This document shows, piece after piece, positions 1-64,000 of a stretch of 64,000 nucleotides of DNA (position 1 is the stretch's first letter; every line of letters begins with the position of its first letter). A program made the translations under genes and the position numbers. The notes below the pieces were generated by a model, which saw only the letters and a program-made list of their open reading frames with translations, was not told where the DNA came from and searched no databases. Origin of the DNA: a virus. The stretch is taken from IMG/VR virus record IMGVR_UViG_3300033149_003526, positions 1 to 64,000 of that record. One strand, 5' to 3'.

Positions 1-2
1 AG

Positions 3-233
3 ATAGATGTACAATTATATGTGTTACAAAAATATAAAGGAGCATCTAGTAAAATGATAAATAAATTTAAAAAACAAATAGAAATAATTAGAAACGATAA
101 AAATTTATCAGCTTCTCAAAAAAAATATAAATTAGAAGTATTAAGTAGTGAGATAGGAAAATTAACAGGGTATTATCACGATATATGTGATGCAATAATT
201 TTAGGATTAACCTATAAAAAATTAAAAAAATGA
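3..233 (+). CDS. C-terminal part of a RuvC-like nuclease (cut by window start)
   Basis: The frame is open to the window edge with no stop upstream of a possible GTG at 21, so this is most likely the end of a longer gene. The visible 70 residues are Lys-rich and helical and end with HDICDAIILGL, which resembles the C-terminal acidic motif of RuvC-fold resolvases (DxxDAxxxA). Its stop overlaps the next start by four bases (ATGA), so the two are translationally coupled, and the next gene is also a resolvase-like nuclease. RuvC identity is inferred from one motif and the neighbours. It could be another RNase H-fold protein. Confidence 0.4.
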   Translation: MDVQLYVLQKYKGASSKMINKFKKQIEIIRNDKNLSASQKKYKLEVLSSEIGKLTGYYHDICDAIILGLTYKKLKK

Positions 234-568
234 AAGATAAAAAGAAAATAGGACAAAAATTGGAAGATTATGTCGTTAGTGTTATTAAAATAGTTGATAA
301 GTATGCTAGACGAACTAAAGCTAGTGGTGCTAGTACTGAAATAGGAGATATATATTCAACTAAGTTTTATGTAGAATGTAAAAGAAAATTAACTAAAGAA
401 AATATAATAGTAGATTATAAAAAAGATTATTTAAGATTAGTAAGGCAAATACCTATAAATAAACCTAAATTAATTTTATTAGTAATAGAAAACAAACATA
501 AAGAAAGATTTGCTATTATGCCATTAAATGATTTTGAAAGTTTATTAAAACAAATAGAAAAAGAGTAA
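230..568 (+). CDS. Hjc-like PD-(D/E)XK Holliday junction resolvase
   Basis: This 112-residue protein has the layout of small PD-(D/E)XK nucleases of the archaeal Hjc/VRR type. An early Glu sits in GQKLEDYV, a basic stretch KASGAS follows, and then GDI (Asp) and FYVECKRK (Glu-x-Lys) supply the catalytic metal site. Family members cut Holliday junctions or repair intermediates by metal-dependent hydrolysis. It overlaps the upstream RuvC-like gene by four bases and lies just ahead of recA, which fits a recombination operon. Exact substrate (junction, flap or end) cannot be told from sequence. No separate ribosome binding site is needed given the ATGA overlap. Confidence 0.7.
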   Translation: MKDKKKIGQKLEDYVVSVIKIVDKYARRTKASGASTEIGDIYSTKFYVECKRKLTKENIIVDYKKDYLRLVRQIPINKPKLILLVIENKHKERFAIMPLNDFESLLKQIEKE

Positions 569-571
569 ATT

Positions 572-832
572 ATGGCATACTGGGATAGTAAAAAAAGAAA
601 AATCGTGTATAGACACCCAAAAAAAGTAAAAAATTATAAATATTGGTATGAGATAGACTGTGGATGCTGTAATGGAATTAAATGGGGTGGTCCTAATCCA
701 AAAGAATGTGAAAGATGTAGAGGTAATGGAACTATTTTTTGGCATAGTAAATCTAAAGTATTCGCTTTGTATATTGGTGGACCTTTGTTAGGAAAAGGAA
801 ACATTGATATAAAAAAGGAGGAATATGAATAA
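572..832 (+). CDS. Small Cys-rich protein with DnaJ-like half zinc finger
   Basis: The 86-residue protein is not recognised as a family. It contains CGCC followed about 20 residues later by CERCRGNG, the CxxCxGxG signature of DnaJ-type zinc centres, so it probably binds one zinc ion. The N-terminus is Lys/Tyr rich. It sits between a resolvase-like gene and recA and its end overlaps the recA start by eight bases, so it is probably made together with the recombination proteins. A similar half finger occurs in the product at 55752. Function unknown. Confidence 0.6.
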   Translation: MAYWDSKKRKIVYRHPKKVKNYKYWYEIDCGCCNGIKWGGPNPKECERCRGNGTIFWHSKSKVFALYIGGPLLGKGNIDIKKEEYE

Positions 833-1706
833 AAAGCAAGATAAACTAAATCAGATACTAATGAACTTAAATAAAAAATACGGTAAAAATACTTTAATGT
901 TTGGTTCAGATGTTAGACAAATTGATCGTATACCGCTTAGTAGCAAAAAATTAACAGAATTTTTAGGTGGAGGAATACCTATAGGTGCTTTTACTGTAGT
1001 ATGGGGAGAAAAAGGTGTAGGTAAAACTACACTAGCTTTAGATGTGATAAAACAAGCACAAAAATTAGGTAAAACTTGTATATATTTAGATTTAGAATGT
1101 AGTTTTGATCCTAAAAGAGCTGAATCTTTAGGTATTAATTTAGAATCTTTAATAGTAGGACATTTTGACACTGCAGAAGAAGCTATGGATACACTTATAG
1201 AATTAAGTAATAACAAAGTAATAGATGTAGCAGTAATAGATAGTATTCAAGCAATGTCTCCTAAAGGTGAACAAGAATCTAAATCTGGAAAATTAAGGTC
1301 TATAGAAGACGATGAAATGGCTTTATTAGCTAGAAAATTATCTAAATTTTTTAGAATAACTGCTCCTAAAGTATATAAAGGCAATGTAGCAGTAGTATTA
1401 ATAGGTCAAGCTAGAACTAATTTAGGAAGTTTTATAAAATTAGAAACTTTATCTGGAGGTCACGCTTTAAGACATTGGGCATCTTTGATATTAAAACTAA
1501 GAAGAGGGCAAAAAGCAGATGCTCCTGTTAAAAAAACTAAAATTGAATATACAGATGAAAAAGGTAAAGTAAGACATAAAACTAAGACAGAAATAATAGG
1601 GTTTGATTGTGTTATACAAATTGAAAGAACTAAAATAGACACTACTGCTGAAAGCAGTGAAATTCATATTCCATTTTATTTTGAGGAGGGATTTAAAGAT
1701 GAATGA
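825..1706 (+). CDS. recA: RecA/UvsX-type recombinase
   Basis: The 293-residue protein is a recognisable RecA: an N-terminal helix with YGKNTLMFGSD, Walker A GEKGVGKTT at residues 61-69, the catalytic-Glu strand LDLECSFD near 88-95, Walker B VAVIDS at 135-140, and the DNA-binding loop region with LSGGHALRH. Family members polymerise on single-stranded DNA and drive homologous pairing with ATP. It is shorter than host RecA (about 350 residues) and lacks most of the regulatory C-terminal domain, as is common in phages. A strong AAAAGGAGG site precedes the ATG. Neighbouring resolvase and SbcCD-like genes support recombination-dependent replication or repair. Confidence 0.95.
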   Translation: MNKKQDKLNQILMNLNKKYGKNTLMFGSDVRQIDRIPLSSKKLTEFLGGGIPIGAFTVVWGEKGVGKTTLALDVIKQAQKLGKTCIYLDLECSFDPKRAESLGINLESLIVGHFDTAEEAMDTLIELSNNKVIDVAVIDSIQAMSPKGEQESKSGKLRSIEDDEMALLARKLSKFFRITAPKVYKGNVAVVLIGQARTNLGSFIKLETLSGGHALRHWASLILKLRRGQKADAPVKKTKIEYTDEKGKVRHKTKTEIIGFDCVIQIERTKIDTTAESSEIHIPFYFEEGFKDE

Positions 1707-2121
1707 ACAAGAATTAAAAGCAATAGCACAAGAAGTAATAGATAAATATAAACCATTATTTGAAACAGTACAGAATATTTGTCAAACACTAATAAATACT
1801 CCTGAATTAGATAATCCAAATATTTATGCTAGCTTTTTAAATCAGCTTACTGGAATTTATGGTACTATTAATCCAGAGTATAAAAGAATATCTGCATTAA
1901 AAGAAAATTTAGAAGCAAATTATTTTAATAATTTAAAATTATTAGCTAGTGCTAATAATGAAAAGTTTGTAGCAGAAGTAGCTAAAAGACAAGCTAGTGA
2001 GTACATCAAAGATTTAAGATTAGCTAGAAATATATTAGAAGGATATGTAGAAACTTGTGTAAGAGCTATAGAAACTTGTAAAATACATTTATACGATAAA
2101 AAGAACTATGAGTCTATTTAA
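1699..2121 (+). CDS. Helical hypothetical protein downstream of recA
   Basis: The start at 1699 (MNEQELKAI) is chosen because GAGGAGGG lies eight bases upstream and the gene then overlaps recA by only eight bases. An upstream in-frame ATG at 1657 would lie deep inside recA. The 140-residue product is predicted to be almost entirely helical, with three Cys residues near the C-terminus (ETCVRAIETCKIH). It matches no family I can name. The coupling to recA suggests a recombination accessory role, but this is only positional inference. Confidence 0.65.
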   Translation: MNEQELKAIAQEVIDKYKPLFETVQNICQTLINTPELDNPNIYASFLNQLTGIYGTINPEYKRISALKENLEANYFNNLKLLASANNEKFVAEVAKRQASEYIKDLRLARNILEGYVETCVRAIETCKIHLYDKKNYESI

Positions 2122-2371
2122 AGAACAACTAACAATTATTGGTAATTTTGAAAAAGTAATTTACGATGGAAGGGAATATCCTATTAACAAAATTGAAGAA
2201 GTTACTACTACTGTAGTGTATCATTATTGTGGCGATCTTTTTTATCAAAATTACATAGAACATCCTATGGTTTTAGAATTAGACTGGGTAGGTAAAATAA
2301 ATAATAAAAAATATAGATTAGCATTTTGTAATAAATGTAAAACTTTATATGTTACAAAAATTAGGAGATAA
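2108..2371 (+). CDS. Small hypothetical protein with C-terminal CxxC
   Basis: The 87-residue product overlaps the previous gene by 14 bases. The N-terminal half looks beta-rich. A YHYC element in the middle and AFCNKCKTLYV at the end could together form a zinc site. No family recognised. It lies between a recA-linked gene and the phosphoribosyltransferase gene. Confidence 0.5.
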   Translation: MSLFKEQLTIIGNFEKVIYDGREYPINKIEEVTTTVVYHYCGDLFYQNYIEHPMVLELDWVGKINNKKYRLAFCNKCKTLYVTKIRR

Positions 2372-2373
2372 AA

Positions 2374-2844
2374 ATGAAAAAGTTTAACGTTAAATTTAAT
2401 ATTAATGTAAAAATTAAAACATATACTTATCAAATATTTGAAAAAGATGTAAACAAATTTATACAAATATTACGTAATAGTAAATTTAAACCTAAAACAT
2501 TAGTAGCTATTGCTACTGGTGGATTAACATTTGGTACTAAATTAAAAAATAAATTAAATATTCCATTAGCAATGATATCAGCTGTAAGTTATAATGGGTA
2601 TAAACAAAATAATTTAATTTTTAATATTTCGTTTACTAAACCAATAAAAAGTCCAATATTACTTATAGACGATATTTGTGACTCTGGATTTACTATGTAT
2701 GTAATATATAGATATTTTATAGAATCAGGATACACAGTTAAGACTGTAACTTTATTTTATAAAGAGAAATCAATTTTTAAACCTAATTGGTATTTACATA
2801 AAATACCTGATAATATGTGGATTAAATTTAAACTATGGGAGTAA
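2374..2844 (+). CDS. Type I phosphoribosyltransferase (Gpt/xanthine PRTase-like)
   Basis: The 156-residue protein carries the PRPP-binding signature [13 protein letters not shown] near residues 103-115 and an earlier LVAIATGGL strand-loop at the PRPP loop position. The C-terminus ([10 protein letters not shown]) resembles the WIxFPWE tail of Gpt-type xanthine/guanine phosphoribosyltransferases. Such enzymes join a purine base to PRPP to give a nucleoside monophosphate. The adjacent FolE2 remnant and the nearby queD, deoxyribosyltransferase-like and DUF5664 genes place it in a purine or 7-deazapurine context, so a deazapurine substrate is possible but unproven. A GGAG sits just before the ATG. 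Confidence 0.8.
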
Positions 2845-2848
2845 GAAC

Positions 2849-3190
2849 ATGAAAAAACAAAATAAATACTCATTACTTAATATACAAAAAACAAAAGATA
2901 GAAAAGATATATCTATAAATAGAGTTGGAATTTCAAATGTGGGTTTTCCTATTTTAAAACGACCTGATGAAAAATGGGTAACTGAAAAAGCGTATGATAA
3001 TCCTAAATTTGTAGAAGATATAGCAAGAGATGTATCTTGTGCTTTACAAAAATTAGGTATATTAAAACAATTTAAAGTAAAGGTAGAAAATTATGAATCT
3101 ATTCATAATCATAACGCAGTTTGTTATATTGAACGATATTTAAAAGGTAATAAATGGAAAAAAAGTAATAAAAGTTTAAAATCGTTATGA
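2849..3190 (+). CDS. folE2: Internally shortened FolE2-type GTP cyclohydrolase I
   Basis: Both ends of this 113-residue protein match FolE2 (GTP cyclohydrolase IB, first step towards folate and 7-deazaguanines). Residues 11-35 resemble the start of FolE2 ([18 protein letters not shown]). Residues 36-96 resemble its end ([19 protein letters not shown], then ESIHNHNA). Full-length FolE2 is roughly 260-300 residues, so about 150 central residues are absent, including the region with the catalytic and metal-binding Cys and His (CPCS...H). The reading frame is intact through the junction. It may be a recent in-frame deletion, a decayed enzyme, or a protein reused for a partner or regulatory role. 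Cyclohydrolase activity alone looks unlikely. Confidence 0.75.
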
Positions 3191-4119
3191 AGTTTTTAAT
3201 TACAGGAGATTTTCATATTTGTAAAAAGACATTTAACGAAGCAAAAACTTCGTTAAATCAAATATTATCTATCATTAAAAAAGAAAAAATTACAGACATA
3301 GCTATATTAGGAGATGTTTTTGATAATACTAATCCTTCTTTAGAAGATATAGGTCTTTTTATTAATTTTATTACATCTATTCCTAAGAAAACTAAAATAT
3401 ATATTATAGAAGGAAATCACGATAAAAAAAGAATAGATAAACCTTTATTACAGTGGATAACAAATATTAGAAACAATATAGTTTATGATCCACTAGAAAT
3501 AAAATTAAATTGGAATAATTTTAACATACTTATGGTACATAAATCGTATGAAGAAAGTGATATTATAGACAGAAATAAAACAGAATCAATAAAAGAATTA
3601 GATAATATTGATTTTATTTTTGCAGGACATGTACATAAACATCAAAAAATAAAATACAAAAATACTACATTAATTCATCCTGGAAATATATATTATTTAA
3701 ATTTTAAAGAAATAAAGGATAAGCAAAAAGTAGTAGTATTGTTTAGTAAAGAAGGAAATATTGAAATTAAAAAATTAAAAGTTATCCCTTTATTCTATAT
3801 AAGTGACACTAGCTACACAAAAATAGATAACACATTAAATAAATTAAATAGTAATACTAAAGTAAAAGTAAAATTCATAGTAGAAAATAAAACTGCAGAA
3901 ATTCTTATAGAAATAACTAAAATAATTAATAAATACAAACAAAAATTTGTAAGTTTTGATTATGAGATAGAAGAAAATAATATTATTGTTGAAGATAAAA
4001 ATAATAAAAGTGTTAGCATTAATAGTATAAATATGAAAAAAATTTTAAACGAATTTTATAAAAAATTTAATGTTCCTAAAAACATACAGAAAGAACTTAA
4101 TAGTATATTATGCAAATAG
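3187..4119 (+). CDS. SbcD/Mre11-like nuclease subunit (T4 gp47-like)
   Basis: This 310-residue calcineurin-type phosphoesterase shows all the metal motifs in order: GDFHICK (Asp-x-His) near residue 8, [21 protein letters not shown] and AGHVHKHQ. With its SbcC/Rad50-type partner, encoded next and overlapping by ten bases, it should form an ATP-dependent exo/endonuclease that trims double-strand ends. The second half (residues 200-310) is Lys/Asn/Ile rich and probably holds the capping and Rad50-binding parts. The start overlaps the previous stop (ATGA). Confidence 0.9.
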
Positions 4120-5624
4120 TAGAATTAAATTTACAAAATTTTTTATGTTATAAAAATGCTACTGTAACTATCCCTAATAATAAAAAAATTATACTAATTA
4201 CAGGTTATGATAAAGATAGAAATACATCTAATGGTATTGGTAAAAGTGCTATTTTAGAGGCTATATTGTTTGTTTTGTATGGAAAGACTAGAACTAATTC
4301 TTTAAAAGAAATAATTAGAAAAGGAGCTAATTCTTGTAAAGTAAGTATTAAATTTATATTAAAAAATAATAAATATAAAATTATTCGTACTTATTCTAAT
4401 CATTCTACATTAAAAATTTTAGAAAATAATAAAGAAATTAAATTTCATACTATTTCTCAATCACAAAAATTTATTAATAACTTGTTAGAATTAGACTATA
4501 ATCTATTTATAAACTTCGCAGTGTTTGATATTTTAAGATTTACTGATATATTATCATTATCTTCAAATGATATTAGAAATATTTTTAGAACAGTATTTGA
4601 TTTTGAATACTTAGAAGAAATTTATACTGATATAAAATTGAAAATAGAATCTTTTGAACAATCATTATCTTCATTATCTAATGTACGTAAACATTTTTAT
4701 TCTAAAAAAAGAGAACAAATATTAAAGCAAGGATTAGAAAAAATACAAAATGACATAATTAAAAATCAAAAATTAAATCAAGAATTGCAATCTAAAATAG
4801 CAGTATTATCAGAAAATATTGGTAAATTGTCAGGTATAGTTAATAGGGATAAAGCAAAAATGAATTGGTTATTAAAAAACAATACATGTCCTACTTGTAA
4901 ACAATCTTTACCTAATAGAGCAGTATTATTAACACAATTTCAGCAGAATATAATAGAAAATACTAACAGAATAAAAGATTTAGAAGATGACTTACTAACA
5001 ACAAAAAATAAAATAAAAAACATTCAAGATATAAATAACAAACTAACTATAAAACAAGTAAAACTTCAAAAACTACTTAGTAATTTAATGCAATCTAATG
5101 ACATTGATAATATTAAAGAAGATTTTAATAAAAAACTAATAGAACGCAAACAATTATTACAATATCTAATATTGTTTGAAAGTTACTTAATGAATTTATT
5201 AGTATCTAAATTAGAATTAGTCATAAATCAGTATATATCTCAATTGATCGATTTTAAATGTAAAATATCGTATTTGCATAGATCTAAATTATTAACTAAA
5301 AACTTATCTAAATTTGCTATTAAACTTTATAGAAACGATAAAGAATATATGTTCTACCAATTAAGTAGTGGAGAAAAAATGTTAGTATCTTATGCTTTTA
5401 AATTAGCTATTAATATGTTAGATTTTAAAGATACGTTTTTGTTTATAGATGAAGGATTAAATAGATTAGATGAAAATAATAAATTAAAATTGTTAAATTT
5501 ACTTAAAATAGCACCTTTTAAGCAAATATTTATTGTTAGTAATTATAAATTACAAGAAGAATATATAGATCATTATATTTATATAGAAAAAGAAGAAAAC
5601 ATAAGTAAAATTTTAAATATTTAA
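4110..5624 (+). CDS. SbcC/Rad50-like ATPase subunit (T4 gp46-like)
   Basis: The 504-residue protein is a short Rad50/SbcC. It has Walker A in SNGIGKSA at residues 40-47, coiled coil from about 170 to 360 interrupted by a zinc-hook motif CPTC at 260-263, the ABC signature LSSGEKML at 418-425 and Walker B FLFIDEG at 443-449. The coiled coils are far shorter than in host SbcC, as in T4 gp46. It works with the upstream SbcD-like nuclease on DNA ends and probably produces 3' tails for RecA. The stop is followed by a promoter-like element for the next gene. Confidence 0.92.
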   Translation: MQIVELNLQNFLCYKNATVTIPNNKKIILITGYDKDRNTSNGIGKSAILEAILFVLYGKTRTNSLKEIIRKGANSCKVSIKFILKNNKYKIIRTYSNHSTLKILENNKEIKFHTISQSQKFINNLLELDYNLFINFAVFDILRFTDILSLSSNDIRNIFRTVFDFEYLEEIYTDIKLKIESFEQSLSSLSNVRKHFYSKKREQILKQGLEKIQNDIIKNQKLNQELQSKIAVLSENIGKLSGIVNRDKAKMNWLLKNNTCPTCKQSLPNRAVLLTQFQQNIIENTNRIKDLEDDLLTTKNKIKNIQDINNKLTIKQVKLQKLLSNLMQSNDIDNIKEDFNKKLIERKQLLQYLILFESYLMNLLVSKLELVINQYISQLIDFKCKISYLHRSKLLTKNLSKFAIKLYRNDKEYMFYQLSSGEKMLVSYAFKLAINMLDFKDTFLFIDEGLNRLDENNKLKLLNLLKIAPFKQIFIVSNYKLQEEYIDHYIYIEKEENISKILNI

Positions 5625-5628
5625 TATA

Positions 5629-5650
5629 TTTTAGTATATAATATATATGA
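5629..5650 (+). promoter_or_regulatory. Class 2 promoter-like element (GTATATAATATA)
   Basis: The AT-rich element TTAGTATATAATATATATGA contains a TATAAT box at 5637-5642 but no TTGACA-like box 16-18 bases upstream. Twenty-one identical bases recur on the minus strand at 27973-27993, just ahead of another gene, and shorter versions lie at 49005 and 58859. The predicted transcription start (about 5649) falls before the ribosome binding site of the 5677 gene, which fits promoter function. Confidence 0.55.
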
Positions 5651-5676
5651 GAGAGAGAAAAAAGGAAAGGAAGTAT

Positions 5677-5904
5677 ATGAAATATATAATTAAATTTTTA
5701 GATTTATTTGCTGCAATTGGAACAATAATTTGTTTAAATTATACAGTAAAATCGTATAAATTTTGGCTATACTATACGATACTAACTATAGCATTTATAA
5801 TAGTAGTAATATACAAACAGTTAACAGGGCAAACTATATTAGGATTGTTTTTATTATTTACTGGTATTAGGAATTATTATTTAGAAAAAAAGAAATATGA
5901 GTAA
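5677..5904 (+). CDS. Small integral membrane protein
   Basis: The start at 5677 is chosen because AAAGGAAAGGAAG lies just upstream. The in-frame ATG at 5647 lies on top of the promoter-like element and would not be in the transcript. The 75-residue product has up to three hydrophobic segments (around residues 3-20, 28-45 and 50-66) and a basic C-terminus, LEKKKYE. No family recognised. It is the first gene after its own promoter and overlaps the next start by eight bases. Confidence 0.6.
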   Translation: MKYIIKFLDLFAAIGTIICLNYTVKSYKFWLYYTILTIAFIIVVIYKQLTGQTILGLFLLFTGIRNYYLEKKKYE

Positions 5905-7024
5905 TAAAATACAAATAGATTTACAAAAGTTAGTTATTTTATATAATGAAGGGCTAACTATTCCAATGCTAGCAAAAACATTTAATGTATCAGAACGAAC
6001 TATAAGTAGAAGAATATTTGAACTTAAACAAAAAGGTTTAATTATTAATAATAAAAAATCACAAAAATTAAGATTTAAGCATAATGAAATTTTACATTAT
6101 GTAACTGAATATATAGAATCAGCTAAAAAATATATTTTCAACTATAATGATATATATACAAATATCCCATTAAAAACTAAACCAAATACTAAAAAACAAT
6201 CTGAAGATATGGTAATACTATGGTCTGATATGCATGTAGGAATGATAAATAAAAATCCATTAACTGGTAAAATTACGTACAACGATGAAATATTAGAAAA
6301 AATTGAATTACCTAATTTTATAAAAGGAATATATAGATTTTATGAATTATATAAACCTGCTTACAATATAGAAACATTATACATACTAGATTTAGGCGAT
6401 AATATAACTAATGATAGAATTTATGAAGGTCAACAATTAGAAATTACTTGTAATGTAGGCAGACAGATATTAAGATTATTTCAATATCAAAGTGATTTTA
6501 TTAAACACATGCTTAAAATATTTCCTAATGTAGTATTTGTAGGAGTACCTGGTAATCATTCTAGAACTACTTCTACTCCAATTTCTGAAGATGCTACTAA
6601 TAGTTTTGAATTTCTTAAAAATCAATTATTAAAAGAAAGGTTTAGAAATAATAAAAGAGTTAAAATTATAGTACCAGAAACATATATGTATTCTATTAAA
6701 ATAAGGGGACATAAATATTTACTTTTACATGGTAACATTATTAGAGGAACTTCTTTAAATTCTATTGAAAAAGCTACTATGCAACTAGCAGATTTAGCTA
6801 AACAAGAATATTATGATATTATTATTATGGGTCACTTACATACTGCATTAAAATTAAAAATTAAACCTACTACTAGTTTATTAGTTAATGGTTGCTGGAT
6901 AGATGTAGATAGTTACGCTTATAATACATTACGAAAATATTCAACTGCTACACAATGGTCTTTTTTAGTATCTAAAAAATCACCTATGCACAACTTACAA
7001 GAAATAAATTTATTATGGAAGTAA
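5897..7024 (+). CDS. HTH-metallophosphoesterase fusion
   Basis: This 375-residue protein begins with a helix-turn-helix (residues 12-42: LYNEGLTIPMLAKTFNVSE, then RTISRRI). It continues into a calcineurin-type phosphoesterase with SDMHVG near 112, LDLGDNITND, VPGNHSRT, LLLHGN and MGHLHTA, so both metal-site halves are complete. It is distinct from the SbcD-like gene at 3187 and lacks an ATPase partner. The HTH suggests DNA targeting, and related phage phosphoesterases are poorly characterised. It overlaps the next gene by ten bases. Confidence 0.8.
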   Translation: MSNKIQIDLQKLVILYNEGLTIPMLAKTFNVSERTISRRIFELKQKGLIINNKKSQKLRFKHNEILHYVTEYIESAKKYIFNYNDIYTNIPLKTKPNTKKQSEDMVILWSDMHVGMINKNPLTGKITYNDEILEKIELPNFIKGIYRFYELYKPAYNIETLYILDLGDNITNDRIYEGQQLEITCNVGRQILRLFQYQSDFIKHMLKIFPNVVFVGVPGNHSRTTSTPISEDATNSFEFLKNQLLKERFRNNKRVKIIVPETYMYSIKIRGHKYLLLHGNIIRGTSLNSIEKATMQLADLAKQEYYDIIIMGHLHTALKLKIKPTTSLLVNGCWIDVDSYAYNTLRKYSTATQWSFLVSKKSPMHNLQEINLLWK

Positions 7025-7587
7025 ATGAAGAATTGTTACAATTTGCTAGATTAATTAAAGGATTTAAAAGCTGTTATATGGCTGGTGGTATACAGTCAGC
7101 TGCGCATCCTAATAGTTGGAGAGATCTTGTTTCTAAATTTTTAGAAGCTAATGGTATTACTATTTATAATCCAGTAGAAGACAATAAACTAATTTTTAAT
7201 CAATCTATATTAGGGTTTAAAGTAGATGGAACAGAAATTAAATTTGAAGAGATGCAAGATGTAGACGAATTAAAAGAAGCTATTTTATTAAGACAAACTG
7301 AAATAAACGATAAAAAATATATAAAAGATTCTGATTTAGTTATATTCTATTTAGATGATAGAATAGGACACGGAACTATGACTGAATTTGATTGGTGTTA
7401 CTATTGGAGAAAACCGATGATTATAATTAGAACTATTCCTAGAAGACAATTAGCTCATTGGACTAAATGGAAAAGATATTTTGCTATGAAAGTAGACAGA
7501 TTTGCTATTGAATTTAAAAGCATAAACGATATGAAAAAATGGTTTATTAGTTGTTTAAATTTTAAAGATATAGAAGTAGAAAGTTAA
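7015..7587 (+). CDS. Nucleoside 2-deoxyribosyltransferase-like protein
   Basis: The 190-residue protein resembles nucleoside deoxyribosyltransferases and their DUF4406 relatives. It has an N-terminal substrate-loop start CYMAGGI at 20-26, then a strand SDLVIFYLDD and GHGTMTEFDW with the probable nucleophile Glu124, followed by RKPMIII. Family enzymes move a deoxyribose between bases or hydrolyse the glycosidic bond. An extra insert (residues 60-100) is not typical. It lies directly upstream of queD, so a role in attaching deoxyribose to, or removing a base for, a 7-deazaguanine is a reasonable hypothesis. Confidence 0.65.
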   Translation: MEVNEELLQFARLIKGFKSCYMAGGIQSAAHPNSWRDLVSKFLEANGITIYNPVEDNKLIFNQSILGFKVDGTEIKFEEMQDVDELKEAILLRQTEINDKKYIKDSDLVIFYLDDRIGHGTMTEFDWCYYWRKPMIIIRTIPRRQLAHWTKWKRYFAMKVDRFAIEFKSINDMKKWFISCLNFKDIEVES

Positions 7588-7606
7588 AAAAGGAGGTAAA
7601 TAATTT

Positions 7607-8014
7607 ATGATAGTGTACAAACAAATTATAATTGAAATTGCTCATAGATTAAATAATTATAAAAAACCAAAAGACTGGAATAAAGCTACATTTGGAAAAT
7701 GCTATGAGTCTATTCATGGGCATTCTTATAAAATTGAAATTTGGGTAGATGGAAAAGTTAATACAGAAACTGGTATGGTAGTTAATTTTTCTGACTTATC
7801 TAATTTAGTAAAAAAATACGATCATAAATTTTTAAATGAGTATTTAGGGCAGTATTTTGTAGCTACTGCTGAAAATTTTGTAAAAATTTTAATAGAAGAT
7901 ATTAAACTATTATTAAAACAAAAAGATGTAGAATGGAATAGTATTAAAGTAAGAGTATGGAAAACTAATACTGCATATGCAGAACTAAAGGAGGTTAATG
8001 AACTATGCAAATGA
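7607..8014 (+). CDS. queD: QueD, 6-carboxy-tetrahydropterin synthase
   Basis: The 135-residue protein is a QueD/PTPS-family enzyme. His13 in EIAHRL plus His37 and His39 in CYESIHGHSY form the zinc site, Cys32 is at the catalytic Cys position, and YDHKFLN provides the Asp-His pair. TAENF and the terminal YAELKE complete the T-fold signature. QueD converts dihydroneopterin triphosphate to 6-carboxytetrahydropterin, the second step to preQ0. A strong AAAAAGGAGG precedes the start. QueE, the next enzyme, is encoded 41 kb away at 49303. The preceding step would need FolE or FolE2, and the local FolE2 is shortened, so the host enzyme may supply it. Confidence 0.9.
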   Translation: MIVYKQIIIEIAHRLNNYKKPKDWNKATFGKCYESIHGHSYKIEIWVDGKVNTETGMVVNFSDLSNLVKKYDHKFLNEYLGQYFVATAENFVKILIEDIKLLLKQKDVEWNSIKVRVWKTNTAYAELKEVNELCK

Positions 8015-8343
8015 TAATAACTAAATATTATACTTTTAATATTACTCCATTAGAAACGGTAGATTTAAAATTAATATTAGATAGCGAACATGAAAATATA
8101 TTAGACTATGAATATATTAAAAATTTAACATTTGACATATTAACAAAATTTAATTTAAAAAACGATAATTTATCTCGTTATTTATTACTAATAGCTTTAA
8201 AATTAATAAGAAAATATAAAAATGAACTTTTAACTGTTTCTATATCACATTCTTTTCAATCGACTATTGATAAAAATAGCGAAATTACTATTTTACCTGC
8301 AATAATAAATCCTAAAATTAATAAAAAAGAAGGAGGTGAATAA
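8005..8343 (+). CDS. Hypothetical protein
   Basis: The 112-residue product is not recognised. Its N-terminal half looks beta-stranded and its middle is helical (YLLLIALKLIRKYKNELL). AAAGGAGG lies 12 bases before the ATG inside the end of queD, and the genes overlap by ten bases, so it is co-translated with queD and lies ahead of the DUF5664 gene. Confidence 0.55.
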   Translation: MQMIITKYYTFNITPLETVDLKLILDSEHENILDYEYIKNLTFDILTKFNLKNDNLSRYLLLIALKLIRKYKNELLTVSISHSFQSTIDKNSEITILPAIINPKINKKEGGE

Positions 8344-8352
8344 TTTACATAT

Positions 8353-8733
8353 ATGATTAAATGTTTATGTAACGATGGATTTAATGAAGAATGTCCTATT
8401 CATGGCAATAAAGGAACTAAATATGACCAAGGAAAACCAGCATTAGCACTTATACCTGCAGAAGCTATTTTTGAAATAGGTAAAGTATTTACATTTGGAG
8501 CTAGAAAATATGGTGCATATAATTGGAGAAAAGGATTATCTTGGACTAGATTATTAAGTGCTACATTAAGACATATTTATGCTTTTTTATTAGGAGAAGA
8601 TAATGATCCTGAAAGTGGATATAATCATTTAGCACATGCAGGTGCTTGTATTTGTATGTTATTAACTTTATATAAAAATAAGACGTTAGATGATAGATAT
8701 GTTGAAAAAAAGAAGAAAAAAAAGAAAAAATAA
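8353..8733 (+). CDS. DUF5664-type dATP/dGTP diphosphohydrolase-like protein
   Basis: The 126-residue protein has the hallmark elements of the phage family annotated as dATP/dGTP diphosphohydrolase N-terminal domain (DUF5664): KYDQGKPALALIP, FGARKYGAYNWRKG, LLSATLRHIYAFLLGED and DPESGYNHLAHA. These are related to all-alpha NTP pyrophosphatases such as MazG. It would hydrolyse canonical dNTPs to dNMPs. Next to queD and a deoxyribosyltransferase-like gene it could deplete dGTP in favour of a modified nucleotide. The N-terminus has an additional Cys/His cluster (CLCNDGFNEECPIH) and the C-terminus ends in a run of Lys. GGAGGTGA precedes the start. Confidence 0.75.
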   Translation: MIKCLCNDGFNEECPIHGNKGTKYDQGKPALALIPAEAIFEIGKVFTFGARKYGAYNWRKGLSWTRLLSATLRHIYAFLLGEDNDPESGYNHLAHAGACICMLLTLYKNKTLDDRYVEKKKKKKKK

Positions 8734-9082
8734 ACAAACAAAAAGAAAAGCTAAATCTGTAGGTAATATACCATCTAGAATAGTTGAAATTATTAATTAT
8801 TTATCTACTGTTTTTAGTAATAAACTAATGGAAAAAGAAGATCTTAAACAAGATTTATATTTATTATATTTATCAATGTTAAAAAACGATAAAAGAGCTA
8901 AAAATGCTAAACCTGGTTATTTCTTTTTAAGATTTAAATGGTATTTATTAACTAAATATAAAAGAGAAATAAATCGTAAAAAAAAGGAGTGGGAATATGT
9001 ACAACAATTTAATCCAAACAAGACAAGAGATCAGTCAAAAATTGGATACATTAATCCTATTAGAAATACTAAAAGAAAATAA
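8699..9082 (+). CDS. Sigma-70 region-2-like transcription factor
   Basis: The start is uncertain between ATG 8690 and 8699, and neither has a clear ribosome binding site. Coupling to the upstream gene end at 8733 is likely. After a highly basic N-terminus the sequence MEKEDLKQDLYLLYLSML, then GYFFLRFKWYLLTKYKREI, resembles sigma region 2 (core-binding and -10 recognition helices). The region 4 equivalent is on a separate overlapping frame (8997). This is reminiscent of split late sigma systems such as T4 gp55/gp33 or SPO1 gp33/gp34. It sits immediately before the terminase genes, as expected for a late-gene activator. Confidence 0.6.
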   Translation: MLKKRRKKRKNKQTKRKAKSVGNIPSRIVEIINYLSTVFSNKLMEKEDLKQDLYLLYLSMLKNDKRAKNAKPGYFFLRFKWYLLTKYKREINRKKKEWEYVQQFNPNKTRDQSKIGYINPIRNTKRK

Positions 9083-9224
9083 AAGTAAAACACATTTTAA
9101 TATTGTAAAATTATTTATGCAAGGGTATAATGTAACTGAAATTTCTAGAGAAATTGGTATTAGTAGATATAAAGTAGATAAAATGCTAAAAGAAAGTTTA
9201 CAATTTTTGAGACAATATGTTTAA
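8997..9224 (+). CDS. Sigma region-4-like helix-turn-helix protein
   Basis: The 75-residue protein ends with a clear HTH of the sigma region 4/LuxR kind: VKLFMQGYNVTEISREIGIS, then RYKVDKML. It overlaps the region-2-like gene by 86 bases in another frame and has its own AAAAAGGAG site six bases before ATG, so it is translated independently. Together the two would make a two-subunit sigma. A frameshift fusion is possible but not required. It lies 16 bases ahead of the small terminase gene. Confidence 0.65.
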   Translation: MYNNLIQTRQEISQKLDTLILLEILKENKSKTHFNIVKLFMQGYNVTEISREIGISRYKVDKMLKESLQFLRQYV

Positions 9225-9239
9225 TAAAAGGAGGATAAT

Positions 9240-9758
9240 ATGGGTAATACAAAAAAATTAAAAGTATATAAAAGAAGATTAGCAGTAAAAAAAGATTATT
9301 TAAAAGGAATGAGCATACCAGAATTAGCAGAAAAATATGGAGTATCTGAATCTGTAATAAAAAGAGATATTAAAAAAATAAATGAAGAATATATAGCAGC
9401 AGTACAAAAAAACCCATATATATTAGAGAGACAAGCTGAATATATTTTAAGACATTTAGATGAATTAAAAATGATTAAAGAAAAATTATGGGAAATAGAA
9501 GAAAAAGCGTCAGATAAAGAAAAAATAGCAGCATTAAAAGCTATTTTAGATGAGTTACATCATGAAGCTAGAGTATTAAAATTAATTGATGTATCAAAAA
9601 CTATTAATAATTATATACACATAGATAAAATTGAAATTGTATTAAATAAAGTCATAGATATTATAAAAGAATTTGTTCCATTAGAAAAGCAAGAAATAGC
9701 ATTAGAACGATTAAAAAATATAGGAGAAACAGTATTTAGAGAAGAAGAAAGGAGGTAA
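9240..9758 (+). CDS. terS: Small terminase subunit (TerS-like)
   Basis: The 172-residue protein has an N-terminal HTH (residues 17-48, LKGMSIPELAEKYGVSESVI) followed by two long helices (residues 60-115) and a C-terminal part ending EEERR. This is the usual build of ring-forming small terminases that recognise phage DNA. It lies one small gene ahead of the large terminase and has a strong AAAAGGAGG site. Assignment rests on architecture and position. Confidence 0.75.
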   Translation: MGNTKKLKVYKRRLAVKKDYLKGMSIPELAEKYGVSESVIKRDIKKINEEYIAAVQKNPYILERQAEYILRHLDELKMIKEKLWEIEEKASDKEKIAALKAILDELHHEARVLKLIDVSKTINNYIHIDKIEIVLNKVIDIIKEFVPLEKQEIALERLKNIGETVFREEERR

Positions 9759-9765
9759 AGGTTAT

Positions 9766-10116
9766 ATGGAATGTTATGAAGCTCATAAATATAATGATGA
9801 ATATAAAAAACAAATTTTAGATATTTACTATAAGTTATTAAATGTTATACAAGAAACAGAAGATAAAAATAAACATTTATATGATGGTCCTTCGTTTTCT
9901 TCTATAATTGTAACTCAAGCATTATTATTAGAATTAGCTAATACATTACAGTATTTAAATGAAGGAAATAAAAAATTATTAACTCAGGTAATAAATGATA
10001 CTATATCTATTATGTTAATTACGTATTTAGGATCAAAAATAGAAGATACAAATAATGGTAATATAGAAGAAAATAATACTGATAAAAAAGAAAAAGAAGA
10101 AGATAACGATGAATAA
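9766..10116 (+). CDS. Small acidic protein between terminase genes
   Basis: The 116-residue product is helical in the middle (SIIVTQALLLELANTLQYLN) and ends in a very acidic tail (EENNTDKKEKEEDNDE). No family is recognised. AGGAGG precedes the start, and the last bases overlap the large terminase start by eight. Its place between terS and terL suggests a packaging accessory role. Confidence 0.55.
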   Translation: MECYEAHKYNDEYKKQILDIYYKLLNVIQETEDKNKHLYDGPSFSSIIVTQALLLELANTLQYLNEGNKKLLTQVINDTISIMLITYLGSKIEDTNNGNIEENNTDKKEKEEDNDE

Positions 10117-11941
10117 TAATAAAAGTAAAAAATCTGCTTCTTCAAAAATAAGGGAATTATTTTCTAATACTATAAATAGGGAATTAAAAGATTTAGAACA
10201 TAAAAAAACTAGTAAATTTAGAACTCCTCTAGTTACTCCTAAAGAATTTTTTGAAGACTGGTTAAAAACTCCATTATTTCCTGCTCAATATTCAGCAGTT
10301 AATCATATATTTACTGAAGATTATCAAGATTTAAGAACTGATATAAATGAAATTATGTTAAAATGGGCTGAAGGATCTGGTAAAAATTTTACTTGTGCTA
10401 GAACATTAGCTTATGTAGCTTATTGGTTAGTAAATTTAATAGATCCACAAGAGTATTTGGGAGTAGGTAAAAATACTCCTATTGTATTAGTAAATGTATC
10501 GTTTAGAGAAGAACATGCTAAAGGTATATTTTTTAGACAATTTGTAGAGTGCATTAAATCTACTATAAATCCTAGAACAGGTAATAACTGGTTTGAAGAA
10601 CAAGGAATGGATTTAAGAGAAGGTAAAGATATACAAACTAGAAAAACATTATTTCCTAGACATATAGAAGCAGTAGCAGAAAACTCAGTTCATTATACTG
10701 CTGAAGGTAAAAATATATTAGTAGCAGTATTTGATGAAATTGCAGAATTTAGATATGATAAAGCTAAATTACTTTATAATAATCTTAAAAATACTGCATT
10801 TTCAAGATTTCCTCATCACTATAAAATTATTAGTATTTCTTATCCTAGAGATCCTTATGATTTTTTTGTTCAATTATATGATAGTGTAGATAGTTTACCA
10901 GAAAAAGAAAGATCAAAAGTATATAGAGAAACTAAAGCAGCATGGCAAATTAGAAATAAAAAAGGCGCTCATCCTATTCTTATTAAAAAAAGAGCTTACA
11001 GAACTAAAGAAGATTATGCTCCTGCTTATAGAATAGATCCAGAAGATGCAGCTAGAAGATTTGAATGTAAATTTTTACATGGATATAAAGGTAGGTTTTT
11101 AAAAAGGTTTGAATTAGTTTTAGAAAAATGTGTTAATTTTGATAGACCAGTTCCTTATATATTAGAATCAGATTCTTTAGCTATTACTGATGTAGAATTA
11201 TTGAATTTAACTTGGCAAGCTTGGTTTAAACCTAGATATTCTTATGAAGCATATTTGTTAGAACAAAAATATATAAAAAATAGAACAGATACGTTAGAGA
11301 ACCAAATAAACAAAGAGTTAGAACGACATGAATTTGCTCAATATTTTGTGCATATAGACTTATCTAGAGGTATAGAAGACTTTGCAGGATTAACCTTATT
11401 ACACACATATAAACATTTACCTACTTCAGTTGGTTATTATGTGGATTTAGCAATTCAAATAAAACCTGAATCAGACGAAATAGAATTTGATAATTTATAT
11501 AAATTTATATTACAATTATTATCTATGGGTTTTGATATACAAAAGGTAACTTTTGATGGATTTCAATCTACTCATTTAATACAAAAATTAGAAAATAACA
11601 ACGTTGAATGTGATATAATATCTGTAGATAGAAGTAGAAAACCTTATGATACTTTAAAACATCTATTATATCAAGGATTAGTTAATATTTATTACTATGC
11701 ACCTTTAGTAAGAGAGTTAAAAGAATTAATTATTACTCCTACTGGAAAAGTAGACCATCCAAAAGAAAGTAAACAAAGATTAATGGAAGAAGGTATAAAA
11801 AAAGGATCTAAAGATGTAGCAGATAGTTTAGCTGCTGCTGTATATAGTGCATTAGTTACTAGTCAGAGTACTGAAAATATTGTTATAAGTACTTTAGATG
11901 TAGATATAGATAATTTAGATAAATTAAATAAAATTTTATAG
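10109..11941 (+). CDS. terL: Large terminase subunit, ATPase-nuclease
   Basis: The 610-residue packaging motor has a Walker A variant AEGSGKNFT at residues 87-95, Walker B ILVAVFDE at 203-210, a coupling motif ISISYPR near 241-247 and a C-terminal RNase H-fold nuclease with acidic residues D417 (HIDLSRG), D483 (TFDGF) and D569/D572 (KDVADSL). The motor pumps DNA into the prohead through the portal and cuts the concatemer. The gene follows terS and precedes portal in standard order. Confidence 0.9.
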   Translation: MNNNKSKKSASSKIRELFSNTINRELKDLEHKKTSKFRTPLVTPKEFFEDWLKTPLFPAQYSAVNHIFTEDYQDLRTDINEIMLKWAEGSGKNFTCARTLAYVAYWLVNLIDPQEYLGVGKNTPIVLVNVSFREEHAKGIFFRQFVECIKSTINPRTGNNWFEEQGMDLREGKDIQTRKTLFPRHIEAVAENSVHYTAEGKNILVAVFDEIAEFRYDKAKLLYNNLKNTAFSRFPHHYKIISISYPRDPYDFFVQLYDSVDSLPEKERSKVYRETKAAWQIRNKKGAHPILIKKRAYRTKEDYAPAYRIDPEDAARRFECKFLHGYKGRFLKRFELVLEKCVNFDRPVPYILESDSLAITDVELLNLTWQAWFKPRYSYEAYLLEQKYIKNRTDTLENQINKELERHEFAQYFVHIDLSRGIEDFAGLTLLHTYKHLPTSVGYYVDLAIQIKPESDEIEFDNLYKFILQLLSMGFDIQKVTFDGFQSTHLIQKLENNNVECDIISVDRSRKPYDTLKHLLYQGLVNIYYYAPLVRELKELIITPTGKVDHPKESKQRLMEEGIKKGSKDVADSLAAAVYSALVTSQSTENIVISTLDVDIDNLDKLNKIL

Positions 11942-11975
11942 AATTTAAATCTTTTTCAATAAAGGAGGATTGTAT

Positions 11976-13208
11976 ATGTTCTGGAAAACATTATTTTCTG
12001 GAAAAAAACAAAACGAATCTGATAAAGAATCACAAATTATAGAAACCCCATCAGCTTATGCTACTGAATTAGGAGGAGCTGAAAGTGTATCTGAAACATT
12101 AGATCCTAACACTATTGCTACTTTATATAATCGATCTGTATTGCTAAAACGTTATATTAAATATATAGTAAGTGAATGTTTAAGAAATGATATTATAGCA
12201 AGACCTAAACCAGAATATCAAAACAATAAAAAATCTAAAGATAAAGCAGAAAAACTAAATAATTTATTAGCATATTGTAATAAATACGAAACTTTTAGGG
12301 AAATAAGAGAAAAATATTTAAAAGATTATCTATTGTATGGTAGAGCAGGCATAGAAATAGAACCTTCAGATGTGCATGAATTTCCTACTGCTTTATATGC
12401 TGTTCCCGGATACTGTATTAAATTAAATACTGATAATTCAGGTAATTTTAAAGATCCTGAAAAAGCATATTTAATAGTTAATCCTAGTAGAACAGATGAA
12501 ATAGTAGCTACTTTTTCTTATTATTCTTTAGTGTATTTAATTTACGATAAATTAAGTGATAGAGTGTATGGTGAATCTCCTATTTTATCTATATATAATG
12601 AAATTGTAGCAGATTTAAATGCTTCTGAAAATTTACAAAATGCAGGATCATTAAAATCTGGTATAGTATCAGTAAAAAGGGCTAATAGAACAGTATTACA
12701 AAGTTTAATTGAAAAAATAAAGCAATTAATAAGAGTTAATGCTAAAGTTAAAATAGCTTCTATTAGTGCAGAAGATGCTAAATTTATAGATTTAACTAAT
12801 GCTACAGTAGAAGAATTAGTATCTTTACAAAAATGGATAGCTCAAAAAGGTAATGTATATAATATTCCACTGTATATATTAGGTTTAGAAATAAAAGGAT
12901 CTGCTACTGCAAGAGAACAAAAAGATGACTTTAGAGCATTAGTAGAAGAAATAATTAAGTATGAAATAGATAAATTAAACGCTATTATTCTTAATGCTAG
13001 ATTAGGCTGGAACGATGTAGAATTTTATTGTCCTAATTTAGCTACTAGAATTACTTATGAAAGAACTAGGGTAGCAGTAAGATTAGTAAATGCAGGAATA
13101 ATTACTCCTAATGAAGCTAGAACAGAATATTTAGGATTAAAACCATTAAACGATCCTGAAGCAAATAAACTTCACTCAAAAACTTCTCCTAAAAAAACTG
13201 AAGAGTAA
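11976..13208 (+). CDS. Portal protein
   Basis: ATG 11976 is preferred over the upstream TTG at 11970 because AAAGGAGG ends seven bases before it. The 410-residue product matches siphovirus portals in size, position after terL, and features. These are an N-terminal helical segment, KYLKDYLLYGRAGIEI, SDRVYGESPI near the middle, IPLYILGLE followed by SATAREQKDDF (the long stem helix), and a C-terminal helix ITPNEARTEYLGL. Portal forms the dodecameric channel at one head vertex. Its stop lies two bases from the stop of the converging structural operon, and the protease and capsid genes usually found next are 15 kb away on the other strand. Confidence 0.85.
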   Translation: MFWKTLFSGKKQNESDKESQIIETPSAYATELGGAESVSETLDPNTIATLYNRSVLLKRYIKYIVSECLRNDIIARPKPEYQNNKKSKDKAEKLNNLLAYCNKYETFREIREKYLKDYLLYGRAGIEIEPSDVHEFPTALYAVPGYCIKLNTDNSGNFKDPEKAYLIVNPSRTDEIVATFSYYSLVYLIYDKLSDRVYGESPILSIYNEIVADLNASENLQNAGSLKSGIVSVKRANRTVLQSLIEKIKQLIRVNAKVKIASISAEDAKFIDLTNATVEELVSLQKWIAQKGNVYNIPLYILGLEIKGSATAREQKDDFRALVEEIIKYEIDKLNAIILNARLGWNDVEFYCPNLATRITYERTRVAVRLVNAGIITPNEARTEYLGLKPLNDPEANKLHSKTSPKKTEE

Positions 13209-13210
13209 TA

Positions 13211-15784
13211 TTAAGAAATTCTCATTACTAATGCAGCTAAATTATATTTAAATGAAATGTTATTTCCATAATATCGTCGTATAGAATAGTGTATTTGTAT
13301 ATAATGACCAGGTTTAATTGATTGTACGTTTGCATATCCTTGAAATCTAGTAACTGTTTCATTATTTGCAGCGTAAAAACTTCTATTTTGATTAGTTATA
13401 GAATCTTGTATTGTTATAACCCAAGTTGGATAACCGATAACTTCTATACCTGGTTTAGTAACATATAATACTTTACCAACTGCGATACCGTACTCTTCAG
13501 TAGTTTCTTTATACCCTGCCATAGCTAATGCATCAATTCTATCTTCTAAAGTAGCAAAATAATCAGTTAAATCTGTACCAAACCAATAATTACTAGTTAA
13601 TACTAATTCTGTAGTTTTATTTTCTAAATTATACTTAACTTTTTGTATTATAAGTTTCTTATTTTGTAAATAAGATAAATTAGTATTATCAATTTTTACA
13701 GCATATCCAATGCTTAAATCTGTTTTTACTCCATCAACTACACAGCTTCCTCCTATATAAGCATCTTTATAAGGTGCTATATACAATTCTGCAAATTTTT
13801 TAAGATCTCCAGTATCATCTCTTTGTCCTTCTATATATTTGAATCGATCATCTACTAATGTTTTAATGTTTTTTACTCCAAAATCAGTATAAGCAGATCC
13901 AACCCATCCTGTATCGTATATTAAAAACAATGGATTACCGCTCTCATCAGTCATAATTGCTCCATCTTCATCCCTTTTGTAGTCTCCTCTTATTACTAAC
14001 CTAGTTATTCTATCGGATAGATTATAGTTTACATTTAAATCTATAACTGTGTATTTATTGCTATCTACTGACTCTCCTTCACTGTGAACATATAAATTTT
14101 TAGTAGACAAATTAGTCAGATCGTAAACTTTAAAAATTTTGTCAAATCCTAAATACCAAGCATATATACCTGCTGATTTAAAAATGTATGATAATCCATT
14201 TCCAATTGTAGCGTTATTAAAATTTACTTTATAAAGAGTAAAATCTGGTAAATCTCCAGCTATATCTCTACAATATAATTTTGGGGATGAATTTACTATT
14301 TTAATAATAATTGATTTAGAAGATACATTATAATCTGTATAGTTAAATACCCAAGGTGAGTTCTCGAAATATTTTCTAAATCCTACTGCATAATACTTAA
14401 TAATTTGTTCGTTATTTTTAATACTATATGTAACAGATTCAATAAAACCTCCAAATTTTACTTGCCCATAAATAACTCCATATACCAACTGTCCTTCTTT
14501 AAACAGCGGGGTACTATCAAATTTAGTATATTGAACAAATTCCATTACATCTGCTTCATTAAAACTATTTGTAATATATGTAATACGAACGTTAGGATAA
14601 TAAAATACTCCATTATGACTGACAACTAAACCATCTACTTGATCGTAAGGAGCATCACCTATATAAGTACCATTAGCATCTCTAATTTGTACACTAGACG
14701 GTAAATATATAATATCGATTTGATCATCACTATAAACTGAATTAGGTAATTTATAAGATATTAATCCTTGAGAATCTGGGAAAGAATCTGTTCGTTCTAA
14801 ATCACTATCAATTTTAACACACTCACCATTTATACAAGTGTATCCAGAAGGACAAGGATTGTTAGCATCACATTCTAAAGTTCTTTGATTTAATTCAGTA
14901 GTAGTTACTGGATCTTTTAATTTTTTAGGGGAATACACTAACCTTAGATAGCTAATATCTGAATATTTAAAACGGTACGTTTCTTTATTAAGCGTTACAG
15001 TAGTACCAAAAAAAATTCCAGTAGTAATTGTACTAACATCTTTTTCTACTATATTGTTATCATTTTCATCTAACCATTCCCATTGTAGTAATAATTCTAA
15101 ACTACGTATGTTTTCTTCATATGTAGTGGACGATACTTTAGATGCTTTAATTGCCAAATAATTAAAAAAATTATTACTAGTTGCTATTCTAATAGTTTGT
15201 CCATCATTGCTTACAAAATCTACACCACTAAAAATATAATTAGATGGATCAGGATTATAGTTATTAATTAAATTTATAAGAGTAGATACATTTACTTTTA
15301 CAGTATAATCGTAAATTTCATTATATATAGCATGCTCATGCTGCAAATCAAAATCAAAAAGTCCATGACAAGGAGTAGTTCCTGGATAATATCCTATATA
15401 TCTTAAATTAAATCTATAATCTTTATATAGTTTACCATCTGCATTAACTGTAAATGCTGTATTAAATGGTAATCCATTTATATAATTTCCATTTTCAGAA
15501 ATAACTCTTATTTCTGGTGCATCTCCATCATATACTACTACTGGATTATTTTTAGCTATGTTAAGTATAGAAGGCTTACAACTAGGATGTGTAGGATGTG
15601 AAATAGAATAATCCAAAAACATTATATAATTATAATATCCTTGACTAGCTGCATTTTTAAATACATTACTTAATAATAATTTAGTTTTATACTTATAATG
15701 TTTATTAATTTTATATGAAAATATATTTCCTATCGGTATTAAAGGAGAAATTTCTACTAACCTAAATTTATAAATAACTCCCAT
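13211..15784 (-). CDS. Tail hub/tip protein with knottin-like insert
   Basis: The 857-residue product is the last gene of the leftward virion operon. The C-terminal half (about 410-780) resembles siphovirus tail hub (Tal/gp27-like) proteins: LVYGVIYGQVKFGGFIESV, KYYAVGFRKYFENSPW, and an end domain with FAELYIAPYKDA and VKYNLENKTTELVL, then a terminal beta domain. Near residue 315 there is a compact Cys-rich insert (CDANNPCPSGYTCINGEC), spaced like small EGF/knottin modules and likely disulfide-bonded. It probably contacts the host surface at the tail tip. GGAGG precedes the start. Confidence 0.65.
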   Translation of the reverse strand: MGVIYKFRLVEISPLIPIGNIFSYKINKHYKYKTKLLLSNVFKNAASQGYYNYIMFLDYSISHPTHPSCKPSILNIAKNNPVVVYDGDAPEIRVISENGNYINGLPFNTAFTVNADGKLYKDYRFNLRYIGYYPGTTPCHGLFDFDLQHEHAIYNEIYDYTVKVNVSTLINLINNYNPDPSNYIFSGVDFVSNDGQTIRIATSNNFFNYLAIKASKVSSTTYEENIRSLELLLQWEWLDENDNNIVEKDVSTITTGIFFGTTVTLNKETYRFKYSDISYLRLVYSPKKLKDPVTTTELNQRTLECDANNPCPSGYTCINGECVKIDSDLERTDSFPDSQGLISYKLPNSVYSDDQIDIIYLPSSVQIRDANGTYIGDAPYDQVDGLVVSHNGVFYYPNVRITYITNSFNEADVMEFVQYTKFDSTPLFKEGQLVYGVIYGQVKFGGFIESVTYSIKNNEQIIKYYAVGFRKYFENSPWVFNYTDYNVSSKSIIIKIVNSSPKLYCRDIAGDLPDFTLYKVNFNNATIGNGLSYIFKSAGIYAWYLGFDKIFKVYDLTNLSTKNLYVHSEGESVDSNKYTVIDLNVNYNLSDRITRLVIRGDYKRDEDGAIMTDESGNPLFLIYDTGWVGSAYTDFGVKNIKTLVDDRFKYIEGQRDDTGDLKKFAELYIAPYKDAYIGGSCVVDGVKTDLSIGYAVKIDNTNLSYLQNKKLIIQKVKYNLENKTTELVLTSNYWFGTDLTDYFATLEDRIDALAMAGYKETTEEYGIAVGKVLYVTKPGIEVIGYPTWVITIQDSITNQNRSFYAANNETVTRFQGYANVQSIKPGHYIQIHYSIRRYYGNNISFKYNLAALVMRIS

Positions 15785-15787
15785 TTT

Positions 15788-17905
15788 TTACCTCCGCTTT
15801 ATGTAAAATCTAGTATATATATTATTTGGTTTAGAAACATCAGTTATTATTTGTCCATTTCTAATTTCATCGCTGTAATAAGACTCTAAAAACATTCTAT
15901 AAGTATAATCATATAGTTTTTCTTGGTTTGTAATAGTAGTATATCCTACTCTGTTTGCCAAATCTATGTATTTCACTGTTATACCTAATTCTGGAAAAAT
16001 TGGTAAATCAAATACAATAGTAAAATAATCTTTATAAGGCAATATAATATACTTTATATTAGAATTTTCTCTATACAATAATATTCCACTAATAATAATT
16101 TTAGTTTCGATATTGCCTATATCACTAGTTAATAAATCGTATTTTTGATTTATAAGACTAATATTTTCTCTTATAAAATTTTCTTGCAATGGTAAATTGT
16201 ACAAATTGGTATTTCCTTTTCTAATTTTTAAATTTATATCAGTATTATATGTATTAAGATTAACAAATACTAAATATAATAATCCTTCATTAGCATTTAT
16301 AGTATCAGTAGTTAAACTATTCCCATTTATAAACTGTAATTCGCTATTATTGTCTAGTATGTAACCATTAGATACGCTAATAGTAGCAGTTTGATTCCCA
16401 TTATCTGTAACAGTAATATTAAACCCAGATAATGGTAAATGACTTAAAAATATTTCATGTAATTTAATATTGTTATAATTATTATAAATTTCTATTTTTT
16501 TAGGAGGTATCACCGTAGATGTAGTTGGTAATTCGTATTTAATAACAAATTTATTTCTATCTATCCTATCTAAATATCCACTATATTTTATATTTATATT
16601 TGTGTTAGAATAATAATATTTAATATTTAAAGCAACTTGAATATAATTGTTACTATTGTTATTTTTAAATCTTACATAAACAGTTTTGTCTCCTTCGTTG
16701 TTATTACCTCCTACACTAGAGTTAGTTATATCTATATTAAATGGATTAGATAAAGAAAAATACACAGTCCAATCAGTATTATTTAAAGAATACGAATATA
16801 AAGATATACAATTAGGAACTATTTTATCGTCTGTAAAATACACAGGTAGTATATTATTACTAATATATCTATCATAAGATAATAAATCACTAATATGCTG
16901 ATTAAAAAATAGTAATTCATAAGTAAATGGTGTTTGATTATTAAAAGACGATGAAATAGCATCTGATATGTTTAACGAATAAATTCCATTAAAATTTGAA
17001 GTATCTATGTATTCAGTTTCAACTGTATCGTTTGCATTATTAGTAGAATATACTTTATTAATTTGTACAGTGGTAGATGTACCATCAGGCAATCTTAACG
17101 TAATTTTTGGATAAAATAAAATTGACGTATTAAATGTAATTACAAATTTTACAGAATTTTCTTTTAAAATTACTGAATTGTATACGAATCCGCTATTACC
17201 TACTACTTTTACAGAACTTACTTCCAATGGAATTACTGTCTGAGAAATAGATACGTTTACAGTTAAACCACTAGCACCATTAGCAATTTCTAGTATGTCT
17301 AAAGTAAGTATATCTCCTTTACTAAGCATATCTTTTACTGGTTTATTACTAAAAGCTACATTTGAACTACTATTTGCATATAAAACAGGATAATCATCTG
17401 GACTATAAAATATACTATCTCCATTAAGTTTTACATCTACTACTGTTTTACCTGAAATACCTTTATTTTTACAATGTATAGATACATTTTCAATTTTTCC
17501 TAAAAAATATGGTATTAAAATTTGTTTCACATTTGAACCTACAGTAGGATCTTCTATATACCAAGTTTCATAGTGATATGGAGGTGAAATTTGGTATTCT
17601 CCAACCTTATAAAGTACTATATAATCCTTAGAAAACACACATTTATCAATAAACGATAACGCTGGGATTACCGTCTCATTAAACATTAGATAATCTTTTA
17701 TATTTATAGTTTTTAATATATTTTCTTTTAAAGTTACACTGTCAATACTATTAATTAACTGTATCAACTTTTTAAAAATAGTATCTTTATCTTTAATACT
17801 TAAATTGTCAGATAAATACATCCATTCAGATATATACCCAGAATGATATAAATTACTAGGTGGATATTCTACACTAATTGTATTGCTATAAATGTTAGTA
17901 CCCAT
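15788..17905 (-). CDS. Large beta-rich virion protein (baseplate/fibre)
   Basis: The 705-residue protein is rich in Asn, Ser, Ile and Tyr and looks like stacked beta domains, as in phage tip or fibre proteins. A recognisable structural segment is VDVKLNGDSIFYSPDDYPVL near residue 180, similar in style to virion carbohydrate-binding or jelly-roll domains. There is no enzymatic motif. It lies four bases from its neighbours within the tail-tip gene group, with a GGAG site. Function is inferred from location and composition. Confidence 0.55.
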   Translation of the reverse strand: MGTNIYSNTISVEYPPSNLYHSGYISEWMYLSDNLSIKDKDTIFKKLIQLINSIDSVTLKENILKTINIKDYLMFNETVIPALSFIDKCVFSKDYIVLYKVGEYQISPPYHYETWYIEDPTVGSNVKQILIPYFLGKIENVSIHCKNKGISGKTVVDVKLNGDSIFYSPDDYPVLYANSSSNVAFSNKPVKDMLSKGDILTLDILEIANGASGLTVNVSISQTVIPLEVSSVKVVGNSGFVYNSVILKENSVKFVITFNTSILFYPKITLRLPDGTSTTVQINKVYSTNNANDTVETEYIDTSNFNGIYSLNISDAISSSFNNQTPFTYELLFFNQHISDLLSYDRYISNNILPVYFTDDKIVPNCISLYSYSLNNTDWTVYFSLSNPFNIDITNSSVGGNNNEGDKTVYVRFKNNNSNNYIQVALNIKYYYSNTNINIKYSGYLDRIDRNKFVIKYELPTTSTVIPPKKIEIYNNYNNIKLHEIFLSHLPLSGFNITVTDNGNQTATISVSNGYILDNNSELQFINGNSLTTDTINANEGLLYLVFVNLNTYNTDINLKIRKGNTNLYNLPLQENFIRENISLINQKYDLLTSDIGNIETKIIISGILLYRENSNIKYIILPYKDYFTIVFDLPIFPELGITVKYIDLANRVGYTTITNQEKLYDYTYRMFLESYYSDEIRNGQIITDVSKPNNIYTRFYIKRR

Positions 17906-17908
17906 AAT

Positions 17909-19006
17909 TTATGCTCCAAAATGAATAAAATTAAGTACATTATAATTAATTCTAGGATGCATTTGTAAAGAAGGTCTATACCCATATGTATTAGGAGTTA
18001 AAATTATCTCAGATTCCCATGTACTTATATCTTTTTTATATCGTCTACTATATACTTTATAATCGTCTCTTTTAGTATATATTACAATAATATTATCATA
18101 AGCATCGCAACCTAAACTAAGCATACCATGCATTAAAAAGTCTGACGAACTACTTATAGATAATATTTCAGTACTATTTTTAAATACTTTAAAATAGTAT
18201 GTAGAATCTGAATAATCGTAAAAATATACTGACCAATATACGTTACCATTAGAATCTACCACTAAACTTTTTGATAACCATTGATCGTTTATATCTGAAG
18301 ATAACAGCATGTCTACTATAACAGTTTTAGATGACGCATCTATAGGACATTTTATAATTTTTACTCTACATTCATTAAAAAACGTAGAATAATAATATAT
18401 TAAACCTATATATATATATCCTGAAGCATCTATATCAGCTCCTAATAAATACGCATAAGGTGTAAAACTTAATGAGTGTATTAGATGATGATATGTGGTA
18501 TCAAAATTATTTCCTTTGTCACTTGAATATTTTATATTCACCCATACACCGTTATATGTACCTTGATTAGGTATGTATCTGCTATCAAATGAAAAATAAA
18601 TGTTATATAATGTATTAGAAGAAGATCTATTACTTAAAACTATTGATTGTCCTCTATTTCTTGAATAACTAATATCGTGTTCTAGTATAAATTCCCATGA
18701 TCCTCCGTTTAATTTTCTATATACTTTTGCATTATAATTATTACCAGAAACATACACATTAAATCCTAAAAATATATCGTTATCTGGAGATCTTGATAAA
18801 CTTACATACGCAGGACTATTCAAACTTTGTATTGTGTAATCCAACTGCCAACCATTACCTTCATTTTTATATATTTCTATATCATTACTATCGTTGATAA
18901 AACATGTATATAAATGTCCGTTATTAAGCTGAATTATTCTATTTTGACCAAATCCATATGCAGATTCTCCTATAATCTTAGCATCAGTATCTATTAATAT
19001 ACTCAT
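17909..19006 (-). CDS. BNR/beta-propeller-like tail protein
   Basis: The 365-residue protein has repeating strands with sialidase-like Asp-box character: PDNDIFLGF, YSSDKGNNFD, DSNGNVYWSVYF and DAYDNIIVIY. It is rich in Tyr and Ser. This suggests a beta-propeller that binds surface glycans, possibly a receptor-binding or appendage protein. Catalytic sialidase residues are not evident. It sits between the tail-tip group and the small protein at 19030. Confidence 0.5.
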   Translation of the reverse strand: MSILIDTDAKIIGESAYGFGQNRIIQLNNGHLYTCFINDSNDIEIYKNEGNGWQLDYTIQSLNSPAYVSLSRSPDNDIFLGFNVYVSGNNYNAKVYRKLNGGSWEFILEHDISYSRNRGQSIVLSNRSSSNTLYNIYFSFDSRYIPNQGTYNGVWVNIKYSSDKGNNFDTTYHHLIHSLSFTPYAYLLGADIDASGYIYIGLIYYYSTFFNECRVKIIKCPIDASSKTVIVDMLLSSDINDQWLSKSLVVDSNGNVYWSVYFYDYSDSTYYFKVFKNSTEILSISSSSDFLMHGMLSLGCDAYDNIIVIYTKRDDYKVYSRRYKKDISTWESEIILTPNTYGYRPSLQMHPRINYNVLNFIHFGA

Positions 19007-19029
19007 ATTAACCTCCTTCTAATATAGTA

Positions 19030-19470
19030 TTATGATCTACTTAATTCTATAGTCCATATAATTCCTACACTTTCTCCAGCTGTAAAATTCTTATCTGAAA
19101 AAGTTACTCTAGATAATAGTGTACCACCTGATAAACTATCAAATATACCTGCTTCTCTAATAGTAACAGAACTATTAAAAGTAAATATACCAGTTAATTT
19201 AGCTTTAAATGGAGATTCATAAGAAGCTCCTGCTAATACTCTATCTACTTCATTACCTAAAGTAGTATCTCCATTACTAGGAGCTGTGCTACTACTTCCT
19301 ATAGCTATATACTGAAACGGAGTAGTCTCTAACCCTATTAATAATTTAGCTGCTCTTTCTAAACCAGTATTTACTATTAAATTACTATGTCTCCATTCTT
19401 TTACAATATTACCATTTTTATCAAATTTTATTAATGTTATTACTCCTTTAAGTTTAAATAAATCGTTCAT
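19030..19470 (-). CDS. Tail fibre-associated structural protein
   Basis: The 146-residue protein has a pattern common in phage tail proteins: an NLIVNTGLERAAKLLIG segment, then YIAIGSSSTAPSNGDTTLG, and VTIREAGIFD. The domain is known from many siphoviruses as a small tail or appendage subunit. It has an AAAAAAGGAGG site upstream. The exact place in the virion is unknown. Confidence 0.6.
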   Translation of the reverse strand: MNDLFKLKGVITLIKFDKNGNIVKEWRHSNLIVNTGLERAAKLLIGLETTPFQYIAIGSSSTAPSNGDTTLGNEVDRVLAGASYESPFKAKLTGIFTFNSSVTIREAGIFDSLSGGTLLSRVTFSDKNFTAGESVGIIWTIELSRS

Positions 19471-19487
19471 AATTATTACCTCCTTTT

Positions 19488-19868
19488 TTATAAACTTTTA
19501 ACAAATTCTATAGTAAAATGACTCCATCTATTATTTTCTTCTGATGGTCTAATACTAACCACTGAACAATTATCTAGTGTTAAAGTATTTTCTATTTTTA
19601 ATGTTCCTTTTTTATTTGCTATATTATTTATTAGATTTATTAAATATTGCTCTATCTCTAACCTACTATTAGCTATTTTAAATGCTCCCACTGTAATTCT
19701 AATTAAACCACCTCCCATTTCATCTCCCGAATATATTTGAACCCCTCTAGCTCTAGGTATTATTCTAGTCATTACGTTTCCTTCAAAAGTAGGATTCATC
19801 CAAGCCATTTGTCCTAAATCATATTCATTACTATCTACTATAAATTTTATTCTAGGTGCATAAGACAT
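19488..19868 (-). CDS. Small tail protein after tape measure (Dit-like position)
   Basis: The 126-residue beta-rich protein directly follows the tape measure gene with a one-base TAATG overlap. That is the position of distal tail proteins, but it is too short for a full Dit. It contains two halves with PRIKFIVDSNEYDLG and RWSHFTIEFVKSL, suggestive of a tail-tube-like or Dit N-terminal fold. No specific family is recognised. Confidence 0.5.
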   Translation of the reverse strand: MSYAPRIKFIVDSNEYDLGQMAWMNPTFEGNVMTRIIPRARGVQIYSGDEMGGGLIRITVGAFKIANSRLEIEQYLINLINNIANKKGTLKIENTLTLDNCSVVSIRPSEENNRWSHFTIEFVKSL

Positions 19869-22168
19869 TAAAATTTCCTCCTATTTCTAGTAGATTCTAA
19901 CATATTATGTAATCGTTTAACTGATTCATTTAAATTTAAATATTCTTCTTGCATTGTTTTTAAATATTTTTCTAAATTTACCCCTAATTCTTTTAAAGAA
20001 ACTATAGTATTACTACCATAAATTCTTATATTTTCGTTAGTTTTAGCTGCTACTCTTACAGCTTCTTTTGCATTAGTTACCACAGCATCCCCAATTATAT
20101 ATATTGAATCGTAATATTTTGATAAACTTTTAGCTATCTCATCTGCTGTAAATAATTTTTTACCTTTTTCTATCTTCCCACCTGTAGCTAATTGTTCTTG
20201 TAATTGCTTTACTGTTTCTGCCACTACACTAGAAATATTTACTAATGATTCCATTTCTTGTAACCTTCTTTGCTCTATTTTTTGTCTTAATTTTTCTAAT
20301 GTCTCATAATACTTTTTTTCTCCATGTAAAAATTTCATAAAACCTGGATGCTCAGTCCAAAATTTATATTTAAATTCAGGAGCTGTATATCTTTTATATG
20401 CTTCCCAAGGCATCCATTTATAAGTAGTTTTTAAAATTTCTGGTGTTACTGCCTCCTTAAATCCTTTACCAAACAGCCTACCTGCTTCTATACCTGCTAT
20501 TTTAAATAATTTCCATATTCCATTAATTACTGTGCTTAAATCTGATAATAATTTTTCCCATCTAATTTTTAATTCTATTTCAAATTCTCTTTTAGCATAT
20601 TTTTCTGGATTTCTCAAAAGTTCAAATATGTTTTTAATATCTTCTGATATTCTTTCTCCATATTTTTTCATTATATTTTGTATTTCTGGTTTCATTAAAA
20701 ATTGAGTTATAGGAGTAATTACATATTTAGTCAAAGCATCAGCTATAGGCGCCCATAATGTTTCTAAACCTAAAGCTCCTATTACTGTTTTTAGTTTAGT
20801 TAATGAAGTTCTAAATACTTCAACTTTACCTGGTGCTGTATCTAATATTTTAGAAACCATTCTATTAAATTTAGACATAGCAGTTTCCAAATCACCAAAA
20901 ATACCTACCATTTTATCAACTTGTAAAGATAAAGTTTGTACTCCTTGTGATTGCCTTATAGAAAACATTTCTTCTAGTATTCTTTGAAATTCTAAAGCTC
21001 CTATTTTATCTTTTAATTTAGCAAATTCTGCTATAACTTCATTTAATGGTCTAAATTTACCTCCTGCTTGGGTAAATAAAGTGTATAATGAATCTACTGC
21101 ATCACCATAAGAGTTAAATTGATCTTTTAAAGCAGATATTTTTTCTGCTAATTTATCTGCTTCTTCTGCTCTATTTTCTAATCGTAATTTATTTTCTTCT
21201 GCTACTAACTTATTAATAGTACGTTCTAAATTTAACATTTTATCTCCTAAAGTTTTCATTCTTTCTGCATAAGTTCTAGCTTTACCATCTGCTTTATATA
21301 GCTCTATTCCATACATTTTCATTAACCTAGCTGCCCTACCAGAAGGAGCCATCATTCTAATTAATGCAGTTCTTAACCATCTAGCAATATGAGTAGATTC
21401 AGCTCCTGCTGCAGTACCAGCCATTACTGCTGCTGTAAATGATTTAACTGAATCTATACCAGTACCATAAGTATTAACTATAACAGGTGCTAAATATTTA
21501 GATGCTTGTACTAATCCTCTAATAGTACCCACTGCATCAGTAGAACCTACTACTAATATTGCTACTAATTTTCTAAAATCTTCAGCAGGCACTTTAAAAG
21601 CTGTAGCTAATCTAACCAAATCTAAAGCTAATTCTTTTGCATCTTCTCCAGTAACTAATTGAGCATCTGATAATGCTTGTAACATTTTTTCATATTGATT
21701 TAAATTAATACCTGCTTTAGATAAAGATACTGCTATATTTGCGATAGAATTAGATGTTAACGCTACATTTTTAGAAGCATCTAATGATATTCTTTTCATT
21801 TTTGATAAAGTATCTGAAAAAGTAAATCCTCCTTTAGTCATAATAGCAGAAGCTCTGGCAAAATTTAAAAATTGCTGTTGGGTATCTTTCATATAATTTT
21901 TTATAGAACGATTTATATCTCTAAATATATTAATTAATCCATAAGCTGCTGTTCTTAAAATCGCTGATCTTAATGTTCTAGCCATATCTCTAACAAACCT
22001 AGTAACACTTTTAGTCATTGAGCTAAATAAAAATGATACAGTAGTAGCTACTGGTCTAAGTCCTTTAGCTATTGTTCCTAATCCTTGTAAAGCTGAATTT
22101 ATATTTTTAAGCTTATTATAAACGTCATTATAATTTACCAGATTAAGCACTAATTTAATATCAGCCAT
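19868..22168 (-). CDS. Tail tape measure protein
   Basis: The 766-residue protein has the TP901-type tape measure core: helical Ala-rich sequence with FARASAIMTKGGFTFSDTL, ALSDAQLVTGEDAKELALDL, FKVPAEDFRKLVAIL and SFTAAVMAGTAAGAEST, long coiled coils (about 300-345 and 650-760), and a hydrophobic stretch near residues 30-90. It sets tail length and is ejected with DNA. At roughly 1.5 angstrom per residue it implies a tail near 115 nm. It follows the two chaperone genes as usual. The lack of a sheath gene supports a siphovirus. Confidence 0.85.
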   Translation of the reverse strand: MADIKLVLNLVNYNDVYNKLKNINSALQGLGTIAKGLRPVATTVSFLFSSMTKSVTRFVRDMARTLRSAILRTAAYGLINIFRDINRSIKNYMKDTQQQFLNFARASAIMTKGGFTFSDTLSKMKRISLDASKNVALTSNSIANIAVSLSKAGINLNQYEKMLQALSDAQLVTGEDAKELALDLVRLATAFKVPAEDFRKLVAILVVGSTDAVGTIRGLVQASKYLAPVIVNTYGTGIDSVKSFTAAVMAGTAAGAESTHIARWLRTALIRMMAPSGRAARLMKMYGIELYKADGKARTYAERMKTLGDKMLNLERTINKLVAEENKLRLENRAEEADKLAEKISALKDQFNSYGDAVDSLYTLFTQAGGKFRPLNEVIAEFAKLKDKIGALEFQRILEEMFSIRQSQGVQTLSLQVDKMVGIFGDLETAMSKFNRMVSKILDTAPGKVEVFRTSLTKLKTVIGALGLETLWAPIADALTKYVITPITQFLMKPEIQNIMKKYGERISEDIKNIFELLRNPEKYAKREFEIELKIRWEKLLSDLSTVINGIWKLFKIAGIEAGRLFGKGFKEAVTPEILKTTYKWMPWEAYKRYTAPEFKYKFWTEHPGFMKFLHGEKKYYETLEKLRQKIEQRRLQEMESLVNISSVVAETVKQLQEQLATGGKIEKGKKLFTADEIAKSLSKYYDSIYIIGDAVVTNAKEAVRVAAKTNENIRIYGSNTIVSLKELGVNLEKYLKTMQEEYLNLNESVKRLHNMLESTRNRRKF

Positions 22169-22171
22169 TTA

Positions 22172-22477
22172 TTATTTCTTTCCTCCTTCCAACTGTTGTA
22201 ATAATTTTTTTAATTGTTCAAAATTTTTAACTTCTTCTTCTGCTGACAATTTTTTATCTTTTTTAACATAATAATTAGGTGATATTTTACCTGATAATGC
22301 TTTTATAATATTTAATTGCTGTCTTTGATCTTCTATGTTTTTTCTTTCTATTATAGCTTTTATTAAACCAGTTATCTCTGGCATAGTTAAATTTTGTATA
22401 TATTCTATACTCCATCCATATTCACTAGCTAATAAATCTATTATATAAAAAAATGATTTATCTAATTCAGTATACAT
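22172..22477 (-). CDS. Tail assembly chaperone, second frame
   Basis: The 101-residue helical, Lys-rich protein is encoded between the first chaperone and the tape measure gene, the position of gpT-type chaperones. Start and upstream stop overlap as TAATG. A GGAGGAGG lies 11 bases before the ATG, so it can be initiated separately. I saw no convincing slippery heptamer for the classic frameshift fusion. Confidence 0.6.
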   Translation of the reverse strand: MYTELDKSFFYIIDLLASEYGWSIEYIQNLTMPEITGLIKAIIERKNIEDQRQQLNIIKALSGKISPNYYVKKDKKLSAEEEVKNFEQLKKLLQQLEGGKK

Positions 22478-22812
22478 TATATAGTAGTACCTCCTCCTAA
22501 TAATTCACTAAAAGGATCTCTTAATGCATATTTAGCTATTTGCTCTATTAAACTATTATCTAATAAAGTATCCACATCTTCTCTTTTAAAATCCTTATTG
22601 GTACGAGTAATAATATAATGTATAATATCCCCCTGCCACTTTATATAAGAATCAGCAAAAGTATTTTCGTCGTCTAACTTAAGATTTTGAGCTAAATTGA
22701 TACAATATTTACGTTCTGCAAGAGTTAAAGGACGAATAGTAATTATAGAACCATTTAAAAGTTTGATTTCTAATTTATCAGGTTCAATTATTCTTTTATT
22801 TTCATTAAACAT
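22477..22812 (-). CDS. Tail assembly chaperone, first frame
   Basis: The 111-residue protein starts with a small beta part (KLEIKLLNGSIITIRPLTLAE, cut here to its sense) followed by helices, the usual build of gpG-like tail chaperones (IRPLTLAERK motif). It precedes the second chaperone and tape measure genes in the leftward operon. Such proteins bind the tape measure during tail assembly and are absent from the virion. Confidence 0.65.
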   Translation of the reverse strand: MFNENKRIIEPDKLEIKLLNGSIITIRPLTLAERKYCINLAQNLKLDDENTFADSYIKWQGDIIHYIITRTNKDFKREDVDTLLDNSLIEQIAKYALRDPFSELLGGGTTI

Positions 22813-22858
22813 ATTTTAAACACCTCCTTCTACTAATTTCATACTAAAAATATTAATA

Positions 22859-23233
22859 TTACGAACTATATGCTTTTCTTAATTCTAATCTATATGTAAC
22901 AAATCCATTTTGAGTAGACGCTGTTTCCCAAGATACTGCCTTACATCTAGATAAAGTTAAACCAGAAATGCCTCTATTTGGATTAGCTGCTGACGGTAAT
23001 AATTCTACATCAACATATGTATTAGGTAATACAGTATCAGGATCTAATCCCTCAGTCCATTCAGCAAAAGCCACTGTGACGGTAATAGCTCTATTTCCTA
23101 TTTCAATTTCTAAAGGATCCATATACCCACCACCATAAAAATCTACTGGATTTCCATCTACTCTTACAGTTATTTCTGTACATTTAGCTATTGTTTTATT
23201 TCCTAACTTTATTCTACCAACACTAAAAATCAT
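22859..23233 (-). CDS. Tail tube (major tail) protein
   Basis: The 124-residue beta-rich protein sits between tail terminator and chaperones, where the major tail protein is expected. Strands such as CTEITVRVDGNPVDFYGGG, IEIGNRAITVTVAF and VTYRLELRKAY fit a small tail-tube beta sandwich. It is short for a siphovirus tube protein but lengths vary. A strong AAAAAAGGAGG precedes it. Confidence 0.65.
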   Translation of the reverse strand: MIFSVGRIKLGNKTIAKCTEITVRVDGNPVDFYGGGYMDPLEIEIGNRAITVTVAFAEWTEGLDPDTVLPNTYVDVELLPSAANPNRGISGLTLSRCKAVSWETASTQNGFVTYRLELRKAYSS

Positions 23234-23282
23234 AATTTTACACCTCCTTTTTTTAAGTCAATAGTTATCCAATATTGAAAAA

Positions 23283-23702
23283 TCATCTCTGCACTATAAA
23301 TTCAAAAATAATTGCTAACTCATAAAAACCAATATTTTCGTAATGCACTATATCATCTGCATTAGTTTTTCTAATCCAATATATTTTATTGACATATTGA
23401 TTAGTAAAAGGACCTTTTAAATCTAATAATTCTAATACTCTATTAGCGATATTAAATATAGTTTGAATTGGATTGTTTATATTATCTTTAACTAATATAT
23501 AAACATTAACTTTTCCTTCTTCTATTGGTTGTACATCGTCACTTGCTGTAATAGCACTAGTAGAACCATAAGCAAAAGACACATTTATTTGTTTATCTAC
23601 AGTATCTTTAAAAACATTAGTAACATAAACATGTCTACCACCTAATAAATTTTCTAATTGATTATCATTTTTTAATATGTCTATAATAGTCTGTGTAATC
23701 AT
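23283..23702 (-). CDS. Tail terminator/completion protein
   Basis: The 139-residue protein with an alpha-helical start (IIDILKNDNQLENLLGG) and beta core (QINVSFAYG, KVNVYILVKD) has the layout of tail terminator proteins (gpU/HK97 gp10-neighbour type) that cap the tail tube. It overlaps the upstream gene by four bases and precedes the tube gene. Confidence 0.55.
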   Translation of the reverse strand: MITQTIIDILKNDNQLENLLGGRHVYVTNVFKDTVDKQINVSFAYGSTSAITASDDVQPIEEGKVNVYILVKDNINNPIQTIFNIANRVLELLDLKGPFTNQYVNKIYWIRKTNADDIVHYENIGFYELAIIFEFIVQR

Positions 23703-24157
23703 TTAAAATACCTCCTAAAAGTCAAATCTACTTCTTCCGATAAATGAGTTAATAACCAATTTTCAGTATTTGAAATAAAATGTATTCCTCTTTTATAAAA
23801 ACCTTTAGCTTTTTTAGTAAATATTATATCTCCAGTTCTACCTATAAATCTCATAGCTTTTTTATTAACTGGAAACCTAGTAGGAACATGAATATCAGCG
23901 TCTAAATAAACTGCATAATATACGTCTGTTTTAATATGTAAAATCAATGAATATTTACTTTTTTCTATAAATACTTTAAATGAATCTCTTAAATGCGGTT
24001 TATTCCTATTTGATACTGGTATTAAACGTTTAAGATAATTATAGCTCCTATTCCCTAATCGTAACAAATCAGGATATATTTTATTTGATATATTTTCTAA
24101 ATTAAGCAACACCTTAACAAAATCAGATAAATTTAATTTTGGAGTTATTTCTACCAT
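23699..24157 (-). CDS. HK97 gp10-like tail/neck protein
   Basis: The 152-residue basic protein has the typical arrangement of HK97-gp10-like proteins: early helices with LLRLGNRSYNYLKRLIPV, then a central RDSFKVFIEKS and a beta part YYAVYLDADIHVPTR. It lies between the head-tail adaptor and tail terminator genes in standard order. The start overlaps the adaptor stop by one base. Confidence 0.6.
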   Translation of the reverse strand: MVEITPKLNLSDFVKVLLNLENISNKIYPDLLRLGNRSYNYLKRLIPVSNRNKPHLRDSFKVFIEKSKYSLILHIKTDVYYAVYLDADIHVPTRFPVNKKAMRFIGRTGDIIFTKKAKGFYKRGIHFISNTENWLLTHLSEEVDLTFRRYFK

Positions 24158-24474
24158 TAATTCCTCCTCACTAAAACTTCTAAATGATGCCCTCTACCTG
24201 CTGCATCTTGTACACTTAATACTAAATACTTTATACCATCTACTACTAAATAATCACCAGGTTGAATATTAACATTTATATTACAAAAAATTTTTTCTGT
24301 GGCTACATAATCTGTACCACCTAAATGAAATACTAATTGTTCTCTTAATGGCTGTATTGCACATTTAATAGTTTCTACTGAATCCAAAGTAAATGTAGAT
24401 TCTCCAAAACTATTAGTACTAGATTCACTTTTTCTATAAATTGTAGCAGTTTTATTTAATAACGAATCAAACAT
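24157..24474 (-). CDS. Head-tail adaptor/joining protein
   Basis: The 105-residue beta-barrel-like protein matches the SPP1-gp16-type adaptors: SLLNKTATIYRKSES at the start, TIKCAIQPLREQLVF, QPGDYLVVDGIKYLVLSV and a C-terminal HLEVLVRRN. These rings sit under the portal and connect it to the tail. It is preceded by the gp6/gp15-like connector gene. Confidence 0.75.
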   Translation of the reverse strand: MFDSLLNKTATIYRKSESSTNSFGESTFTLDSVETIKCAIQPLREQLVFHLGGTDYVATEKIFCNINVNIQPGDYLVVDGIKYLVLSVQDAAGRGHHLEVLVRRN

Positions 24475-24480
24475 AATTTA

Positions 24481-25062
24481 TCACTCCACACTTGGATATA
24501 TAGAACCACCTTTAATTAACTCTACTAAATCTGCTATCCGTTCATCCCAAGATTTGACAGTACCTTTAACATACCCACTATATTTAACCATATAATCTCC
24601 TATTCTTTCTTGAACTATAACATTAGAAGTTTGTGCTTTATCTGGATATAAAGAATAATACTGATTTATTACTAATAAAACTATTAGTAATTTGACTAAT
24701 AAAGGAACATTATTTTTATTCCAACCTACTTTATAGTTAACAGTAACTATAGTACCTGGATTTAAAGTCTGATCTAATAAAACTAATCCCTTAGATTTTA
24801 TTAATCTATAATTTTCTATTATAGTACTTCCAGAAGTAGAACTAGTAGTATAACTTATTGATTCTATTGAAGTTATTGGTTTTATTTTTAAATTAATTTC
24901 ATTAACTGTATCTTCGATAAAAATTTCTGCTTCTTTAGTTTCTTCTTCTAAAAAACCTATAAATGCTTTGGCTTGTGCTTCTCCGTAAGGAATCAATGAC
25001 ACTAAAGAAGAATCTGATAAACCAGTTAATTCATATATATCATCTAATGTAATTAAACTCAT
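24481..25062 (-). CDS. Head-tail connector (gp6/gp15-like)
   Basis: The 193-residue protein begins with an alpha-helical connector domain (MSLITLDDIYELTGLSDSS, EAQAKAFIGFLEEET) and continues with beta strands and a helical end (VPLLVKLLIVLLVINQYYS). This is the arrangement of connector proteins that bind portal. It starts the connector-tail group after the glycan-type genes. AAAAGGAGG precedes the ATG. Confidence 0.65.
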   Translation of the reverse strand: MSLITLDDIYELTGLSDSSLVSLIPYGEAQAKAFIGFLEEETKEAEIFIEDTVNEINLKIKPITSIESISYTTSSTSGSTIIENYRLIKSKGLVLLDQTLNPGTIVTVNYKVGWNKNNVPLLVKLLIVLLVINQYYSLYPDKAQTSNVIVQERIGDYMVKYSGYVKGTVKSWDERIADLVELIKGGSIYPSVE

Positions 25063-25079
25063 TACAATTCCTCCTTTTT

Positions 25080-25589
25080 TTAACTAATATTTCTCTTTTT
25101 ATTAGTTAAAATCCAATATGGAATAAATATATAAGATAATTCGTTGTTTTTAATTAATAATTTTAAAAATTTATTAAAATTTTTAGTATCGTATTTTTTA
25201 ATAGATTCTGAATTTAAAATAAATAAACCAGAATCAGATATTCTATAATTATCAAAAATTAATTTATCATTTTCTATTCTCCAAGTTTTAGAACCTTTTA
25301 ATTTTTTTAAAAATACTATATTTTTATTAGTATTTTCATGTTTTTCTAATAAAATCTTATATGCATTAATTGGAAAAATTCTTAGTCCAAAACTAACTGC
25401 TATTTTATCAAATACTTGAGCATGTTCTTTAATTTTTAACATTGTATCTTTTATACTACACTTTTCAAATTCCTTAGATTCAAATCTAGTGTATATTTTA
25501 GCATAGTTACCTTTAATTTCATCTAATAAAGATCTACCTAAAATAGATAAATTTTTATCATATTCATTTATAAATACTAATAAAAGCAT
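25080..25589 (-). CDS. Hypothetical protein in the glycan-gene insert
   Basis: The 169-residue protein is not clearly recognised. Its second half, GSKTWRIENDKLIFDNYRIS followed by DSGLFILN, weakly resembles the later part of sugar nucleotidyltransferases (where a TDxGxYxL pattern occurs), but the NTP-binding N-terminal signature is absent. It is the third of three genes inserted between capsid and connector genes and is AT-rich like the two glycan genes. A role in the same glycan pathway is inferred from position only. Confidence 0.4.
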   Translation of the reverse strand: MLLLVFINEYDKNLSILGRSLLDEIKGNYAKIYTRFESKEFEKCSIKDTMLKIKEHAQVFDKIAVSFGLRIFPINAYKILLEKHENTNKNIVFLKKLKGSKTWRIENDKLIFDNYRISDSGLFILNSESIKKYDTKNFNKFLKLLIKNNELSYIFIPYWILTNKKRNIS

Positions 25590-25600
25590 ATAAAATCCTC

Positions 25601-26614
25601 CTATAATTGAAAACTATTTTTAAAATACGTAAAAAAATGATTTTTTTCAAATTTTAATATATGATTAATTTCAGGTAAATTGTCTAATTTTATATCACGC
25701 TCATTAGAAATTGCATACATATTTCGAATTGTGCTTATATTATCAAATAAATACTTAACAATTAAAGAACGGCTATCATAAGAAATATGTAAAGTATTAG
25801 CCCCAAAATATAAAGATGGAATTGTACCATGTACTCTAAAAGAAATTACATTTTTAGCTTTAGAATAAAATTCTAATAAATTTTTTGGATTATTTATACA
25901 AATTACATTATCTAATAAAGATTTAAAAACATTATAATCGTGAATATCATGACATAAACATAATAAATTTTTAAATTTATTTTTAGCTATTTTATACAAT
26001 ACATTGACTATAAATTTGTTATGAGTATTTAAATCTTTAAGTACTAATATATTAAATTCTTTAAAATTTTCATTTATTTTATAATATAATGGGGAAAAGT
26101 ATACAGAATCTGCTAATTGAATAGAATTTATTTGCAAATTTTCTAATACTTTTTGAGTTAATAAATCTCTTGTAATAATTAAATCGTAAATTTTAAAATT
26201 ATTTAAAATAAAATTTTTATGATTATTAATTATTAATCCAACTGATTTTTTTAAATCTCTATCTACTAATTGGTCTACAAACCCTACCCATAAATTAAAA
26301 ATTTTAATTCCTTTAGATTTAGCTTTAAATAAAACATCATAAAAACTTTGATTGAATCTATTAGGAATATAATCAGTAGTTAGCTGAGGAGTGCCACATA
26401 ATACTATAACATCTGCTTCTTCTAACATTCTATTCCAGGTAATTTTATCATTTAAATTAAATAAATTTACATAATTAAATATAGCAAATCTATTATTTAT
26501 TTTATATTCAGCTTCGTATAGTAAATACTCTATTCCTTTTCCTATTAAAATATCACCTGGATTAGGATTTTCATAATGAGTATCTGTAAGTAAAAAATAT
26601 TTTACTACTTGCAT
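25601..26614 (-). CDS. Polysaccharide pyruvyl transferase-family protein
   Basis: The 337-residue protein shows family features of polysaccharide pyruvyl transferases: an N-terminal DTHYENPNPGDILIGKGIEY (nucleotide-binding start, N/GD signature), ADVIVLCGTPQLTTDY in the middle, and near residue 255 ISFRVHGTIPSLYFGANTL (the SxRxHG motif). These enzymes add pyruvate ketals or act as sugar transferases in surface glycan synthesis. It overlaps the GT9 gene by ten bases. Lying between capsid and connector genes, it may decorate virions or alter the host envelope. Confidence 0.8.
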   Translation of the reverse strand: MQVVKYFLLTDTHYENPNPGDILIGKGIEYLLYEAEYKINNRFAIFNYVNLFNLNDKITWNRMLEEADVIVLCGTPQLTTDYIPNRFNQSFYDVLFKAKSKGIKIFNLWVGFVDQLVDRDLKKSVGLIINNHKNFILNNFKIYDLIITRDLLTQKVLENLQINSIQLADSVYFSPLYYKINENFKEFNILVLKDLNTHNKFIVNVLYKIAKNKFKNLLCLCHDIHDYNVFKSLLDNVICINNPKNLLEFYSKAKNVISFRVHGTIPSLYFGANTLHISYDSRSLIVKYLFDNISTIRNMYAISNERDIKLDNLPEINHILKFEKNHFFTYFKNSFQL

Positions 26615-27942
26615 ATTTCTAATAATTTTTTAATTATCATCTCTGGAAATATTTTATACAAACAAAACCCTTCTAATTGATATTTTACACAATGTCTATT
26701 TTTAGGTTCTACTCTCTGAGTATCCCAACAAGGAGAACAAGGAACTGGTGCTTGGATAGGGTAACAATTTTTATAGGTACTACATCTCCATTCTGCTGGT
26801 ATAGGACCAAATAAAGCAATAGTTTTAGTATCAAATGCACCTGCTACATGTAATACCCCAGTATCTACTGTAATTAAATAATCCAACTTCCAAACAATAG
26901 CAAATAATTGTCTTAAATTAGTTTTACCTCTTAAATCTAAATAACTACCAATAAAAGATGAATATGGTTCTTTATTATTTCCGATTAGTACTGGAGTAAA
27001 CTTTAATTTATTTAATTCAACGATTAATCTTTGAACATGTTGTCTAAAATACGATCTATTAGTGCCTACTGCACTCCAACAAATGCCTACTGAATTATTA
27101 CAATTTTTTAAAGTATCTATTGCATATTGTTTTTCTTTTTCATCTAATATGATAATAGGTTTATCTATTAATAGCTCATTGGGTTGTAAATTACATAAAT
27201 ATGCAGTAGAATAAATTCTATGTTGCTGATTAAATGTTAAATTATAAGCACTTAGTCTATAACTTAATGTAATATAATTGTATTTATAAATAGGAATTTC
27301 GTTTCTATTAGTATATATTTTGTCAATAAAATCTAAATTTTTAAAAATATCTACCTTTGATTGATCTACTAAATACGCTACTTTATATCCTTTTTTATAT
27401 AATGTATAAGCACTAGGTAAACTCATTAAAATATCTCCTAAACCATCATAAGTTTCTATTAAAATATCAGGTTTAGAATTACTCTTTATAAACTCTTTTA
27501 GCAATTTTAAATTACTATCTTTATTAATAATTGGTATTTTAAAACCAGTATACTTACTAAATAAATTAGCATATTTCTCTGCATCTTTAGTATTATTATG
27601 AAATACTCCATTAAAAATAAGAGGATTTTTAAATATTGTATGGATGAACCATTCAAATCCAGTTTCTACATATACTATTTTATCACTTATTACATAATTT
27701 TCTGGTAATATATCACATACATATATAACCCCTATATTATGTCTAATTAATTGTTTAATAAATTTTTTATCTATATTTTTATTATAATGGTGAAAACAAA
27801 AACCTACTACTAAACTTCTTATGTTTAAAGGAGGGAAAATTACAGTTCCTAAACTAAGTTTTAATTTTCTTTTATTAGAAACTTTATAGTAAATTTTAAT
27901 AGGATTTAAATTTTCTAATGGATTAATATTTAAATAAATCAC
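26605..27942 (-). CDS. GT9 (heptosyltransferase-like) glycosyltransferase
   Basis: The 445-residue protein has an N-terminal extension of about 160 residues and then a GT-B glycosyltransferase of family 9. Its motifs include IETYDGLGDILMSLPSAYTL, VGICWSAVGTNRSY, LRQLFAIVWKLDYLITVDTG, VLHVAGAF and TIALFGPIPAEW. A Cys cluster follows (CSPCWD, HCVK, GFCLY) as in some thermophile GT9 proteins. It is the first gene after the capsid hairpin and has its own promoter-like element and an AGGAGG site. The donor is unknown. Capsid or host-surface glycosylation is inferred. Confidence 0.8.
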   Translation of the reverse strand: MIYLNINPLENLNPIKIYYKVSNKRKLKLSLGTVIFPPLNIRSLVVGFCFHHYNKNIDKKFIKQLIRHNIGVIYVCDILPENYVISDKIVYVETGFEWFIHTIFKNPLIFNGVFHNNTKDAEKYANLFSKYTGFKIPIINKDSNLKLLKEFIKSNSKPDILIETYDGLGDILMSLPSAYTLYKKGYKVAYLVDQSKVDIFKNLDFIDKIYTNRNEIPIYKYNYITLSYRLSAYNLTFNQQHRIYSTAYLCNLQPNELLIDKPIIILDEKEKQYAIDTLKNCNNSVGICWSAVGTNRSYFRQHVQRLIVELNKLKFTPVLIGNNKEPYSSFIGSYLDLRGKTNLRQLFAIVWKLDYLITVDTGVLHVAGAFDTKTIALFGPIPAEWRCSTYKNCYPIQAPVPCSPCWDTQRVEPKNRHCVKYQLEGFCLYKIFPEMIIKKLLEICK

Positions 27943-27972
27943 TATAACATTCCTCCTCTACTAATCTTCTTT

Positions 27973-27993
27973 TCATATATATTATATACTAAA
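27973..27993 (-). promoter_or_regulatory. Class 2 promoter-like element ahead of glycan genes
   Basis: Read on the minus strand this is TTAGTATATAATATATATGA plus one preceding T, identical over 21 bases to the element at 5630-5650. It lies 30 bases upstream of the GT9 start and directly after the capsid-gene hairpin, so it could restart transcription after termination. No -35 box is seen. Confidence 0.55.
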
Positions 27994-27995
27994 TA

Positions 27996-28021
27996 GCAGG
28001 GGAGTTTTTAATCTCCCCTGC
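27996..28021 (-). terminator. GC-rich hairpin downstream of the capsid gene
   Basis: A perfect 9-bp inverted repeat (GCAGGGGAG / CTCCCCTGC) with an 8-base loop stands out in a very AT-rich genome. It follows the major capsid stop by 16 bases. The loop carries an A-tract (T-tract on the opposite strand) but no uninterrupted U-run follows the stem, so it may be a partial terminator or an mRNA 3' stabiliser rather than a classic intrinsic terminator. The only other conspicuous signal nearby is the promoter-like element that follows. Confidence 0.6.
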
Positions 28022-28037
28022 CATATTTATTTAAATA

Positions 28038-29015
28038 TTATGATCCAAGATGAATTTTAACTAAACCTTCAACTTTATCATTAGTATTCTTGTACACAGG
28101 TTTAAAATCTATTTCCTCTGCAAGTATTATTCTCTTGCTAAATTTCTCTTCAATATCTTTTTCTCTTACAAAGATGTCTTTTCTTACACCGAGTATAAAC
28201 GCATCTTTTCTTACCAAAATAGCAACCTCACCACTTTCAGTACCATCTAAATAAGAAGTCTCAAAAACTTTAATTCCCATTACTGGAGGCAAAGTTCCTG
28301 TTTTAAGCAAATCAGTATCAGGTCTAAAATCTGCTCTATAAAGCTTTTCATTTTTTCTTAATCTATTCCCAAATGTTAAAGAACAAATTAACACTAAATC
28401 ATTAGTATTTCTACCATAAACTCCTAATGCTTTTCTAGCATCAGCTATTTTAGCTACTATATCATCAGATGCGCTATAAGTAACTGGCGAAGTAGCACAA
28501 GAACTACTAGAAGCAATAGTATAAATTCCATCAAATATAGTATTATATCCAGAACCAGCACCAGCACTACCTAATAACATAGCTTTCTCTTCTGCCTCAG
28601 CTAACTTTTTAGTCAATGCTTGTCTAATTGCCTTAGCTAAATCAATTCCTGCTGTTTCCAAATCATCTTCAATTATATCTACAAATGCTACTAACAACTG
28701 TGGGGTAAGAACTATAGGCTTAGAAGTATCTATTGTAGTTTCATTTAATGTACCAGGAGCTATTTCAGTCCCATAAGAAACTTTGTAAACATTCAAATCT
28801 GTACCGTAAAGTACAGAAGGAATAGTTAAATTTCTAGCATTTTTAGGTACATTAATTTTAGGGAATATTTTTCTCAAAATATTAGATTCAGTAATTTCCT
28901 CTATTACTTTTTTAGAAACTGGTTTAGGTAGTATGTTACTACCAGTATTATCAGGTATCTGACCTAAATCATCAGCTTTAATTAAATCTAATAATTTTTT
29001 AACTTTTTTCTCCAT
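28038..29015 (-). CDS. Major capsid protein, HK97 fold
   Basis: The 325-residue protein has HK97-fold capsid features. A short N-terminal arm leads to NILRKIFPKINVPKNARNL, then the spine helix region LETAGIDLAKAIRQALTKKL with AEAEEKAMLLG. The A-domain follows (DLVLICSLTFGNRLRKN and PPVMGIKVFETSYL) with beta strands to the C-terminus (KPVYKNTNDKVEGLVKIHLG). There is no long N-terminal delta domain, consistent with a separate scaffold. It follows the protease/scaffold gene and is preceded by AAGGAGGTG. It is expected to be the most abundant virion protein, matching the strong hairpin behind it. Confidence 0.88.
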   Translation of the reverse strand: MEKKVKKLLDLIKADDLGQIPDNTGSNILPKPVSKKVIEEITESNILRKIFPKINVPKNARNLTIPSVLYGTDLNVYKVSYGTEIAPGTLNETTIDTSKPIVLTPQLLVAFVDIIEDDLETAGIDLAKAIRQALTKKLAEAEEKAMLLGSAGAGSGYNTIFDGIYTIASSSSCATSPVTYSASDDIVAKIADARKALGVYGRNTNDLVLICSLTFGNRLRKNEKLYRADFRPDTDLLKTGTLPPVMGIKVFETSYLDGTESGEVAILVRKDAFILGVRKDIFVREKDIEEKFSKRIILAEEIDFKPVYKNTNDKVEGLVKIHLGS

Positions 29016-29029
29016 AAATATGCACCTCC

Positions 29030-29428
29030 TTATTTATTTGTTAAATATTTATAAAATAATTCATCGGGATCTTCTTCTTTATTATTCTCTTCTTCTTTAT
29101 CTTCATTTTTAATCAAAGATTTCTTATTGTCTACTACTGTAATTGTTTTAACTTTTTCTTTTACTAATTTTGTTAACTCTTCTAACATATTTTTTATATC
29201 TTTAATTTCTGCTTTAATTTCCTCTATACTTTCTCTCATTTTCTTACCATAGTAATAGTAGTAATAATATTCATATTCTTCTTTATCTTCTTCTTTTTTT
29301 TCTTTATCAGTCATTTCCTCTTTAACTTCTTCTTTCTTTTCTTCTTCTTTATTAACTTCATCTTCTAATAAATCTTTAATTTCTTTTTCAGATAATTCTT
29401 CTTGTTTTTTAATATCTTTCTTTTCCAC
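29030..29428 (-). CDS. Nested scaffold-like protein from internal start
   Basis: In the protease gene codon 199 is GTG, preceded on the minus strand by AAAAAGGAGGTGAAATT, a near-perfect ribosome binding site at ideal spacing. This is in frame and would yield a 132-residue coiled-coil protein without the protease domain. It contains the Tyr run and the helical segment RESIEEIKAEIKDIKNMLEE. The arrangement matches lambda C/Nu3, where the scaffold is made from an internal start of the protease gene. Confidence 0.6.
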   Translation of the reverse strand: MEKKDIKKQEELSEKEIKDLLEDEVNKEEEKKEEVKEEMTDKEKKEEDKEEYEYYYYYYYGKKMRESIEEIKAEIKDIKNMLEELTKLVKEKVKTITVVDNKKSLIKNEDKEEENNKEEDPDELFYKYLTNK

Positions 29429-30022
29429 AATTTCACCTCCTTTTTCTTCTTCATTTTGTTTTATACATTTATATAAAGCCTTACTAAATGATTCCAATAC
29501 TTGAGCTTGTGCATTAGCTGGTATACCTACAAAACTAACTTCATATAGTTCCATTTCTTTTATAACTAATACAAATTTTAAATTAGGTCGTTCTTTTTTA
29601 ATATTTTCTGATAAATATCCATTTTTAATTGCTTCGTCTATAGGGATCTCTACTGCATCAACTAATTTTCCTCCTATAGAAAACTTTGATATTATACCTT
29701 CTTGTATTTTTACTCTTAAATCTTTAGCTAACTGACTAACATATATTTTTACTAGCAAACCTTTATCATCTACAGTAGCATCTATAACTTTACCTACAGC
29801 GTTATCTAAATCATATTGATGATTATAAAAGACAGTACTATTAATAGTTTTTAATTTATCAGCAGCTTTTTCTAATGCTTCTTTTAAGATAATATCTCCT
29901 TGTCTATCTAAATCCGTTGTAGCTGCATATCCAACTACATAAAAACCTTTATCGCTTGGTTTTCCTTTTTGTTTAACTATAGGAACATCAAAACGAAATA
30001 TTTTTTCAAATTTATATTGCAT
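29030..30022 (-). CDS. Prohead protease fused to scaffold-like domain
   Basis: Residues 20-180 are an HK97-type prohead protease (herpesvirus assemblin fold): GYAATTDLDRQGDIILKEAL, catalytic His68 in FYNHQYDLDNAVG, Ser115 in SKFSIGG, and ELYEVSFVGIPANAQA. From about 190 the protein is a Lys/Glu-rich coiled coil with a run of seven Tyr (near 257-263) and a C-terminal LFYKYLTNK, resembling a scaffold. The scaffold part can also start at an internal GTG (see 29030-29428). The protease trims the scaffold and capsid during maturation. Confidence 0.85.
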   Translation of the reverse strand: MQYKFEKIFRFDVPIVKQKGKPSDKGFYVVGYAATTDLDRQGDIILKEALEKAADKLKTINSTVFYNHQYDLDNAVGKVIDATVDDKGLLVKIYVSQLAKDLRVKIQEGIISKFSIGGKLVDAVEIPIDEAIKNGYLSENIKKERPNLKFVLVIKEMELYEVSFVGIPANAQAQVLESFSKALYKCIKQNEEEKGGEIVEKKDIKKQEELSEKEIKDLLEDEVNKEEEKKEEVKEEMTDKEKKEEDKEEYEYYYYYYYGKKMRESIEEIKAEIKDIKNMLEELTKLVKEKVKTITVVDNKKSLIKNEDKEEENNKEEDPDELFYKYLTNK

Positions 30023-30077
30023 AATTTACACCCCCTCTTTCAACACTACCTCGTAAATTGAAAAATATTTAAATATT

Positions 30078-33000
30078 TTAAAATTTAAAATTAATAGCAT
30101 ATAATAATTTATATATATATTCAACATCAATTAAAAATTGCTTATCTCTTTTATTTTTTTCTTCATAAACTTCTTGATTTTTAGGTTTATAAAATAACCA
30201 TATTCTTTTACCATTTATAGGAGCATACATAAATATATACCAACCATCAAATAATTTACCTTTAAATTTAAATAATTTAAAATGTTTACCATGAGGAGAA
30301 GTTTGTCTACCTGCATACCAAGTACCTTTTTCATGTACCCAAAAAGAAGCATAATTATTAGAAGTTGAACCTATAGAATCTGGAGGCACTATTAAAGGTT
30401 TACCGTCTCCTACAGTTAACCAACTTGCAGGTCCTCTTACTACTGGTTCTTTAGGTGTCTTATCCCCAATTTCTGAAACATGTGGAGTTTTTAACATAAA
30501 TTGTAGATGAATATGTTCATTTACTTTTAATAACCTATTTTCTTTAAATTGATTACCAGGAGTAGTCCAATGACCACCTTCAAAATAATCAGCTCCTTCT
30601 GGTACTAGTCTTAGATCTTGGTGTATACTAACTGGATCTAACAAAGCAATTAATTTTCTCATATTATCAGGTAAAGATTTATAATCTATATTTTTAAGTA
30701 ATTTATTAATTAATTTAGTTAAATTTTTACTAGATTTGTTAGGGCTTTTAGCTTCACTTATAGCTTTTTTCCATTCTGTAATTGTAATATCTTTATATAA
30801 ATTATGAATTGCTTTTATTTCATCATTAGTTGGTATAAAATATTCTCTATCTAATCCATATTTTTTTATGTCAGATAAAGTTAACTCATCGATAAAAATA
30901 GGTCTAATTCCTCTAGTATGACATTGGACACAATACTTACCTACCATACCTTCTTCTATAGTCCATTGACCAGTAATATTTTCTTTATCTGATAAAATAT
31001 AAAAATCATAAAAAGTTTTAGTTTTAGAAACACTTAATTTATCTACTATTAAATAACTATCAGGTTCTTTTTTATCTGGTTTTAATGTTAATACTCTAGC
31101 TTGAAATAAAGTATATTTTATTTTTCCATCTACTATTTCTTTTTTATATTCTGCTGCTGCTATATTTAATATTTGTCCTACATTTGCTTCTATCTTTGTA
31201 TTAAAAGTTTTGCCTAAAACTCCATAATATTTTCCATTTAATTCTTTTACAGGAGTAAACTTATCTTTTTTATCTTGCGGTATTCCATAACCTACTATAT
31301 AATTATAATTACCTGCTCTATTTTTAATTTTTTCTAGCACTATGGTATCTAACTCTAATGCATATTTTAATTTACACCACGTCAATGTATTCCCATCTAA
31401 TTCATAAGTCCCAGAATAGTATTTTAACATAAAACCATCTATTCCGTGCAATCTTCCTAATTTTAATTTATCTACATTATTTTCATAGTATTTAAATAAT
31501 TTTTCTAACTGTTCTTTAGTTTTTATATCGTAACTAGAAACTAATATAAAATGCTTTTTAAATTTTTTAGCTACTTCGTTTAGTATTTTAATTCTTTCAG
31601 ATAAAGGAAGGTTATGTAAATCTTTTCCATTATAATATAAAATATCAAATACAAATATTCTTACATTTTCATCAGATCCAGGATCTTTAGCTTGAGACCA
31701 TCTCATTAAATCGTGTCTAGATAACCATACTTTTTTATTTGGAGATAATTCCATTAATTCTGAATCAAATATAATTCCATTTTCATTTAAATCCGATAAT
31801 TCTTTAACTACATTTGGAAATTTCTCAGCTACATTCTTTTTACTATCTTCAAAATATATTAGAGTCTTTCCATTTTTATCTTGACTTAATACACATCGCC
31901 AACCGTCTATTTTTAAATCTGCTCTAATTTTACCTTCTGTTTCAACCCCATATTTTCCAAAATATTGCCATGCATCATCTACATTAAAATACTCTATATC
32001 ATGATAAGCAGAACCTGTAGCTTTCAATGGAGGAAATACTTGTAATGGTTTCAACTTTTTATCCTTTTTCTCTATTTTATCTATAGTTAACTTAGTATTA
32101 CATTTAGGACATCTATTTATAAATGAATTAGATATTATTTTGTATCCACAATTATCACATGCAAATAAAACATCATTTAAACATAATATAAATTTACCAT
32201 CATAATACTTAGAACTAGCTGGTCTAATTATAACTATATCGTACCGATTTTTTAGTTGTTTTAAAAAACCAAATAATTTATCTTTTTTAACTACCCATCT
32301 AAGTGGTACTAATTTAGGTTTATCTAGTTTATCTAACCATTTTTTTCCCATAAAAAATATTCTATTTATCAATATTTCACTTAAAAAACTATCTTTTTTA
32401 TAAGCTAATAAATCAGTTATAATTTCTTTATTGTTTTTAGTTATAATTTTTTCATATATAACTCTATTTTCTTTATCTACAACTAAATAAAAATCCCCAT
32501 TTATATATGGTTCTACTATAAATTTTTTACTATTCATATTTAAGTTTTTATTAATTTTACATATTGAATATTTTCTGTTATAATCAGGAACTGCAATAGT
32601 TTTTATTATAGGAACTTTTTTCTTTTTTAAAATTAAATCATAAACACTCAATATTTCGCCATGACTAGCTACATTACCTATAAAATGAGGATTATATTTT
32701 TCTAAGTATTTTCTAAGTATTTTTTCTAATTCTCTTGGTGCTACAATATCTACATCATTAGGATCAGGTTTATATAACACTGAACCAACAAATTTAACTA
32801 TATCACTTTTTATAGTTATTTCATCTTCTAATTCATTCCATATTTCATATACTTTAATTTCTTTCCCTAAAATTCTGTAAGTAAGTTTATCTAAATCATT
32901 AACTAAATTATGATTTAATCCTCTTTTCAACATTTCTTTTACTACCAAAACATGTACTTTTAAAATTTTATCTTTAGTTATAGCTTTAGTTTCTATAGAT

Positions 33001-33950
33001 TTATTTCTTAAATCTTTTCTACTTAATAATCCCCATAACTGATGACATCTTAAATGTAAACTAACTAACTCTTTGTTTGATATGTTATGTAAAATAGATG
33101 GATCATTTAAAATTTCATCAAATCCTGGTTTTAATATTAACTCATCTTTTCTATAAATGATATAATATTTATTTAAATCTATATCAAATTTCTCTCCTTC
33201 TCTTGCTGTTCTAACTACTTTTGTTTTACAATCTTTATGTTCTTTTTTATATTCTTTTAATTTTTCTTCTAATATATTATCTGCTTCGCATAATGGTGGA
33301 TATTGATTACCCATACCTGTAAATAATAGATATTTATTATTTAATGAGACCAAATAATCAAAATGTTTTAAAACTGCTATATGATTGTTTAAAGGTATTT
33401 GATGATTCCAATATGCTCCATCTATAATTGCTAAAATATTATTAGAAAAATATTTTATATTATATTCATCAAATATAGGACCCATATCAGGTGCATACAA
33501 AAATACATCTTCAAAATTAAAAGCTATAGTAGGAAATCTTTTATCATGGAATACTTTTAATACTCTTATACTTAATCCACCTATATTGTAAGTTTTATTT
33601 GATTTAATTTCTTGAAAATTAAATCCTATCCAATTTTTTATATTCCATCTTTCTTTTATCCTATTAAATACTTGTTTTAATAGATATACAGTAACTATCT
33701 TATTATTTTTTTCTAAAAATTGATTAAGTTTATACATACCACCAATAGCATCATCGTGTCCATGAGTTATTAGTATAAAATCAAGAGATAATAATTCCTC
33801 TTCTAATGTTTTTTCTAAAATATCATCCCCTACATCTACCATTAAAGTAGTATTAGCATGTTTAATTAAAATAGAAGGATGGTATTTACCTAGATATTTC
33901 TTAGTAGGTTTACTAGTTTCTGCTTTTGTTCCTAATACTTTTATAATCAT
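30078..33950 (-). CDS. Giant MBL-nucleotidyltransferase-DNA ligase-LigD-PE fusion
   Basis: The 1290-residue protein has, in order: a metallo-beta-lactamase fold (1-230; ITHGHDDAIGG at 61-71, where the usual HxHxDH ends in Ala68; PDMG at 154-157); a helical part (290-370); a nucleotidyltransferase-like motif (VGS...DVDIV, 388-403); a zinc ribbon (C598, C601, C614, C617); an ATP-dependent DNA ligase (K680 in LKIDGWR, FDSELM 729-734, DGFMLKYYSG 838-847, CKLK 859-862) with OB-like region; a second CxxC (1007-1010); and a degenerate LigD-type 3'-phosphoesterase domain (SIHQDLRL, H1110 and D1112; HIH 1146-1148). It overlaps the upstream structural gene by four bases (ATGA) and precedes the protease gene. 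Nick or end repair in packaged or incoming DNA is inferred. Confidence 0.85.
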   Translation of the reverse strand: MIIKVLGTKAETSKPTKKYLGKYHPSILIKHANTTLMVDVGDDILEKTLEEELLSLDFILITHGHDDAIGGMYKLNQFLEKNNKIVTVYLLKQVFNRIKERWNIKNWIGFNFQEIKSNKTYNIGGLSIRVLKVFHDKRFPTIAFNFEDVFLYAPDMGPIFDEYNIKYFSNNILAIIDGAYWNHQIPLNNHIAVLKHFDYLVSLNNKYLLFTGMGNQYPPLCEADNILEEKLKEYKKEHKDCKTKVVRTAREGEKFDIDLNKYYIIYRKDELILKPGFDEILNDPSILHNISNKELVSLHLRCHQLWGLLSRKDLRNKSIETKAITKDKILKVHVLVVKEMLKRGLNHNLVNDLDKLTYRILGKEIKVYEIWNELEDEITIKSDIVKFVGSVLYKPDPNDVDIVAPRELEKILRKYLEKYNPHFIGNVASHGEILSVYDLILKKKKVPIIKTIAVPDYNRKYSICKINKNLNMNSKKFIVEPYINGDFYLVVDKENRVIYEKIITKNNKEIITDLLAYKKDSFLSEILINRIFFMGKKWLDKLDKPKLVPLRWVVKKDKLFGFLKQLKNRYDIVIIRPASSKYYDGKFILCLNDVLFACDNCGYKIISNSFINRCPKCNTKLTIDKIEKKDKKLKPLQVFPPLKATGSAYHDIEYFNVDDAWQYFGKYGVETEGKIRADLKIDGWRCVLSQDKNGKTLIYFEDSKKNVAEKFPNVVKELSDLNENGIIFDSELMELSPNKKVWLSRHDLMRWSQAKDPGSDENVRIFVFDILYYNGKDLHNLPLSERIKILNEVAKKFKKHFILVSSYDIKTKEQLEKLFKYYENNVDKLKLGRLHGIDGFMLKYYSGTYELDGNTLTWCKLKYALELDTIVLEKIKNRAGNYNYIVGYGIPQDKKDKFTPVKELNGKYYGVLGKTFNTKIEANVGQILNIAAAEYKKEIVDGKIKYTLFQARVLTLKPDKKEPDSYLIVDKLSVSKTKTFYDFYILSDKENITGQWTIEEGMVGKYCVQCHTRGIRPIFIDELTLSDIKKYGLDREYFIPTNDEIKAIHNLYKDITITEWKKAISEAKSPNKSSKNLTKLINKLLKNIDYKSLPDNMRKLIALLDPVSIHQDLRLVPEGADYFEGGHWTTPGNQFKENRLLKVNEHIHLQFMLKTPHVSEIGDKTPKEPVVRGPASWLTVGDGKPLIVPPDSIGSTSNNYASFWVHEKGTWYAGRQTSPHGKHFKLFKFKGKLFDGWYIFMYAPINGKRIWLFYKPKNQEVYEEKNKRDKQFLIDVEYIYKLLYAINFKF

Positions 33951-35779
33951 GATATAATTATATTATTAAAATTAGCTCCTATTGCATCTGGCACTGAAAT
34001 ATAATAAATTTTTTTATTGTTTATTTTGACTATATAATATGAATATGAATTATTTTCCATATTTTCATTATCTATTAATTTTAATTCAAAATAACCATGC
34101 TGATTAGGATAAACTGTTATAGGTTTATTGTAAATTGTAATATTATTTTTATATTTAACTGCTTGTTTATTTAAATATACTTGTATAGGTACATTTTGAA
34201 TATCTTCTATAGTATTATCCAAATCTGTAATCCATCCAGTTACTGTGCATATTGTTACTTCTTCTTTATTAGCTCCTGCATAATCATAATCCATAGTAAT
34301 AGAGTCTAATTCTGGTGTATTTTTACCAGTAGCACTATATAATATTGCTTTAATACGAATATCAGATGGATTAGTCAATAATTTTGAAATATGTTCATTT
34401 AAATCTACTAAAAAATTTGATTGATTGTAACTACCATCTGATTGTACCCAATTATTACCATCATAATAATAATCTATTCCATTCACATTTATAATATATT
34501 TAATTTCAGTATCAACTGGTTTAGCTGATACTTCAGCTAACAATAATATGTCGTCTGTTCTAATAGGAGAAGAAGTCATTATAAAAGCTCCATCAGTTAT
34601 ATACCCTTCTCCAATATAATCAATAGTTACATAATTAATCATATTTTGATCATTACTATTAGGAAAAATTGCTTTTAATTTAATTGTAGTTAATCCTGAT
34701 ACATCTAATTCATCAATATGCTGAGATATAACATTAAATGAATTTGATTGATTATACGATAAATCTGATTGTACCCATTGATTTCCATTCCAATATTTAT
34801 CATTAATTACATAGTGAACTTCATCAAAATCTGCTGCATAAAAATTAGTTAAAGATACAATATTTCCAGGATAACCATCATGTACAAAATCAGGAAATTC
34901 AACTATACTTTCTTGATAATCAGCTTCTGGTACTGTATATCCTTTTTGATAATTACTTGTATGTTGCACTTCACTAAATATTATTAAATCGTCTATATAA
35001 AAATTTGCAGACCATGAAGTGTCATCATTATGTAATGCTTTTCCTATTCGTAATAAATGTATATTACTGTTTCTAACTCCAGTTGCACTAACTACTCCAT
35101 TTTGCAATATACCATCAATAAATAAATATATATGACCAGCATCTAAATCAAAATCTAACTCAAATTCATATTCAATCCCAGCAGTAGGATTCCAATTACC
35201 CAAATTAGGTTGTGTAATTACATTTCCATTTTGATCTCTAAAAAGCAGATATAATGCTCCATTAGTAGAGTGATATATTGAAATCATGTTATTACTATTA
35301 CCATTAGCATTAGTAATTAAAATAAAAGCTTGAAATTTAGATGGATAACCATTGTAATTAGGTGTTAATTTAAATCTAATACATCCTTTTTGAACCATAT
35401 TTGCATTATCAACTGCGCTATAATCTATATATTTATCAGAATATCCAGTTAAATCTAATTTACCATTAAATATAGTAGCATTATTACTAGCAATAAAATT
35501 TAAATTTCCATTTCCAAAACTTAAATTTTTAGAATTAGTAAAAGTAGCTCCACATAAACAATTATTAGGTCTAAGATATTTTTGTTTTATTTTTTCATCT
35601 TCAAATTTAATTTTATCAGGATTGTATATAAAACCTGTATCACTATCACAATCATTCCTAAATTGTAAATTTAAATGATTTACTTTTAATTTAGCTTTAC
35701 CATTAATTACTTCTATTTTATCTGATTCAAATATATAATTACTAGAATTTTCAAATGGAAATGTAGTTTGTAAAGCCAT
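33947..35779 (-). CDS. Virion protein with LamG-like domain and tandem repeats
   Basis: The 610-residue protein has a concanavalin/LamG-like domain at about 95-270 (FKLTPNYNGYPSKFQAFILI, IYLFIDGILQNG, FYIDDLIIFSE). Two related repeats of about 100 residues follow, sharing NGNQWVQSDLSYNQSN and DGNNWVQSDGSYNQSN, and then a C-terminal Ig/carboxypeptidase-regulatory-like domain (VTGWITDLDNTIEDIQNVPI). It is a likely glycan-binding appendage or tail fibre. The N-terminus is less conserved in look. It is tightly coupled to the downstream giant ligase fusion gene. Confidence 0.6.
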   Translation of the reverse strand: MALQTTFPFENSSNYIFESDKIEVINGKAKLKVNHLNLQFRNDCDSDTGFIYNPDKIKFEDEKIKQKYLRPNNCLCGATFTNSKNLSFGNGNLNFIASNNATIFNGKLDLTGYSDKYIDYSAVDNANMVQKGCIRFKLTPNYNGYPSKFQAFILITNANGNSNNMISIYHSTNGALYLLFRDQNGNVITQPNLGNWNPTAGIEYEFELDFDLDAGHIYLFIDGILQNGVVSATGVRNSNIHLLRIGKALHNDDTSWSANFYIDDLIIFSEVQHTSNYQKGYTVPEADYQESIVEFPDFVHDGYPGNIVSLTNFYAADFDEVHYVINDKYWNGNQWVQSDLSYNQSNSFNVISQHIDELDVSGLTTIKLKAIFPNSNDQNMINYVTIDYIGEGYITDGAFIMTSSPIRTDDILLLAEVSAKPVDTEIKYIINVNGIDYYYDGNNWVQSDGSYNQSNFLVDLNEHISKLLTNPSDIRIKAILYSATGKNTPELDSITMDYDYAGANKEEVTICTVTGWITDLDNTIEDIQNVPIQVYLNKQAVKYKNNITIYNKPITVYPNQHGYFELKLIDNENMENNSYSYYIVKINNKKIYYISVPDAIGANFNNIIIS

Positions 35780-35794
35780 ATCTAACTCCCTTTT

Positions 35795-36115
35795 TTATAG
35801 ACTATTTAAATACTCACTAGCTTCTTCTTCTGATACAATACCATCATTAACTAATTCTTCTAATGCCATTCTAGTTAAAATTTCTAATTTTTTTTGTTCT
35901 ATTAATCTTTGTATTTCAAATTTCCTTTGTCTACTATTAATTTCTTCTTTTTCTATTCGTTTTTCTTGATAATGAGTATTACAAATTGATACTAATTGAT
36001 AGGCAGTACTACTATCTATTCTATTATAAACACAACCACATTCTTTAGTAATTACTACTGGTAAATCGTCTATACTTTCAAATACATATTTACCATCACC
36101 AAATACATCTATCAT
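35795..36115 (-). CDS. Hypothetical protein in fibre cluster
   Basis: The 106-residue protein has an N-terminal Cys/His part (ITKECGCVYNRI, SICNTHYQEK) that could bind a metal. A helical Glu/Lys-rich tail ends with EELVNDGIVSEEEASEYL. It sits one base from the adjacent fibre-like gene. No family recognised. Confidence 0.5.
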   Translation of the reverse strand: MIDVFGDGKYVFESIDDLPVVITKECGCVYNRIDSSTAYQLVSICNTHYQEKRIEKEEINSRQRKFEIQRLIEQKKLEILTRMALEELVNDGIVSEEEASEYLNSL

Positions 36116-36116
36116 A

Positions 36117-37604
36117 TTAATCCTCCTTTATAAATGTTTTCGCTATTAATAAATTAGTATCACTAGTAGCTATTCCTAATAAATAGCTGCTAGCATCGGT
36201 AGTCAAATTTCCATCTTTATTTACGAAATAATATTTTCCAGTTTGTAAATTATTAAAAACATCAGCATTACCAGACAGCTTTATTTGTAATGAATCATTT
36301 TGGTTTGCATCTTGTAATGCTATACCAATCGCATCTACGTTTACTATTCTCTTACCTGTATGTAATATTATTTTAGCTGACAAATCATCTACACTACATG
36401 CTATAAATTTATCTGATTTTAAAAAATTAAAATCAGACCTAGTATAATTACTTTCTTTTGGAAACTCTATAAAATCACTATCATAAAATGTATTATTTAC
36501 ACTATCATATCTTATAAATAAAATACCAGTTGAAGCGTTATTTTCTCTTACTCTTAACAAAATAGTATCATCAAACAGTAATTCTACAGCTAATAGCTGT
36601 TTTAATGATAAATTTTTATTACTAACTAATATATTATCGCTTATTTGAATTTGATTAGAGTCATCTACTGTTGCTATTTTACAATAAAGTTTATCGTCAT
36701 ATCTAAAAAATAATAATATCTTATTTTTATCATAATACAATGGTTTAAAAGTTACTTGTAAATCCCCTAACTCATAAGTATTAATAATAGTAATAGTATC
36801 ATCTTCATCGTTATCAGAAACCACTGAAGCTATATAAAATTTCATTACTAAATTATTTTTATCATATAGCCATAATAAATATCTATCGTTTAGTTTTTTA
36901 TTTAGAGTAATAAATCTACTATTATCATAAAGGGTTACAGAATCATCAATTACTACTTTAGGTTTTACATTTCCATTAATATCAACTTTTACTAAAGTGG
37001 GTTTTTGATTGTTAGAAGCGTCACAAAAATATATATATGCTTGACCAGGTTTAAAATAATTAGCATGCATTTTCCAAGTATTTCCAGGATTATATGTGTA
37101 TGTATTAATGTTTAAATTATCTGTACTATAATCTACTACTACATATTTTCCATATAAAGATTCTGAATATGCTCTAAAATGAATAATAAATTTATTAGTA
37201 TCTAATAATGTTGGATGATAATTTTCTGCAGGACTATTATGAAATGAATAAAAATTACTAGAAATAAAAATATTATTATTTCGAATATAAACATTTCTAA
37301 TAATCCCTCTCTTATCACCAATGCTGTCTATTTTTTTTCTATATATAAGTAATGCTCTATCGCTATTAACTGGCACTATATAAATTGGCATCGTTTTATA
37401 TACAAAAAAATCAGCTACTTTACAATCAAAAAATTCAATTTTATTTATATTTGGATGTATTCCTTTATATACTACTCCATCTATAATAGTTACTACATCT
37501 CCTTTTTGAATATTTTCATTTGCTACTCCTTCTACTGTAATATCTGCAATAGTATTTCCACTAATTGCATCTAATTTATGGGTAAAAGGATTAAATATAA
37601 ACAC
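36117..37604 (-). CDS. Tail fibre/appendage protein with NPFT N-terminus
   Basis: The 495-residue beta-rich protein begins MFIFNPFTHKLDAISG, a tag shared with the next protein, probably the part that docks onto the virion. The middle looks like a beta-propeller (repeats such as YDNSRFITLNKKL, YDKNNLVMKFYIA). The C-terminus, GIALQDANQNDSLQIKLSG and TGKYYFVNKDGNL, is a domain common in phage fibre proteins. AGGAGG precedes the start. Host recognition role is inferred. Confidence 0.6.
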   Translation of the reverse strand: MFIFNPFTHKLDAISGNTIADITVEGVANENIQKGDVVTIIDGVVYKGIHPNINKIEFFDCKVADFFVYKTMPIYIVPVNSDRALLIYRKKIDSIGDKRGIIRNVYIRNNNIFISSNFYSFHNSPAENYHPTLLDTNKFIIHFRAYSESLYGKYVVVDYSTDNLNINTYTYNPGNTWKMHANYFKPGQAYIYFCDASNNQKPTLVKVDINGNVKPKVVIDDSVTLYDNSRFITLNKKLNDRYLLWLYDKNNLVMKFYIASVVSDNDEDDTITIINTYELGDLQVTFKPLYYDKNKILLFFRYDDKLYCKIATVDDSNQIQISDNILVSNKNLSLKQLLAVELLFDDTILLRVRENNASTGILFIRYDSVNNTFYDSDFIEFPKESNYTRSDFNFLKSDKFIACSVDDLSAKIILHTGKRIVNVDAIGIALQDANQNDSLQIKLSGNADVFNNLQTGKYYFVNKDGNLTTDASSYLLGIATSDTNLLIAKTFIKED

Positions 37605-37615
37605 TATTACCTCCT

Positions 37616-39298
37616 TTATTCTATTATTTTATAAAAATCAATATAAACATCTATATTACTTAAATTATAAGATATAAAAGTAAACGATGTTATATTGTCA
37701 CTAGTATTTAACCATACTCCTGATAACATCCTACGAGAACAATTATTTAAACTTGATCCGCCAGTAACTCTTATTATAGCTTCGCATATAACTGGTCTAA
37801 TATTTCCACTTTTAGCAAATACATATGCTTTAGAAATTATTTGAACACTACTATTCCATCCATTATCACCAATAGGTAATGCATTATTAAATCCTGCCCA
37901 CCAACCAGCAAAACTATTTACAGATCCACCAGCAGCTCTACTAGACCCGTGTACCCAACCTGTATTATAATTTGCACTATCACTATCTCCATTAGGTCTT
38001 AATCCTATTCCACCATTAGTTCCACTAACATCTAATGTACCTCTTAATAAAATTAAATATATGTTATCTTCATCTCCATTAAAACCACTAATAACTAAAT
38101 CATTAATACTTGTAATGTGTAATGATGTAATTTTGATTAATTTACTAGATACATTTGGACTACCAGGAATAAACATATTATTAGCACTATCCCATATAAG
38201 TGTATTTCCATCTTGTATTCCACTTAAATCAGTTTTTGGTAAATGATAATAATTATTATTTAAACCACCTTGTAAATTAGTTAATTCATTATGATCTGTC
38301 ACTGCTGCTACTTCTATTATACTTTCAAATGCTGATAAAATTTGTTCAAAATGTGCAGCTCCTTCTTTTACTATTACTTTTCCTAATAAAATACATATAT
38401 TTTTAATTAAATCAGGTAAATCTGAAGGTACATTTTCGTCTACTGCATTAGATAATCTTGAATATTGATTTTGTCCCATTACTATATGTAATCCTCCATT
38501 AGGATCCATAAAAATATAACGACATGCTTTATAGTTATTACTTAAATTTGCCAAAGTACCACTACCATCATCATAATACTGATTATCTATTTGAGTTTGC
38601 CCTGTTACTTTAGTCCATCCGCCAACTCCATTTCTGTAATATAAAGTAAATGTATCTCCTGCATTAGTATCTTTACTTGTAATATTCTTTTTTGTTAATC
38701 CTGTATATATTGATCCAGATGTAACATATATTCCTCTAGTACCACTTTCAGATATTTTTAATCCATCTGAATATTGTATTTTACCGTTTACATCTATATC
38801 TTTCCATAGTGTTTTTTCTTTATAACTTGCTATTTCTTGTCCTGCTGTAATTAGATATAAAGTAGTACCATCTCTATAAATAATACCCAAAGGAATAGTA
38901 GTATTATGATCAGTCGGAGTATTAGTAGTAGCTTCTACTATTGGATTTCCATTATTGTATTTTACTACTATATAATTTAAAGCATTATCAGTCAAATTAA
39001 CTACTGTTTGATTCCATTCAAAAGATACTACTGGAGCAGTATCACTGTTACTAGTTTTAATTAATCCTTTACCTGCTGCTACAGTAACTGATCCATCCCC
39101 ATTATCAGTAAAATCTCCTCCACTGATTTTTCCCGCTGATTCTAATACATTTATTAACTCTTGTAATTTATCTATTTCAGGAGAACCTAATTTATCTATA
39201 TTTACATTAGAAGCATTTATATCAGTAGGAGGTTGTACTGTACTACTATTTACTAAATCTGGTTTTTTAGTAAATGGGTTAAATTTAAAAATAAACAC
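37616..39298 (-). CDS. Tail fibre/appendage protein with NPFT N-terminus
   Basis: The 560-residue protein shares the N-terminal tag (MFIFKFNPFTKKPDLV) with its neighbour. It is rich in Gly, Asn, Ser and Thr and contains beta segments such as GDFTDNGDGSVTVAAGKGLI and a C-terminal domain with RPVICEAIIRVTGG. It is likely a trimeric fibre or capsid decoration. Strong GGAGGT site. No reverse transcriptase or repeat typical of a diversity-generating element is nearby. Confidence 0.6.
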   Translation of the reverse strand: MFIFKFNPFTKKPDLVNSSTVQPPTDINASNVNIDKLGSPEIDKLQELINVLESAGKISGGDFTDNGDGSVTVAAGKGLIKTSNSDTAPVVSFEWNQTVVNLTDNALNYIVVKYNNGNPIVEATTNTPTDHNTTIPLGIIYRDGTTLYLITAGQEIASYKEKTLWKDIDVNGKIQYSDGLKISESGTRGIYVTSGSIYTGLTKKNITSKDTNAGDTFTLYYRNGVGGWTKVTGQTQIDNQYYDDGSGTLANLSNNYKACRYIFMDPNGGLHIVMGQNQYSRLSNAVDENVPSDLPDLIKNICILLGKVIVKEGAAHFEQILSAFESIIEVAAVTDHNELTNLQGGLNNNYYHLPKTDLSGIQDGNTLIWDSANNMFIPGSPNVSSKLIKITSLHITSINDLVISGFNGDEDNIYLILLRGTLDVSGTNGGIGLRPNGDSDSANYNTGWVHGSSRAAGGSVNSFAGWWAGFNNALPIGDNGWNSSVQIISKAYVFAKSGNIRPVICEAIIRVTGGSSLNNCSRRMLSGVWLNTSDNITSFTFISYNLSNIDVYIDFYKIIE

Positions 39299-39317
39299 TA
39301 TTACCTCCTTATTTAAA

Positions 39318-39572
39318 TTACGATTTTAAACTAGAAAAAGCTATACTAGGTTTAGAGTAATTTAAATTAGATCTATTACTCCAAGCAGTTTCCAAATTTT
39401 CATCTTGATTATATGCATAGTCAGTATTATTAGTATCTTTTTCTATTCGCATAATATAATAATCTCCAAATATATTTTCAAATAAATAATAATTATAAGT
39501 ACTATCTGATTCATCTACTTTATAAATCATAAAACCATTTATAGGACTTTGAAAAAATATATTACTTTTCAT
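39318..39572 (-). CDS. Small hypothetical protein
   Basis: The 84-residue protein is Asn/Tyr/Ser rich with predicted beta strands (GFMIYKVDESDSTYNYYLF). It lies between the holin-accessory-like gene and the fibre genes and has an AAAGGAGGG site. No family recognised. Confidence 0.5.
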   Translation of the reverse strand: MKSNIFFQSPINGFMIYKVDESDSTYNYYLFENIFGDYYIMRIEKDTNNTDYAYNQDENLETAWSNRSNLNYSKPSIAFSSLKS

Positions 39573-39587
39573 TTTAAATCCCTCCTT

Positions 39588-39770
39588 TTATTTTAATAAA
39601 GCAATTTTAAGTAAATATAAACAAATTGCTATTCCCAATAAATTAATTGCCTGTACTATTCTATCTATTTTATGTGCAGAACAGTGATTTGAAATTTGTT
39701 TAGTTAATTCTTCTATTTTTACTTCTAATGCAGTTACTCTTTCTCTTAATGTTGTATATTTTTTACTCAC
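39588..39770 (-). CDS. Holin-accessory (XhlA-like) small membrane protein
   Basis: The 60-residue product has a coiled-coil N-terminus (residues 6-30, RERVTALEVKIEELTKQI) and one C-terminal transmembrane helix (AINLLGIAICLYLLKIALL). This is the layout of haemolysin XhlA/holin-accessory proteins. The family is often next to lysis genes, but no endolysin or typical holin is visible nearby, so its role is uncertain. Confidence 0.55.
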   Translation of the reverse strand: MSKKYTTLRERVTALEVKIEELTKQISNHCSAHKIDRIVQAINLLGIAICLYLLKIALLK

Positions 39771-40029
39771 TTTTACCCTCCTTGTTTTCTTTTTTCTTTT
39801 CTAAATATCCTGGAGGTATTGATTTTTTATTAATTAATTCATCTTTAAAATCTTCTTTTACTATTCTTAATAGTTCTTCTAAAGTTTCTACCAATTCCAT
39901 GCAGATATAAGATGCTTTTACTATTAATTTACGATGTTTTTTATATGGGCTATATAGTCTCCAAATAATTCTTTGTAATTTATCTGCTTTATCTATTTGT
40001 ATTTCTAATCTATGTGGAGTTAAATACAT
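39763..40029 (-). CDS. First gene of the leftward operon, hypothetical
   Basis: The 88-residue basic, helical protein has no recognised family. It is the first gene of the leftward structural operon and its ATG is preceded by ACGGAGGT. It overlaps the XhlA-like gene by eight bases. Confidence 0.5.
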   Translation of the reverse strand: MYLTPHRLEIQIDKADKLQRIIWRLYSPYKKHRKLIVKASYICMELVETLEELLRIVKEDFKDELINKKSIPPGYLEKKKENKEGKSE

Positions 40030-40662
40030 AATACAAACCTCCGTATTTGAAAAAAATTATGAAATGATAATATTTTATTATTTATTGAAATTAATTGGTA
40101 GGAAATATTATTTTTACTACTTCTACTTCTACCCATTGAAAAATAATTTTTAATATAAGATTTTAAATAAAATTAAACAAATTTTCATATAAATATACTT
40201 CTTTTTTATTAATGTAAAGTAGGTAGGTAGCTTAGTTTTTTAATATAAATGTTTAAAGGGAATAATACGATAAAATTAAAGACATTCTAAAAAAATTATA
40301 CTTCTTTTTTTTTTAAAATCTCTAATATTTATATTCAAAATCTTTCAAAATTATATCTATTTTAAAAGTTTTTAATGTGAGTAATATCTAGATACTAATT
40401 TTTAATAAAAATGAAAAATAGGCTATGTTTTGAAGTATTTTTAAGTATATTTTTAATGGTATGTGATAATAAATTTAATAATTTTAAAAATCAATTTAGA
40501 AAAAAACAATAAGACAATGAAAATTAACAACTATCTATTTAATCATTGTAAATGTATTTTATTAAGAATATAATAGCATAGCAATTGCATTAACAGGTTC
40601 ATTTTATTTTTATTTTTTTAATCTTGAAAAATTTAATTATTTATGTTATACTTTAATTGAAT
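40030..40662 (+). other. Divergent non-coding region
   Basis: About 630 bases without a convincing gene separate the leftward virion operon from the rightward early region, so promoters for both directions are expected. It is extremely AT-rich. A 14-base direct repeat (TATACTTCTTTTTT) occurs at 40195-40208 and 40297-40310. On the minus strand these give GAAGTATATT and GAAGTATAAT, possible leftward -10 boxes. The rightward early promoter lies at 40624-40652. A tandem GTAGGTAGGTAGC stands near 40220. An origin or regulatory hub is possible, but no iteron array was seen. Confidence 0.5.
40624..40652 (+). promoter_or_regulatory. Early promoter P1 (TTGAAA-17-TATACT, extended -10)
   Basis: The -35 box TTGAAA lies at 40624-40629 and the -10 box TATACT at 40647-40652, with a 17-base spacer and a TGn extension (TGT) before the -10. 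TTTAATTGAA follows, as in the promoters at 41535 and 44454. The first ATG of the next small gene is only ten bases after the -10 box. Confidence 0.75.
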
Positions 40663-40815
40663 ATGGAAAGAGAAAAGATAATTAAGATAATAACTGGTAA
40701 TTGTAAGATATGTAATAAAAAATTAATAAAAACGATTTATTTAAATTTTATGTATAAAAATTTTATAGATAATAAAAACATTTGTATTAAGTGTTATAAA
40801 AAAAGTTGTATTTAA
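40663..40815 (+). CDS. Small Cys-rich (zinc-finger-like) protein
   Basis: The 50-residue product starts at the ATG just downstream of promoter P1. It has CKICNKK and CIKCYKK spaced by about 24 residues, so it can form one zinc ribbon, with one further Cys near the end. No Shine-Dalgarno can fit, since the predicted transcript starts three to five bases upstream, so the mRNA is probably near-leaderless. It resembles the product at 41123. Function unknown; likely an early host-takeover protein. Confidence 0.6.
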   Translation: MEREKIIKIITGNCKICNKKLIKTIYLNFMYKNFIDNKNICIKCYKKSCI

Positions 40816-40925
40816 TTATGTTAGCATTATTTTATTTATTAATAATTTGCTTAATAATTTTTAATTTAGAGTTTTACCCTGTAATTAATTATTTTTTACT
40901 TAATTTGATAAATTTTATTTTTATA

Positions 40926-40955
40926 TTGACTTTTATATTAATTTTATGGTATACT
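40926..40955 (+). promoter_or_regulatory. Early promoter P2 (TTGACT-18-TATACT, extended -10)
   Basis: TTGACT at 40926-40931 and TATACT at 40950-40955 are separated by 18 bases, with TGG directly before the -10. The first ATG lies ten bases after the -10 box. Confidence 0.75.
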
Positions 40956-40965
40956 ATAATTAGAG

Positions 40966-41121
40966 ATGAGTAAAATAATAATAAAACACAAATATAAAGT
41001 AATTATCAAAAAAGCTAATAAAAAATATTATAATTTTATGTATATTTTTATAGGTAAACATAAATATGTAGAATACGATACTAATAGATATTTTAGAATT
41101 TTAAGTTATCTAAATAAATAA
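40966..41121 (+). CDS. Small basic protein
   Basis: The 51-residue product is very Lys/Tyr/Ile rich (MSKIIIKHKYKVIIKKANKK) and is probably two or three beta strands. Its ATG is ten bases after the -10 box of P2, so the mRNA should be near-leaderless. It overlaps nothing and is followed one base later by another small gene. No family recognised. Confidence 0.5.
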   Translation: MSKIIIKHKYKVIIKKANKKYYNFMYIFIGKHKYVEYDTNRYFRILSYLNK

Positions 41122-41122
41122 T

Positions 41123-41245
41123 ATGTTTTGTGTAATTTGTAATAAAAAAATTAATAAAAAATATTGTGTTTTTTGTAATAATTGTCTAAAAAAGTTAGGT
41201 TTATATAAATGTATTAATACTAAAAAATGTAAAAAAATTTGTTAA
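41123..41245 (+). CDS. Cys-rich 40-residue protein
   Basis: The product has eight Cys in 40 residues (CVICNKK, YCVFCNNC, YKCINTKKCKKIC), enough for two zinc sites. It begins two bases after the stop of the upstream gene and has no Shine-Dalgarno, so translation probably depends on coupling. It resembles the 40663 product. Confidence 0.5.
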   Translation: MFCVICNKKINKKYCVFCNNCLKKLGLYKCINTKKCKKIC

Positions 41246-41250
41246 TTGTT

Positions 41251-41442
41251 ATGAATAATTGGAATTTAGAAAACAAATTAATGGAATTTTATAAATATGT
41301 ATCTCTACTAAATGGATTTAAGAAATTAGGAATTGAATATACTATAGAATTAATTAGAAATACAGATTATTTAAGGAATATTTATAGTAAAGAATATATT
41401 AACAGAATATTAAGGAAAGAAATTAATTTAGATACTTTTTAA
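41251..41442 (+). CDS. Small helical protein
   Basis: The 63-residue product (MNNWNLENKLMEFYKYVSLL...) is helical and charged. ATG 41251 follows the previous stop by five bases without a clear ribosome binding site; an alternative TTG is at 41239. No family recognised. Confidence 0.45.
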   Translation: MNNWNLENKLMEFYKYVSLLNGFKKLGIEYTIELIRNTDYLRNIYSKEYINRILRKEINLDTF

Positions 41443-41534
41443 GTATTATGATAAGTAATAAAATGATAAGAAATTTAGATAAATATAGCAAATTAGATTT
41501 ATTTTATTATGTTAAAAATTTTATACATAAAACC

Positions 41535-41564
41535 TTGACAAAAGATTTTATAATATGGTATACT
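41535..41564 (+). promoter_or_regulatory. Early promoter P3 (TTGACA-18-TATACT, extended -10)
   Basis: Consensus TTGACA at 41535-41540, an 18-base spacer, TGG and TATACT at 41559-41564, followed by TTTAATTGAA. The ATG at 41574 lies nine bases after the -10 box. Confidence 0.8.
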
Positions 41565-41573
41565 TTAATTGAA

Positions 41574-41723
41574 ATGAGAGAGAAAAGAATAAATCAAAAA
41601 AAGAATTGGAAAGAAAAAGAAAAGGAAATAGAAAGAGGATTTAATTTAATGGTCTATTTATGGATTATATTTATAATATATTGTGTAATAGAAATAATAA
41701 AAGTGATAAAAATAGGGGTATAA
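41574..41723 (+). CDS. Small basic membrane protein
   Basis: The start at 41574 is placed just after P3. A longer in-frame reading from ATG 41448 would run through the promoter and give 91 residues, so it may be used only from upstream transcripts. The 49-residue product has a strongly charged N-terminus (MREKRINQKKNWKEKEKEIE) and one C-terminal transmembrane helix (LMVYLWIIFIIYCVIEII). It could be a membrane toxin-like or anchor peptide; function unknown. Confidence 0.5.
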   Translation: MREKRINQKKNWKEKEKEIERGFNLMVYLWIIFIIYCVIEIIKVIKIGV

Positions 41724-41724
41724 A

Positions 41725-41865
41725 ATGCTATTAATATTTATATGGATAATGTGGCTTAAATTGTTTATAATGATCAAAATAATAGAATTAATTATAAATC
41801 TTATAAAAATAAATATAGATGTAAAAAAAGGGGGTAGTAATGACAAAAAAATTAGCATTAGCTAA
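41725..41865 (+). CDS. 46-residue membrane peptide
   Basis: The product is almost wholly hydrophobic at its start (MLLIFIWIMWLKLFIMIKII) with a basic tail (DVKKGGSNDKK). Its ATG follows the previous stop by one base and has AGGGG nearby. The end overlaps the start of the next gene by 26 bases. Its coding nature is uncertain. Confidence 0.35.
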   Translation: MLLIFIWIMWLKLFIMIKIIELIINLIKINIDVKKGGSNDKKISIS

Positions 41866-42193
41866 ATTTTTAGAACTAGAAAAAGAGGATATTGAATTGT
41901 TAGATTTAGCAAATTATACTCATTATGGACTAACTGTATATAGGTATATAGATGAGGAATATGCTGTAGGAACAAGTAATGAAGTAGAAATAGCACTAGA
42001 AAAGGCTATTAAACAATATATAAATGAATATGTATATTCTAACATTCCAGAGCAATATAATACATACTTTGATGAGGAAAGTTTTATTGAAGATCTAAAA
42101 GCAGATAGTATCTCTTTTTTAGCAACTTATAATGGGATAGAAAATGAAATTGTATATGATAATACATTATTTTATATTTACCGTTTAAATTAA
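41840..42193 (+). CDS. Hypothetical acidic protein
   Basis: The 117-residue acidic product (FLELEKEDIELLDLANYTHYG, IALEKAIKQYINEYVY) has a mixed alpha/beta look and resembles small early phage proteins of unknown function. AAAAAAAGGGGGT precedes the start. No catalytic motif seen. Confidence 0.55.
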   Translation: MTKKLALAKFLELEKEDIELLDLANYTHYGLTVYRYIDEEYAVGTSNEVEIALEKAIKQYINEYVYSNIPEQYNTYFDEESFIEDLKADSISFLATYNGIENEIVYDNTLFYIYRLN

Positions 42194-42211
42194 AATAAAG
42201 GGGGGGGTATT

Positions 42212-42907
42212 ATGTTAAAAAATTGCTATACTGTTAATGATTTAATTGAATTAAAAGAGAAAATTTATAAAAGATTTATAAAACATGGTAGAATGCAGAA
42301 TAAAATAACTATTGCTTTTAGAAATTATTATAATATTATAGAAAATAAAATAAATAACATAATGAATAAAGATAATTTAATTTGCGATATATGTAATAAT
42401 ATATATATTTCAAAGGATTATATAATTAAAAATTTTGATGATCATTTAAATGTATGTAATAATTGCATAGAGAATTATTATTTTTATTGTTATATGTGTG
42501 GTAAACCTGTTTATAATGAAGATATAGATAATATAAATTTTATAAATGATGAGTTATATTGTAATAATTGTTTTTTTAAAGTTAAAGAAGATATAATCAG
42601 TAATAGAATTATAAAAGATAAAAAATTAATTAAACTGGATAAATATTTAAAAGAGAATAATGTTTCTATAAATTATTTAAATTTAAAAGATTTAGATTTT
42701 TATATTGATAATTATCCTTTCAATATAGAAATTTACGCTGATAGTTGTTATAGATTAGGGAGTTTTAATGCTAATATTTGGATAGATCTATGTAAAAAAG
42801 AAGCTAATTTATTAAAAGCTATAGATTTTATATTAGAATATTATAAAGCTAAAACTTCAATACAAGAGATAAACGGGTATATAAATAATAAAAAAATTAA
42901 TATTTAA
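42212..42907 (+). CDS. Multi-zinc-finger hypothetical protein
   Basis: The 231-residue protein has a central Cys cluster: CDICNN (residues 55-60), CNNC, CYMCGK and CNNCFF. This gives at least two treble-clef or LIM-like zinc sites between residues 50 and 120. Flanking regions are helical and Asn/Lys rich. The gene is preceded by an unusual run of eight G bases that serves as ribosome binding site. Function unknown. Confidence 0.6.
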   Translation: MLKNCYTVNDLIELKEKIYKRFIKHGRMQNKITIAFRNYYNIIENKINNIMNKDNLICDICNNIYISKDYIIKNFDDHLNVCNNCIENYYFYCYMCGKPVYNEDIDNINFINDELYCNNCFFKVKEDIISNRIIKDKKLIKLDKYLKENNVSINYLNLKDLDFYIDNYPFNIEIYADSCYRLGSFNANIWIDLCKKEANLLKAIDFILEYYKAKTSIQEINGYINNKKINI

Positions 42908-42936
42908 AAGTAAAATAGGAAGGGGGGGGAGATGAT

Positions 42937-43266
42937 ATGTATAAAACTTGTGAGGAAAGAATTGATAAAGAATTAAAAAGAGTAATTGGAGATATTAAAA
43001 GAATTAATAATAATGAAGATCCTATAGAAGCATTAAATAACTATGCACTAGCATTAAGTGAATATAAAGTTTATAAATTAGAGTTATCATGGGGTGGACC
43101 TAGTGATTATATAGAATTTACTTATAATCCAGTAAATAAAGAATTAGTTAATATTACCTATCATTTTTTAGATTGGTACGATGGAGCAAAGAGAAATATA
43201 CCTTATAATACTGAGGAATGGAAAATTTTAGAGGAATTATTTTATAATACGATTTTTATAGAATAA
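42937..43266 (+). CDS. Hypothetical protein with WGGPSDYI motif
   Basis: The 109-residue product has a helical start and a second half with SWGGPSDYIEFTYN, the same kind of motif seen in many small phage proteins of unknown function, then YHFLDWYDGAKR. A run of eight G bases precedes the ATG. No enzymatic motif recognised. Confidence 0.55.
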   Translation: MYKTCEERIDKELKRVIGDIKRINNNEDPIEALNNYALALSEYKVYKLELSWGGPSDYIEFTYNPVNKELVNITYHFLDWYDGAKRNIPYNTEEWKILEELFYNTIFIE

Positions 43267-43325
43267 AAAAAAGAAATATTTAAAAAAAAGTAAATAAATA
43301 TATTATAATAATATACTAATTTGTT

Positions 43326-43574
43326 ATGAGATGTGATAAATGTAATAATAAATTAAGTTTAAATTTAAAAACTGGGGAATTATATTGTAGTTATTGTGAT
43401 AGTAATAAAAAACAAAAATTAATATTACAAAAAATTAAATTTAATCAATTTATATTTTATAAAGTAATTGAAAGTGAAAACATCAAATTAAATAATGATT
43501 ATATTTTAATAGAGGATTTAGAAAAGATGATTAAAGAGAAAAATTTAACTATTAAAATTAAAGAAATAGTTTAA
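43326..43574 (+). CDS. Small zinc-ribbon protein
   Basis: The 82-residue product begins with a zinc ribbon (RCDKCNNK, then YCSYCDSN) followed by a Lys/Ile-rich alpha/beta part. No ribosome binding site is seen. A TATACT sits eight bases before the ATG (43312-43317), so this may be another near-leaderless start, although no -35 box is present. Confidence 0.5.
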   Translation: MRCDKCNNKLSLNLKTGELYCSYCDSNKKQKLILQKIKFNQFIFYKVIESENIKLNNDYILIEDLEKMIKEKNLTIKIKEIV

Positions 43575-43576
43575 TT

Positions 43577-43840
43577 ATGTATAAAGGATTAATTTTTTAT
43601 AATAATGGCAGGTATTTAACTTATGTTAAAAGTGAAAGTTTAAAAATAGTATATAGTTATATAAAAAAAATTTATAATCCTTTAAATAGTGATATATATT
43701 GCATTTATAATACTTTAACAGATAAGATAATTAAAGTAATAAATAAAGGTAATAAAGGAATTAAAGAAAATATAGAAGGTAAAAGTTTAATAGAAGCAAT
43801 AAAACATATAGAATGGGTAATAGAAGAGTATAACAGTTAA
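43577..43840 (+). CDS. Hypothetical protein
   Basis: The 87-residue product has two beta strands at the start (GLIFYNNGRYLTYVKSE) and an alpha-helical end. The ATG follows the previous stop by two bases with no Shine-Dalgarno, so translation is probably coupled. Confidence 0.5.
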   Translation: MYKGLIFYNNGRYLTYVKSESLKIVYSYIKKIYNPLNSDIYCIYNTLTDKIIKVINKGNKGIKENIEGKSLIEAIKHIEWVIEEYNS

Positions 43841-43844
43841 AATT

Positions 43845-44024
43845 ATGATTAAACCAATTAGATTTAGCATTAAAAATTATCATAGTAGAAAACAATTAAA
43901 AATATTTAAATGTATAATTTTATTTTATAATAAATTTAAAATAACTAAAGATTTTTATATAGAATTAGGAATAAGAATTAAAAAAATAGTAATATTTATA
44001 ACTATTAAAACTTTATGGAATTAA
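43845..44024 (+). CDS. Small basic protein
   Basis: The 59-residue product (MIKPIRFSIKNYHSRKQLKI...) is Lys/Ile/Phe rich and may carry an amphipathic or membrane segment. It starts four bases after the preceding stop and has no ribosome binding site. Confidence 0.4.
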   Translation: MIKPIRFSIKNYHSRKQLKIFKCIILFYNKFKITKDFYIELGIRIKKIVIFITIKTLWN

Positions 44025-44034
44025 ATTAAAAATT

Positions 44035-44457
44035 ATGATTATATTAGTTTTATTAATACCAATTATAATTAAAATAATTGAAATATTATTAAAATTAGCA
44101 ATAATAATGCTATTATTATTTATTTTTATATTAATAATATTTGTTCTTAAACGTTTATATTATTTTTATAGTTTAAACTCTATTAAAAAATATTTAGATT
44201 TAATAACTAATAATAAAAAAATTTTAGATAACTTAAAAAAAGAAGATAAATTATTATTAGCTTTAACTATAGATAAATATTTAAATAATAAATTATTATT
44301 TAAAAGATCTCTTAAAAAAGATTTATATTCTATAGCATTAGGATATTCTTTAGGTCAATTAGGAATTAATAGAATATTAAAATACGGAGTAGGTTATTTA
44401 ATATTTAGAAAATTTATTTATAACGATATTAATAAATTTTTAAAAAATAAATCTTGA
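44035..44457 (+). CDS. Hydrophobic membrane protein
   Basis: The 140-residue product begins with two long hydrophobic segments (residues 1-22 and 20-45; MIILVLLIPIIIKIIEILLK, LAIIMLLLFIFILIIFV). A helical basic part with YSIALGYSLGQLGINRIL follows. It has no Shine-Dalgarno and follows the preceding gene by 10 bases. Its stop lies inside the -35 region of promoter P4. Function unknown. Confidence 0.5.
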   Translation: MIILVLLIPIIIKIIEILLKLAIIMLLLFIFILIIFVLKRLYYFYSLNSIKKYLDLITNNKKILDNLKKEDKLLLALTIDKYLNNKLLFKRSLKKDLYSIALGYSLGQLGINRILKYGVGYLIFRKFIYNDINKFLKNKS

Positions 44458-44482
44458 CAAATTTTTAAAAATATGTTATACT
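44454..44482 (+). promoter_or_regulatory. Early promoter P4 (TTGACA-17-TATACT, extended -10)
   Basis: TTGACA at 44454-44459, a 17-base spacer with TGT extension, and TATACT at 44477-44482 followed by TTTAATTAAA. The gene at 44508 has a normal AAAGGAG site between promoter and ATG. Confidence 0.8.
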
Positions 44483-44507
44483 TTAATTAAAAAAGAAAGG
44501 AGAGAAA

Positions 44508-44831
44508 ATGGATAAAAAGTATAGGATAATTACAAAATATGGTACTGTATATGAAATTGATGAGCATGGGTGTTTTTTAAGGTATAATAATCATTATTGG
44601 GAATGTCCACATGATAGTTGGCGATGTGTAGGATGTGCAGAGGTATTACCATTTAACCGTTTGAAGTACTATTCTTTACCAGAATTTTTAAAGATGATAG
44701 AAAACGGGCATAATTTTAGGTTTAAAAATGGAAATCCTAAGTTTACTTTACTAGATTGTGATCATGGTACTTATAGAATACATGGTAATATAAAAGCGCA
44801 TGGAATTTCTATGGCATATAGAATAAAATAA
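44508..44831 (+). CDS. Hypothetical Cys-containing protein
   Basis: The 107-residue protein has CPHDSWRCVGCAEVLP near residue 33 and a later DCDHGTYRIHG, suggesting a zinc site of three Cys and one His. It is the first gene after P4 and has a good AAAGGAG site. Family unknown. Confidence 0.6.
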   Translation: MDKKYRIITKYGTVYEIDEHGCFLRYNNHYWECPHDSWRCVGCAEVLPFNRLKYYSLPEFLKMIENGHNFRFKNGNPKFTLLDCDHGTYRIHGNIKAHGISMAYRIK

Positions 44832-44845
44832 AAAAAGGAGGGTAT

Positions 44846-45160
44846 ATGAGTTGGGAGACTTTAACAATAGGGCATATTAAATTTAAAGAAAATGTAAATA
44901 AAGAAGAAAGAAGAAAAATTATAAAAGAATTAGAAAAAGTGGTAGAATGTAAAATAAAATATGATGATAAATGGGATGAGTATAATTTTACTGATATTAA
45001 CTGGACTTCACACGTAGAAGGAAAAGCAATTTGGCAAATATTTAAAAAATGGAAACATAAACTTAAATTTTTTGATACGTCTATCTATTATTTAAGCGAA
45101 CCACATGAAATAATTTATTTTAATAGGGAGAATAAACAAATTAGATTAAATATATTATAA
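44846..45160 (+). CDS. Hypothetical protein
   Basis: The 104-residue protein starts with MSWETLTIGHIKFKENV and is rich in Lys, Trp and Glu, with mixed beta/alpha pattern. An AAAAAGGAGG site precedes it and it follows the 44508 gene as part of one unit. Similar MSWETLxxGxIxFK starts occur in phage accessory proteins of unknown function. Confidence 0.6.
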   Translation: MSWETLTIGHIKFKENVNKEERRKIIKELEKVVECKIKYDDKWDEYNFTDINWTSHVEGKAIWQIFKKWKHKLKFFDTSIYYLSEPHEIIYFNRENKQIRLNIL

Positions 45161-45182
45161 TTTAATAAAAATTAATAAATTC

Positions 45183-45191
45183 TAGTATAAT
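45183..45191 (+). promoter_or_regulatory. Weak -10-like element (TAGTATAAT)
   Basis: TAGTATAAT shares the AGTATAAT part of the class 2 elements and lies 18 bases before the start of a broken small gene. There is no -35 box. Low confidence. Confidence 0.3.
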
Positions 45192-45208
45192 AATTAAAAA
45201 AAGGAAAA

Positions 45209-45362
45209 ATGATGATTAAAAATTTTAATGAACTTAGTATAAAAAAATCAAATATTATTTATAATCAAATATGTTCTAAAAACTGGTGATACAGATTATA
45301 AAGAATGGGATTTTACTCGTTTTTTAATAGATGAAAATAATTTAGAAATAGTAGAAAGTTAA
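45209..45362 (+). pseudogene. Small gene broken by a frameshift in an A-run
   Basis: From ATG 45209 (after AAGGAAAA) the frame runs MMIKNFNELSIKKSN and stops at 45287-45289. A second frame, open from 45243, continues with YVLKTGDTDYKEWDFTRFLI and stops at 45360-45362. It has no start of its own. A single-base shift in the run of seven A at 45241-45247 would join them into one protein of about 50 residues. This is a decayed gene, a +1 frameshift site, or a homopolymer sequencing error. Confidence 0.5.
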
Positions 45363-45382
45363 AAAAAAGAGGGGGGTAATTT

Positions 45383-45574
45383 ATGATTAAATGTGATTTT
45401 TGTAAAAATAATAAAGCTAAATATAATTTACAAAAAGTATGGGTATTATGGAAAATAGACAAAAACGATAATTATAAATTTGTATCTACATTAGATATTG
45501 AAGAACCTGTAGGAGAAGAAAACTTACATTTATGTGAAAATTGTTTTAGGGAGGTTGAAGATCATGAAATCTAG
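45383..45574 (+). CDS. Small zinc-finger protein
   Basis: The 63-residue protein has CDFCKNNKAKYNL at the start and LCENCFREVEDHE at the end, together one zinc site in a treble-clef arrangement. A GGGGGGT run serves as ribosome binding site. It overlaps the next gene by 11 bases. Confidence 0.6.
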   Translation: MIKCDFCKNNKAKYNLQKVWVLWKIDKNDNYKFVSTLDIEEPVGEENLHLCENCFREVEDHEI

Positions 45575-45746
45575 TTTTTTAGAAAAATTATTAAAATCTA
45601 AAGTAGTTAGATTATCTATTAAATATATGAATAAATATAATATTAAATTAACATTAAGTAATTTAATTGATACTATGAAACTAATTAGAAATAGATGTAT
45701 AGAATTAGATATAAGTTATGATGAATTTGAAAACAGATATTTATAA
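45564..45746 (+). CDS. Small helical protein
   Basis: The start 45564 is chosen because GGGAGGTT lies just upstream within the end of the zinc-finger gene. The 60-residue product (MKSSFLEKLLKSKVVRLSIK...) is helical and basic at the start and acidic at the end. No family recognised. Confidence 0.5.
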   Translation: MKSSFLEKLLKSKVVRLSIKYMNKYNIKLTLSNLIDTMKLIRNRCIELDISYDEFENRYL

Positions 45747-45765
45747 TTTAAAAAGAGGTGTAAAA

Positions 45766-45846
45766 ATGTTAATAGAAGAAAGATTGATAACAGATACTAA
45801 ATTTTTATCCCTTGTTAAAAACCATTTAAATACTTTTAAAATATAA
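45766..45846 (+). CDS. 26-residue peptide or gene remnant
   Basis: The frame MLIEERLITDTKFLSLVKNH... has an AAGAGGTG site and a normal ATG, but it is very short and about 100 bases without a gene follow. It may be a decayed gene. Confidence 0.25.
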   Translation: MLIEERLITDTKFLSLVKNHLNTFKI

Positions 45847-45949
45847 TAAAAAATTTTAGTCAGAGTTTAAAAGGTTAGCTTGGATTATTAGAATACTCAG
45901 TATTAAAGCAATATAAAAAAAGTACTAATAAAAAAAGGGGGTAATAACT

Positions 45950-46243
45950 ATGAATACTAATGTAAAATATAAAGTTGAAATTACAAAAGGTAAAATAATT
46001 AACGAAAAGAATAATGATAACGTGTTTTATAGGGTTATAAAATCAGAAGAAATTGAATTTAATTCTTTAAACGAAGTAAAAAAATTTCTAAAGAAACTAT
46101 ATAATATAAAAAATTTATCTAAAGAATTAAAACTTGCTGATGAACTTCCTACTTATTTTATAAAATATAAATATAGGTTTAACAAATACATAGATTTCAT
46201 ATCAATATCACAAATTATACAAATGTATATTAGTATTAAATAA
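45950..46243 (+). CDS. Hypothetical protein
   Basis: The 97-residue protein is Lys/Asn rich with beta strands at the start (VKYKVEITKGKII) and helices later. It has a GGGGGT ribosome binding site. No family recognised. Confidence 0.5.
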   Translation: MNTNVKYKVEITKGKIINEKNNDNVFYRVIKSEEIEFNSLNEVKKFLKKLYNIKNLSKELKLADELPTYFIKYKYRFNKYIDFISISQIIQMYISIK

Positions 46244-46253
46244 GGAGGTTAAA

Positions 46254-46430
46254 ATGTGGGGTAATATATGTCCACTTAAATTTATTCTATTAAAAGATAT
46301 TATTAATAAAGATGAGTATTTAGAAAAATTAAAATGTGAAGAAGATAATTGTGCTTGGTATGTATGCATTTACAGAACAGGTAGGTATGAATGTATGTGT
46401 GCAATTAAACAATTAGCTGAAAAACTATAA
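46254..46430 (+). CDS. Small CP...CAWY phage zinc protein
   Basis: The 58-residue protein (MWGNICPLKFILLKDIINKD...) contains CP, KCEEDNCAWYVC and ECMCAIKQLAEKL. This Cys pattern (CP...C...CAW...C) is common in small phage proteins of unknown function that probably bind zinc. A strong AAGGAGG site precedes it. It is too short to be picked up by ordinary ORF cut-offs but is convincing. Confidence 0.65.
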   Translation: MWGNICPLKFILLKDIINKDEYLEKLKCEEDNCAWYVCIYRTGRYECMCAIKQLAEKL

Positions 46431-46478
46431 TAATAATTAAAAAAAGGAAAGGAAGGGATATTTAAAAAGGAGGTTAAA

Positions 46479-47378
46479 ATGAGTTATGATATTATATATG
46501 ATAAACAGTTTGTTAGATTAAATAATGGGGAAATAATTCCATTTATATTAATTGGTAGTAGTAATTGCTATGAAATTACATATAAAGGACAAAGGAGAGA
46601 GAGAAGTTGGCAAGTACTTACTTATTATTATACTGATAAAGGAAAAATAAGTATAAAACCTAATGAGTTTATTAATAATATTGAAAATTATATTAATAGC
46701 ATTGCTGAGAGATATAAAGAAGATGCAGGTAATAAAGAAGAAGTATTAAAGCGTTTAGGTTATTATACAGGAATAGCTATATATGGAGGACATCCAATTG
46801 ATACTAATTATAAAAAATTTATAGGATTTTTTAAAAATGGAATTAAAAAATCTTTAACAATAAAAGAATTAGCAGAAATTGGGGTTTATATTAAAACTAG
46901 TTATTATATAAGTTATCAAGCTGAGCAAGAAAAGATTGATAAAAACATTAAAAACACTTTACCAGAAAATAAAATTTGTCAGACAGAAGAAGACTTATAT
47001 AAAGCAATAGAAGAATATGAAAAATGGAAAAATCAATATCCTCAATATATAGAATATGTATTTTTTTATTTAACTTTTCAAGGATACTGGGAGAATGTTT
47101 TAGGTAGGTTAAAAAATTATAGAAGAGAAAATAAAAATAAAAGAGAGAAAAAAACTATTATGCAAGATTATTATTTTATTCTTTATTCTAATCAATATGG
47201 AGCATTAGTAAAATATACGAAAAAAGGGTTTAGATATAGTTATGGCTATAATGGTAAAAAATTTAGAACTTTTAAAGAAGCTGAAAGATACTTAAAAAAA
47301 ATTAAAGAAAAACAGTACTATAAAGCTGATATTTGGGAGATAAAAAGAATAGATAAACCTATAACATTTTTAGTGTAA
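46479..47378 (+). CDS. Hypothetical 299-residue protein
   Basis: This is a Lys/Tyr-rich soluble protein with no family I recognise. The first 150 residues include KGQRRERSWQVLTYYYTD and a GYYTGIAIYGGHP segment. A central helical part follows (TEEDLYKAIEEYEKWKNQYP), and the C-terminal region repeats Tyr-rich strands (FRYSYGYNGKKFRTF, FKEAERYLKKIKEK). AAAAAGGAGG precedes the ATG. It lies directly before the RuvB-like gene. Confidence 0.6.
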   Translation: MSYDIIYDKQFVRLNNGEIIPFILIGSSNCYEITYKGQRRERSWQVLTYYYTDKGKISIKPNEFINNIENYINSIAERYKEDAGNKEEVLKRLGYYTGIAIYGGHPIDTNYKKFIGFFKNGIKKSLTIKELAEIGVYIKTSYYISYQAEQEKIDKNIKNTLPENKICQTEEDLYKAIEEYEKWKNQYPQYIEYVFFYLTFQGYWENVLGRLKNYRRENKNKREKKTIMQDYYFILYSNQYGALVKYTKKGFRYSYGYNGKKFRTFKEAERYLKKIKEKQYYKADIWEIKRIDKPITFLV

Positions 47379-47403
47379 TAATATAAAAAGGAGGAGATAT
47401 TAA

Positions 47404-48237
47404 ATGATTGACAAAATAATAGGGCTAAATAATATTAAAAAAGAGCTATTAAATTTAAAAGAAATACCTAATATACTGTTTATTGGAGCAAGAGGTACAG
47501 GTAAAACTACTTTAGCTAAAGCTATTGCTGAATATAAGAAATTAAACTTGGTATTTTTAACTGGTAATAATCTTAAAAAAATAGAATTGTTAAATAGTTT
47601 AATACAATTAGAAGAAAATTCTATTTTATTAATAGATGAAATCCATAGATTAAGACCAGATGTTGAAGAAGTACTATATCATCCTTTAGAAAATAAACAA
47701 TTAGTAATTAAAGCAGTAAATGGCAATTTTCAAGTTATAGATTTACCTAAAAATATATCTTTTATAGGTACTACTACAAAACCATCTTTAATCAGTAAAC
47801 CTTTATTATCACGTTTTCAATTAGTTATACATATTCCACATTATAATCTAAGAAATTTAGCAAGAATTATAAAATTAAATTTTCCTAATTTTAATAACAA
47901 AGAAGCATTACAAATTGCTATTAATATAACTACTCCTAGAGAAGCTATAAATTTAGCTTATAGAATTAATCAATTAAAAAATAGTGGATTATCAGTAAAT
48001 AAAGCATTGGAATTTATAGGATATAAATTTGGATTATCTAATAGTGAAAGGGAATATTTAAAAATTTTATTTCTTAATCATAAAATGTCTCAATCTTCTT
48101 TAGCTAGTGCTTTACAAGTGGATAAAGATGAATTAAAGTTTATAGAAGACTCTTTAATAAGAAAACGCTTAATTACTATTACTAGTAAAGGAAGGGAATT
48201 AACTATTAAAGGATTAATGGTAAGTAAAAAATTATAA
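47404..48237 (+). CDS. RuvB-like AAA+ branch-migration ATPase
   Basis: The 277-residue AAA+ protein has Walker A GARGTGKTT at 28-36, Walker B ILLIDEIHRL at 74-83, sensor 1 FIGTTTKPSLISKPLLSRF at 120-138 with the Arg finger, and a C-terminal winged helix (LASALQVDKDELKFIE, then LIRKRLITITSKGRELT) as in RuvB. It is shorter than host RuvB (about 335) and no ruvA is visible, so it may use the host RuvA or act alone. It would pair with the Hjc-like and RuvC-like nucleases. An AAAAAGGAGG site precedes it. Confidence 0.8.
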   Translation: MIDKIIGLNNIKKELLNLKEIPNILFIGARGTGKTTLAKAIAEYKKLNLVFLTGNNLKKIELLNSLIQLEENSILLIDEIHRLRPDVEEVLYHPLENKQLVIKAVNGNFQVIDLPKNISFIGTTTKPSLISKPLLSRFQLVIHIPHYNLRNLARIIKLNFPNFNNKEALQIAINITTPREAINLAYRINQLKNSGLSVNKALEFIGYKFGLSNSEREYLKILFLNHKMSQSSLASALQVDKDELKFIEDSLIRKRLITITSKGRELTIKGLMVSKKL

Positions 48238-48289
48238 AAAAGGAATTGGATACACTAATGATTAAAAAAAAAGAAAGGAAGGGATATAA

Positions 48290-48586
48290 ATGGTAATTTG
48301 TAGTAGTTGTAATAAACAAATTAGAAAAGAAAAGAATAATATAGCATTGCAGATAAATCCTTATCCTTGTGAGAGAGGTTTTGGATGGTGTAAAAAATGT
48401 TTTGGAGACGAAAAATCCAAAAATTTTAAAAAAAGAATTGGTTTGATAGGACAAATATTTTTTGAGACAATATTTATTATTATTAAAAGTTATTTATCAG
48501 AAGAAAATAAAAAAAGATGGAATACTTTAACCTATGAACAAAAATGTTATGTAGTAGCTAAAATGATTGAGAAAAAAATATTTTAA
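48290..48586 (+). CDS. Zinc-finger hypothetical protein
   Basis: The 98-residue protein has an N-terminal CSSCNKQIRKEK with a second Cys pair GWCKKCFGDEKS, forming one zinc site, then a hydrophobic segment (GLIGQIFFETIFIIIK) and a helical end. GGAAGGGA precedes the ATG. No family recognised. Confidence 0.5.
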   Translation: MVICSSCNKQIRKEKNNIALQINPYPCERGFGWCKKCFGDEKSKNFKKRIGLIGQIFFETIFIIIKSYLSEENKKRWNTLTYEQKCYVVAKMIEKKIF

Positions 48587-48602
48587 AAGGAGGTGCGTAT
48601 AT

Positions 48603-48992
48603 ATGAACTTAACAAAACAATTATTAAAATTAAAAGAAAATAAAATGACTAATAGTGAGTATCAGCAATTTAAAACAGAGTGTATGAAAATGATAGAAAA
48701 AATTGGTAATAAATATCATTTTAGAAAGTTAGTATTTAAACCAATAGATATTGAAAGAATTAAAAACGATGTGTACATTAAAGCATTATTAAAAACACTT
48801 AAATACTTAAATATTAAAAAAGGTTCTTTTAGTACTTATTTTTACTATAAAGTTAGGTCTGCTTTTGTAGTAGAATTAGCTAAGTATAAAAGAAGATATA
48901 AAATATTAAATACTGATGAATTATATAGTAATTACAACTATACAGAAACAAACAAGCAAAAACACAAGAAAATTAATAGAAAAAATATTTAA
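48603..48992 (+). CDS. Sigma-70 region-2-like factor
   Basis: ATG 48603 is chosen because AAGGAGGTG lies at the right distance. The in-frame upstream ATG 48567 overlaps the previous gene. The 129-residue protein has FKPIDIERIKNDVYIKALLK, then GSFSTYFYYKVRSAFVVELA and KYKRRYK, resembling sigma region 2 (core-binding and -10 helix) but with no region 4. It is a second region-2-like protein beside the 8699 product, suggesting staged sigma factors. The promoter-like element at 49005 lies just after it. Confidence 0.55.
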   Translation: MNLTKQLLKLKENKMTNSEYQQFKTECMKMIEKIGNKYHFRKLVFKPIDIERIKNDVYIKALLKTLKYLNIKKGSFSTYFYYKVRSAFVVELAKYKRRYKILNTDELYSNYNYTETNKQKHKKINRKNI

Positions 48993-49004
48993 TTTAAATT
49001 TGAA

Positions 49005-49019
49005 TTGGTATATAATATA
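49005..49019 (+). promoter_or_regulatory. Class 2 promoter-like element
   Basis: GTATATAATATA at 49008-49019, preceded by TTG and followed by a GGAGG site, matches the core of the elements at 5634, 58862 and 27978 (minus). It would transcribe the Cys-rich protein, queE and downstream genes. Confidence 0.45.
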
Positions 49020-49035
49020 AATGGAGGATAAAAAT

Positions 49036-49290
49036 ATGGAATATCTAAAGAAAAAATTTTCAGTATATTTTAATTCCGATAAATATAATGAAAATTATGA
49101 CAGAATTTTTAATAGAAATAAAAAAGACTATACAGATAAATTATGTCCTTTTAATTGTCCTCACTTAACTATCATAGATATTTCTAAAGGATATTGTAAA
49201 AAATTTAAAGTTAGTTTAGAAGAACCTGTAGATATTTTAAAAAACATTAATACATTTGTGAGATATAAAAAATGTAATCTAAAATTTTAG
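49036..49290 (+). CDS. Cys-rich hypothetical protein upstream of queE
   Basis: ATG 49036 is preferred because GGAGG lies eight bases upstream, within the in-frame ATG 49021 alternative. The 84-residue protein has CPFNCPHLTI, YCKKF and a terminal KKCNLKF, like small phage proteins with a CPxxCPH...YCxxxxxxL pattern. It probably binds zinc. It is followed by queE 12 bases later. Confidence 0.55.
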   Translation: MEYLKKKFSVYFNSDKYNENYDRIFNRNKKDYTDKLCPFNCPHLTIIDISKGYCKKFKVSLEEPVDILKNINTFVRYKKCNLKF

Positions 49291-49302
49291 TAAAGGTGTT
49301 AT

Positions 49303-49941
49303 ATGTTGTATGTATCAGAAATATTTAAAAGTATACAAGGAGAAGGAAGATTTCAAGGTATTCCTGCACTGTTTATAAGACTATCAGGATGTACTAGAAA
49401 ATGCTCTTTTTGTGATACTAAATATCATACTAATTATAAACTATATAAAAATTATGAAATAGAAAATATCATTAAACATTCTAATATAGAAACTATAATA
49501 TTTACTGGAGGAGAACCATTATTACAATTAGATTCTATGATTTTTTTAATTGGATATCTAATTAGTAAAGATTTTAATTACCTAAAATTTCATTTGGAAA
49601 CTAACGGTGATTTAATTACAGAAAAAAATCATACTAATATATTAAAATATTTTCATTATATTTGTATAAGTCCTAAAGAAGTAAAAGTAGCTAAAAAAAT
49701 TAGGGAGTTGTATAAAGATTATTTATATAATTATGTGGATATAAAAGTAGTATCAGATTTAGATAAAGTAAATATAGATTTAATTCTTTATGCTACTATG
49801 TTAATGCCGTTAACTACTGATAATGAAGAATTGAATAAAGAAATTAGAAAAAAAGTGTGGGATTATTGTGTAGACAATAATCTATTTTATAGTGGAAGAT
49901 TGCACGTAGAAGTGTGGGGTAATAGTTATAAAGGTAAGTAA
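49303..49941 (+). CDS. queE: QueE, 7-carboxy-7-deazaguanine synthase
   Basis: The 212-residue radical SAM enzyme has the QueE signature EIFKSIQGEGRFQGIPALF, FIRLSGC, the cluster CTRKCSFC (C30, C34, C37; CX3CX2C) and FTGGEPLLQ. It turns 6-carboxytetrahydropterin into 7-carboxy-7-deazaguanine using SAM and Mg. QueD (7607) makes its substrate. QueC, which would make preQ0, is not visible in the window. An AAAGGTG site precedes it. Confidence 0.92.
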   Translation: MLYVSEIFKSIQGEGRFQGIPALFIRLSGCTRKCSFCDTKYHTNYKLYKNYEIENIIKHSNIETIIFTGGEPLLQLDSMIFLIGYLISKDFNYLKFHLETNGDLITEKNHTNILKYFHYICISPKEVKVAKKIRELYKDYLYNYVDIKVVSDLDKVNIDLILYATMLMPLTTDNEELNKEIRKKVWDYCVDNNLFYSGRLHVEVWGNSYKGK

Positions 49942-49955
49942 AACTAGGAGGTAAA

Positions 49956-50213
49956 ATGCCATATATCAAGAAAAATTTAAGAATTAAATATGATGAAATA
50001 TTACAAATGATGAATATTCCAAATAGTGCTGGAGAATTAAATTATTTTATTTCTAAATTATGTTTAAAATACTTAAATTTAAAAGGAGTAAAATATCAAA
50101 ATTTTAACGAAATTATTGGAGTTTTAGAATGTGTAAAACAAGAGTTTTATAGAAAAGCAGTAAGTAAATATGAAGATAAAAAGGAGAGAGAAAATGGAAC
50201 AATATGGAAATAA
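49956..50213 (+). CDS. DUF6899-like small phage protein
   Basis: The 85-residue product (PYIKKNLRIKYDEILQ, then GELNYFISKLCLKYL and NEIIGVLECVKQEFYRKAV, ending YEDKKERENG) has the layout of a widespread phage and prophage family I know as DUF6899. It is helical and often near replication or nucleotide genes. Function unknown. An AGGAGG site precedes it. Confidence 0.6.
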   Translation: MPYIKKNLRIKYDEILQMMNIPNSAGELNYFISKLCLKYLNLKGVKYQNFNEIIGVLECVKQEFYRKAVSKYEDKKERENGTIWK

Positions 50214-50382
50214 GATTTATATTAATTGTATTTGTGGTAATAAAATAGAAGATACTATGGATAACAAAAGTATTATATGTACTAAATGTAAAAGAATGTA
50301 TACTAAATATTATGACCAGTTAAATAATGTTTACATAATTAATTGCATTTACAATGGAGATGATGTAAATGATAGGAGATAA
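50194..50382 (+). CDS. Small zinc-ribbon protein
   Basis: ATG 50194 follows AAGGAGAGAG and is preferred over the in-frame 50170. The 62-residue product has INCICGNKI and IICTKCKRMYTK, one zinc ribbon like that of Com-type phage translation regulators or transcription elongation factors. It overlaps its neighbours at both ends. Confidence 0.55.
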   Translation: MEQYGNKIYINCICGNKIEDTMDNKSIICTKCKRMYTKYYDQLNNVYIINCIYNGDDVNDRR

Positions 50383-51007
50383 AATTATTATCACTAAAAA
50401 CGATATTAAAAGAGCTAAATTAGTTATTAACGATATATTAAATTTAAAAGATAAAAGTGTAATTACTATAGGTGGTGGTTCTGGTACTAAAAAAACAGAA
50501 TTAGCTAATTGTATAGCAGATTTGCTATTAGAAAATAATAAACATTCTTTAATATTATCTTTAGACGATTACTATAAAACACATTTTTTAGATAGGCATA
50601 GAATAAGAATTTTAAAAGGATTAAAAATAGTAGGACCACAAGAAATTGATTGGAGTTTAATTAAGAAAATAATTAAAAAATTTAAAAATAAAAATACTAA
50701 TAAGTTAGAATTGCAACAAGTAAATAAATATACTGGTGGTTATGATACGGTTTATAGCTATAATATTAAATGTGTTAACTACTTAATAATAGAAGGTTTA
50801 TACTCGTTATATTTAAATTTTCTTAAAATTGCTGATTATGGAATATTTTTAGAAGGAACTCCAGAACAAACATTAAAATTTAGAAAGAAAAGAAAAAAAG
50901 AAAATGAAAATGACAATTACAGAAAATTAATAGTAGAAAAAGAATACAAAGAGGCAAATAAGTATAAAAAATTTGCGAATGTAATACTAAAAATAGAAAG
51001 GAGTTGA
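50369..51007 (+). CDS. Uridine-kinase-like P-loop nucleoside kinase
   Basis: The 212-residue protein has a P-loop ITIGGGSGTKKTELAN near residues 32-47, a catalytic-Asp strand LILSLDDYYKTH and YLIIEGLYSLYL, with ADYGIFLEGTPEQTLKFR. This is the order of the uridine kinase/phosphoribulokinase family. The P-loop has Thr-Lys-Lys instead of the usual Gly-Lys-Ser/Thr. It could phosphorylate a nucleoside in the host or a modified nucleoside. It overlaps the previous gene by 14 bases. Confidence 0.7.
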   Translation: MIGDKIIITKNDIKRAKLVINDILNLKDKSVITIGGGSGTKKTELANCIADLLLENNKHSLILSLDDYYKTHFLDRHRIRILKGLKIVGPQEIDWSLIKKIIKKFKNKNTNKLELQQVNKYTGGYDTVYSYNIKCVNYLIIEGLYSLYLNFLKIADYGIFLEGTPEQTLKFRKKRKKENENDNYRKLIVEKEYKEANKYKKFANVILKIERS

Positions 51008-51011
51008 TAAT

Positions 51012-51854
51012 ATGATTTATAAACAAGAAAAAAATAAAAATATACTATTATTTGTAGTAGCAATTTGTATTTATATATTATTAATTTTAAATGTTAAGCT
51101 AACAGCAGAAAATACTCAGCGTTTTATAGATTTAGCACAATTAATTAAAATACAACAGTTTATATTTAGAACTAATAATAATGAATTAATTTCAAAACTT
51201 AATAAAATTACTAATAAAAAAATTGTTACTAATGAAACATATCCAAATTTTGATAAATTAATTAAGGCTAATTGTGTAGTGTTAAATTTTAATAATGCTT
51301 CTATAGGATCTGGAACTATAATCCAATATAATAGTAAGATTTATATATTAACAGCTTCTCATTTAGTAGATAGTACTACTGATTGCGTAAAAATTAAAAC
51401 TTATATTAAAAAATGGTATAAAGTTAAAATAATAAAAATTGATAAAAATAATGATCTAATGCTATTATCAATAGACTTTAATAATATAACTATAGAAGAG
51501 AAAAAATATTTTATTAATAACGCAATTGAAATTTCAGATGTATACCCAAGATTAGCTAGTAAAGTATATGCTATTGGTAATCCTGCTGGTATAGAAAATA
51601 TAATTTCTATGGGTATAATTTCTAAAATTAGTAGTAAATATTATTACATTACTGCTCCTATATTTTATGGTAATTCTGGTGGTGCTTTAATTTATAAAGG
51701 AAAATTAGTAGGAGTAGTTTCTTCTATACAATATGCTTATCCTAAACTTAAAAAAACTCCATATTTTGCATTAGGAGTTGTAATAAAATTAGAATTAATT
51801 AAACAATTTTTAGATGAATATGCTGAGCAATTTAGTAGTAAAATTAACAGTTAG
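51012..51854 (+). CDS. Membrane-anchored HtrA-like serine protease
   Basis: The 280-residue protein has one N-terminal transmembrane helix (residues 10-29) that should anchor it in the cell membrane with the protease domain outside the cytoplasm. A trypsin-fold (S1C-like) domain follows, with a complete triad: H117 in LTASHLVD, D148 in KNNDLML and S222 in FYGNSGGAL. No PDZ domain is present. A phage-encoded HtrA-like protease is unusual. It overlaps the MgtC-like gene by 41 bases and has AAAGGAG upstream. Confidence 0.85.
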   Translation: MIYKQEKNKNILLFVVAICIYILLILNVKLTAENTQRFIDLAQLIKIQQFIFRTNNNELISKLNKITNKKIVTNETYPNFDKLIKANCVVLNFNNASIGSGTIIQYNSKIYILTASHLVDSTTDCVKIKTYIKKWYKVKIIKIDKNNDLMLLSIDFNNITIEEKKYFINNAIEISDVYPRLASKVYAIGNPAGIENIISMGIISKISSKYYYITAPIFYGNSGGALIYKGKLVGVVSSIQYAYPKLKKTPYFALGVVIKLELIKQFLDEYAEQFSSKINS

Positions 51855-52242
51855 TACTATTTTATCTAGTATTATAGGTTATGAAAGAGAAAGATTTGAT
51901 AAACCTATAGGATTAAGAACTATTATTCTTACTAGCAATAGTGCTACTGTATTTACAATTATATCGTTAAAATTAACTAAACTAGCTACTTTGTATAATG
52001 TAAATTTTGATATTTCAAGAATAATCGCATATATGATTGCTGGTATAGGATTTTTAGGTAGCGGTATTATCATTAAAAGAAAAAATGATTTAGAAGGTAC
52101 TACTACTGCTATTTGTTTATGGATAGCATTAGCTATAGGCATATTAATAGGTTTGAATTTATATTTATATGCTATAGTATTAACTTTATATACTGTATTT
52201 ATATTACAAATTAAATTATTTACTAAACGTAAAAATAAATAA
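51814..52242 (+). CDS. MgtC-family membrane protein
   Basis: The 142-residue protein has the MgtC/SapB hallmark motifs: IGYERER near 21-27, PIGLRTIIL, ISRIIAYMIAGIGFLGSG and LEGTTTAICLWIALAIGIL, with about four transmembrane helices. It lacks the C-terminal ACT-like soluble domain of Salmonella MgtC. MgtC proteins in bacteria affect F1Fo ATPase, magnesium and stress survival. Its start lies inside the protease gene without a clear ribosome binding site, so translation is probably coupled. Its presence in a phage is noteworthy. Confidence 0.85.
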   Translation: MNMLSNLVVKLTVSTILSSIIGYERERFDKPIGLRTIILTSNSATVFTIISLKLTKLATLYNVNFDISRIIAYMIAGIGFLGSGIIIKRKNDLEGTTTAICLWIALAIGILIGLNLYLYAIVLTLYTVFILQIKLFTKRKNK

Positions 52243-52275
52243 AATATACAATAATAATGAGAGAGGTGATAAATT

Positions 52276-52989
52276 ATGAATAATATTATTGAATTATTAT
52301 TGTTTTTTATAGGTGGTATCGTATTTTCTTACATTAACAAAAGAATAATGTTATCTGCTATTAACAGTACTAAAAATAATAAAGTAGTGAAAGAAAAATT
52401 TAATTCTACTAAATTTAAAAAAGGACTATTAAGTTTAAATGATAAAGTTTTATGGATTAAAGATTTAGTAAGCATTTTTAATATTAGAAAATTAATAATT
52501 TATATTTTTATTTTATCAATAGTTTTTGGCTATGGTTGGTATAAAGGTAGATTAAACACTCCTGTATCAGTAGATATAAATTATTCTAAAGAAATGAGAA
52601 TAGATTTAAATAAAAATCAGTATTTGTATAAACCTAAAAACAGTAATAGGTTAGAATTAAGAGATTCTAATACTGGAAAATTAATTAAAGTAATTAAAAC
52701 TAAAGATATTCCAGAATTAAAAGAAAAATTAAAACCAATTGGGTTTGATTTAGAACCTATTTTTGTTGCTGGATATGGAATAGGAGAAAAAGAAAATAAA
52801 CCAGAAATAGGTGGTGGTATTAGTTTTTTAAGGTATTTTAAAATGAAGTTAGATACATTTTTAACTAATAGAGGAATTTATTTAGGAACTAGTTATAAAA
52901 TTACTGATAATAGTGGAATAGGAGTTGGAGTAGGTAAAGGATATAAAGGAGATAACAGAGTGCTATTTTATTATAAATGGAAATTTTAA
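52276..52989 (+). CDS. Two-helix membrane protein with Gly-rich beta C-terminus
   Basis: The 237-residue protein has two transmembrane segments (about residues 3-20 and 72-90) and a C-terminal region of Gly/Tyr-rich strands (AGYGIGEKENKPEIGGGISF, YLGTSYKITDNSGIGVGVG, ending YYKWKF) that looks like a small beta barrel or sandwich outside the membrane. The end motif is seen in phage inner-membrane proteins of unknown role. It lies between MgtC-like and M42 genes. A GAGAGGTG site precedes it. Confidence 0.55.
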   Translation: MNNIIELLLFFIGGIVFSYINKRIMLSAINSTKNNKVVKEKFNSTKFKKGLLSLNDKVLWIKDLVSIFNIRKLIIYIFILSIVFGYGWYKGRLNTPVSVDINYSKEMRIDLNKNQYLYKPKNSNRLELRDSNTGKLIKVIKTKDIPELKEKLKPIGFDLEPIFVAGYGIGEKENKPEIGGGISFLRYFKMKLDTFLTNRGIYLGTSYKITDNSGIGVGVGKGYKGDNRVLFYYKWKF

Positions 52990-52990
52990 T

Positions 52991-54052
52991 ATGATAAACT
53001 TAAGTTTACTAAAAAATTTAGTTTTAATTCCATCTCCTAGTGGATACGAAAGATATATAGCTCATTCTATTTATGATTATTTAACTAAAAATAAAATAGA
53101 TAATGTAAGCATAGATCATTTACATAATGTATCAGTTGTATTTAAAGGAAAATTACCATTTACTGTTTTAGTTGATGCTCATTTAGATACTATAGGATTT
53201 ATAATAACTCATATATCTAAAGAAGGTTTTATTAAAGTTAATTGGATTGGTGGTAGTATTGATACCATTACTAGAGGAAGAGAAGTAATTATTTTAAAAG
53301 AGTTAGAAGGAAAAGTAATACCTGCAGTTATTGATATTAAACACGCACATTTAGTTAGAGATGAATCGGACGATGTTTTAGTAGGTAAATTAAGTGATAT
53401 ATCTTTAGACATTGGAATAAGAAAACATAAAGCAGTATCTAAAATAGTAAGTATAGGAGATCCAGTTGTATTTACTCCAACTTTTAATATTTTATACGAA
53501 GATAAAAATAATACTTATTTATATGGTAGTGGCTTTGATGATAAAGTAGGATGTTATATATTAATAGAAACTATTAAAAAATTAACTAAAAATTTTAAAC
53601 CTAAAAATTTTCCTACTATTATATTTACTTTTACTTCTTTAGAGGAATCTACTCAAGCTGGTATATTAGAAGTAATTAAAAGATATAAACCAGACGTATT
53701 TATTGAAATAGATGTAGGATTCGCTAGTGATTATCCTGATGTAGATGAAAAAGAAATAGGTTTATTTGAGGTAGGTAAAGGAGTAGGTATTGTGAAAGGA
53801 GTAGGATTATCTAACTATCTAATAGATAAGGTAATAACAATTGCAAAATATAATAAAATTAAATTTCAAGTTATAGCAGATAGTGGAAATACGGGTTATG
53901 TATCAGATAAAGCTCCTAAGCATAGAGTTAAAAAAACTATGTTATTTACTATACCGTTAAGAAATATGCATACTCCAGTTGAAATCATTAGTACTATTGA
54001 TATAAAATCTAGTATTAAATTATTATATACAGTATTAAGTAAATTAAAATGA
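52991..54052 (+). CDS. M42-family aminopeptidase/deblocking peptidase
   Basis: The 353-residue protein has the full M42 (glutamyl aminopeptidase/FrvX) metal and catalytic motifs: PSPSGYER, VDAHLDTIGF (H64, D66), GSGFDDKVG (D183), FTSLEESTQAG (E218/E219), EIDVGFASD (D241) and PLRNMHTP (H327). Such enzymes form large tetrahedral complexes that trim peptides using zinc or cobalt. A peptidase of this class is uncommon in phages. It follows the protease-MgtC-membrane gene group with one base between, suggesting a common function in protein turnover or host takeover. Confidence 0.88.
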   Translation: MINLSLLKNLVLIPSPSGYERYIAHSIYDYLTKNKIDNVSIDHLHNVSVVFKGKLPFTVLVDAHLDTIGFIITHISKEGFIKVNWIGGSIDTITRGREVIILKELEGKVIPAVIDIKHAHLVRDESDDVLVGKLSDISLDIGIRKHKAVSKIVSIGDPVVFTPTFNILYEDKNNTYLYGSGFDDKVGCYILIETIKKLTKNFKPKNFPTIIFTFTSLEESTQAGILEVIKRYKPDVFIEIDVGFASDYPDVDEKEIGLFEVGKGVGIVKGVGLSNYLIDKVITIAKYNKIKFQVIADSGNTGYVSDKAPKHRVKKTMLFTIPLRNMHTPVEIISTIDIKSSIKLLYTVLSKLK

Positions 54053-54102
54053 GGTGTTGTTTTTTCAATAAAAAAGTGATTAAAAGAATGAGGGAGTAAT
54101 AT

Positions 54103-54447
54103 ATGATTAGATTAATTAGAAAACTAACTCTAAAAGCAGCAGAAAAAGGAGATATAAAATGGTATGAAGGGATCGTTTTTAAAAATCCCTACTCGTGTAT
54201 TTTATATGTAGCTCCTATACCACTAAATATCATTTTTGGAATAATTTTAAATATTTATTTTCGTTTAAAAAAGGGAGTAGTTAACAATATAATAAAAAAA
54301 GCTATAAATAGAGAAAAAGATAAGATATATTTATTAGGATACAAAAAAGGATATGAAAAAGGATATTTACTTGGGTATGATTTTGCAATAAAATTATGTT
54401 GTATTGCTATAAAAGAAAAATTCAAAAAAATTAAAAATAATGATTAA
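54103..54447 (+). CDS. Membrane-associated hypothetical protein
   Basis: The 114-residue protein has one transmembrane helix (about residues 31-53, SCILYVAPIPLNIIFGIIL) and a repeated Gly-Tyr-rich stretch (YLLGYKKGYEKGYLLGYDFA). An AGGGAG site precedes it. Family unknown. Confidence 0.5.
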   Translation: MIRLIRKLTLKAAEKGDIKWYEGIVFKNPYSCILYVAPIPLNIIFGIILNIYFRLKKGVVNNIIKKAINREKDKIYLLGYKKGYEKGYLLGYDFAIKLCCIAIKEKFKKIKNND

Positions 54448-54646
54448 AGTATTGTTAAAAACAAAAGAAGGTTTTAAAATGGAAATGGCACTAGAAGAAT
54501 TTCGTCCTGTGATTCATATAGTAAAAAGACCTAGAATTACAATTAACGATATACTACATCCTGATGAATCTAGTCCAATTGTAGAAAAAATGGAGTTCGT
54601 CTATTCTTATGCAATAGATGAAATTTATGTATATGAAGAAGTATAA
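54440..54646 (+). CDS. Small hypothetical protein
   Basis: The 68-residue product (MIKVLLKTKEGFKMEMALEE...) has a short beta-hairpin-like start and RPRITINDILHPDE. It overlaps the previous gene by eight bases and the RNase HII start by 29. No ribosome binding site is clear, so coupled translation is likely. Confidence 0.5.
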   Translation: MIKVLLKTKEGFKMEMALEEFRPVIHIVKRPRITINDILHPDESSPIVEKMEFVYSYAIDEIYVYEEV

Positions 54647-55310
54647 ATATATTACAAAATTAAGTATATTTGAACAAAAAGCTAGATTATTAGGCAATAG
54701 TGTTGTAGGTATAGATGAAGTTAATGTATGTAGTTATGTTGGACCTATAATAGTATGTGCTGTTAAATTGCCTAAAAATACTGATAACTTAATTCCTGTA
54801 GCTGATTCTAAAACTTTAACAGAAAAACAAATAGAATATATAGCAAATAAATTAAAAAATAAAGTAGAATATAAAATAGCAGAAGTTCCTATTAAGGATA
54901 TCGATAATCATAAAATGTTAAAAAGTAAATATAGAGTTATAAAAAATTTAGTATATAATATATATGGAAGCATAGTTTTAATAGATTATAATACAATACC
55001 AGAAATGAATAAATATCCAATATGGCAAATAGGAATTAAAGATGGCGATAAAAAATGCTGGTGTATAGCAGCAGCTTCTATATTAGCTAAAGACTACTGG
55101 AATAATTGGTGTAAAAAATTTCATAAAATATATCCTGAATATAATTTAATTAACAATAAAGGTAGCTTTGGAAATCAATTATTTAATTTAACTTTAAAAT
55201 ATGGATTAACTAAATATCATAGAAAAAATTGGATATTATCTGCTTGTAAAACAAAAGGTTTAAATATTAGATTAAGAATAAATAATAAAAAAGAGGTGGT
55301 GAAAATATGA
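54618..55310 (+). CDS. rnhB: RNase HII-like protein with altered GRG motif
   Basis: The 230-residue protein follows RNase HII: VVGIDEVNVCSYVGPIIV (D33, E34), VADSKTLTEKQ, IVLIDYN (D123), AAASILAKDYW (D159) and a C-terminal KGSFG...YGLTKYHRKNW. All four catalytic acids are kept, but the GRG motif after Asp-Glu that normally reads the RNA-DNA junction is NVC here. It would cleave RNA in RNA-DNA hybrids, perhaps removing primers together with the FEN-like protein. The start among ATGs 54618, 54627 and 54633 is uncertain. Confidence 0.75.
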   Translation: MKFMYMKKYKYITKLSIFEQKARLLGNSVVGIDEVNVCSYVGPIIVCAVKLPKNTDNLIPVADSKTLTEKQIEYIANKLKNKVEYKIAEVPIKDIDNHKMLKSKYRVIKNLVYNIYGSIVLIDYNTIPEMNKYPIWQIGIKDGDKKCWCIAAASILAKDYWNNWCKKFHKIYPEYNLINNKGSFGNQLFNLTLKYGLTKYHRKNWILSACKTKGLNIRLRINNKKEVVKI

Positions 55311-55714
55311 CTATTAAAGAACTTAAACAAAAAATGATTGAAGAATTTAAAACTTCTACAGGATTAGACGAAATGATGCCTGTTATAGTATTTGATGAAA
55401 ATGGGGAATATTTAAAAGGAAGAATAGATTATTTTAGAGTAAACGAAGATACTGATGAAGTAGAAGCGGTTATTCAATATTGTGATGAGATGGGAGGATG
55501 GTTTTTAGGAAGAAAAAGATGTATAACAAAAGAAATGTTAAGAAATAATAAAGTTAAAATTTTAAAAGATGAAGATTTAACAGAATGTTTCCATTATTGG
55601 GAATATATATCTGGCACAGGAAGGTATCATAAAGTATTAACATTAGGTGGGATGATAGAAAAAGAATATAACCTTTATCGCTGTAGGTTCTGTGGTAAAG
55701 AAAAAATTTACTAA
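55307..55714 (+). CDS. Hypothetical protein with C-terminal zinc motif
   Basis: The 135-residue protein has an alpha/beta N-terminal part (MMPVIVFDENGEYLKGRIDY) and a zinc motif of His/Cys at the end (TECFHYW, YRCRFCGKEK). It is coupled to the upstream gene by a four-base ATGA overlap. Similar C-termini occur in phage small zinc proteins. Function unknown. Confidence 0.5.
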   Translation: MTIKELKQKMIEEFKTSTGLDEMMPVIVFDENGEYLKGRIDYFRVNEDTDEVEAVIQYCDEMGGWFLGRKRCITKEMLRNNKVKILKDEDLTECFHYWEYISGTGRYHKVLTLGGMIEKEYNLYRCRFCGKEKIY

Positions 55715-55751
55715 ACGGGAAGTGGTGAAAATATGAAGGAGGAGTGGGTAG

Positions 55752-55985
55752 ATGAAGAAGAAATATAAAATTAAATGTTTTTGTGATAATGGAAAATTAG
55801 AATATTTAATTGGGTTTAAAAGCACTATAGATACTTGTTATCGGTGTAATGGTAAGGGTTATATAATGGGGACTAAAGAGGATGAAGAAATGATTGATTT
55901 GATGAAGGAATTTATAGGAGTTTGTGGGAGAATTTCAAAAATAGCAAAAGGAGGATTAAAAGATGAAGAAAAAATTGATAATTGA
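55752..55985 (+). CDS. Small zinc-finger (DnaJ-like half) protein
   Basis: The 77-residue protein has KCFCDNGK and TCYRCNGKGY (CxxCxGxG), then a helical acidic half. Its half finger resembles that in the product at 572. A GGAGGAGTGG lies upstream. It overlaps the next gene by 23 bases. Confidence 0.5.
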   Translation: MKKKYKIKCFCDNGKLEYLIGFKSTIDTCYRCNGKGYIMGTKEDEEMIDLMKEFIGVCGRISKIAKGGLKDEEKIDN

Positions 55986-56157
55986 AGTAGAGATTAATTG
56001 TGAGAGAAAGTTTTGCGATGGATGTGATTATAATGATGGGGAGCATTGCTACCTTTTTGGTAAAAAATTAGAAATAGAAATTAGAAAAGATGGAATTGCT
56101 GATTATATTCGTTGTCCAGAGTGCCTTGAGGCGGAAAGGAGGGCTAAAAATGCCTAA
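55963..56157 (+). CDS. Small Cys-rich phage protein
   Basis: The 64-residue protein has CERKFCDGCDYNDGEHCYLF and YIRCPECLEAER, a pattern (CxGCxY...CxLF...RCPxCL) known from many phage small proteins of unknown function. The start has an AAAGGAGG site. A decayed partial copy of its 5' end seems to lie at 57415. Confidence 0.6.
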   Translation: MKKKLIIEVEINCERKFCDGCDYNDGEHCYLFGKKLEIEIRKDGIADYIRCPECLEAERRAKNA

Positions 56158-56383
56158 AATTATTCAAACCATAACTGGATGGTATTATCCTTGTAGTAAG
56201 AAAATATTTGAATGGGATAAAACAGGAAAATTTTTAGATGTTTGTTTAGATACTTCTGTATATAAAACAAAGAAAGATTTAGAAGAAGCATATGAAAATA
56301 AATGTTTTTGTGGCAAAGGTTGTAAACCTCAAAAAATACGAATAGTAGTAGAGAAGATATTAAACGTAATAGAAAAATTTTGA
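56150..56383 (+). CDS. Small Cys-containing protein
   Basis: ATG 56150 is chosen because GGAAAGGAGGG lies just upstream. The in-frame ATG at 56090 is inside the previous gene. The 77-residue protein has WYYPCSKK at its start and a CFCGKGCKPQKIRIVVEK element near the end. Related decayed sequence (CPCNRGCKP) is found at 57488. No family recognised. Confidence 0.5.
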   Translation: MPKIIQTITGWYYPCSKKIFEWDKTGKFLDVCLDTSVYKTKKDLEEAYENKCFCGKGCKPQKIRIVVEKILNVIEKF

Positions 56384-56474
56384 AAGGCACAAACGGTGGA
56401 TGAGTGTGATACATAGAGAAAAATTGCTAATGCTATTGTTAATATTATAATTAAAAAGGAGGAGAGATAAAAAG

Positions 56475-56726
56475 ATGTTAAAAATACCATGGGAAGTAGC
56501 AAATTATCTTTTAGATACATTAGGTTTTGATAAATTAGGGTATGTATATGAAGAAGGCGGAGGCGGTGGAGTAAAGGAGTTTACTATTTGGGTTAAAGAA
56601 AATGGGGATATTTATTTAGTTCATCAATGTGAAATTGAAAAGAGTGGGTTTTGGATAAAATTAGCGGAAAAAAATTTTGAGAAACATAAACAAGATATAG
56701 AAGATGAAACCAGTGAAATGAAATAA
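56475..56726 (+). CDS. Small hypothetical protein
   Basis: The 83-residue protein (MLKIPWEVANYLLDTLGFDK, then a Gly run GEEGGGGG-like stretch and VKENGDIYLVHQCEIEKSG) looks like a compact alpha/beta protein. A strong AAAAAGGAGG site precedes it. About 90 bases of decayed or non-coding sequence separate it from the previous gene. Confidence 0.45.
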   Translation: MLKIPWEVANYLLDTLGFDKLGYVYEEGGGGGVKEFTIWVKENGDIYLVHQCEIEKSGFWIKLAEKNFEKHKQDIEDETSEMK

Positions 56727-56730
56727 GTGA

Positions 56731-56895
56731 AGTAAAAATTTAAGTGACTATATTAAGAAATATGCTGAAGTTAAAGCTAATTTTAATAAAAATTTAATTG
56801 ATACAGAGATAAGAAAACAGTATTTTATTTATTGGATAGTTGCTGATGAATTATTTATTCCTAAAAAAGTGTTAAACATTGAGGCTATAAAATAA
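56731..56895 (+). pseudogene. Gene remnant without start codon
   Basis: This open frame reads SDYIKKYAEVKANFNKNLID and then RKQYFIYWIVADELFIPKKV before a stop at 56893-56895. The composition is protein-like. It has no ATG, GTG or TTG start, and stops lie just upstream in frame, so it is probably the 3' end of a decayed gene. Confidence 0.35.
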
Positions 56896-56915
56896 TAAAA
56901 AAGAGGAGTGAATAG

Positions 56916-57431
56916 ATGGAGAAGAAAATAATTATAAATAAAATATGTAAAAAATGTGGTGTTTCTTTCGTTATTGGCTATCGTTATTACTCTGACGATG
57001 GACTACCTAAATTTCCAAAAAATATTAAACAAGTATGTAAAAAATGTGAAGAAGAAATCAAAAAAGAAAAAATAAAATTGTGGCTAAAACAGAAAGATGC
57101 AATCGAAAAGATAACTATGTTAGATATAGAAAAATGGAATAAAATAGAAAAATTTCGTTCTAACCTTAAAAAAATAAATATTTTCTTAAATATTTTTTTA
57201 TTCTTTTTGTCGTTTTTATTTCTTTTATTCTATCCTTCATTATTACTTTTTATTTTTATAGGGTTTATTGTTATCGAATGTTTTCAAGTAGATTATGAAA
57301 TTAATAAAGTAAATAAGATTATTGAGGAATATAACGACAAGATTAAATTTTGGGAGGATGAAGTAGAAAATTTAAAAAAGAAAGTGGAGATATTGACTAA
57401 ATTTGTATGGAAAGATGAAGAAAAAGATTAA
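56916..57431 (+). CDS. Membrane protein with N-terminal zinc motif
   Basis: The 171-residue protein has CKKCGVSFVIGYR and VCKKCEEE near the start (one zinc site). A hydrophobic hairpin follows (residues 90-125, NIFLFFLSFLFLLFYPSLLL) and then a C-terminal coiled coil (NKIIEEYNDKIKFWEDEVEN). An AAGAGGAGTG precedes the ATG. Function unknown. Confidence 0.5.
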   Translation: MEKKIIINKICKKCGVSFVIGYRYYSDDGLPKFPKNIKQVCKKCEEEIKKEKIKLWLKQKDAIEKITMLDIEKWNKIEKFRSNLKKINIFLNIFLFFLSFLFLLFYPSLLLFIFIGFIVIECFQVDYEINKVNKIIEEYNDKIKFWEDEVENLKKKVEILTKFVWKDEEKD

Positions 57432-57540
57432 GATTGAAGTAGAAATTGATTAAAAGAAAACTTTATTAAAAATTTCTAAAGGAAGATGTCCTTGTAATAG
57501 AGGTTGTAAACCTTAAAAAATACGGATAATAGTGGAGGAG
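57415..57540 (+). repeat. Decayed, internally deleted copy of the 55963-56383 gene pair
   Basis: GATGAAGAAAAA and ATTGAAGTAGA near 57413-57444 match the 5' part of the gene at 55963. GGTTGTAAACCT followed by AAAAAATACG near 57500-57525 matches the 3' end of the gene at 56150 (56326-56341). In the copy a TAA interrupts the frame after CPCNRGCKP. It looks like an old duplication that lost its middle. Confidence 0.5.
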
Positions 57541-57548
57541 GTAGAATA

Positions 57549-58646
57549 ATGAAACAATTAAAACTTAATCATATTTATCAAGGCGATACGTTGGAAGTGT
57601 TAAAAACATTCCCGGATGAAAGTGTGGATTGTATTATTACTTCTCCACCTTATTGGGGATTAAGAGATTATAGAGTAGAAGGACAGATAGGATTGGAATC
57701 TACGCTTGAGGAATATATTGAAAAAATATTGAAAATTACCAATGAACTTAAAAGAGTGCTTAAAAAGACGGGAGTGATGTTTTGGAATCACGGCTCAAGT
57801 TACCAAGATAAATGTGATACGATGCAAAACTATCGTTTAATTCTAAAAATGATAGATGAACAAAAATGGACTTTGCGGGATACTATTATTTGGGCTAAAA
57901 AGATATGGATAGCAAAAGAAAATAAATCAATAGGAAATGCAATGCCTTGTTCAGTTCGTGACCGTTGTAATTTTACTTATGAGCCTATTTTTATGTTAGT
58001 TAAAAATAAAAAATATTTTTTTGATTTAGAAATTTTAAAAGTTCCATATACTAAACCTTTAAATAGATGGGGTGGAAATAAACTAAAAGTAGCAACAAAT
58101 AAAAGTAGTGTATGGGATAAGTTAACTAATCAATCCACATATAGAGATAGAAATTTAAGACCAGATCCATTAGGGTCTAAAAGACCTAATGTATGGCAAG
58201 TAAACACAAAGCCATTAAAGTTATTACATTGTGCAGCTTATCCTACTACATTAATAGAAGATTTAATTAAAGTAGGATGTCCACAATGGGTATGCAAAAA
58301 ATGTAATAAACCAAGAGAAAGAATAATAAAAATAAAATATTTAAAAAAAAGGGAAAATAAACGAAATAAAAAACCAAGAGAAGAATTAGGTAAAGTTATG
58401 CAAGAAGTTCCTACAAAAGGATGGTTAACAGAAAAATTAACAGTAGGATGGACAGATTGTGGATGTAATTACGGATGGAAATCGGGTATAGTTTTAGATC
58501 CATTTATGGGTTCTGGAACTACGGCTGTAGTAGCTCAAAGTTTAGGTAGAAATTGGATAGGAATAGAACTTAACCCTGAATACATAAAAATGGCTTATAA
58601 AAGAATAGAAGATAAATTTGGGGTATTCATAAAGAAGTTGGAATAA
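57549..58646 (+). CDS. DNA methyltransferase (SPPY, beta-class N4C/N6A)
   Basis: The 365-residue protein has the catalytic motif first (ITSPPYWGLRDY at 30-41) and the SAM-binding motif at the end (LDPFMGSGTTAVVA at 316-329, then IGIELNPEYIKMAYKR), so it is a beta-class methyltransferase. SPPY suggests N4-cytosine, but N6-adenine cannot be excluded. A zinc-like insert (C244, C249, C252, C304, C306) sits between. No restriction enzyme gene is nearby, so it is an orphan, possibly for protection from host restriction. The first 400 bases have more G and C than the surroundings, hinting at recent transfer. GGAGGAGGT precedes it. Confidence 0.88.
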   Translation: MKQLKLNHIYQGDTLEVLKTFPDESVDCIITSPPYWGLRDYRVEGQIGLESTLEEYIEKILKITNELKRVLKKTGVMFWNHGSSYQDKCDTMQNYRLILKMIDEQKWTLRDTIIWAKKIWIAKENKSIGNAMPCSVRDRCNFTYEPIFMLVKNKKYFFDLEILKVPYTKPLNRWGGNKLKVATNKSSVWDKLTNQSTYRDRNLRPDPLGSKRPNVWQVNTKPLKLLHCAAYPTTLIEDLIKVGCPQWVCKKCNKPRERIIKIKYLKKRENKRNKKPREELGKVMQEVPTKGWLTEKLTVGWTDCGCNYGWKSGIVLDPFMGSGTTAVVAQSLGRNWIGIELNPEYIKMAYKRIEDKFGVFIKKLE

Positions 58647-58715
58647 AATAAAAAAGCTCAAAAAAAAATTAAAAAATGATTTATAAACGAAATATTTAAA
58701 GCAAGGAGGTAAAAT

Positions 58716-58856
58716 ATGGAAAAAATAATTGAGTTATTTACTAATGTGATAGTTATTACAATTGCTGTAATATTGGGAATTTTTATCGGTATTATATTTG
58801 CTGCTATATTAGCTAGAATTATAATTTTTATAAATAAGATATTTAAGAAAAATTAA
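58716..58856 (+). CDS. 46-residue single-helix membrane protein
   Basis: The product (MEKIIELFTNVIVITIAVIL...) is one long hydrophobic segment (residues 10-40) with a Lys-rich tail KIFKKN. AAGGAGG precedes the ATG. It may be a holin-like or other small membrane factor. Confidence 0.5.
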   Translation: MEKIIELFTNVIVITIAVILGIFIGIIFAAILARIIIFINKIFKKN

Positions 58857-58858
58857 AA

Positions 58859-58873
58859 TTAGTATATAATATA
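58859..58873 (+). promoter_or_regulatory. Class 2 promoter-like element
   Basis: TTAGTATATAATATA is identical to 15 bases of the element at 5631 and lies 16 bases before the ATG at 58890, with a GGGGGAT ribosome binding site in between. No -35 box is seen. Confidence 0.5.
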
Positions 58874-58889
58874 ATTGAAGGGGGATAAT

Positions 58890-59084
58890 ATGGGAATAAT
58901 TAGAAATATAGTAAATCAAGAAGTGTTACATTATATTAAAAATAAAGAAAAAGAAATTTCTAATAATGATAATAGTACAAAATCTAATATGACTTTTGTT
59001 AAAGCAGATATATATATTTTAGCTAATTTAATTATATCTAGGATAGAAGAATTATTATCAGATAAATTTATAGAAAGAAAATAG
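58890..59084 (+). CDS. Small hypothetical protein
   Basis: ATG 58890 follows AAGGGGGAT and is preferred over a TTG at 58875 that overlaps the promoter element. The 64-residue helical protein (MGIIRNIVNQEVLHYIKNKE...) is first in the replication-gene unit. No family recognised. Confidence 0.5.
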   Translation: MGIIRNIVNQEVLHYIKNKEKEISNNDNSTKSNMTFVKADIYILANLIISRIEELLSDKFIERK

Positions 59085-59087
59085 AAA

Positions 59088-59846
59088 ATGATTAATATTC
59101 TTTTAATAGACATTACTGAATTATTTTTTATTACTAATTATGTTCAATATTCTATATACCTTAAAAAAGGAACGAATATTAAATGGGAATTTTTCTTTTT
59201 AAATAAATTAATATCTATTTTAAAGCAATTTAAAGAAAACAATAATATAATTTTAGGTATATGTGATGGAGTAGATAATTGGAGAAAACATTTATTTCCA
59301 GAATATAAATCAGATAGGAAAGAAATTAGAAAACTACAAAAATATATGAATTGGGAAAAAAGATTTGAAGAATTTGAAAAAATGAAACAATTTTTAGATG
59401 AGTATACTTGTATAAATATACTAGAACATCAAAATTTAGAAAGTGATGATATTATAGCTTCTTTATGTAAACTTTATAGTAACAATACTCAATTGACTAT
59501 ACTATCATCAGACCATGATTTACATCAACTATTGGTATATCCAAATGTAAAACTAATTTCTTTACGTACTTTGAAAGAAAAGAAAATAAAAAATCCTATA
59601 GCAGAGTTAAATAAATTAATAAGAAATGGGGATAAAACTGATAATATTCCTAAAGCAGAAAATTATATAATGCTTATTAAGAATGAAATATTAGTTGATT
59701 TATTACATTTGCCTAAAACTATAATCGAAATAGTAGATATCATGCGTAAAATTAAAACAAAAAAAGAATTAAATAAAGATAATATTCCTTATAAATATAA
59801 AAATATTTTAAAAAATATAGAATTACTAAAAGGAGGAAAACTATGA
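59088..59846 (+). CDS. FEN-type 5'-3' exonuclease (T4 RNase H-like)
   Basis: The 252-residue protein shows FEN nuclease motifs: ILLIDITELF near 4-13, ICDGVDNWRKHLFPEYKSDR at about 59-78, LESDDIIASLC near 116-126, LSSDHDLHQLL near 139-149 and RNGDKTDNIPK near 182-192, giving the metal-binding acids. It removes RNA primers and 5' flaps in replication. It overlaps the next gene by four bases. Confidence 0.85.
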   Translation: MINILLIDITELFFITNYVQYSIYLKKGTNIKWEFFFLNKLISILKQFKENNNIILGICDGVDNWRKHLFPEYKSDRKEIRKLQKYMNWEKRFEEFEKMKQFLDEYTCINILEHQNLESDDIIASLCKLYSNNTQLTILSSDHDLHQLLVYPNVKLISLRTLKEKKIKNPIAELNKLIRNGDKTDNIPKAENYIMLIKNEILVDLLHLPKTIIEIVDIMRKIKTKKELNKDNIPYKYKNILKNIELLKGGKL

Positions 59847-60175
59847 AAATAAAATTAAAAAAAGAAATAAGAAGAACAGTAGCAAGTATAGCAGGATTTG
59901 TATTAAATTATCATACGTGTAAACAAATAGATAACAACATTACTGATATAATATTTGACTCTGATTATAAAAAAGGATTACGTTTTTATGAAAAACACTT
60001 ACTTAAACTTATAAAAATGTATATTACTGAATTAATACTTTTTAATAGTATATCTGATAAAGTAATTTTAACAATTAAAAAAAATAAAAATTGGAGTGTA
60101 GATAATGTTATAAAATATGTATGGAATGCTTGTAAAGAAGAATTATTAGAAAAAATAAAAAAAAGTATAAAATGA
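59843..60175 (+). CDS. Hypothetical helical protein
   Basis: The 110-residue basic protein is helical (KEIRRTVASIAGFVLNYHTC, FYEKHLLKLIKMYITELIL). It is coupled to the FEN gene by an ATGA overlap and has AAAGGAGG upstream. No family recognised. Confidence 0.5.
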   Translation: MKIKLKKEIRRTVASIAGFVLNYHTCKQIDNNITDIIFDSDYKKGLRFYEKHLLKLIKMYITELILFNSISDKVILTIKKNKNWSVDNVIKYVWNACKEELLEKIKKSIK

Positions 60176-60186
60176 AAAAGTATAAA

Positions 60187-60195
60187 TGGTATAAT
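60187..60195 (+). promoter_or_regulatory. Possible extended -10 promoter (TGGTATAAT)
   Basis: TGGTATAAT with the TGn extension at 60187-60195 lies 70 bases before the gene at 60267. No good -35 box is seen. Low confidence. Confidence 0.35.
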
Positions 60196-60266
60196 GTAAA
60201 AATGAATTACCTAAAAATAATTGAATGGAGATGTGTTTAATATTTAATAAAAGGGGGTAGATAATA

Positions 60267-60674
60267 ATGAATAAAGGTATTTTAAAGCAAGTATCAGGAA
60301 ATGTAGTTAATATTGATAATTTATGGTTAGACGCAAGTAAAGTAATACAGTTTTTACCAAACAAAACTGGTATAGAAGTAGAATTTGATTACGACCAGTC
60401 TAATATGTCATTAAAATTTATAAGACTTGCTAGTAACAGTAATAAATCTTATAGTAAAAGTAAAAAAAGTTATAGTGGTAGAACAACTTATAGAAAAAAT
60501 AGTGCTACACCTACTAATAAATCTAATTCAACTACAGTAGATAAAAGAACAGATAGTATAGTTAAACAAGTTATTTTCAAAGCTGCTATAGAAGAGCATA
60601 AATTATATCCAGATAAAAATTTAATTGATATTTATGAAGAATTATTAGATACATTTTATAATGAGCTAGTATAA
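60267..60674 (+). CDS. Hypothetical protein with Ser/Lys-rich linker
   Basis: The 135-residue protein has an N-terminal beta part (GILKQVSGNVVNIDNLWLDA, IEVEFDYDQSNMSLKFI) resembling a small OB-like or SH3-like domain. A Ser/Lys/Thr-rich linker (residues 58-92) and a helical C-terminus follow. The layout recalls single-stranded DNA-binding or replication accessory proteins, but this is weak. AAAAGGGGGT precedes it. Confidence 0.5.
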   Translation: MNKGILKQVSGNVVNIDNLWLDASKVIQFLPNKTGIEVEFDYDQSNMSLKFIRLASNSNKSYSKSKKSYSGRTTYRKNSATPTNKSNSTTVDKRTDSIVKQVIFKAAIEEHKLYPDKNLIDIYEELLDTFYNELV

Positions 60675-60682
60675 TTTTGCTT

Positions 60683-60886
60683 ATGAAAGTAAAAATTGTT
60701 AAAATAAAAGAATATGATTTAAAACATAAAGGATTAATTTATAGGATATATTTAGGCAATAACTCTAATTTTGTAATAAAAGTAAAATCTAAACAATTTA
60801 AATTAATAGAACCTATAATTAAACACTATTATACATCAAAAGAAAATACATATATACCAGATAACATTATTAATAAGATAAAATAA
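60683..60886 (+). CDS. Small hypothetical protein
   Basis: ATG 60683 is preferred over the TTG at 60677. The 67-residue Lys-rich beta/alpha protein (MKVKIVKIKEYDLKHKGLIY...) has no family. No clear ribosome binding site. It follows the previous gene by eight bases. Confidence 0.45.
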   Translation: MKVKIVKIKEYDLKHKGLIYRIYLGNNSNFVIKVKSKQFKLIEPIIKHYYTSKENTYIPDNIINKIK

Positions 60887-60899
60887 AAAAGTATTTATT

Positions 60900-61553
60900 A
60901 TGAATAAAAATCAGTATAAATTTACAGGTTCAGATGAAAGTTATACTTACCCATCTTTAATAATACCTTTAATTCCATTTATAGAGAAGTTTAGATTAAA
61001 AAAAGGTATTAAAAATAGAAAAGATTTAGTTATTTGGTGTCCTTTTGATACAGAAACAGATGTTTTTTATAATGGAATTAAAATATTAAAAAGTAATTAT
61101 GTATATATATTTAGAATTTTAGGTTACACTGTAATATCTTCACATATTGCTGAAGGAAAAGATTTTTTTACTTATTCTCCTGATTATTTTGATATAATAA
61201 TTAGTAATCCTCCTTTTAAAAATAAGAAAAAATTTTTTATAAGAGCAAAAGAATTTAAAAAACCTTTTGCTTTAGTATCTATGGCTAGTTGGCTTAATGA
61301 TAGTGGAGTTTATGATCTTTTTTATAATTTTGATTTGCAGTTACTTATATCAGATAAAAGAGCAAAATTTTTTAATTCTGAAGGTAAACCTATAGGAAAC
61401 AGAGTTAGTTTTAAAGCTATTTATTATTGTCATGATTTTTTAAACAAAACAATAGATTGGTTTACAATAGATAGAAATCTTGAAAAAAAATGTTATTTAA
61501 CTGAACAAGAAATAAAAGAATTATTTAATATTTATAAAAATATTAAAATTTAA
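60900..61553 (+). CDS. NPPF-type adenine methyltransferase-like protein
   Basis: The 217-residue protein has a Rossmann-like core with DLVIWCPFDTETDVFY (SAM-site start), an acidic strand and FDIIISNPPFKNKKKF (NPPF catalytic motif), then FALVSMASWLND. These are features of phage adenine-N6 methyltransferase-like proteins often found near primase-helicase genes. The SAM-binding Gly motif is replaced by CPFDTE, as in this phage family. Target (DNA or other) is unknown. Confidence 0.7.
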   Translation: MNKNQYKFTGSDESYTYPSLIIPLIPFIEKFRLKKGIKNRKDLVIWCPFDTETDVFYNGIKILKSNYVYIFRILGYTVISSHIAEGKDFFTYSPDYFDIIISNPPFKNKKKFFIRAKEFKKPFALVSMASWLNDSGVYDLFYNFDLQLLISDKRAKFFNSEGKPIGNRVSFKAIYYCHDFLNKTIDWFTIDRNLEKKCYLTEQEIKELFNIYKNIKI

Positions 61554-61554
61554 A

Positions 61555-63738
61555 ATGATTAAAAACATAGGAACTTTAATAAAAATACTTAAACCTAAAT
61601 TAGAAGAGTATTTAAATAGTCAGGGAATAAAAACTAACTCTAAACTATTTAAATGTCCAAACTATAAAGCACATAATAATCTAGATGCTAAACCTTCTTG
61701 TAATTTTTATCCAGATAAAACAATGTTTAAATGTTTTGCTTGTAAAGCTAGTGGTGATATTTTTGATGCATTATATTACTTAGAAGGTAAAGATATAAAA
61801 GGAGATAATTTCGTAGAAGCTGTTAAATATCTATGTAATAAATTTAACATACAATATGAAGAAATTGTTACTGAAGAAGAACAATTTTTCAAAGAAGTAT
61901 CTAGTTTTTTAGATAGTTTAGTTAATATTGCATATATAAATCTTAAAAATATTATATCTCAGAAATCTGATACTAAAATAATCAGTTTTTTAAAAAGTAA
62001 ACAATGGGACGCATCAATTGATAAATTTAAATTAGGTATATTAACTAAAATACCAGATATTAATGTAGATAGTGATATATTAACATACTTAAGGCTTGGT
62101 AATGATAAATTAACTGACAAAATACTTAATAGAATAATAATTCCAATATATAATGATAAAAATGAAATCTGTGGAATAACTTGTAGGAGTATTGAAGAAA
62201 ATGTAACTAATAAATATCTTCATTTTATTTATTATCAAATCCAAAACATATTATTTAACCTTAATAATATAAATAATTCTGAATCAGTATATATAGTAGA
62301 AGGTCCTTCTTCTGTTATAACATTAAATAAATATAATGTAACTAATGTAGTAGCTACATTTGGTAATACTTTACATGAAAAACAATTAGAGTTATTAGTA
62401 AAGAAAAATGTTAAAAAAATTATAATGGCTTATGATAATGATTTTGGTGGTATAGATGGTTTAAACAATTCTTTATTATTACTAAGCACAAAGAAAAAAG
62501 ATTTTGAATCTATAAAAATATTACAATTAGATAACGATTTAGATCCTGGTGAACATATAATACAGCATAAAAGTTTAGAAGTAAAATCTAATGAAATATC
62601 TTTATTAGATTATATTTTTAATAATTATAAAAAAGATACTAAAAATAAATATTTTGAAAAATGTTTAGCATTTTATTTAAATAATATAGAAGATTTAGTA
62701 TTAAAAGAAAAAACAATTAAATTAATTGCTAAAAAATTAGATATTAATAAATCTACTTTAGAACAAATTATAAAGTCCTATGTATCTAAAGAGTCTGATA
62801 TAAAAGTATCTGATGTTATATTAGAAAAAGAATCTTTAGTGCAAGTAATTACTGATTTTGAAAGATGGTCTTGGAGTAGAGGAAAATTATTAGGATTATC
62901 TTCATTTAGTCAGTTTGATAAAAAATTAGACGGTATTCAGCATGGATTAACTTTAGTAGCAGGAAAACCTAATAGTGGTAAATCTGCTTTGTTAATATCT
63001 CTAGCTATACAATTTTTATTAAAAAATAAAGATATTTATGTATTATATTTTTCTATAGACGATCCAGTGTTTACTACTCTTGCTAGATTCGTATCTAATT
63101 TATCAAATTTACCTATAAATGTAATTAGCAATCCTACTTATAAAATATTAAAAGCTAACTTACCTAATGAAACTAAAAAAGAATATATAAAGAGAAGAGA
63201 AGAAGCTATAAATTTTCTAAGACAGCATGCTAAAATATTTTCACTGAAAGATTCTACTTACTCTACTGTAGAAGCATTAATTGACAAAATACATACTGTA
63301 AAAACGCTAGCTCAAGATCAGCAACTTATTATTATTATAGACAATTTACATAATATAAAAAGTGAAAGAAGAATTTCAGATAGGCATTTGTATTCACAAA
63401 TTTCTAATGAATTAAGTCAGTTAGCTAATACATTAAAATGCCCAATAATAACATCTACTCACATCACTAAAGAATCTATAAAAAATAAAGATTTTGAAGG
63501 TACTGCTATTAAAGAAACTGTAGATTTGTTTTTTGATGCTAAACTAATTTTAATGATAGATTTATTGGAAGATACTGAATCAGAAGTAGTAAGAGATGAT
63601 GTTTCTATGAATATTTATATATCTAAAAATAAAATGTCTGGATTTAAAGGAAAATTATCATTTATATTTTATAGATCATTGTCAAAAGTAGAAGAAAAAG
63701 AAGAAATTGAATATAATGATGCAAATATTTTCGATTAA
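61555..63738 (+). CDS. Primase-helicase (DnaG-TOPRIM plus DnaB)
   Basis: The 727-residue protein combines both replisome activities as T7 gp4 does. It has a CHC2 zinc finger (C34, H40, C60, C63), a TOPRIM core (VYIVEGPSS with E249; AYDNDFGG with D294 and D296), a linker and a DnaB-type helicase with Walker A AGKPNSGKSA at 469-478 and Walker B LIIIIDN at 591-597, followed by ITSTHITK. It would unwind DNA and lay primers at the fork. The start ATG is one base after the methyltransferase-like gene stop. Confidence 0.9.
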   Translation: MIKNIGTLIKILKPKLEEYLNSQGIKTNSKLFKCPNYKAHNNLDAKPSCNFYPDKTMFKCFACKASGDIFDALYYLEGKDIKGDNFVEAVKYLCNKFNIQYEEIVTEEEQFFKEVSSFLDSLVNIAYINLKNIISQKSDTKIISFLKSKQWDASIDKFKLGILTKIPDINVDSDILTYLRLGNDKLTDKILNRIIIPIYNDKNEICGITCRSIEENVTNKYLHFIYYQIQNILFNLNNINNSESVYIVEGPSSVITLNKYNVTNVVATFGNTLHEKQLELLVKKNVKKIIMAYDNDFGGIDGLNNSLLLLSTKKKDFESIKILQLDNDLDPGEHIIQHKSLEVKSNEISLLDYIFNNYKKDTKNKYFEKCLAFYLNNIEDLVLKEKTIKLIAKKLDINKSTLEQIIKSYVSKESDIKVSDVILEKESLVQVITDFERWSWSRGKLLGLSSFSQFDKKLDGIQHGLTLVAGKPNSGKSALLISLAIQFLLKNKDIYVLYFSIDDPVFTTLARFVSNLSNLPINVISNPTYKILKANLPNETKKEYIKRREEAINFLRQHAKIFSLKDSTYSTVEALIDKIHTVKTLAQDQQLIIIIDNLHNIKSERRISDRHLYSQISNELSQLANTLKCPIITSTHITKESIKNKDFEGTAIKETVDLFFDAKLILMIDLLEDTESEVVRDDVSMNIYISKNKMSGFKGKLSFIFYRSLSKVEEKEEIEYNDANIFD

Positions 63739-63742
63739 TACT

Positions 63743-64000
63743 ATGAAATGTAATAAATGTGCTTTAGGCAAAAAAAATACTTGTTTTTTTGGATTTGGAG
63801 ATAAAAATTCAGATATATTTATAATTTTAAGATCCCCTGATAGTTATAACCAACCTATTTCTACCACTACTAAGAATATATTAAATAAATTGCTATCTTT
63901 ATCTAATTTATCTAATATTTCTATATATTATAGTTTTGCAATTAAAAGTCATATACCGTTAGATAAAACAATTAGTAAAACGTTTTTAAAAATTTGTTCT
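63743..64000 (+). CDS. UDG-fold Fe-S protein, 5' part only
   Basis: The frame runs off the window end after 86 residues. Its start, MKCNKCALGKKNTCFFGFGD, and then SDIFIIL and SPDSYNQPISTTTKNILNKL, follow the family 4 uracil-DNA glycosylase layout (CxxCxLG...GxG..ADI..IG.AP). The catalytic GEAPGxxED is replaced, so it may be a non-catalytic UDG-fold protein like those linked to phage DNA polymerases. It begins four bases after the primase-helicase stop. Confidence 0.6.
   Translation, partial: MKCNKCALGKKNTCFFGFGDKNSDIFIILRSPDSYNQPISTTTKNILNKLLSLSNLSNISIYYSFAIKSHIPLDKTISKTFLKICS

Follow-up and report, generated by a model that had tools for sequence, protein, structure and literature searches.

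A LigD-like ligase and phosphoesterase fusion encoded among the head genes of uncultivated tailed viruses, with a possible role inside the prohead

Why should a tailed virus encode a DNA ligase among the genes that build its capsid? The window analyzed here, a stretch of 64,000 nucleotides, comes from an uncultivated tailed virus and carries a large fusion ORF that stands among capsid-building genes. A first-pass annotation had described a single frame of 1290 residues, four-base coupled to its neighbor, that lies just before the prohead protease and apart from the replication genes. The frame and the coupling were both recovered, and the strand is minus. The main features are listed below (MBL, metallo-beta-lactamase; NTase, nucleotidyltransferase; PE, 3'-phosphoesterase; MCP, major capsid protein).

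30078..33950, minus strand: NTase-ligase-PE fusion ORF, 1290 aa, ATG start; MBL, Pyr_excise-like, NTase, zinc ribbon, ATP-dependent ligase and LigD-type phosphoesterase regions on one polypeptide
33186..33950, minus strand: MBL fold, aa 1-255 (Lactamase_B_2 at 49-193, E=9e-11)
32856..33113, minus strand: helical Pyr_excise-like domain, aa 280-365 (PF03013)
32586..32855, minus strand: putative Pol-beta-like NTase motif region, aa 366-455 (motif and marginal profile match)
32175..32585, minus strand: domain found in the window clade only, aa 456-592 (alignment; no Foldseek match)
32076..32174, minus strand: zinc ribbon, aa 593-625, C598/C601/C614/C617 (weak Pfam matches)
31341..32033, minus strand: ligase adenylation domain, aa 640-870, K680 (PF01068, E=6e-25)
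30996..31340, minus strand: probable ligase OB-type region, aa 871-985 (alignment)
30186..30983, minus strand: LigD-type PE, aa 990-1255 (model, Foldseek, alignment)
33947..35779, minus strand: upstream ORF, weak LamG-like match, overlapping the ligase gene by 4 bases
29030..30022, minus strand: prohead protease with a charged C-terminal tail (Peptidase_S78, E=2e-10; phrog_80, E=3e-25)
28038..29015, minus strand: MCP, HK97 type (Phage_capsid, E=2e-10; phrog_267)
11970..13208, plus strand, opposite to the ligase gene: portal protein of the same virus (Phage_portal, E=1e-19)

Pfam matches of the neighbors bear out the described position: the prohead protease and MCP genes are downstream of the fusion, and the RecA, SMC/SbcC-like and primase-helicase genes are elsewhere in the window on the plus strand.

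The ATP-dependent ligase first recognized from K680 and motifs III, IV and V is well founded. The DNA_ligase_A_M profile matches residues 672-862 (E=6e-25), and its motifs are recognizable: motif I reads K680-I-D-G-W-R685 and fits KxDGxR, motif III has E731, motif IV is DGFMLK with Asp where Glu is expected, and motif V is K860-x-K862. A motif VI-like KPDK at 957-960 replaces the expected RxDK and, together with position, makes residues 871-985 a probable OB-type region. The catalytic Lys of motif I is kept in all aligned sequences (24/24). In L001 and L002 an intein sits at this motif.

The C-terminal region (about 990-1255) has no Pfam match in the window sequence. An AlphaFold model of it (pLDDT 85.6) was compared with the PDB by Foldseek; the top six matches are all LigD PE domains (best E=4e-5, probability 1.0), which are also the only significant matches. 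In the homologue L019 the LigD_N profile (PF13298) matches above its cut-off. At the level of a modeled fold, the C-terminus is thus confirmed as a divergent LigD 3'-phosphoesterase. H1011, H1110, D1112, R1114 and H1223, which we take to be equivalent to the active-site residues of known PE domains, occupy invariant or near-invariant columns among 19 aligned homologues, and the HxDxR aligns by profile. The earlier label 'degenerate' is therefore not appropriate; the domain is divergent, with a helical insert of about 95 aa, and its active-site residues are conserved.

The N-terminal half is more of a mosaic. The MBL fold is present as first described, with H63-x-H65-x-D67-A68, H135, D155 and H190, so that HxHxDH is complete except for its last His; L001 and L003 conserve these motifs. 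Ala at position 68 is common to the window clade and to a separate MBL gene of L012, and the relative L016 keeps the canonical His. The suggestion that Ala68 marks a novel MBL mechanism is weakened accordingly, and we set new chemistry aside because members can lack the MBL or carry it elsewhere, and because the whole window clade has this Ala. The regions at about 280-365 (Pyr_excise-like) and about 456-592 were missed in the first annotation. PF03013 matches at E<=1 in 11 of 14 homologues, above the cut-off in L023 and below it in the window (E=0.009); a PDB search with this helical domain returned designed helical proteins and chance matches only. The nucleotidyltransferase-like motif originally noticed is indeed there (GSx8DVD, G389-S390, D399 and D401, with D438 as third Asp) and is kept in every homologue containing the region. 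DNA polymerase beta is the sole profile match, at a marginal E of about 0.05, and Foldseek with a low-confidence model of residues 262-660 gave nothing usable, so the Pol-beta-like identity is a marginal assignment from motif and profile. The predicted zinc ribbon is supported by four Cys and weak Pfam matches only; its CxxC pairs are retained in L001 and L003.

Some of these domains might have lost their activity. In L014, L030, L034, L037 and L044 the motif I Asp is replaced by Asn and the motif III Glu has no clear equivalent, so that the ligase may be inactive in this subgroup. This, and the MBL His missing in the window clade, would fit a protein that has lost most of its enzymatic activity and whose domains bind DNA or act as a scaffold within the prohead. 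Against such a role, which we regard as very improbable, the catalytic residues of the window ligase and PE are, as judged from sequence, kept, and both domains are under purifying selection, with a dN/dS of about 0.09-0.12 that is close to the 0.125 of the MCP.

The NTase-ligase-PE core is shared by 28 IMG/VR contigs and the archaeal virus ANMV-1, representing about 24 distinct lineages. In every lineage the fusion gene has head-gene neighbors, usually portal/MuF on one side and the maturation protease/MCP on the other, so that the linkage seen in the window, with head genes and not with those for replication, holds across the family. Neither of the two findings named in the annotation as counter-evidence appeared: the ligase motifs are present, and the homologues are located beside head genes. 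Together with the ligase and its LigD-type PE, this linkage is the part of the first-pass annotation that stands; the Ala68 mechanism and the 'degenerate' PE are the parts that do not. The BcepIL02 ligase, taken as a contrast, adjoins TerL too; being short and on the opposite strand, it makes no clean control. Genome contigs scanned with the window-clade alignment, and again with that of the XkdF-fused proteins, yielded no relative, a plasmid search returned cellular LigD and stand-alone XkdF only, and an IMG/VR scan with ANMV-1 alone as query gave no match.

No second DNA ligase was identified in the 13 records searched, including those of about 57-77 kb. This would suit an ordinary replication and repair ligase whose position in the late region is accidental or historical, a reading we consider unlikely: the head-locus site is kept across lineages with several different capsid families, the replication genes of the window are elsewhere on the opposite strand, and an ordinary replication ligase would need no PE, NTase or protease fusion. 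Having the only ligase in the searched records also suits a protein that acts late in the infected cell and not in the particle, mending nicks, gaps and blocked ends of replicated DNA against terminase stalling, with the head operon providing the timing. Such a role explains both the head-locus linkage and the repair modules without packaging, and we give it a minor but real share of the probability, the largest among the alternatives. It leaves unexplained two features that both concern the prohead interior. Peptidase_S78_2 (head maturation protease XkdF) is fused in the same chain in 11 of the 19 proteins scanned (E 4e-14 to 2e-32), and the C-terminus of L018 shares 50% identity with the head maturation protease of psiM100. 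In addition, the L002 and L003 ligase proteins contain a peptide like the N-terminus of the MCP, scoring 93 in L003 vs 28+-4.5 for shuffled sequences (0/2000).

We therefore favor, with a probability of about 0.55, a LigD-like protein of the 'polyvalent' kind that repairs ends and nicks and is delivered by way of the prohead, belonging to a head-locus family in tailed viruses of prokaryotes. The core of the family is the putative Pol-beta-like NTase, the ATP-dependent DNA ligase and the LigD-type PE, with MBL, uracil-DNA glycosylase (UDG), Dam and SAM methyltransferase as optional modules. It would be made late alongside the head proteins, enter the prohead with the maturation protease (in the same chain in many relatives, as an adjacent gene product here), stay on the packaged DNA and be ejected together with it. 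The PE, perhaps also the MBL, would then clean 3' ends, the NTase would add a few nucleotides and the ligase would seal nicks or genome ends. The frequency of the XkdF fusion strengthens the idea of a protein made late and packaged well beyond the earlier evidence. Against this reading, head proteases often destroy internal proteins, the fusion would signify prohead entry only if the chain is uncleaved before assembly, and protease and ligase are encoded by separate genes in the window clade; the subgroup with altered ligase motifs and the failure to find Ku weigh on the same side.

The optional modules bear on a further possibility, counter-defence or RNA-end repair, in which a nucleotide signal would be the target of the MBL and cleaved RNA would be mended by the ligase and PE. 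The MBL weakly resembles the phosphodiesterase Apyc1, and some relatives have ADP-ribosyltransferase matches and a few have weak RNA_ligase matches. We think this quite unlikely, since the ligase is of DNA-ligase type, the PE matches DNA LigD phosphoesterases, and two kinds of module act on DNA, the UDG found as a fusion in L037 and L032 (E=3e-21 in the latter) and the Dam of other members; SAM methyltransferases are a further addition in some.

The recurring arrangement and the protease fusion suggest that particles of these viruses are supplied with a set of DNA-repair enzymes. We put at somewhat short of even odds the broader claim that many uncultivated bacterial and archaeal tailed viruses carry an in-capsid LigD-like machine, fused or coupled to the protease, that repairs or circularizes the entering genome. 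The enzymes that phages are known to inject mostly modify the host, act in transcription or counter restriction. If the favored reading is true, a conserved end-repair core with its link to the prohead protease would be for viruses of prokaryotes what packaged repair enzymes are for some large viruses of eukaryotes. It would also give a testable answer to how a nicked or damaged genome is made fit for replication once ejected, and would make the XkdF fusion a possible cargo-loading route. We found no earlier description of a head-locus repair fusion in our incomplete coverage of the literature.

The closest known systems include the bacterial and archaeal NHEJ ligase LigD and stand-alone 3'-phosphoesterases (PDB 3n9b, 3p43, 5dmp). 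Like LigD, the window protein joins an ATP-dependent ligase, a 3'-phosphoesterase and a putative nucleotidyl-transferring domain in a single chain. Where LigD has the AEP primase-polymerase, which neither Pfam nor NCBIfam finds in the window protein, its family has a Pol-beta-like NTase motif, and the order is NTase-ligase-PE; the window protein adds an MBL and a zinc ribbon, and its gene is in a viral head locus. Ku (PF02735) is absent from 13 records, some of which are incomplete, and the host might supply one. Because primase-polymerase and Ku are missing, the window protein is not LigD itself, and full LigD/NHEJ identity was rejected. The ANMV-1 ligase AJP62006 (KP703175; 866 aa), annotated as a ligase only, has the NTase motif, ligase and PE-like end, and its gene is directly downstream of the portal; it is 24% identical to the window protein and lacks the MBL and zinc ribbon. 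According to a passage in PMC7719229 citing Pitcher et al. 2006, mycobacteriophages Omega and Corndog express Ku and employ host LigD; on that account they share LigD-type joining by a phage upon entry, and differ in supplying Ku and borrowing the ligase, whereas the window virus encodes ligase and PE and no Ku was found. African swine fever virus (ASFV) packages base-excision-repair components, its virion list including Pol X, AP endonuclease and DNA ligase, the last listed in the nucleoid (PMC12172490); these are separate proteins of an unrelated eukaryotic virus, which we take as a precedent by works-like parallel only, and we claim no homology. Polyvalent proteins, described from phages and conjugative elements by Iyer et al. 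2017 (PMC5512222), are large, multidomain and encoded among virion genes; many are predicted to be packaged, and their domains include Pol-beta NTase, methyltransferase and ART. The window family resembles them in size, multidomain build and location among virion genes; it differs in that the main text of PMC5512222 mentions neither 'DNA ligase' nor fusions of the MBL-ligase-PE or XkdF type, and in that its core is devoted to DNA end repair.

The 1290-residue ligase protein is encoded among the head genes of the window, whose source record is a virus contig of 66,851 bases.

Ligase protein and its neighbours in the window
30078-33950, minus strand: ligase protein ORF, 1290 aa
upstream, overlapping the ligase protein ORF by four bases: ORF of 610 aa
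29030-30022, downstream of the ligase protein ORF: prohead protease (Peptidase_S78)
28038-29015, downstream, after the prohead protease: HK97-type major capsid protein (MCP)

The window's genes for recombination and replication (RecA, SMC/SbcC-like protein, calcineurin-like phosphoesterases and primase-helicase) are at a distance from this ORF, on the other strand. Since the RecA is of bacterial type and the primase-helicase DnaG/DnaB-like, the host of the virus is suggested to be a bacterium. Between the MCP and the connector genes (25080-27942) lie genes for a glycosyltransferase 9 and a polysaccharide pyruvyl transferase, together with a small ORF, unusual content for a head operon; a comparable set is retained in the relatives L001, L002 and L003.

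IMG/VR scans found relatives on 28 contigs, and the annotated phage collection yielded one, ANMV-1; together they make up about 24 lineages after removal of near-duplicates. Two scans covering one genome per species of bacteria and archaea (84,980 species) found none; such scans rely on short conserved peptides and can overlook distant relatives. Loci were chosen by ligase-protein similarity alone, and neighbours were annotated with PHROGs and custom-built profiles. The family is linked to the head locus: in all of the approximately 24 lineages, one or more of the genes for portal, MuF, maturation protease and MCP are found within a few genes of the ligase gene, and the neighbouring MCPs match several PHROGs (267/10/617, 212, 1005, 1623 and 133). 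The usual order is terminase, portal, MuF, ligase protein, protease, MCP; the portal of the window clade is located elsewhere, away from the ligase gene, and that of ANMV-1 is directly upstream of it. The latter (L005:1913-3193, AJP62005) is labelled "MutT-like phage hydrolase", yet matches Phage_portal_3 (E=3e-22), and is probably misannotated. In BcepIL02 (FJ937737.2), a short ligase gene, gp43, adjoins TerL on the opposite strand.

In 11 relatives (L010, L014, L016, L018, L019, L023, L026, L030, L032, L034 and L037) the head maturation protease XkdF (Peptidase_S78_2, E from 4e-14 to 2e-32) is itself the C-terminus of the chain, and that of L018 is 50% identical to the psiM100 protease. It is a separate downstream gene in the window, L001, L002, L003, L008, L009, L012 and L013; two changes between these states suffice on the ligase-domain tree. 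Which modules are present between the core domains differs among members.

Variable modules of the family
Metallo-beta-lactamase (MBL): window clade, L016; own gene in L012
SAM methyltransferase: L008, L010, L014, L030, L034, L037, L044
Dam: L014, L019
Uracil-DNA glycosylase (UDG): L032, L037
ADP-ribosyltransferases: L044

The L044 member (3597-9011) is 1804 aa long; besides ADP-ribosyltransferase matches and a methyltransferase, it has FNPHHGAGGRFA-like segments that recur.

The identities of the ligase, MBL and phosphoesterase domains are established; a Pol-beta-like nucleotidyltransferase (NTase) fold is probable. Pfam detects the ligase adenylation domain (E=6e-25) and the MBL fold (E=9e-11) in the window protein, its phmmer hits in the PDB are DNA ligases and MBL proteins, and the zinc ribbon has weak matches only. 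Residues ~280-365 form a helical domain matching Pyr_excise at E<=1 in 11 of 14 homologues (best E=9e-6; L023 above the cut-off, the window below it). C-terminal to it, the Pol-beta-type motif GSx8DVD is kept in every homologue containing the region; the NTase fold is only probable because the sole PDB profile match, DNA polymerase beta, is marginal (E ~0.05) and Foldseek gave no support for it. The C-terminal 306 residues were modelled with a pLDDT of 85.6, and all six of the best PDB matches are LigD 3'-phosphoesterases (PE), among them 3p43 (E=4e-5), 3n9b, 3n9d, 2lj6 and 5dmp; L019 exceeds the Pfam LigD_N cut-off. The first-pass annotation called this domain degenerate, which was not borne out: H1011, H1110-x-D1112-x-R1114 and H1223 are conserved in this divergent domain, which carries a helical insert. 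In L003 (9672-15994) the PE is a separate overlapping ORF, with ~35 residues replaced by a second LAGLIDADG/intein-like insertion.

The ligase catalytic Lys is kept in 24/24, and KxK hardly varies. Motif IV of the window clade contains Asp, and its motif VI contains Lys. Between L002 and L003, dN/dS is ~0.12 for the ligase, 0.09-0.12 for the PE and 0.125 for the MCP. The ligase may be inactive in L014, L030, L034, L037 and L044, because Asn replaces the motif I Asp and the motif III Glu is not clear. Inteins of 357-360 aa interrupt motif I at the same point (K-[IV]-DGWR^C) in L001 (6413-11296) and L002 (3-3314); the window allele has none. PF01068 matched once per record in all 19 records searched, and no NAD ligase was found in 13 records searched; many of the records are fragments.

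In the likeliest working model, the ligase protein is a repair protein delivered by the prohead, for which we infer packaging, ejection and catalysis. The PE, perhaps with the MBL, would clean 3' ends, the NTase would add short stretches of nucleotides and the ligase would seal, on packaged or newly ejected DNA. Relatives with a UDG are consistent with repair of virion DNA that has been deaminated or damaged in other ways. Circularization of genome ends is possible, but no Ku was found in 13 records searched, many of them fragments. The main rival to prohead delivery is a purely intracellular role, in which DNA is made ready for packaging. Further hints of prohead association come from relatives. 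Between ligase and PE, L002 and L003 (codons at 2139 and 12609, respectively) carry LLKADDLGQITSPHGDPLPWPV (KADDLGQ...), a near match to the peptide at the N-terminus of that virus's own MCP (score of the L003 alignment: 93, against 28+-4.5 for shuffled sequences; 0/2000), which is lacking in the window allele; it may have arisen by partial duplication or serve in both proteins as a signal for assembly or cleavage. An AAA+ ATPase lies inside or beside the ligase gene in L003, in frame after the ligase, and in L012; translocation of head-packaged proteins has been proposed for phage AAA+ proteins of BCS1-like type (PMC7824862), a type to which these ATPases may belong.

In the literature covered, with few subscription papers and no bioRxiv preprints, no description was found of an XkdF/prohead protease with a DNA ligase, a LigD phosphoesterase in virions or the ANMV-1 ligase; given that coverage, the family is only provisionally new. 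The nearest concept is that of polyvalent proteins (Iyer et al. 2017), in whose main text the term "DNA ligase" is absent. We file the ligase protein as a variant of the polyvalent virion-locus proteins that would be LigD-like in its working, without being a LigD.
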